Shown here: piece by piece, positions 1-20,298 of the stretch | Layout: every line of letters begins with the position of its first letter | How positions within the stretch are numbered: position 1 is the first letter of the stretch | From: a virus | Virus record (IMG/VR): IMGVR_UViG_3300020454_000111 | Location: 1-20,298 of that record | DNA length: 20,298 nt | Direction: 5' to 3' (one strand) | Made by a program: the position numbers and the translations under genes | Notes under the pieces: generated by a model | The model's database searches: none | What the model was told of the DNA's origin: nothing | What the model saw: the letters and a program-made list of their open reading frames with translations, nothing else

Positions 1-416
1 CAAACGGAATTGAACCTCCTAGAGGATACTTGTCCATTAAAAAATCAAAGAAAGGACCTCTTAAGCAGATTGTTCCAGCGTACCAGTCTTTGAAACAACA
101 TTATACATTGTTATGGGACATGCCTAACAATGATGGTTATGTTAAAATTGTTGCAGTAATGCAGAAATTCTTTGATCAAGCTATCAGTGGTAACTGGTCA
201 TACAATCCAGAAAATTATCCTAATAATGAAGTTCCTACTAGTGTAATGGCACAAGATCTTCTAACTACATACAAATACGGTTGGAAGACATCATACTACC
301 AGAATACTTATGACAATAAGACTGATGAGGTAGAGGAAAAACCAGTAGAGAACAAAGTATCAAGTTTATTAGACCAACTAAACGACGCAACGGAGTGCGA
401 TGCCTGTGCAATTTAA
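1..416 (+). CDS. nrdA: Ribonucleotide reductase class Ia large subunit, C-terminal part (partial)
   Basis: This is the 3' end of the gene for the catalytic alpha subunit of aerobic class I ribonucleotide reductase, which reduces ribonucleoside diphosphates to deoxy forms in the cytoplasm. The open frame runs in from the left edge (codons from position 3), so the N-terminus and active-site barrel lie outside the window. Visible are the NGIEPPRGY segment near the edge, the LLWDMPNNDGYVKIV and MQKFFDQAIS blocks, and the DLLTTYKYGWKTSYYQNT block, all matching the E. coli NrdA C-terminus as I remember it. The protein ends in a redox-active cysteine pair (C-D-A-C-A-I) that passes electrons from thioredoxin or glutaredoxin to the active site; E. 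coli has a wider CX4C spacing here. It overlaps nrdB by 17 bases, which suggests translational coupling. Identity is very secure. Confidence 0.95.
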   Translation, partial: NGIEPPRGYLSIKKSKKGPLKQIVPAYQSLKQHYTLLWDMPNNDGYVKIVAVMQKFFDQAISGNWSYNPENYPNNEVPTSVMAQDLLTTYKYGWKTSYYQNTYDNKTDEVEEKPVENKVSSLLDQLNDATECDACAI

Positions 417-1545
417 ACTAAACGATGGTAGTTCTACTACTACCAAGGGTAAGACTGTTTTTAATACAGATGTAGTAGATACTAAAAAACAAACAATGTT
501 TTTTGGTCAACCATTAGGGATACAAAGGTATGATGAATATAAGTATCCAGTATTTGAAAAATTAACACAACAAATGTTAGGATATTTCTGGAGACCTGAA
601 GAGGTATCACTCCAGAAAGATCGTGCAGACTATGAGGCATTGCGTCCAGAACAAAAGCATATCTATACATCTAATTTGAAGTATCAGATTATGCTTGATA
701 GTGTACAGGGTAGAGCACCTGGTATGGCATTTGCACCTTATTGTTCTATACCAGAACTAGAGGCTGCTATGAACATCTGGCAAACTATGGAGATGATTCA
801 TAGTAGATCCTATACATATATCATTAAGAACATTTATTCTAATCCATCAGAAGTATTTGATACTATCATTACAGACGATAGGATTTTGAGGAGAGCATCA
901 ACTGTAACTCAAGCGTATGATGATTTCTTACAAGCAGCAGAACAGATAGGTAAAGTCGGGGTACTTAATAAGCGTGAACTTAAAAGACATCTTTATAGGG
1001 CGGTAGCTAATGTCAACATCTTGGAGGGTATTCGTTTTTATGTATCTTTTGCTTGCTCTTTTGCTTTCGGTGAACTCAAACTCATGGAGGGATCAGCAAA
1101 GATCATCTCCCTCATTGCACGAGATGAGAATCAACACCTTGCACTCACCCAAACAATAATTAATAAGTGGCAGAAGGGTGATGATCCTGAGATGTTAGAG
1201 ATAATGAAAGAGGAAGAGAAATGGTTGTACCAAGCATTTGAGAATGCTGTTAATGAAGAGAAGAACTGGGCAGAGTATCTGTTCAAAGATGGTAGTATGA
1301 TTGGATTGAATGAGAAACTTCTATCACAGTATGTTGAGTGGATTGCTAATAAGAGAATGAGAAGTCTTGGTTTAGATCCTATCTATGATATTGCTATTAG
1401 AGCAAACCCTTTACCTTGGACACAGCATTGGATTAGTTCTAAAGGTCTACAGGTAGCACCACAGGAGACTGAAGTAGAATCTTATATTGTTGGTGGCATC
1501 AAGCATGATGTTAAGAAGGATACATTCTCAGGATTCCAATTATGA
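400..1545 (+). CDS. nrdB: Ribonucleotide reductase class Ia small subunit (tyrosyl-radical beta subunit)
   Basis: This is the radical-generating beta subunit, the partner of NrdA, and it is full length at 381 residues. The diiron ligands can be placed: D100 in the LDSVQGR block, E131 and H134 in MEMIHSRSYTYI, E209 in ILEGIRFY, and E243 and H246 in RDENQHLAL. The radical tyrosine is Y138, so this is a class Ia/T4-type enzyme and not a tyrosine-less class Ic form. The C-terminal tail TFSGFQL is the peptide that docks onto NrdA. The start is supported by GGAG at 392-395, five bases before the ATG inside the end of nrdA. The frame is uninterrupted, so there is no nrdB intron of the kind found in T4. 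Confidence 0.97.
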   Translation: MPVQFKLNDGSSTTTKGKTVFNTDVVDTKKQTMFFGQPLGIQRYDEYKYPVFEKLTQQMLGYFWRPEEVSLQKDRADYEALRPEQKHIYTSNLKYQIMLDSVQGRAPGMAFAPYCSIPELEAAMNIWQTMEMIHSRSYTYIIKNIYSNPSEVFDTIITDDRILRRASTVTQAYDDFLQAAEQIGKVGVLNKRELKRHLYRAVANVNILEGIRFYVSFACSFAFGELKLMEGSAKIISLIARDENQHLALTQTIINKWQKGDDPEMLEIMKEEEKWLYQAFENAVNEEKNWAEYLFKDGSMIGLNEKLLSQYVEWIANKRMRSLGLDPIYDIAIRANPLPWTQHWISSKGLQVAPQETEVESYIVGGIKHDVKKDTFSGFQL

Positions 1546-1763
1546 CTAAACCATATGATGACTCTAACTGGAGAGAGGAATACAAGAACTTTACCTCTAG
1601 TAAGTATGAATTAGATTTACTTGAGAATGGTCCTCATAGTTTATCTCAATCTTGGATGATGGGTGCATTACATAACAAGTGGAAGAAGATCAAAGGGTAT
1701 AAAGATCCAGAACCGCCTGACTGTCAATCATCCTTTAGTGAATTTTCTAATAAATACAAGTAG
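1542..1763 (+). CDS. Small conserved-type cyanophage protein, function unknown
   Basis: This 73-residue acidic and aromatic-rich protein starts on the ATGA that also holds the nrdB stop, so it is probably translationally coupled to nrdB. AGGA at 1530-1533, eight bases upstream, supports the start. I recognise no domain. The sequence is hydrophilic, with no signal peptide, membrane segment or cysteine motif (a single Cys near the C-terminus). The position directly behind nrdA-nrdB suggests co-expression with nucleotide metabolism, but that is context only. I am fairly sure it is a real gene because of the overlap, the ribosome binding site and the codon use; I have no functional assignment. 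Confidence 0.7.
   Translation: MTKPYDDSNWREEYKNFTSSKYELDLLENGPHSLSQSWMMGALHNKWKKIKGYKDPEPPDCQSSFSEFSNKYK
1749..1756 (+). promoter_or_regulatory. Candidate T4-type late promoter (AATAAATA)
   Basis: The octamer AATAAATA fits the NATAAATA late-promoter motif of T4-like cyanophages. It lies in the last codons of the upstream small gene, about 20 bases before the GTG of the next small gene. The motif is short and AT-rich, so a chance match is possible. Confidence 0.3.
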
Positions 1764-1778
1764 TATAGAGTGTTAATT

Positions 1779-1925
1779 GTGGAAACTAAAGTATACGATA
1801 CTATATTAGAGTACCTATTTGAGAATGATATAGCTGACCATTTAGATCATGCTCATGCTATAATGCATGACCTAGATCCAGAAGAAGTGGATTTCATTCT
1901 AGAGGAAAAAAAAGTTACTGAATGA
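1779..1925 (+). CDS. Small acidic protein with GTG start, function unknown
   Basis: An open frame fills the gap between the genes ending at 1763 and starting at 1922. From the GTG at 1779 it encodes 48 residues beginning M-E-T-K-V-Y-D-T-I-L-E-Y and ending in E-E-K-K-V-T-E. An in-frame GTG at 1770 would add three residues, but AGAG at 1767-1770 lies eight bases from the 1779 GTG and favours the shorter form. The product is acidic and probably helical, with a His-rich middle (ADHLDHAHAIMHD). The stop overlaps the next ATG (ATGA at 1922-1925), as between most genes here. I recognise no family. Confidence 0.6.
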   Translation: METKVYDTILEYLFENDIADHLDHAHAIMHDLDPEEVDFILEEKKVTE

Positions 1926-2506
1926 ACGACAAACATTATGGAGGGTATCCACCCTCACCTGTGAACATAAACGAATATTTAAATGAATGTGCTGATGTTA
2001 TAAGGAACCATCAGATCGACATGGATGAAGAAGATATATTAAATTTACTACAGATAAAATATAGATGGCCAGAACCATCTATGAATATTCTTAACCAGTG
2101 TGGTGTTGTATCCACTGGTTTTTTTGATAAGGATAATTTTATAATTTATGAGAGGTGGAAAAGATTATATGATTATGGTTTTACTACACTACTAAGAAAT
2201 GTTCTTGACCTAACAGGTCAACTAAGAGAGTTGAACGAAAAACTTTTACCACTAAGAGGATCAGATACTATTGCTAACTTTTATTTAAGTAAAGGTACTG
2301 AGACTAGAAGACCTAGTTATGATCCACACAACCATGATTATAATGTTATAGTAAAACCTATCTACGGATCATCTACTTGGGTAATTAATGGTCAGTCACA
2401 AAAGGCAACACCAGATTCTATAGTAATTGTACCAGCATTCTCACAACACTCTGTGATAGAGAGCACTGAACCTAGGTTATCATTGACACTAAATTTGACT
2501 GGATAA
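1922..2506 (+). CDS. Cupin-fold protein, function unknown
   Basis: This is a 194-residue protein. Residues 1-115 look mostly helical and match nothing I recognise. The C-terminal third reads as a cupin beta-barrel: H136 and H138 (PHNHDYNVIVKPIYG) resemble cupin motif 1, and the VIVPAFSQH stretch ending at H176 resembles motif 2. Together these would give a three-histidine site for Fe or another divalent metal. The family holds dioxygenases, isomerases and binding proteins, so the reaction cannot be named. It starts on an ATGA overlap with the preceding small gene. It is the first of six beta-helix metalloprotein candidates in this part of the genome. A non-enzymatic cupin is possible. Confidence 0.6.
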   Translation: MNDKHYGGYPPSPVNINEYLNECADVIRNHQIDMDEEDILNLLQIKYRWPEPSMNILNQCGVVSTGFFDKDNFIIYERWKRLYDYGFTTLLRNVLDLTGQLRELNEKLLPLRGSDTIANFYLSKGTETRRPSYDPHNHDYNVIVKPIYGSSTWVINGQSQKATPDSIVIVPAFSQHSVIESTEPRLSLTLNLTG

Positions 2507-2509
2507 ATA
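2502..2509 (+). promoter_or_regulatory. Candidate T4-type late promoter (GATAAATA)
   Basis: GATAAATA overlaps the stop codon of the cupin gene and lies about 26 bases before the GIY-YIG gene, in the short gap where a promoter would be expected. It fits NATAAATA. No well-spaced -10 follows the nearby TTGACA at 2483-2488, so an early-type promoter is not supported here. Confidence 0.35.
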
Positions 2510-2534
2510 AGAAAAACGGATTGGAAATTATGAA

Positions 2535-2975
2535 ATGGTTGAAGGAGGAGTTTACGAAAACCCCTGGTTATATGAGGCTAAACCTTTTACTTCTAATGAC
2601 ATTGGCAAGTTCTTCGGTTTTGTCTACAGGATTACTAATATACAAACTGGCAAACAATACATCGGTAGAAAATACTTCGTACAGAAACGGAAACCTAGAG
2701 GAGGTAAGAGAAGAGTTACATCGGAGTCTGACTGGAAGCGGTACTACGGAAGCTCTGATGAACTTAAACGAGACATTAAAGAGTTTGGTAAACTAGGATT
2801 CAAAAGAGAAATAATAAGTCTCCATACAACAGTAGGCAAGACAAATTTTGAAGAGACTAGACAGTTGTTTCTTAATAATGTCCTGACAGAAAGCTTGACG
2901 GATGGCACACCTGCCTACTATAATAGTAACATCCTAGGGCGGTATTATCGTAAGGATTACTTCGATGACCTATAA
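2535..2975 (+). CDS. GIY-YIG family nuclease (possible free-standing homing endonuclease)
   Basis: This is a 146-residue protein with a GIY-YIG nuclease core. The first motif is G29-F-V-Y31 (GFVYRITN), the second is Y42-I-G44 followed by the expected Arg (YIGRKYF), and a Glu in FEETRQLF near residue 106 is a plausible metal ligand. The lysine/arginine-rich stretch KRKPRGGKRR (51-60) could contact DNA. I see no separate C-terminal DNA-binding domain such as the NUMOD or zinc modules of intron endonucleases, so it is a minimal form. GIY-YIG enzymes cut DNA and in T-even phages often act as homing endonucleases, several of them near nrd genes. Here it sits between nrdB and talC. Both the homing role and a phage-specific repair or cleavage role are inference. 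The frame that opens at 2521 overlaps it and looks spurious. Confidence 0.72.
   Translation: MVEGGVYENPWLYEAKPFTSNDIGKFFGFVYRITNIQTGKQYIGRKYFVQKRKPRGGKRRVTSESDWKRYYGSSDELKRDIKEFGKLGFKREIISLHTTVGKTNFEETRQLFLNNVLTESLTDGTPAYYNSNILGRYYRKDYFDDL
2895..2924 (+). promoter_or_regulatory. Sigma-70-like promoter TTGACG-N18-TATAAT
   Basis: A -35 box TTGACG (2895-2900) and a perfect -10 TATAAT (2919-2924), 18 bases apart, lie in the 3' end of the GIY-YIG gene. The predicted transcript would start near 2931, about 34 bases before the ATG at 2965, which has AAGGA at 2952-2956. It could drive the oxygenase-like gene and talC using the host RNA polymerase. Confidence 0.5.
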
Positions 2976-3537
2976 AATACTAAAATACCCTACTCCAGAG
3001 AATGTAAATCCTTCATTGTTTAAAGCAATAAAGGATGAAAATTTATCTATGGGTGTTGGACTCCCTCCAGAGTTTCCTTATCCTTGTCAAGGTGCTTATA
3101 AAACTTGGCACTTTATCACACATAATAGGGATAAAATAGAGGGTGCTGATACACTACTAACATGGATAGAAACACAACTTCCTCAAGTTGCCTATGACTT
3201 TGCTGATGGTGGTAGGTATATAGGTGGTCTAGGTTATGAACCCAATGGATTTATCATTGATAGATGTTGGGGAATTTATTATCAGACTGCAGATAAGGTA
3301 GCAATGCATGATCATTTTCCTTTCTGTATGACCTTTGTATACTATGTAAACACTCCTAGTGGTTGTGCTCCTACTGTAGTAGAAAAGGAGGAAATATATC
3401 CAGAAGCAGGTCAATGTCTTTTTATCCCTGGACATGTCATGCATGGAGTACCAGAAACTAAAGAGTCTGGTAGATGTATTATTGCAGGGGATATATTATA
3501 CACTTCACCAAAACCTAATGAAAATTTTTATAGATAG
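2965..3537 (+). CDS. Putative 2OG-Fe(II) oxygenase (HxH...H...R double-stranded beta-helix protein)
   Basis: This 190-residue protein has a C-terminal beta-helix core. H115-D-H117 (VAMHDHFPF) is followed by a hydrophobic YYV strand, an IPGHVMHGV block with H160, and R170, which is placed where 2OG oxygenases bind the 2-oxoglutarate carboxylate. The layout recalls the phage and bacterial family with HxH followed by a GVYYV-type strand (TIGR02466-like). The first metal motif is HxH instead of the more usual HxD, so a cupin with another cofactor is possible. The substrate is unknown. It overlaps the GIY-YIG gene by 11 bases and talC by 20. AAGGA at 2952-2956, eight bases before the ATG, supports the start, and a promoter candidate precedes it. 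Confidence 0.6.
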   Translation: MTYKILKYPTPENVNPSLFKAIKDENLSMGVGLPPEFPYPCQGAYKTWHFITHNRDKIEGADTLLTWIETQLPQVAYDFADGGRYIGGLGYEPNGFIIDRCWGIYYQTADKVAMHDHFPFCMTFVYYVNTPSGCAPTVVEKEEIYPEAGQCLFIPGHVMHGVPETKESGRCIIAGDILYTSPKPNENFYR

Positions 3538-4162
3538 TGCTGATGTCCCAACCATTCTCAAGCACTTTGAGACTGGACTAATCGATGGTGTAACAACTAA
3601 CCCAACTCTTATCAGGAAAGGTGGAAAGGATCCAGAAGATGTGTACCGTGAACTATCAATAGCAGGTATACCTGATGTTAGTATGGAAGTAGTTGAAGAT
3701 ATGACCTTTGAAGGTCAAAGACTTGCTGCTGAGTACAAGGATGTATGTACCGTTAAAGTTCCATGCACACCTGAGGGATTAAAAACTTGTAAAGAACTAT
3801 CTGATAATGGTATCAGAGTTAATGTAACTCTTATCTTCTCACAAGCACAAGCAATTCTTGCTGCTAAGGCAGGTGCTGCTTATGTGTCACCGTTTGTAGG
3901 TAGAGTTGATGACAATTCATTCGGTGGTCTATGCTTAGTTAAGGATATTGCTAAGGTATTCAAAGAGCATATGGTAAGAACTGAAGTTCTAGCAGCATCT
4001 GTACGAGATGTAAGATCTGTAGGCAGAGCATTTGAATATGGTGCAGACATTGTTACTATGCCACCAACAGTTTTTGAGAAGATGTATAATCATATCCTTA
4101 CTGATAAGGGATTAGAATTATTCCAAGCAGACTATGAAGCAGTGTTAGGTATAAACTCGTAG
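3518..4162 (+). CDS. talC: Transaldolase, TalC/fructose-6-phosphate aldolase type
   Basis: This 214-residue enzyme belongs to the small transaldolase/FSA family, which moves a dihydroxyacetone unit between sugar phosphates in the pentose phosphate pathway. The fold signature is clear: MKIFIDSAD at the N-terminus, DGVTTNPTL at 23-31, the Schiff-base lysine K80 in TVKVPCT, and AAYVSPFVGRVDD. The start at 3518 is chosen because MKIFIDSA is the canonical N-terminus of the family; an upstream in-frame ATG at 3434 would add residues that look unrelated. It overlaps the preceding gene by 20 bases. Phage-borne talC is a well-known cyanophage auxiliary metabolic gene, thought to raise pentose phosphate flux and NADPH/ribose supply for dNTP synthesis, which fits the nearby nrdA/nrdB. 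Confidence 0.95.
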   Translation: MKIFIDSADVPTILKHFETGLIDGVTTNPTLIRKGGKDPEDVYRELSIAGIPDVSMEVVEDMTFEGQRLAAEYKDVCTVKVPCTPEGLKTCKELSDNGIRVNVTLIFSQAQAILAAKAGAAYVSPFVGRVDDNSFGGLCLVKDIAKVFKEHMVRTEVLAASVRDVRSVGRAFEYGADIVTMPPTVFEKMYNHILTDKGLELFQADYEAVLGINS

Positions 4163-4208
4163 GCATTTATTTTTGTTAAGTAGGCCGCCTTTTTTGAGGA
4201 TATCCTGA

Positions 4209-4215
4209 CTAAATA
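4209..4215 (+). promoter_or_regulatory. Candidate late-type promoter motif (CTAAATA)
   Basis: CTAAATA lies in the non-coding gap after talC, 70 bases before the next ATG. It is a close variant of the T4-type late motif (A/TATAAATA). I saw no good -35/-10 pair in this gap. The support is the location plus a weak motif. Confidence 0.25.
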
Positions 4216-4284
4216 GTGATAGAATTAAAGGGAAGAACATGACCTGATTCTTTATATCATGTAGTTAAGGTTACAGAGGTTAAA

Positions 4285-4461
4285 ATGTCTAATCACAATA
4301 TGATTTCATTCAATCAACTAGCAGAATGGACGGAATTCGATTCATCGCAAGATGAAAATCTAGTCAACGACTACTTTGATTGCTTGATCGAGTGTGATGA
4401 CAATCAGCAAACATGTAAACGAGTCTGTAAAGACTTACTAATCACTAACACAAAAGCCTAA
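4285..4461 (+). CDS. 58-residue twin CX3C protein, function unknown
   Basis: This short gene lies in the gap between talC and the next oxygenase. AGAGG at 4275-4279, five bases before the ATG, is a good ribosome binding site. The product has four cysteines, C33, C37, C44 and C48, arranged as CX3C-X6-CX3C within an acidic then basic helical region. That spacing could staple two helices with disulfides, as in CHCH/small-Tim proteins, or bind a metal; neither is shown. There is no signal peptide. It looks like one of the small proteins shared among cyanomyoviruses, though I cannot confirm this from sequence alone. The 122 bases between talC and this gene hold no other gene. Confidence 0.65.
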   Translation: MSNHNMISFNQLAEWTEFDSSQDENLVNDYFDCLIECDDNQQTCKRVCKDLLITNTKA

Positions 4462-4489
4462 GTTTATTTTAATTCATTCAAATACATAA

Positions 4490-4512
4490 CCCTTGACTGA
4501 TTCAGTCAGGGG
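4490..4512 (+). terminator. Stem-loop: possible terminator that also covers a -35 box
   Basis: A 10-base-pair stem (4490-4499 with 4503-4512, one G-U pair, loop ATT) sits 28 bases after the 58-residue gene. The stem is GC-rich at its base, as in cyanophage terminators, but the downstream tract is only TCTTAT, not a clean U-run. Its left arm contains the TTGACT -35 box of the next promoter, so it may act as a terminator, an operator or both. Confidence 0.5.
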
Positions 4513-4521
4513 TCTTATAAT
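4493..4521 (+). promoter_or_regulatory. Sigma-70-like promoter TTGACT-N17-TATAAT
   Basis: TTGACT (4493-4498) and perfect TATAAT (4516-4521) are 17 bases apart in non-coding DNA directly before an oxygenase gene. The expected start site (about 4528) coincides with the ATG at 4528/4531, so the transcript would be leaderless or nearly so. The -35 and most of the spacer lie inside a near-perfect inverted repeat. Confidence 0.7.
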
Positions 4522-4527
4522 GTCTAG

Positions 4528-5091
4528 ATGATGTCACATATTGTAGACGATCTCTTTGATTTACAGTTCCTCTGTCAGATGGAGGAAGTTATATTAGAGA
4601 TACCTATTCACACAACCAATACTGCAAACCCTAAGTCCTTTCCTATGGGACTGATAGGTAGTCACAGGTTATTTGGTACAGATATTTTTGTAAGGGAAGA
4701 TATAAATCGTATTACTAAACTACATGAGGATGCTGAAATATTTTTTGATGCCTTTGATATAATTAAAAGAGAATTATTTGAAGTCAATCTTTATCTTAGA
4801 AGGATAGATTTAAATCTACAATACTTTGGGCAAAATGGAACACCACATGTTGATGGTGAGGGAATGACTGTAATGATTATGAACAATACTAAATGGGATC
4901 CAGATTGGGGTGGACAATTTCAACTAGTTGTAGATGGTAAAGTTATAGAAGAGATAGAATATAAACCAGGTAGAATTGTTTTGTTTGATGCTGGTATACC
5001 ACACCGAGGTCTAGCACCCCTTAACAAATACGCTTATAGATATACTACAGTATACCGTGTGGTTATGGAAGATCTTGACAGGTTTTTCTAA
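4528..5091 (+). CDS. 2OG-Fe(II) oxygenase (prolyl-4-hydroxylase-like)
   Basis: This is a 187-residue protein of the prolyl-4-hydroxylase-like 2OG-Fe(II) fold. The N-terminus (HIVDDLFDLQFLCQMEEVI) resembles the opening helix of phage members. The core shows H107-V-D109 (GTPHVDGEG), a GGQF strand, H159 in FDAGIPHRG, and R171 in YRYTTVY; these are the iron triad and the 2-oxoglutarate-binding arginine. Such enzymes couple oxidation of 2-oxoglutarate to hydroxylation of a protein, nucleic acid or small molecule; the substrate is not evident. Tandem ATGs at 4528 and 4531 are both possible starts, with no ribosome binding site at normal distance. A promoter with its -10 seven bases upstream makes a leaderless mRNA likely. 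It is the first gene of the oxygenase island. Confidence 0.78.
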   Translation: MMSHIVDDLFDLQFLCQMEEVILEIPIHTTNTANPKSFPMGLIGSHRLFGTDIFVREDINRITKLHEDAEIFFDAFDIIKRELFEVNLYLRRIDLNLQYFGQNGTPHVDGEGMTVMIMNNTKWDPDWGGQFQLVVDGKVIEEIEYKPGRIVLFDAGIPHRGLAPLNKYAYRYTTVYRVVMEDLDRFF

Positions 5092-5103
5092 TACATTTAT
5101 AAT
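5075..5103 (+). promoter_or_regulatory. Perfect-consensus sigma-70 promoter TTGACA-N17-TATAAT
   Basis: Both hexamers match the bacterial consensus exactly with the ideal 17-base spacer. The -35 lies in the last codons of the oxygenase gene and the -10 lies in the gap. Transcription would start near 5110, which favours the ATG at 5150 as the start of the nitrilase-like gene. Confidence 0.75.
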
Positions 5104-5138
5104 AGGTAAAAAATTTATGGTCACTGAAAAAGATTATT

Positions 5139-5144
5139 GGGAGG
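5139..5144 (+). promoter_or_regulatory. Strong ribosome binding site GGGAGG deciding the start at 5150
   Basis: GGGAGG ends five bases before ATG 5150 and is among the best Shine-Dalgarno matches in the window. The alternative ATG at 5117 would lie only about seven bases inside the predicted transcript and has no such site. Confidence 0.6.
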
Positions 5145-5149
5145 GCAAC

Positions 5150-6301
5150 ATGACTCAAGAAGAATTTGAAGAAAATCTGCCTAAGTATGGGTATGAATAT
5201 ACACCTCTATCACCAAAGGGAGATTCTATACCCAAACAGGTAGAGTATAAAGAGAAAGTTAAGCTAACATCACCTGATGAGAACCCTAAAGGTGAACCAC
5301 AAACATGGCAGGGGTTTGGTTACCTAGCAGATACTGCACCTACCGATAGAATTATTAAGATGGCAGGTGCTCAGATTCCATGTGGCACAAACATACAGGC
5401 CAATAAAAAAGAAATATTTAAAGCAATTGATTGGGCAAAAGAAAATGAGGTTGATCATATCCTCACACCAGAAGGTTCTTTGTCAGGATGGTTAGGTGGA
5501 TGGGAAGATAAATTGGATGAGTTGACTGAAGCATTGAGAGAGGTTGAAGCGTATCAAGAAAAGGCAGGTGTTGGTTTACATCTAGGCACTAATTTTTATG
5601 AGTCAGAATATTTTGCTAACCAAGTTTTTAGAAATGAGATAAGGCATTACCATAAGAGTGGTAGGTTGATGTGCTGTACATTTAAAACAATGTGTTTAGA
5701 TAGACAAGCATCACATCCAAACCCACCATTAGAACATGTACTTAAGAGAGATAAAGATGATCAAATTACAATGATCAGATTAAGACAAGAAGATGAACCA
5801 CAAGCAAACTCTAATGAGTTTTGGAAAGAACCACTTGCTGCTGGTCTAATTTGTAATGATCTATGGGGTTATCAAGAGGGTGGTCAGCGTCCTCTTACAT
5901 CTGTCTTTAATCAGATGGGTTGTTTTAATCTTATTATGCATGCTACTAATGGTAGGAAAGGAAAGATAGAAGATTATGATTGGAAAATTTTTGATAAATG
6001 GCATGATGCATTTTTCCATATGACATCATTCAATACTGGTCTACCTATCCTTACAGTAGATGCATGTACTGCTTGGGAATGGGATGGTGATGAGGATTCA
6101 GTCGATGATTGTGTGACTTCTAGTCAGAGTGGAGTCATCACTCGCACTGGATGGGATGTTACAGTACCAAGAACAGGAAGACAATATTTTAAATGGGATC
6201 TTAAGATACCTAAACTAGAAGACAGATTTGAATTTGATGGTGGCAATCCTGCACCAACTAAAGATGGTATTAGTTACATGGATACAGGGATAGATAAATG
6301 A
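5150..6301 (+). CDS. Carbon-nitrogen hydrolase (nitrilase superfamily), substrate unknown
   Basis: This 383-residue protein (from ATG 5150) carries the nitrilase-superfamily catalytic triad: E108 in LTPEGSLSGW, K179 in CTFKTMCLDR and C235 in GLICNDLWG, each in its expected context. An N-terminal strand MAGAQIP (71-77) opens the alpha-beta-beta-alpha fold. Family members hydrolyse amides, nitriles or N-carbamoyl groups, or act as glutaminase domains. About 70 extra residues precede the fold and a long aromatic-rich tail follows it, so it fits none of the standard branches I know. An upstream ATG at 5117 adds 11 residues; the promoter at 5075-5103 and GGGAGG at 5139-5144 favour 5150. It lies among 2OG oxygenase genes and overlaps the next small gene by ATGA. 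Processing of a small nitrogen compound is a guess. Confidence 0.85.
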   Translation: MTQEEFEENLPKYGYEYTPLSPKGDSIPKQVEYKEKVKLTSPDENPKGEPQTWQGFGYLADTAPTDRIIKMAGAQIPCGTNIQANKKEIFKAIDWAKENEVDHILTPEGSLSGWLGGWEDKLDELTEALREVEAYQEKAGVGLHLGTNFYESEYFANQVFRNEIRHYHKSGRLMCCTFKTMCLDRQASHPNPPLEHVLKRDKDDQITMIRLRQEDEPQANSNEFWKEPLAAGLICNDLWGYQEGGQRPLTSVFNQMGCFNLIMHATNGRKGKIEDYDWKIFDKWHDAFFHMTSFNTGLPILTVDACTAWEWDGDEDSVDDCVTSSQSGVITRTGWDVTVPRTGRQYFKWDLKIPKLEDRFEFDGGNPAPTKDGISYMDTGIDK

Positions 6302-6498
6302 AAGATCAAAACTCTGTAGATAGTAATGAATCCAAAGAGGATAAAATGCATAGGGCAAGATCTCTTTTTATAGAATCAGTCTTAGCACCTGATCACCATC
6401 TTCGTGGTTGTGCTCACAATCAAAAATGTTTTAATGAATTAATGGAAATCCGTCATGATGTATTGCTTAGTTTAGGTTATGAAGAAACCAACAGTTGA
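6298..6498 (+). CDS. Small protein of unknown function
   Basis: This 66-residue hydrophilic protein begins on the ATGA shared with the nitrilase-like gene. AGGGA at 6286-6290, seven bases upstream, supports the start. The middle part (HRARSLFIESVLAPDHHLRGC) and the helical C-terminus (CFNELMEIRHDVLLSLGYEE) carry two cysteines and several histidines, but no motif I can name. It overlaps the next oxygenase gene by 20 bases, which argues for a real, coupled gene. Function unknown. Confidence 0.6.
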   Translation: MKDQNSVDSNESKEDKMHRARSLFIESVLAPDHHLRGCAHNQKCFNELMEIRHDVLLSLGYEETNS

Positions 6499-7117
6499 AG
6501 TAGTTGAGGATTTTTTCCCCAATGACATTGCTAATTTTGTATCAGAGTATGTAACATACCATGCTGCATACAAGTATGGTGAGGCAGACAATGAAGGGAA
6601 TGAATATGATGAAAGAAAACCTACTGGTATGGTACACAATGTTTTCTTTGCAGATAAACCAGAAGAGTGTGTTGGAGATGATAAATTAATTTTTGATTGT
6701 ATGACAACTGGTATTACTAAACACTATCCAGATTATTGGAATACATTTGGGATCTATAGATTGTATATAAATGTCTTCGCTCCTAATGAAAGAGCATACT
6801 TTCATAATGATGCTGATCCAGAACAGCAACAGAATACATTTTTATATTATCCTATACATGATGGTTGGGACTATGATATTGAAGAGTCTGGATGGACAGA
6901 GTTCTATCTAGATAAAAAGATCATTGGAGTGCCACCTGAGTGGAATAGTATGTGTAAATTTACTGCACAGATTTTGCATAGAGCATCACCATTTAAATCT
7001 CATCAAAGGTTTAGTATTGCTATTAAGACTGCCTTAAAAAGTGACATTGAACAATGGGTAAAGCATCCAGAGACTATTAATAGAAGAGATAGTGCAGACC
7101 TTTCTGTAATGAATTAA
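6479..7117 (+). CDS. 2OG-Fe(II) oxygenase
   Basis: This 212-residue enzyme candidate has a clear 2OG-Fe(II) signature. H109-N-D111 (RAYFHNDADP), a FLYYP strand, a GWTEFYLD strand, H167 in QILHRAS and R177 in HQRFSIAIKT give the iron triad and the cosubstrate arginine at the usual spacing. The protein begins with a VVEDFFP segment, the typical opening of phage 2OG proteins. The block with an aromatic ladder and a His-Arg after the distal histidine resembles prolyl-hydroxylase-like proteins that hydroxylate protein or nucleotide targets; the target here is unknown. It overlaps the upstream small gene by 20 bases and its stop shares one base with the next ATG, so the island is tightly coupled. 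Confidence 0.78.
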   Translation: MKKPTVEVVEDFFPNDIANFVSEYVTYHAAYKYGEADNEGNEYDERKPTGMVHNVFFADKPEECVGDDKLIFDCMTTGITKHYPDYWNTFGIYRLYINVFAPNERAYFHNDADPEQQQNTFLYYPIHDGWDYDIEESGWTEFYLDKKIIGVPPEWNSMCKFTAQILHRASPFKSHQRFSIAIKTALKSDIEQWVKHPETINRRDSADLSVMN

Positions 7118-7722
7118 TGGATCCTGTTAAACAATCTATAATCAATGATGGATATGTAATCATTGATGATTTCTTGTATCCTGATGTGGTTGATGAGTTG
7201 CATCAATCTGCTATCAATTCTAAACATATAGATGATGACTATTCTGAATGGGGTTATCATTCTATAAATTTTGATAGGGAAAAGTTTCCATTTCCACTTT
7301 TACCTGATGTTATTAATGCTATACATGGTGCTTTCTCTCCCCTACATTCATTAGAGTTTGACAGAGGATGGGCATTTGTATATAATAATGAGGCAGAAGG
7401 AGTTACTCCACATGCCGACCCTGCAGCTCTGAATGTAAACCTATGGGTCACTCCTTCTCGGTGTGTTAAAGACACAACAAAAAATGGTCTTATCATCTAT
7501 GATAAACAAGCACCACTAGACTGGACATGGGAAGATTATAACTCTAACTCTCAAAAAGTTATTAATTATCTTGATGAATCTAAAGCATCTCCTAGATACA
7601 TTCCTTATAACTATAATAGGATCACAATTTTTGAATCAAATTATTTCCACAAAACGAATAGCGTCTCTATGATAGAGGGGCAGGAGAATCGTAGAGTGAA
7701 CTACACATTTATGTTTAAGTAA
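7117..7722 (+). CDS. 2OG-Fe(II) oxygenase-like protein
   Basis: This 201-residue protein opens with INDGYVIIDDFL, a common start of phytanoyl- and prolyl-hydroxylase-like proteins. The iron triad is H99-A-D101 (GVTPHADPAAL) and H178 (NYFHKTNS), with R192 or R193 (ENRRVNYTFMF) as the 2-oxoglutarate contact. The NLWVTP strand and the NGLIIYDK segment after the first motif recall bacterial proteins with the same HAD...NLW pattern. The substrate is unknown. It starts one base into the stop of the preceding gene and ends two bases before the next. A perfect sigma-70-like promoter match lies within its coding sequence (7358-7386). It shares little with its neighbours outside the signature, so it is not a recent duplicate. 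Confidence 0.72.
   Translation: MDPVKQSIINDGYVIIDDFLYPDVVDELHQSAINSKHIDDDYSEWGYHSINFDREKFPFPLLPDVINAIHGAFSPLHSLEFDRGWAFVYNNEAEGVTPHADPAALNVNLWVTPSRCVKDTTKNGLIIYDKQAPLDWTWEDYNSNSQKVINYLDESKASPRYIPYNYNRITIFESNYFHKTNSVSMIEGQENRRVNYTFMFK
7358..7386 (+). promoter_or_regulatory. Intragenic sigma-70-like promoter TTGACA-N17-TATAAT
   Basis: Both hexamers are perfect with an ideal 17-base spacer, but the site lies in the middle of an oxygenase coding sequence, about 340 bases before the next gene. It could give a transcript for 7725 onward. The bases also encode FDRGWAFVYNN, so protein constraint alone may explain it. Confidence 0.4.
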
Positions 7723-7724
7723 TC

Positions 7725-8390
7725 ATGTCATTTTATTCAATTGAAGATTTTGAGTACAACTCTTCTTGGGGTGTTGCAATAATTCCATACAGAGGTTCTA
7801 TAATACTTCATATCGATGAGGTATATAAAAAACCTTTGAAGGTATATGAATATCTTAAAGAGTGTCCTATAAGAGCACATAGATTATGTGAAGCAGATCC
7901 TAAAAGTCTTAATGGTAAGATGTTTTATGACGGTCAACATATACTAGACAATAGAACTATCACTGCAAGGTCACATCTATTTGAAAAAATTATAGAATTT
8001 TTTGCTAAAGAAAAGGATGAGAACTTTCCACCACTATCAAGGTTCAATCAGTTCAGATTGATTGAAGATTATCCTGGCAATGGTGTCTTCTATACACCAC
8101 ATGTTGATGGTGGTATGTTGAATTGTTTAACATATTTAAATCCTAACTGTGGATCAGATGCTGGTACGATGCTTTACTTGCCAGCAAATGATGATGCAGA
8201 AGAGATACTAGAGAGTCAATCAGAGCACGAGCAACCTTGGAAAGATGATTCTTTATTCGTAGAAGATCTAGCAATCATATCTAAGTTTAATTCTATGGTT
8301 GTTTTTGATGGGAGCATACCACATGGCCAGATTATTAATGACAACAGATTCAAAGAGCAAACAAGATTTACGGAGGTAGCATTTTTCTAA
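7725..8390 (+). CDS. 2OG-Fe(II) oxygenase
   Basis: This 221-residue protein has H126-V-D128 (YTPHVDGGML), a TYLNP strand, a GTMLYLP strand, H200 in DGSIPHGQI and R214 in EQTRFTEVAFF, a complete iron and 2-oxoglutarate site. The FRLIEDYPGNGVFYTPH stretch before the motif is typical of prolyl-4-hydroxylase-type domains. An insert of about 30 acidic residues (roughly 155-185) between the second strand and the distal histidine could shape substrate access. It follows the previous oxygenase after two bases, making three 2OG-type genes in a row. Its stop shares one base with the next ATG. The substrate is unknown. Confidence 0.78.
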   Translation: MSFYSIEDFEYNSSWGVAIIPYRGSIILHIDEVYKKPLKVYEYLKECPIRAHRLCEADPKSLNGKMFYDGQHILDNRTITARSHLFEKIIEFFAKEKDENFPPLSRFNQFRLIEDYPGNGVFYTPHVDGGMLNCLTYLNPNCGSDAGTMLYLPANDDAEEILESQSEHEQPWKDDSLFVEDLAIISKFNSMVVFDGSIPHGQIINDNRFKEQTRFTEVAFF

Positions 8391-8629
8391 TGCAAATTAA
8401 ATGTTTAGTGTGTAATACAGTAATTACTAGTACAGGAAAACCACAAGTATGTGGTTGTGAGAATCAAATGGTAGTGGATGACACCTCATTCACAGCGAAA
8501 TCTTTAGCGAATGTTAAGGTTCTAAATACAAATGTCAGGGAAACTGGACATTTGACGCAAGATCAGTTACAATGGCAAGAACAGCGTCGTAAAAGACGCA
8601 TCCGCAAACTTACCTACGAGGAACGATGA
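8390..8629 (+). CDS. Small protein with CX2C...CXC zinc-binding-like motif
   Basis: This 79-residue protein has an N-terminal cysteine cluster C5-L-V-C8 and C21-G-C23 (CX2C-X12-CXC), which resembles a compact zinc ribbon. It ends in a strongly basic tail (QEQRRKRRIRKLTYEER). Metal and nucleic-acid binding would fit this layout but is not shown. GGAGG lies at 8372-8376, 13 bases upstream of the ATG, which is longer than ideal. The next gene starts on its stop through ATGA. It could help regulate transcription or bind RNA; that is speculation from composition. Confidence 0.65.
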   Translation: MQIKCLVCNTVITSTGKPQVCGCENQMVVDDTSFTAKSLANVKVLNTNVRETGHLTQDQLQWQEQRRKRRIRKLTYEER

Positions 8630-8841
8630 TCAACCTGGATACCATCTATCAAGAATACCTTCACAAAGGTGATAAAAAATTTAGAATAGATGATATCGAA
8701 GAAAAGGTCATAGCATATGGATATACGGATGATGGAAAAGATATTGATGGGTATTATGTAACAACAATAAATCATACCTTATACTTCTGTAAACAAGGTA
8801 GGTTCAAACGCAAAGAGAAATTGACAAGAGTGAAAGATTAG
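8626..8841 (+). CDS. Small protein of unknown function
   Basis: This 71-residue protein is predicted to be beta-rich in its second half (KVIAYGYTDDGKDIDGYYVTTINHTLYF) with a lysine-rich C-terminus. GAGGA lies just before the ATGA overlap with the previous gene. No domain is recognised, and there is no signal peptide or membrane segment. Its last codons contain the -35 box of a perfect sigma-70-like promoter that serves the next gene. Confidence 0.6.
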   Translation: MINLDTIYQEYLHKGDKKFRIDDIEEKVIAYGYTDDGKDIDGYYVTTINHTLYFCKQGRFKRKEKLTRVKD

Positions 8842-8849
8842 TCTATAAT
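8821..8849 (+). promoter_or_regulatory. Perfect-consensus sigma-70 promoter TTGACA-N17-TATAAT
   Basis: Both hexamers match the consensus with a 17-base spacer. The -35 is in the end of the upstream gene and the -10 is in the 32-base gap. The expected start near 8856 leaves an 18-base leader before the ATG at 8874. It probably begins a transcript through the two small genes and into the gmd cluster. Confidence 0.75.
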
Positions 8850-8873
8850 AAACTGGTCAACACATCCAGAACA

Positions 8874-9074
8874 ATGTCGTCTCTGAAGAAGTTCAAGAAA
8901 GACTTGAGTATACTTCGTGCTGCTGTTAAGAAAGAAATCTTCTTAGATTTGAAGCACCCTAAACTCTACAAAAAGATTAGAAAGTATTACGAGAGTCAAG
9001 GATTGATTGAATTCACAGGCAATGAGTATGAGGACTATGAAGTCCTTATGGATGTACTATCAGAAGATCTTTAA
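8874..9074 (+). CDS. Small basic helical protein, function unknown
   Basis: This 66-residue protein is rich in Lys and Leu in its first 45 residues (LKKFKKDLSILRAAVKKEIFLDLKHPKLYKKIRKYY), probably amphipathic helices, followed by an acidic C-terminus. It is the first gene after the promoter at 8821-8849, so it should be made early in infection if host polymerase reads that promoter. Small early basic proteins in T4-like phages often bind host polymerase or nucleic acid, but nothing here identifies such a target. The ribosome binding site is weak. Confidence 0.6.
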   Translation: MSSLKKFKKDLSILRAAVKKEIFLDLKHPKLYKKIRKYYESQGLIEFTGNEYEDYEVLMDVLSEDL

Positions 9075-9075
9075 C

Positions 9076-9417
9076 ATGTCTTGCGGTAACAATCATAAGT
9101 ATGATGCCTATCAAAAAGCATCCGATGCTTTAAAAGATGCTGTCATTGAGGCACTAAATAACGATGAGGAAACTTCAACGCTTACTGAACTGTGGGGGCA
9201 CTTTTTAGGTGCTCGATCCATCGCAGATAACGCAGCAAGATCCTCCTCAAGCATTTTTGGTGACAGCGTAATAACTTTCGGAGATCAGACAGTAGGAGCA
9301 GCAGAATTCGTAACAGATTTTTCTGGTCTAGGTACTGATATTATTACAACAGGAATAGGAACCGAAGTCACTAATTTTACAATGCCGACGGAGGGAGTTG
9401 ATACTATTATTACTTAA
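9076..9417 (+). CDS. Gly/Thr-rich protein of unknown function
   Basis: The gene is called from the ATG at 9076, one base after the previous stop, giving 113 residues (MSCGNNHKYDAYQKASDAL). An in-frame ATG at 9007 would overlap the preceding gene deeply and is not preferred. Residues 10-60 look helical. The C-terminal half is low-complexity and beta-prone, with two related units, LGTDIITTGIG and EGVDTIIT, and many Ser, Thr and Gly. That style recalls structural or adhesion tails, but I recognise no family. The next gene, gmd, starts immediately after the stop codon, with no gap. Confidence 0.62.
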   Translation: MSCGNNHKYDAYQKASDALKDAVIEALNNDEETSTLTELWGHFLGARSIADNAARSSSSIFGDSVITFGDQTVGAAEFVTDFSGLGTDIITTGIGTEVTNFTMPTEGVDTIIT

Positions 9418-10410
9418 ATGAAAGCTCTGATTACTGGTATTACAGGACAAGACGGATCGTACCTTGCTGAACTTCTCCTTGAGAAAGGATATGAAGTTCA
9501 TGGTATTGTTCGTCGTTCTTCTATGATTAATACCCATAGAATTGATCACATATATGATCAAATCCATCTCCACTATGGAGATTTGACTGACTCAGGTAAC
9601 ATCATTAGTTTGGTTCAAAAGATCAAACCTAATGAGGTGTATAACCTTGCTGCTATGAGTCATGTAAAGGTATCATTTGAGATGCCTGAATATACTGGTG
9701 AGGTAGATGCCTTAGGAACTCTTCGTCTTCTAGATGCTATTCGTCTTCTAGATCATGAGTGTAGGTTCTATCAAGCATCTACCTCAGAGTTATATGGATT
9801 AGTACAAGAAGTTCCTCAGAACGAGAAGACTCCTTTCTATCCTCGTAGTCCTTATGGGTGTGCCAAGTTGTACTCCTATTGGATTACTAAGAACTATCGT
9901 GAGGCATATGGAATCCATGCTAGTAATGGTATCCTATTCAATCACGAATCCCAGAGGAGAGGTGAGACCTTTGTAACTCGTAAGATTACAATGGGACTCT
10001 CTCGCATCTCAACAGGGTTGCAGCACGAGTTAGTGTTGGGTAACATAGATGCTAAACGAGACTGGGGACATGCTAAGGATTATGTCCGAGGCATGTGGAT
10101 GATTACACAACATGATAAACCAGACGACTTTGTGTTGGCTACTGGTAAAATGTATAGTGTAAGAGAGTTTGTAGAACATGCAGCAGATTATTTTGGATTC
10201 AAAATACGCTGGCATGGAGAGGGGTTAGAAGAGCGTGGTTACTGTGCCACTATGGGCAGAGACATCATCAGAGTGAGCGATAAATACTACCGCCCAACAG
10301 AAGTTGAACAACTTCTAGGTGATGCTACTAAGGCAAAAGAAGTCTTAGGATGGGAACCAGAGTTATCTTTTAAAGATCTCGTTGAAGACATGTGTATTTA
10401 CGGACAATGA
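9418..10410 (+). CDS. gmd: GDP-mannose 4,6-dehydratase
   Basis: This 330-residue short-chain dehydrogenase/reductase of the extended type converts GDP-D-mannose to GDP-4-dehydro-6-deoxy-D-mannose, the first step to GDP-L-fucose and related deoxysugars. The NADP-binding loop [10 protein letters not shown] is at 7-16. The catalytic set is T122 and E124 in QASTSELYG and Y146-x3-K150 in [24 protein letters not shown] and the [14 protein letters not shown] block are GMD hallmarks. The length is slightly short compared with bacterial GMDs (about 340-370). The ATG abuts the preceding stop. The position next to fcl and fucosyltransferase-like genes agrees with the call. Confidence 0.96.
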
Positions 10411-11651
10411 AATTATTTCACAAAATAACCAAGTGTAGAGTCTGCGGTAACGAACACTACGAAGTAGTTCTAGATCTTGGTGATCAATACCTATCAGGTG
10501 TCTTTCCTAAGGAAATCGATCCTGATATGTACAAAGGTCCATTGACACTTGTTAAGTGTGATGAGACTAAAGGTGGTTGTGGTCATGTACAGTTAGAACA
10601 TACCTTTGATCTTCCTACAATGTATGGAGATGAGTATGGGTATCGTTCTGGACTGAATGGTAGCATGGTCAAGCACCTTAAAGGTAAGGCAGACAAGATC
10701 ATGTCTGATGCCAAACTTGACTCAGGTGATATTGTATGTGACATTGCTGGTAACGATGGAACTTTCTTATCGTTCTTCCCAAAGGATTGCCAGTTGGTTA
10801 GTATTGATCCTACCTCTAAGAAATTTAAGGATTACATTCCTGACAATGTTCATTACATTGCTGACTTCTTTAGTGCTAAGACATTCCAAGAAAGATTTGG
10901 TAAACAAAAGGCAAAGGTTATTACCTCTTTCTCTATGTTCTATGACCTAGAGGATCCATGTGGATTTGCCACACAAGTTCGTGAGTGTCTTGATGATGAA
11001 GGTATCTGGGTACTAGAACAAAGTTATATGCCAGAAATGCTTCGTGCAAATTCGTTTGATACAGTATGTCATGAGCATCTATCATACTATGGTATGAGAC
11101 AACTTAAGTACATCATGGACAAAGCAGGATTTAAGATCGTTGACTTTGATTTTAATGATGTAAATGGTGGTAGTATATCTGTTGTAGTTGCTAAGAGCAG
11201 TAGCAAGAGAGAAGAGTGTAAGACTAAGTTAACTGGTATTCTTGCTAGTGAATTGGATCAGGAGTTGAATACAACTAAACCTTGGAGAGAGTTTGCTATT
11301 AGGTTGGTACAAAATAGAGAACAGTTCTGGAAGATGTTAACCTTCTATAAGGAGAACAAGGCTACAGTCTGTGCTCTAGGTGCAAGCACTAAGGGTAATG
11401 TAACACTCCAGACATGGGAAGTTACTCCTAATGATATCTCTGTCATTGGTGATGTTAACCCTGATAAGGATGGATCATATACACCAGGTACATGGATACC
11501 TATTGCTTCTGAAGAGAAAGTAATGGAACAGGACTATGATGTGTATATTGTTTTACCTTGGCACTTTAAAAATTTCTTTATCAAGAACCCTAAGTTCAAA
11601 GGTAAGAGATTGCTATTCCCTTTACCAACTCCTGAGGTTATTATCCCATGA
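10407..11651 (+). CDS. NovU/TylCIII-type sugar C-methyltransferase
   Basis: This 414-residue protein has the three-part layout of deoxysugar C-methyltransferases. An N-terminal zinc domain has C10-x2-C13 with C51 and C58. A class I S-adenosylmethionine domain follows, with its loop at 111-119 (CDIAGNDGT) and acidic residues in VSIDPTS. The HEHLSYYG motif (222-229) holds the His/Glu catalytic pair of this family, and a C-terminal Rossmann-like domain contains [14 protein letters not shown]. Characterised relatives (TylCIII, NovU, TcaB9) methylate carbon of 4-keto-6-deoxysugar nucleotides, mostly at C3. Lying between gmd and fcl, its natural substrate would be the GMD product. The start at 10407 (ATGA with the gmd stop) is chosen over an in-frame 10392 because [14 protein letters not shown] opens the zinc domain. 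Confidence 0.85.
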
Positions 11652-12595
11652 AGTTAAGGACAATGAATAAAACTGATTGTATCTTTGTGGCAGGTCACAA
11701 GGGGTTAGTTGGTTCTGCTATTGTTCGCAGACTTAAAGCAGATGGATACCTTAATATTCTTACTGCTACCAGAGATCAATGTGATTTAACTGATTCAAAC
11801 CAAGTTAAATTATTTTTTGAGACACATCGAATCGATTATGTTTTTGATGCTGCTGCTAGAGTCGGTGGCATTCATGCTAATGATGCATACTCAGCAGAGT
11901 TTATCTATCAGAACACAATGATTCAGACTAACCTGATTCATTGGGCATACAAATACTTTGTCAAGAAGTTTGTCTTCCTTGGTAGTGTCTGCATCTATCC
12001 TAAGTTTGCACCGACTCCTGTTAAAGAGGAGTCTATATTATCGGGTGAATTAGAACCTACTAATGAAGCATATGCTATTGCTAAGATACATGGCATAGAG
12101 ATGTTGAAGATGTATAACAAACAGTATGGATTTAAAGGTGTATCATTAATGCCTTGTAATCTATATGGTCCTCATGATAACTTTCATCCTGATAATGGTC
12201 ATGTCATCCCTGCATTGATGACTAAGTTTAACAATGCAACAATGAATGTTGTGACCTGTTGGGGTGATGGTACTCCTACCAGAGAGTTTATGTATGTGGA
12301 TGATCTAGCAGACGCATGTATGTTTGCTGTAGAAAATTATGATAACGGAGAACTCATCAATGTTGGATCAGGCCAGGATGTTTCTATCTTCCACCTAGCA
12401 CATAAGATTGCTGCCCTCACAGGGTTTAATGGTAAGATTGAATGGGATACTAGTAGACCTAATGGAACACCTAAGAGACCATTAGACTACAGTAAGATCA
12501 CTGCTAAGGGTTGGAAACCTAAGTATGATCTTGATACTGGTCTAGCAAAAGCATATCAGTGGTTCCAAGAAGCAACTAATCTACAAACAAAATGA
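11648..12595 (+). CDS. fcl: GDP-L-fucose synthase (epimerase/reductase)
   Basis: This 315-residue extended short-chain dehydrogenase converts GDP-4-dehydro-6-deoxy-D-mannose to GDP-L-fucose by 3,5-epimerisation and NADPH reduction. The GHKGLVG loop is at 16-22. The catalytic S113 and C115 lie in LGSVCIYP, and Y142-x3-K146 lies in EAYAIAK. The NLYGPHDNF and HVIPAL blocks, including the His used in epimerisation, are typical of Fcl/WcaG. It starts on an ATGA overlap with the methyltransferase gene; an ATG at 11663 is an alternative, with AAGGA very close to it. If the C-methyltransferase acts first, the product could be a C-methyl deoxyhexose instead of plain fucose. Confidence 0.94.
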   Translation: MKLRTMNKTDCIFVAGHKGLVGSAIVRRLKADGYLNILTATRDQCDLTDSNQVKLFFETHRIDYVFDAAARVGGIHANDAYSAEFIYQNTMIQTNLIHWAYKYFVKKFVFLGSVCIYPKFAPTPVKEESILSGELEPTNEAYAIAKIHGIEMLKMYNKQYGFKGVSLMPCNLYGPHDNFHPDNGHVIPALMTKFNNATMNVVTCWGDGTPTREFMYVDDLADACMFAVENYDNGELINVGSGQDVSIFHLAHKIAALTGFNGKIEWDTSRPNGTPKRPLDYSKITAKGWKPKYDLDTGLAKAYQWFQEATNLQTK

Positions 12596-13401
12596 TTGGT
12601 ATTAATCATGTAGGCAAGAAGAAGGAGCGTCTAGCAAATCAGATGTTCCAGTATTCTGCAGTGAAAGGTATAGCAAAGAACATGGGGTATCAATACTGTG
12701 TACCTCCATCTAAGTTCAAGAGTAATGCAGATGCATGGAAAGAACATCAATTGTTTATGCCCTTTACTCTAGAGACATTTAGTCCATTACAAATACAATG
12801 GATAGATGAGAGGAAACCTATAATACAGGAGAGACACTTCCATTTTGATGAGAAGTTGTTCAACAATTGTCCTGACTGGGTTACCCTATGGGGATTCTAT
12901 CAGTCAGAGAAGTATTTTTTAAATGTTAGAGATGAATTAATAAAAGATTTTACATTCAAAGACGACATAAAAAATCCCTGCATGGAGATGATGGAGGGTC
13001 TAAATAAATCTATCGCTTTACATGTGAGACGAACTGACTACGCTCAGTATGGACATCATCCTATAGTTTCGCTAGAATATTATGAGAAAGCATTGTCCTA
13101 TTTCGATAGCGACAGACCTGTGGTTGTTCTTTCAGATGATCCTGCGTGGTGTCACGAGCAACCTCTATTTGCTGATGATAGGTTTATGGTCTCCGAGTCA
13201 GGAGATCAATATGTCGATCTTTGTTTAATGACTATGTGTTCCGATTTTATCATAGCAAATAGTTCCTTTAGTTGGTGGGGTGCATGGCTCTCAGAATCAG
13301 TAAACAAACAGGTAATAGCTCCGAGCAAGTGGTTCGGACCTCCGTTGGATCAACGGAACAATACACAAGATCTCTACTGCGAAGGTTGGATGAAACTATG
13401 A
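12592..13401 (+). CDS. GT11-family alpha-1,2-fucosyltransferase-like protein
   Basis: This 269-residue protein carries the three landmarks of CAZy family GT11: the N-terminal LANQMFQYSAVKG block (14-26), the nucleotide-sugar motif HVRRTDY (144-150), and IANSSFSWWGAWLS (221-234). Family enzymes transfer L-fucose from GDP-fucose in alpha-1,2 linkage, usually to galactose (the H-type structure), at the cytoplasmic membrane in bacteria. The donor would be supplied by gmd and fcl just upstream. Length is normal for the family, and the usual GGLGN start is replaced by KKERLAN. It overlaps its neighbours by ATGA. Linkage and acceptor are inferred from the family, and a modified deoxysugar donor is possible. 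Confidence 0.88.
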   Translation: MIGINHVGKKKERLANQMFQYSAVKGIAKNMGYQYCVPPSKFKSNADAWKEHQLFMPFTLETFSPLQIQWIDERKPIIQERHFHFDEKLFNNCPDWVTLWGFYQSEKYFLNVRDELIKDFTFKDDIKNPCMEMMEGLNKSIALHVRRTDYAQYGHHPIVSLEYYEKALSYFDSDRPVVVLSDDPAWCHEQPLFADDRFMVSESGDQYVDLCLMTMCSDFIIANSSFSWWGAWLSESVNKQVIAPSKWFGPPLDQRNNTQDLYCEGWMKL

Positions 13402-14093
13402 CAAATGTGGCTATAATATTCATAGGTACTAATAAGTACCTTGATTTCCTTCCAAGATATTATGAACAATGTGAAGAGCATTTGATGCCAGATGCTAACA
13501 AGCAGTACTTTATATTCACTGATGGTGAACTGGATGGTACTCCAGAAAACATGTCAGTATATAATATAGAACACAAAGCATGGCCAGCAATCACGCTGGA
13601 AAGGTTTCATACTATTCTTGAGGCAGAGAAAGAGTTGAAGAAATTTGATTGGATGCTCTTCCTTGACGCAGACATGGTAGTCCAGAAGAAGATATTCTCT
13701 CATGAGATTTTAGATCCAGAGAAAGAATACCTTGCTGTACATCACCCATGTCATTATGCTGACTACAGTGGTACATTTGAAACCAATCCTAAGTCAGAAG
13801 CATATGTAGATGGTGAACAAAAGAATTACTATCAAGGATGTCTATGGGGTGGACAAGTTAAACATGTTATTCCTATGATGAAGACTCTGAGAAACAGAGT
13901 TGACAAGGATTATCGGAATGATATAATAGCACTATGGCATGATGAAAGTCAGATCAATAAGTTCTTCTTAGAGAATGAAGACAAGGTAAATGCCTTACCT
14001 CCTGACTATGCATATCCAGAGTGTTTCCCACATTATACATACGATAGAAAGATTATTCATCTTGCAAAAGATAACTCTGAATTACAAACATGA
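13398..14093 (+). CDS. GT6-family (ABO blood-group type) glycosyltransferase
   Basis: This 231-residue protein matches CAZy family GT6, which includes mammalian alpha-1,3-Gal/GalNAc ABO transferases and a few bacterial and phage relatives. Landmarks are ITLERFHTI, a metal-binding DxD (D90-A-D92 in WMLFLDADM), the donor loop YYQGCLWGG (144-152), and the catalytic HDES (181-184) followed by NKFF. The start at 13398 (ATGA with the fucosyltransferase stop) is chosen because MTNVAIIFIGTNKY opens the fold; the in-frame ATG at 13272 only adds residues read from the GT11 gene in another frame. In ABO transferases the acceptor must carry alpha-1,2-fucose, which the upstream gene would make. The donor loop differs (QGC instead of LGG or MGA), so the donor sugar is unsure. 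Confidence 0.85.
   Translation: MTNVAIIFIGTNKYLDFLPRYYEQCEEHLMPDANKQYFIFTDGELDGTPENMSVYNIEHKAWPAITLERFHTILEAEKELKKFDWMLFLDADMVVQKKIFSHEILDPEKEYLAVHHPCHYADYSGTFETNPKSEAYVDGEQKNYYQGCLWGGQVKHVIPMMKTLRNRVDKDYRNDIIALWHDESQINKFFLENEDKVNALPPDYAYPECFPHYTYDRKIIHLAKDNSELQT
13900..13927 (+). promoter_or_regulatory. Intragenic sigma-70-like promoter TTGACA-N16-TATAAT
   Basis: Both hexamers match the consensus, with a 16-base spacer, inside the GT6 gene and about 150 bases before the FkbM-like gene. It could start a second transcript for the distal glycan genes. The coding context means chance cannot be excluded. Confidence 0.35.
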
Positions 14094-14791
14094 CCGACCC
14101 TAATGCATGGCAGTTGCCAACCTTTTATACCGTAGATAGGATAAATGAACTTCGTTATAAATTTCCTGGTATTGAGAAGGTATCACACCAAAATTTCTCT
14201 CAATGTTATCAGGACATGTTTGTTCTGTGTATGTTAGATGGAAAACCACATGGTACTTTTGTAGAGATTGGTTCAGGTCATCCTGTTATCTCTAACAACA
14301 CTGCTCTACTTGAGTCTAGGTATGAGTGGACTGGTATAGGTTTTGAAATTAAAAATAAAGAGGCCGATTTATATAATGAACATCGTAAAGCACCTGTTGC
14401 TTTAGGTGATGCTACTACTGCTGATTTTGATCAACTGTTTAAAGAGGTAAATTTAGGACCAGTATTTGATTACCTACAAGTAGATTGTGAACCAGCACAG
14501 GTTACTTATGATGCAATGCTAAAGATAGATTTAGATAAGTATAAGTTTGCTACGATTACATTCGAGCATGATAAGTATAATGATGGTCCTGAGATACAAA
14601 ATAAATCTAGAGAGTACCTACAAGAAAGAGGGTATGTTCTTATTGCAGATGATATATCAGTAGATAATAAACATCCTTTTGAGGATTGGTGGGCACATCC
14701 AGATCTTGTTCCTGCACATTGTATTAGTAATATGAAATGTGTTACAGGTGAGACTAAGAGTGCTCAAGATTATATGTTAGGTAAGATCTAA
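14090..14791 (+). CDS. FkbM-like S-adenosylmethionine-dependent methyltransferase
   Basis: This 233-residue protein has the class I methyltransferase nucleotide loop GTFVEIGSG (55-63) followed by NNTALLE and WTGIGFEI, the pattern of FkbM-type O-methyltransferases. QVDCEPAQVTYDAML corresponds to the family's K-I-D-V-E-G region and ITFEHDKY to a later strand. FkbM enzymes methylate hydroxyls of sugars and other glycans. The position after GT11 and GT6 genes suggests it caps or decorates the same glycan. Overlap with the GT6 stop is by ATGA. A methyltransferase acting on a protein or lipid is not excluded. Confidence 0.72.
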   Translation: MTDPNAWQLPTFYTVDRINELRYKFPGIEKVSHQNFSQCYQDMFVLCMLDGKPHGTFVEIGSGHPVISNNTALLESRYEWTGIGFEIKNKEADLYNEHRKAPVALGDATTADFDQLFKEVNLGPVFDYLQVDCEPAQVTYDAMLKIDLDKYKFATITFEHDKYNDGPEIQNKSREYLQERGYVLIADDISVDNKHPFEDWWAHPDLVPAHCISNMKCVTGETKSAQDYMLGKI

Positions 14792-15705
14792 TGAAGGTAG
14801 TACTGTGGGGGTATCCGCTACACACAGATACCTATTCTTACATCTATGAAGCGTTTCAAAAAGCATTTCAACATTTAGGGTATGAAGTATTCTGGTTTAC
14901 TGATGAAGATCATCCAGAGGACTTTGATTATGAGGACTGCTTATTCTTTTGTGAAGGATATAGAGATAAAAAAATCCCTCTAAGGAAGAGTAGTACATAT
15001 GTATGCCATGTATGTGTCAACCCTGCTAAGTATGTTGGTAATGTCAAGAAGTTAATTGACATGAGATATCATGTAGATTACATGGATGATACCAACTATA
15101 CATATACCGTAGACTATAATAATTGTGATGAACTGGAGTCGGGAGTCCTCTATGACAGGAGTTCTTCTGATTATGATATAATATACATGGCATGGGCAGC
15201 AAACCTATTACCACACGAGATTGATTTTAATTGGGCAACCAGAAAAAGAGATCCAGTATGGCATATGATAGGGAGTATATCTGATCATGGTCGGTTCGCT
15301 AATGGTCCTGCTATCAATGCATGGGCACAAGAGTGTCAGCATGCAGGTATCCAATGCTTCCATAGTGATCCTTGGACTACACCATTACCCGATGATGTAT
15401 ACAGGGAGAAGATGCAACAGTCTATCATGCAACCTGATCTCAGAAATGAGACTCATATGGCATGGGGTGTTAAGAGTTGCCGTATCTTTAAGGCGATCAG
15501 TTATGGTCACCTAGGTATGACTAACTCACCTAAACTTGCTGATTTCATCGATGACTCTATAGTATGCTCAGAGGACATTAGAGAACTCTTCCTCAAAGGA
15601 TTTGGCATGTATCAAAATGTTGAGTTGATTCAGCATCAGATGCAAATTGTTAAAGACAGGCATACATTTATAAATCGTTCCAAAGGTATTCTAAAACTGA
15701 TCTAG
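14791..15705 (+). CDS. CgeB-like putative glycosyltransferase (GT-B fold)
   Basis: This 304-residue protein opens with a Rossmann-like half (VVLWGYPLHTDTYSYIYEAFQKAFQHLGYEVFWFTDED). Its C-terminal half has SCRIFKAISYGHLGMTNSPKLADFIDDSIV, the region where GT-B enzymes of the CgeB/Glyco_trans_1_2 type bind the sugar nucleotide. No DxD motif is needed in this fold. The donor and acceptor cannot be read from sequence. The gene starts at the last base of the previous stop. The call as a glycosyltransferase rests on fold pattern and context, so it is less certain than its neighbours. Confidence 0.62.
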   Translation: MKVVLWGYPLHTDTYSYIYEAFQKAFQHLGYEVFWFTDEDHPEDFDYEDCLFFCEGYRDKKIPLRKSSTYVCHVCVNPAKYVGNVKKLIDMRYHVDYMDDTNYTYTVDYNNCDELESGVLYDRSSSDYDIIYMAWAANLLPHEIDFNWATRKRDPVWHMIGSISDHGRFANGPAINAWAQECQHAGIQCFHSDPWTTPLPDDVYREKMQQSIMQPDLRNETHMAWGVKSCRIFKAISYGHLGMTNSPKLADFIDDSIVCSEDIRELFLKGFGMYQNVELIQHQMQIVKDRHTFINRSKGILKLI

Positions 15706-15707
15706 TT

Positions 15708-16328
15708 ATGTACAACCCATTAAAATTTGACATTAACCCTAAGTTCAAACACTTTGAATTTTCTAGGGATCATCTTCCTACTGTTGTTGTTGACAGTCTA
15801 GAGGAATGGAAACCTCTTAAAGTTGCAGAGGTTGGTGTAGAGTATGGTGGATATCTTGACATCTACTATCCACAATTTGAAGCAGCATGTGAAAAGATTT
15901 ATCTTATTGATAAATGGCAGACAGAAGGTAACGATGCTCACTTCACTAAGTATGAAGACCGTGTAGAACAAGGACACGAAAGAGTTAAAAAACTTTATGG
16001 TGATAATCCTAAGATAGAGATGTGTAAGGGTGCTTCAGTAGATTGGGCAGCAAAGTTTGAAGATGGATTTTTTGATTATGTTTATCTAGATGCAGACCAT
16101 ACTAAGGAAGCAGTTTTAGAAGATCTTAAAGCATGGTATCCAAAGGTTAAGTATGGTGGTATAATTGCAGGGCACGATACCTATTGTGATCCTGATAATG
16201 TAACTGCTGATTACTTTGATGTCGAAGGTGCTCTAGAAGAGTTCTTTGATGAGGAAGTATGGGAAGGTATTCATCTTACTAATGAGTATGCATACAAATC
16301 TTGGGTCTATATTAAAGCAGATCAATGA
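15708..16328 (+). CDS. Class I S-adenosylmethionine-dependent methyltransferase
   Basis: This 206-residue protein belongs to the Methyltransf_24-like group. The first glycine-rich loop is VAEVGVEYGGYL (39-50). IYLIDKW gives the acidic end of strand two, and FDYVYLDADHTKEAVLEDL (122-140) and YGGIIAGHDTY (149-159) are the late strands typical of this group, in which metal-assisted O-methylation and macrocin-type sugar methylation occur. The position inside a run of glycosyltransferases suggests a sugar substrate. It is spaced two bases from the gene before and overlaps the gene after by ATGA. Confidence 0.8.
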   Translation: MYNPLKFDINPKFKHFEFSRDHLPTVVVDSLEEWKPLKVAEVGVEYGGYLDIYYPQFEAACEKIYLIDKWQTEGNDAHFTKYEDRVEQGHERVKKLYGDNPKIEMCKGASVDWAAKFEDGFFDYVYLDADHTKEAVLEDLKAWYPKVKYGGIIAGHDTYCDPDNVTADYFDVEGALEEFFDEEVWEGIHLTNEYAYKSWVYIKADQ

Positions 16329-17158
16329 ACAAAGTAACTTTTGGATTCATAGTTGGTGGTGATGATCAGTATTACACTAACTTGATGAGAGCATGCGAAT
16401 CTCTTGAGAGAGTTAAGCAAGATCATGAGGTTCTTATTATTGATATGGATGATCGATTAAGTATCGATGAACCTAATGTCAAGATTGTTAAGTCTAAAGC
16501 AAAGAAGATTGAGAATGAAGATGAAAGAAATTATTTCCAACCAGATATTTGGAAGAAAAGATATGAACTTTATCAACACTTAGAAACTGATTATTGTTTC
16601 TATATGGACACTGATACTGTTGTTATTAACGATAGAGTAGATGAGTTGATTGAAGAAGCAGAAGATAAGTTTCTTTGTACTCAACACTGGTGGGTTCCTA
16701 AACTAGGACAGTATTTAAATGCAGGACAGAAGGTAGATAGAACTAACTTACCATTACCTGAAGGTTATATGGATGTACCATACGCTGCATCAGGTGCATT
16801 TATGTTTCAAAAAGATAAACATGATGGTTTGTTTGAAAATTATAAAGAACTTTACGATCATATTTTTTCAGATGGATTAGTGCATAGTGGTGTAACAGAT
16901 GAGTTGATACTCTGCCTTGCTTTGGAGAAGTGGAAGAATTATAAGTTTACTAATGGATCATTTAATCATTGTGCTGCTAAAGCATATCAACCTATGGAAC
17001 AAAGGGATGGTGTATGGTATGGATCTAATCCACAGGATGATGAAATGAAACCTGTATTTTTATTCCATAGTGCATACCAAAATGTTGCAACACTAGGACA
17101 GTATGGTACTAATGTAGAAGAACTTAAAAAAGTTATGTATTGGGAGGACTATCAATGA
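16325..17158 (+). CDS. GT-A fold glycosyltransferase
   Basis: This 277-residue protein starts with VTFGFIVGGDDQYYTNL and has a DxD metal motif D95-T-D97 in CFYMDTDTVV, preceded by a WKKRYELYQHLETDY helix as in GT8/GT6-like enzymes. A conserved-looking SGAFMFQKDK segment and GVTDELILCLALEK fill the place of the acceptor and catalytic loops. FNHC near residue 220 and FLFHSAY near the C-terminus could add a second metal or phosphate contact. I cannot assign a CAZy family with confidence; GT8-like and distant GT6-like are both possible. The next gene has a strong ribosome binding site (GGGAGG at 17142-17147) within its last codons. Confidence 0.75.
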   Translation: MNKVTFGFIVGGDDQYYTNLMRACESLERVKQDHEVLIIDMDDRLSIDEPNVKIVKSKAKKIENEDERNYFQPDIWKKRYELYQHLETDYCFYMDTDTVVINDRVDELIEEAEDKFLCTQHWWVPKLGQYLNAGQKVDRTNLPLPEGYMDVPYAASGAFMFQKDKHDGLFENYKELYDHIFSDGLVHSGVTDELILCLALEKWKNYKFTNGSFNHCAAKAYQPMEQRDGVWYGSNPQDDEMKPVFLFHSAYQNVATLGQYGTNVEELKKVMYWEDYQ

Positions 17159-18141
17159 AGATTAATTTAGGTATGAAGATTGCTTTGGTTGGTCCTGGCA
17201 TCATGGAGATACCTCCTGACAAATGGGGTGCTGTAGAGATGTTGATATGGGATTACTATAAAATTATTAAAGACCTAGGACATAGAGTTCAGATAATCAA
17301 TACTCCTGATAAGGAAGTTATAAAATTTGAGATAGAGCATGGTAAGTTTGACATTGTACATCTACATTATGATGTTTTTTCTGATATCATTACTGATCTT
17401 GTTCCTTTATGTAAGAGGTTAATTGTTTCTAGTCACTATCCATACATTAACACACCTCACATGTGGGGTAGAGATGGGTATGGTCCTCACTTTGCTGAGA
17501 TAAGAGCTAATGATGACTATCATATCTTTGCATCTAGTGAGAAAGATATTGCAACTTGGAAAGAATATGGTGCACATAACCACGATAATATATGGTTAAG
17601 TAAATTGGGTGTTAGATGTGATCCATACCAGTTCAATCAATATCCTCAGTTCGATACAACATTATGTTTCTCTCAAGTGTGTGATAGAAAAAGACAGTGG
17701 TTATTAGAAGAAGTGATGACACCAGATCTTAAGATTGATATTGTGGGTCGTAGAGAGCAGGGTAAATATCGTGGAGAATCTTACCTAGGTGAGATGCCTA
17801 GAAATATATTGAATCAATCTATTACAAATTATTCAAACTTTGTATTGCTCAGTGAGGTGGAGAATACTACACCACTAGTTGTTAAGGAAGCTTTGATTTG
17901 TGGATTGGGTGTGGTAGTATCAGAAGAGGTATCTCCTGAATTGGATACATCAAAATCATTTATTGATGTTATTCCAGAAGATAAGATGACTGATCTGAGT
18001 TACATCAGAGAAGTTATTTACAACAATAAAAAACATTCTAGGCAAATTAGAAGAGAGATCAGACAATATGGTATAGATACATTTGGACTAGAAAATATTC
18101 TTGCCTACGAATACATTCCTAAATTACAATCATTGATATGA
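17155..18141 (+). CDS. GT4-like glycosyltransferase, paralogue 1
   Basis: This 328-residue GT-B enzyme starts at the ATG 17155, seven bases after GGGAGG. The N-terminal half has KIALVGPGIMEIPPDKWGAV and the C-terminal half has the GT4 donor-binding pattern LVVKEALICGLGVVVSE, including the E-x7-E type region. It shares blocks with the next gene (PP..WGAVE.LIWDY, LGH.VQIIN, GLGVVVSE, LDT.K.FI.VIPE.K). Substrates are unknown. The conserved HLHYD and SSHYP segments are the usual acceptor-side strands. It overlaps the next gene by four bases. Confidence 0.82.
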   Translation: MKINLGMKIALVGPGIMEIPPDKWGAVEMLIWDYYKIIKDLGHRVQIINTPDKEVIKFEIEHGKFDIVHLHYDVFSDIITDLVPLCKRLIVSSHYPYINTPHMWGRDGYGPHFAEIRANDDYHIFASSEKDIATWKEYGAHNHDNIWLSKLGVRCDPYQFNQYPQFDTTLCFSQVCDRKRQWLLEEVMTPDLKIDIVGRREQGKYRGESYLGEMPRNILNQSITNYSNFVLLSEVENTTPLVVKEALICGLGVVVSEEVSPELDTSKSFIDVIPEDKMTDLSYIREVIYNNKKHSRQIRREIRQYGIDTFGLENILAYEYIPKLQSLI

Positions 18142-19076
18142 GATTCAGCATCATTGGACCTGCCACACCCATACCTCCTGTAGGATGGGGAGCAGTTGAA
18201 AGTTTGATCTGGGACTACAAGGTGACCCTAGAGAAACTAGGACACACAGTACAGATTATTAACATTAGTAATCCTAGAGAGATCATTCATAGACTCAATG
18301 ATTTCCAACCAGATTTTTGCCACATACAATATGATGATTGGATAGTATTATATCCTTACATCCAATACCCTTGTGCATGCACCACTCACTTTGCTTATCT
18401 TGAACAACCTGAGAAGATGAATGGGTATGGTCAGATCTTTGGTCACTTCCAACAAACTAAACCCAATGTTTTTTGTCTCTCAGAAAGTATTAAGAAAGCC
18501 TATTCTATCCTTGGCGGTATTCCTGATCATAAATTGTTCGTTGTTCCTAACGGTGTTGATCTTAATCTCTTCCGTCACACAGACACCCCTGAGTTCCCAG
18601 ACCGTAGCATCTATCTAGCAAAGATTGATTATAGAAAGCGTCAACATAAGTTCCAGTCAATAGACAGTCTCTTCTTTGCTGGTAATATAGCAGACAAGAG
18701 ATTCAACGAGAATCATAATTATCTTGGAGAGTGGACTAAAGAATATCTACATGACTATCTAACAGACTATGGTAACCTTGTGCTCCTATCAGATGGTGAG
18801 GCACACTCTCTGGTTATTATGGAAGCGTTTGCTTCTGGTCTAGGTGTAGTAGTGAGTGAGTTCGCTACTGCTAATCTAGATACAGATAAGGAATTTATTA
18901 CTGTGATTCCAGAGTCTAAGATTGACGATCCACAGTTTGTAGAGTATGCTATTAAGAAGAACAGAGAGTACTCTGTTGCTCATCGAGATGAGATTCTTAA
19001 GTATGCGAAGCAATTCTCATGGGAGAATGTCATCAAGACTTATTATTTACCAACCGTCAAGAAGGTTATCGGATGA
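18138..19076 (+). CDS. GT4-like glycosyltransferase, paralogue 2
   Basis: This 312-residue GT-B enzyme is homologous to its upstream neighbour. It has FSIIGPATPIPPVGWGAVESLIWDY at the N-terminus, FVVPNGVDLNLFRH (a classical GT4 block that is missing from the first copy) in the middle, and LVIMEAFASGLGVVVSEFA at the donor site. It is probably the better-preserved member of a tandem pair; the first copy has IWLSKLGVRCDPYQF in the matching place. The two may add the same sugar to different positions or different sugars. ATGA overlaps join it to the neighbours on both sides. Confidence 0.85.
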   Translation: MRFSIIGPATPIPPVGWGAVESLIWDYKVTLEKLGHTVQIINISNPREIIHRLNDFQPDFCHIQYDDWIVLYPYIQYPCACTTHFAYLEQPEKMNGYGQIFGHFQQTKPNVFCLSESIKKAYSILGGIPDHKLFVVPNGVDLNLFRHTDTPEFPDRSIYLAKIDYRKRQHKFQSIDSLFFAGNIADKRFNENHNYLGEWTKEYLHDYLTDYGNLVLLSDGEAHSLVIMEAFASGLGVVVSEFATANLDTDKEFITVIPESKIDDPQFVEYAIKKNREYSVAHRDEILKYAKQFSWENVIKTYYLPTVKKVIG

Positions 19077-19243
19077 AAAAACTATTATTACTAGCACCAT
19101 TGTTAGTAGGATGCACTAATGCAGGTATGGGTAGTATCAACTGGAGTAATCCAGGAGTAGCAGACTCATACACTTGTGAAGAAGTAGCAGATCCAGCAAA
19201 CTATTGTGCTACAGGAGAACACCCTAACTTATGTGATTGCTAA
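19073..19243 (+). CDS. Short predicted lipoprotein, function unknown
   Basis: This 56-residue product has a type II signal peptide: MKK, then the hydrophobic LLLLAPLLVG, then the lipobox cysteine at residue 14 (L-V-G-C). After processing, about 43 residues would remain, rich in Gly, Asn and Ala with four further cysteines near the C-terminus (C-E-E-V...C-A-T...C-D-C). AAGG at 19062-19065, seven bases upstream, supports the start, which lies in the ATGA of the previous stop. Lys/Arg-Leu signal plus lipobox means membrane anchoring, probably in the outer membrane since Asp does not follow the Cys. Tiny phage lipoproteins can block superinfection (T5 Llp) or act as lysis accessory (Rz1); neither can be told here. 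Confidence 0.75.
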   Translation: MKKLLLLAPLLVGCTNAGMGSINWSNPGVADSYTCEEVADPANYCATGEHPNLCDC

Positions 19244-20049
19244 TGACAAGTTTTGTATTAGATAAAAATAAGGCTGCCTATAAACTGAAAGGTCTTCCTC
19301 ATATTTACTGGATCAACCTTGATGAGAAGGAAGATCGTGCTAAGTATATGGAAGATCAGTTTGATTACTGGATGGTAGAGAATCAAACTAGAATCTCTGC
19401 ATATGATGGTAGAGAAGATGATCTCAGTGATATTATTACTGGCAGGTATCCATCTAATATGTCATCAGGAGAGGTAGGATGTGTTACATCTCACCTCCAT
19501 GCTATGAAACATTGGTTAGAGACTAGTGATGATGAGTATGCAATCATGATGGAAGATGATTGTGATCTATCAGTTGTATCACATTGGCCATTTACATGGA
19601 AAGATGTTGTGGCAAACGCTCCTCATGGGTGGGACTGTATACAGTTAGCAATTATTAATCCTGCTAGTATCACAGCACAGATCCATCGTAGATTTATAAA
19701 TGATTTTTCTACAGCATGTTATCTTATTAATAGAAGGTATGCACAGAAGTTATTGGATTTGCATACTAAGGGTGACAAGTATAAGTTAGATCAGAAAGTT
19801 CTTCCTCGTGCTGTTGCAGACGATTTAATATACAATACAGGACTAACATATTCTATACCATTATTCCTTTACAAGATTGATCTAGGGTCAGACATTCATG
19901 ATCTTCATGTGGATGTGTATCATAAGAATTGTCATGATGCTTTGTGGCAGTTTTGGAGAAATGAAATCAATAGTGTAGAGAATCCTGTACAGATCGTACA
20001 ACTAAATCCTTATCTGGGAACACTACCACCAGGTTTTGAGGGGAAATGA
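19243..20049 (+). CDS. GT25-family glycosyltransferase
   Basis: This 268-residue protein carries the opening motif of GT25 (lipo-oligosaccharide galactosyltransferase-like) enzymes, IYWINLDEKEDR (21-32). It also has SSGEVGCVTSHLHAMKHWLE (74-93) and the acidic metal motif MEDDCD (103-108) after YAIM. SSGEVGC-SH is the signature that also marks Neisseria LgtB-type and procollagen galactosyltransferases. Such enzymes often add galactose to lipopolysaccharide cores. The start at 19243 (ATG directly after the lipoprotein's TAA, sharing one base) replaces an in-frame TTG at 19237. It is the last gene of the glycan cluster. Confidence 0.88.
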   Translation: MTSFVLDKNKAAYKLKGLPHIYWINLDEKEDRAKYMEDQFDYWMVENQTRISAYDGREDDLSDIITGRYPSNMSSGEVGCVTSHLHAMKHWLETSDDEYAIMMEDDCDLSVVSHWPFTWKDVVANAPHGWDCIQLAIINPASITAQIHRRFINDFSTACYLINRRYAQKLLDLHTKGDKYKLDQKVLPRAVADDLIYNTGLTYSIPLFLYKIDLGSDIHDLHVDVYHKNCHDALWQFWRNEINSVENPVQIVQLNPYLGTLPPGFEGK

Positions 20050-20055
20050 AAACAC

Positions 20056-20085
20056 TTGACACATTAGATGAACTTATGGTATTAT
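20056..20085 (+). promoter_or_regulatory. Sigma-70-like promoter TTGACA-N18-TATTAT
   Basis: A perfect -35 TTGACA (20056-20061) and a -10 TATTAT (20080-20085), 18 bases apart, lie in the gap after the GT25 gene. Expected transcription starts near 20092. The -10 overlaps a late-type octamer and an inverted repeat, so early and late control may meet here. Confidence 0.65.
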
Positions 20086-20094
20086 AAATACCAT
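20076..20094. repeat. Perfect 8-bp inverted repeat at a promoter
   Basis: ATGGTATT and AATACCAT flank ATA (arms 20076-20083 and 20087-20094). The dyad covers the -10 and the expected transcription start, a classic operator position. It could bind a dimeric regulator. Confidence 0.5.
20083..20090 (+). promoter_or_regulatory. T4-type late promoter TATAAATA
   Basis: This exact match to the T4 late promoter octamer lies in non-coding DNA, overlapping the -10 of a sigma-70-like promoter. Transcription from it would begin near 20096 and run into the porin-like gene through a hairpin and T-run. Confidence 0.6.
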
Positions 20095-20138
20095 CATACA
20101 AAGGACTCGAAAGATCGTACCCCTGTGTAGATGCAAAA

Positions 20139-20181
20139 AGAATCCCATGTCGGGGATTCTATCATCCGCAAGGGTTTTTTT
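20139..20181 (+). terminator. Hairpin pair followed by a T7 run (leader terminator or attenuator)
   Basis: An 8-base-pair stem (20139-20146 with 20153-20160, loop ATGTCG) is followed by a short stem closed by GCAA (20164-20167 with 20172-20175) and seven T (20175-20181). It lies between the promoter and the porin-like gene, so it may end an approximately 90-base RNA or act as an attenuator. Confidence 0.5.
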
Positions 20182-20212
20182 AGTGCCCTATGCGAGATAC
20201 TAATAAACAAAC

Positions 20213-20298
20213 ATGTCAATCAAATCAACAATCGCTGCAGTAGCAGCATCTCCATTCCTCTTCGCTGGTGCAGCTTTTGCTGGTCCATATGTGAATGT
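20213..20298 (+). CDS. Porin-like outer-membrane protein, N-terminal fragment (partial)
   Basis: Only 28 complete codons fit before the window ends. They encode a Sec-type signal peptide: MSIKS, then the hydrophobic Ala-rich core TIAAVAASPFLFAGA, and an A-F-A cleavage site followed by GPYVN. This matches my memory of the N-termini of porin-like proteins in cyanomyoviruses, in which the mature part is a beta-barrel, but the barrel itself is outside the window. The ATG lies 31 bases after the T-run of a hairpin; no strong ribosome binding site is seen (AACAAAC precedes it). Promoter motifs of both early and late type lie upstream. Confidence 0.7.
   Translation, partial: MSIKSTIAAVAASPFLFAGAAFAGPYVN

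Follow-up and report, generated by a model that had tools for sequence, protein, structure and literature searches.

A fixed-order cassette of predicted 2-oxoglutarate oxygenases beside a glycan cluster in T4-like marine cyanophages

The closest described counterparts of the genes considered here are the 2-oxoglutarate (2OG) oxygenase sets of cyanophages S-SCSM1, P-SSM2, S-SSM7, P-RSM4, and Sf-CH1b (PMC3037559, PMC9602691), which are composed of many divergent single-domain enzymes, some encoded consecutively and some beside fiber genes or GDP-fucose clusters; isolate S-SCSM1 is reported to carry 24 such genes (PMC9602691). The locus described here comes from a T4-like marine cyanophage (Kyanoviridae); it is best read as an operon-like cassette and lies in a window of 20,298 nucleotides, the whole stretch of DNA that was analyzed. 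It shares these general features, but differs in that a core of fixed gene order, oxyB-C-D(-E), preceded by a promoter-hairpin of its own, recurs in 20 contigs, and in the insertion of a carbon-nitrogen hydrolase gene in one sub-lineage. No published description of a fixed-order oxyB-C-D(-E) unit was found in the literature searched.

A second point of reference is Dictyostelium Skp1, which undergoes hydroxylation-dependent glycosylation, with a PHD-type hydroxylase followed by glycosyltransferases that include an alpha-1,2-fucosyl step. The likeness extends to the parts only (a putative PHD-type hydroxylase plus glycosyltransferases). Our preferred reading, a tentative one, is that the cassette encodes macromolecule hydroxylases, most likely acting on protein side chains and tied to surface or virion glycosylation.

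Layout of the locus

The cassette is located with nrdB on one side and a GDP-fucose/glycosyltransferase cluster on the other, and is ordered talC, promoter-hairpin, oxyB, (carbon-nitrogen hydrolase), small ORF, oxyC, oxyD, (oxyE), and small ORFs. The features of the window, with contig counts referring to related contigs that span the interval, are as follows.

1922..2503, + strand: cupin-like protein (HxH...H), optional neighbor; invariant His, weak cupin profiles; 2/20 contigs
2535..2972, + strand: GIY-YIG endonuclease of the SegE type, a protein frequently misannotated as NAD synthetase; Pfam SegE_GIY-YIG (E = 9e-55), PHROG 447
2965..3534, + strand: oxyA, predicted HxH...H...R 2OG oxygenase, optional; PHROG 81 '2OG-Fe(II) oxygenase' (E = 2e-15); 6/20 contigs
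3518..4159, + strand: talC transaldolase, flanking; Pfam TAL_FSA, TIGR00875; 18/20 contigs
4489..4521, + strand: palindrome before oxyB, overlapping a sigma70-like -35 (TTGACT), with a -10 (TATAAT) 17 nt on
4528..5088, + strand: oxyB, predicted HxD...H...R 2OG oxygenase, core; PHROG 274, PF13640, FlmC-type 2OG; 20/20 contigs
5075..5103, + strand: perfect TTGACA-N17-TATAAT before the nitrilase gene; 0 in 100 shuffles
5114..6298, + strand: carbon-nitrogen hydrolase (nitrilase superfamily), optional; Glu-Lys-Cys triad; 5/20 contigs
6298..6495, + strand: small conserved protein (PHROG 495) between nitrilase/oxyB and oxyC; 18/20 contigs
6479..7114, + strand: oxyC, 2OG oxygenase with a modeled PHD/P4H fold, core; residues invariant; 20/20 contigs
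7117..7719, + strand: oxyD, predicted HxD...H...R 2OG oxygenase, near-core; PHROG 1644 (E = 6e-9); 18/20 contigs
7725..8387, + strand: oxyE, predicted HxD...H...R 2OG oxygenase, frequent; PHROG 1644 (E = 1e-31); 15/20 contigs
8390..8626, + strand: small conserved protein directly 3' of the cassette; 19/20 contigs
9418..20046, + strand: flanking glycan cluster (Pfam); order next to the cassette the same in related contigs

The original prediction described a cupin, one HxH...H...R protein, and four HxD...H...R proteins within 6.5 kb, and all six reading frames (the last five being oxyA and oxyB-E) were recovered at the positions given for them, from 1922 to 8387. As it also proposed, three of these genes are consecutive (oxyC, oxyD, and oxyE, meeting end to end or overlapping by one or two bases), and the nitrilase-like gene in the middle of the locus is a carbon-nitrogen hydrolase, whose triad residues (E120, K191, and C247) are invariant in 22 sequences. 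The glycan cluster encodes, by Pfam, a GDP-mannose dehydratase, a C-methyltransferase, a GDP-fucose synthase-like protein, GT11 and GT6 glycosyltransferases, and further methyltransferases and glycosyltransferases, including GT25.

The palindrome before oxyB has a folding energy of -17.2 kcal/mol (z = -3.8), and the promoter-hairpin is kept in 29 viral contigs, with the loop-closing pair changing from G-C to C-G; it precedes the cassette in talC-bearing contigs. The perfect promoter before the nitrilase gene is kept in contigs L007 to L009 and is absent from L037. Another perfect promoter, inside oxyD (7358), was not counted as conserved, because its sequence tracks codon constraint and it is lost in L008, L009, and L037.

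Active sites, conservation, and density of the oxygenase genes

Alignments place the Fe(II)/2OG superfamily signature, an HxD...H triad plus a distal Arg for 2OG, in oxyB (H107/D109/H159/R177, invariant in 28 homologs), oxyC (H109/D111/H167/R177; 25 homologs, one truncated), oxyD (H99/D101/H178/R193; 19 homologs, one truncated), and oxyE (H126/D128/H200/R214; 15 homologs). HxH replaces HxD in oxyA, where H115/H117/H160/R170 are invariant in seven homologs, and its match to Pfam PF13759 falls under that family's cut-off. The cupin residues H136, H138, and H176 are invariant in six homologs; its matches to Pfam AraC_binding and Cupin_2 are below cut-off, and its best solved-structure matches are small PDB cupins (E = 5e-4). 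The expectation that the metal residues line up is thereby borne out by sequence conservation for all of these proteins, and by predicted fold for oxyC only. Values of dN/dS from 0.05 to 0.24 for oxyB-E and the nitrilase gene reflect purifying selection, and we infer that each Oxy protein is probably an Fe(II)/2OG hydroxylase made during infection. A literature search on what 'FlmC' denotes in the name of this type of 2OG oxygenase returned nothing.

The five oxygenases share 19 to 33% pairwise identity, the best BLASTP E value among them is 0.005, and profile-profile comparison gave nothing significant; PHROGs pair oxyB with oxyC (274) and oxyD with oxyE (1644), indicating very distant homology. 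Since the proteins lack significant similarity to each other, a recent duplication is ruled out, as was originally proposed. PHROG 274 carries the database label 'DNA endonuclease V', which could be taken to favor oxidation of nucleic acids, whether in repair or in base modification of an AlkB- or TET/JBP-like kind. However, the label is a misannotation, because the P-SSM2 'denV' product has HxD...H...R and weakly matches PF13640; oxyA-E have no AlkB or TET/JBP match in Pfam at E values up to 1, which is not proof of absence, and we give nucleic acid oxidation very little credence.

Co-occurrence was counted in 20 contigs spanning the interval (13 oxyB clusters at 90% amino acid identity), in which the cassette lies between talC/SegE and the GDP-fucose/glycosyltransferase cluster. 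The core genes are retained in the same order (oxyB and oxyC in 20/20, oxyD in 18/20, and oxyE in 15/20), which suggests that the core oxygenases may work together. Independent occurrence in related phages, which would have refuted the original prediction, was therefore not seen for oxyB-E, but was seen for the cupin, oxyA, and, within this locus, the nitrilase gene, which are present in two, six, and five contigs; the 'island of six' is better described as a core of two to four oxygenases with optional neighbors. The cupin gene is also found alone in S-SSM7 and HTVC008M. We note that co-inheritance in one phage lineage can mean shared ancestry rather than shared function, a point against the macromolecule reading.

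How much weight the density of these genes should carry was also considered. Complete genomes of T4-like marine phages contain 9 to 24 2OG oxygenase genes, clustered in many places, and these make up 4 to 11% of genes in the T4-like marine cyanophages tested. All seven complete relatives tested have four to six within some 6.5-kb stretch, and if the genes were placed at random, the probability of such clustering would range from <0.001 to 0.22 across the seven. The implied rarity of the density seen here was mistaken, and density alone is not evidence for a shared pathway, because every one of these genomes shows it; that part of the argument is weak. The scatter of 2OG genes throughout these genomes is a further observation that does not favor a hydroxylation cassette.

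These data bear on the alternative that there is no shared pathway, with unrelated auxiliary genes having piled up in a variable region beside a SegE-type endonuclease, each doing its own job, and synteny reflecting shared ancestry. The abundance of clustered 2OG genes in each genome, the coming and going of the cupin, oxyA, nitrilase, and oxyE genes, and the filling of similar slots by different 2OG families are all in keeping with it. It does not readily account for oxyB-C(-D) remaining adjacent and ordered down to 37 to 55% identity (contigs L035 and L036) while neighbors turn over, nor for the promoter-hairpin common to the cassettes, and we consider it rather unlikely.

It was also speculated that the oxygenases lower 2OG and so alter the host NtcA nitrogen signal. 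It is established chemistry that Fe(II)/2OG oxygenases use 2OG in step with a substrate, and a set of divergent active sites under strong constraint would therefore be ill suited as a 2OG sink. GTA-N8-TAC sites are twice as frequent in the window as in shuffles, but most of the matches fall inside genes. This idea, proposed for cyanophages in 2010 (PMC3037559), gained no support in our analysis and seems highly improbable.

The carbon-nitrogen hydrolase and the glycan neighborhood

The hydrolase has an N-terminal extension of ~80 amino acids. Pfam CN_hydrolase (PF00795) matches 7 of 22 hydrolase homologs (best, 1.6e-8), the window protein itself being without a match, and its nearest solved relatives are the glutaminase domains of NAD synthetase, although the profile match is weak (E = 3e-4). 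Its Glu-Lys-Cys triad is a further likeness to these domains and to the CN_hydrolase family, but unlike the glutaminase domain of NAD+ synthetase, it is stand-alone, carries the extra N-terminal segment, and has no synthetase domain. The NAD synthase domain PF02540 is absent from L007, L008, L009, L037, most other contigs, and the window genes scanned; of the contigs scanned, Sf-FS3, its relative L031, and S-SSM7 alone carry it. Two candidate roles were rejected on these grounds: a glutamine-dependent NAD+ synthetase, as neither the C-terminal NAD synthase domain nor a partner gene occurs in the window lineage, and an ammonia supplier for an NAD-synthase-like ligase, as the partner gene is missing there.

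Even in unrelated backgrounds, the nitrilase gene is often the immediate downstream neighbor of a 2OG oxygenase gene: such a gene is directly upstream in 5 of 11 settings judged distinct, against the 4 to 11% of genes expected. In Sf-FS3 and close relatives, the hydrolase gene is embedded in a glycan cluster, with a GT11 gene on either side and genes for UDP-glucose dehydrogenase and an NAD-synthase-like amide ligase nearby. These placements, the kinship with glutaminase domains, and the adjacency of the cassette to the sugar cluster (GMD-Cmet) in every contig reaching that far are points for small-molecule tailoring, although the adjacency counts for our preferred reading as well. In such tailoring, the oxygenases and hydrolase would act on a metabolite or a nucleotide sugar; they might, for instance, oxidize a precursor (sugar or lipid) used by the neighboring glycan pathway, with the amidase trimming it or supplying nitrogen. 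This is possible but doubtful, given that 15 of 20 cassettes lack the hydrolase, that the window lineage has no NAD-synthase-like partner, and that the predicted fold of oxyC is most like those of peptidyl hydroxylases. Titles and abstracts on nitrilase or hydroxyproline in cyanophages yielded nothing relevant.

Predicted fold of oxyC and candidate substrates

The oxyC model (pLDDT 78, pTM 0.80) predicts a double-stranded beta-helix with a prolyl-hydroxylase (PHD2/P4H) fold. It aligns over most of its length with PHD2 (Z = 17.0, rmsd 3.0, 169 aligned), Trichoplax prolyl hydroxylase (Z = 16.8), and Pseudomonas putida P4H (Z = 16.0), with which it shares the HxD...H...R ligands but only 11 to 14% identity. 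PHD2 and Trichoplax PHD are its top neighbors by Z score; in Foldseek, other 2OG enzymes rank close behind, among them AsqJ, a small-molecule enzyme that matches about equally well. The predicted fold leans toward peptidyl hydroxylation; likeness to PHD is not enough to name a substrate, as the rank of AsqJ illustrates, and this too weighs against our preferred reading. The oxyB profile has weak best matches among solved structures (PHD1, Trichoplax PHD, and a P4H; E = 0.1 to 0.23), the oxyC, oxyD, and oxyE profiles gave no meaningful match among them, and an oxyD AlphaFold model from seven sequences was unusable (pLDDT 43).

Under macromolecule hydroxylation, the Oxy proteins would modify most likely protein side chains, of virion fiber or host proteins, a target suggested by the PHD/P4H fold of the oxyC model. 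The neighboring glycosyltransferases may belong to the same modification program, the hydroxylated or glycosylated products would be displayed on the surface of the virion or the host, and the optional hydrolase would act on an amide within that program. A more specific version, in which PHD-type oxygenases hydroxylate residues of virion or host proteins and adjacent GDP-fucose-dependent glycosyltransferases decorate them to give a phage-specific glycoprotein coat, is unlikely. Comparable arrangements occur in isolates: the closest isolate-phage homolog of oxyB (42%), in Sf-CH1b, sits in a six-oxygenase cluster directly after tail-collar/fiber genes; S-SCSM1 has, before its GDP-fucose cluster, a protein O-fucosyltransferase gene with a 2OG gene on each side; and in both Sf-FS3 and S-SSM7, PHROG 1644 oxygenase genes have GT11 and GT25 genes as their flanks. 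Collagen-like fiber substrates were rejected, as the fiber genes beside comparable clusters have no long Gly-X-Y arrays, a further point against the macromolecule reading. In the part of the S-SCSM1 record examined, no 2OG protein carries a virion-protein label; this would fit with enzymes that act within the cell, and it lends virion modification no support.

Among the genes of T4-like marine cyanophages that lack an assigned role, those for 2OG oxygenases rank with the most numerous. A compact cassette that keeps the same members, has a promoter to itself, and always adjoins one pathway offers a better way to a substrate than scattered single genes. If the protein hydroxylation reading is true, these phages would use a eukaryote-like scheme of hydroxylation and glycosylation on their particles or their hosts.

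Window layout and conservation of the oxygenase cassette

The window, a virus record of 20,298 bases, opens with the end of nrdA followed by nrdB, and its relatives are T4-like cyanophages of the Kyanoviridae (best match P-SSM2, 82% over nrdB). The gene order from nrdB to the glycan cluster is listed below; the names oxyA to oxyE are coined for the present analysis only.

1922-2503, cupin
SegE endonuclease
2965-3534, oxyA, 2OG oxygenase (HxH)
talC
4286-4462, 58-aa small ORF
4489-4521, promoter-hairpin
4528-5088, oxyB, 2OG oxygenase
5114-6298, carbon-nitrogen (CN) hydrolase (nitrilase-like)
small ORF
6479-7114, oxyC, 2OG oxygenase
7117-7719, oxyD, 2OG oxygenase
7725-8387, oxyE, 2OG oxygenase
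more small ORFs
9418-20046, sugar/glycosyltransferase cluster: GDP-mannose dehydratase, C-methyltransferase, GDP-fucose synthase-like epimerase, GT11, GT6, methyltransferases, GT25

The original observation of six putative double-stranded beta-helix metalloproteins is confirmed at the level of their signature residues: the metal triad and distal arginine never vary in the rows covering those positions (oxyB, 28 sequences; oxyC, 25; oxyD, 19; oxyE, 15; oxyA, 7), and three histidines are retained in the cupin. The hydrolase has an invariant Glu-Lys-Cys triad, and its homologs match CN_hydrolase. The genes oxyB to oxyE and the nitrilase are under purifying selection.

Related contigs were collected by gene-by-gene scans and by a promoter-hairpin scan, the latter not selecting oxygenases by sequence. 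Twenty contigs, representing 13 oxyB clusters at 90% amino acid identity, span the interval with identical gene order throughout. The expectation that the genes travel together holds for the core, with oxyB present in 20/20 (a count subject to ascertainment, as the set was partly collected via cassette genes), oxyC in 20/20, oxyD in 18/20, and oxyE in 15/20, but not for the nitrilase (5/20), oxyA-like genes (6/20), or the cupin (2/20). Two divergent contigs (L035 and L036) retain oxyB-oxyC-oxyD at 37-55% identity, without the nitrilase and oxyE.

Relatedness and density of 2OG genes

As originally proposed, the oxygenases are not recent duplicates: pairwise identities are 19-33%, the best BLASTP E value is 0.005, and no profile-profile comparison among them is significant. 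PHROGs pairs them only remotely, oxyB with oxyC (274) and oxyD with oxyE (1644, labelled 'minor coat protein'). The P-SSM2 gene annotated 'denV / DNA endonuclease V' (L046:16522-17067) carries HKD...SHTG...R and a weak PF13640 match; both this gene and the annotation of PHROG 274 as a whole seem to refer to 2OG oxygenases. Similarly, PHROG 447, labelled 'NAD synthetase', matches a SegE GIY-YIG protein.

The density of these genes proves not to be special. Counted with three PHROG profiles, seven complete relatives (Sf-FS3, S-SSM7, Sf-CH1b, P-RSM4, HTVC008M, S-SCSM1, and P-SSM2) each have 9-24 2OG loci, 4-6 of them in the densest 6.5 kb; 24 such genes are published for S-SCSM1 (PMC9602691). Random placement explains this clustering in some genomes (P up to 0.22) but not in others (P<0.001 for Sf-CH1b and P-RSM4). 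Dense clusters adjoin fibre genes in Sf-CH1b, P-RSM4, and S-SSM7, and precede GDP-fucose clusters in S-SCSM1 and Sf-FS3.

Putative regulatory sites and the hydrolase gene

A palindrome reading CCCTTGACT-nnnnn-AGTCAGGGG lies upstream of oxyB, with TATAAT behind it; the hairpin (folding energy -17.2 kcal/mol, z -3.8) has the -35 hexamer within its stem. This element is retained as a single copy in each of 29 viral contigs, and from one lineage to another the pair closing its loop switches from G-C to C-G; we infer a combined terminator/promoter. The hairpin is not exclusive to the cassette, because three of the 29 contigs (L064, L074, and L084) have no other window gene. Small ORFs similar in size to that between talC and the hairpin occupy the equivalent slot in relatives (e.g., 9598-9753 of contig L039). 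A perfect TTGACA-N17-TATAAT upstream of the nitrilase is retained in contigs L007-L009 but not in L037. NtcA-type GTA-N8-TAC sites number 11 in the window, mostly inside genes, versus 5 in shuffles (0/100 reach 11).

Other marine phages (P-SSM2, Sf-FS3, and single-cell viral contigs) encode hydrolases related to this one, and there are distant relatives in Planctomycetes/Verrucomicrobia MAGs. In 5 of 11 settings that we judged distinct, the hydrolase gene immediately follows a 2OG oxygenase gene (PHROG 274 or 81), the expectation being 4-11% of genes (taking 8%, the binomial P is about 0.001). The five are:

the window cassette
the P-SSM2-like gp33 locus
two versions of a locus before a PHROG 564 gene
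a contig binned as Rickettsiales

Because the division into settings is our own judgement, we regard the tendency of the hydrolase to sit behind a 2OG oxygenase as a lead. In a Rickettsiales-binned MAG contig (L049:6816-8858), a heme-oxygenase-like gene, a PHROG 274 2OG oxygenase, and a CN hydrolase overlap head to tail; this segment may be of either cellular or phage origin. P-SSM2-like contigs, including L022 and L023, carry two or three tandem CN-hydrolase genes behind a PHROG 81 2OG oxygenase.

Possible roles of the cassette

The oxygenases probably catalyze Fe(II)/2OG hydroxylation. Less certainly, we favour protein side chains as targets, in a modification programme to which glycosylation would also belong. 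The reasons are that oxyC has a predicted PHD-like fold, the oxyB homolog of Sf-CH1b adjoins fibre genes, two 2OG genes flank a protein O-fucosyltransferase in S-SCSM1, PHROG 1644 oxygenases of Sf-FS3 and S-SSM7 have GT11 and GT25 genes on either side, and the glycan cluster is a constant neighbour of the cassette. The oxyC model (pLDDT 78, pTM 0.80, sufficient for a fold statement) matches PHD2 (Z 17.0, rmsd 3.0, 169 aligned), a Trichoplax prolyl hydroxylase (Z 16.8), and Pseudomonas P4H (Z 16.0). The small-molecule enzyme AsqJ is also among its top Foldseek rows. A search of fibre genes beside comparable clusters found no collagen-like arrays, which counts against protein side chains. Small-molecule targets are nearly as likely as protein ones.

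Within the window's glycan cluster, the C-methyltransferase (Methyltransf_13/14), flanked by the GDP-mannose dehydratase and GDP-fucose synthase-like genes (10410-12592), suggests a C-methyl-branched deoxysugar rather than plain fucose. At 12592-14090 this phage has GT11 (alpha-1,2-fucosyltransferase family) and then GT6 (ABO blood-group family), a pairing reminiscent of blood-group glycans.

The original interpretation of a shared pathway is partly supported, by a core that travels together in constant order; density itself does not support it, and depletion of 2OG acting on the nitrogen signal, an older published idea (PMC3037559), gains no new support. The window carries a conserved cassette of oxygenases, and cyanophage auxiliary genes of this class are well known.
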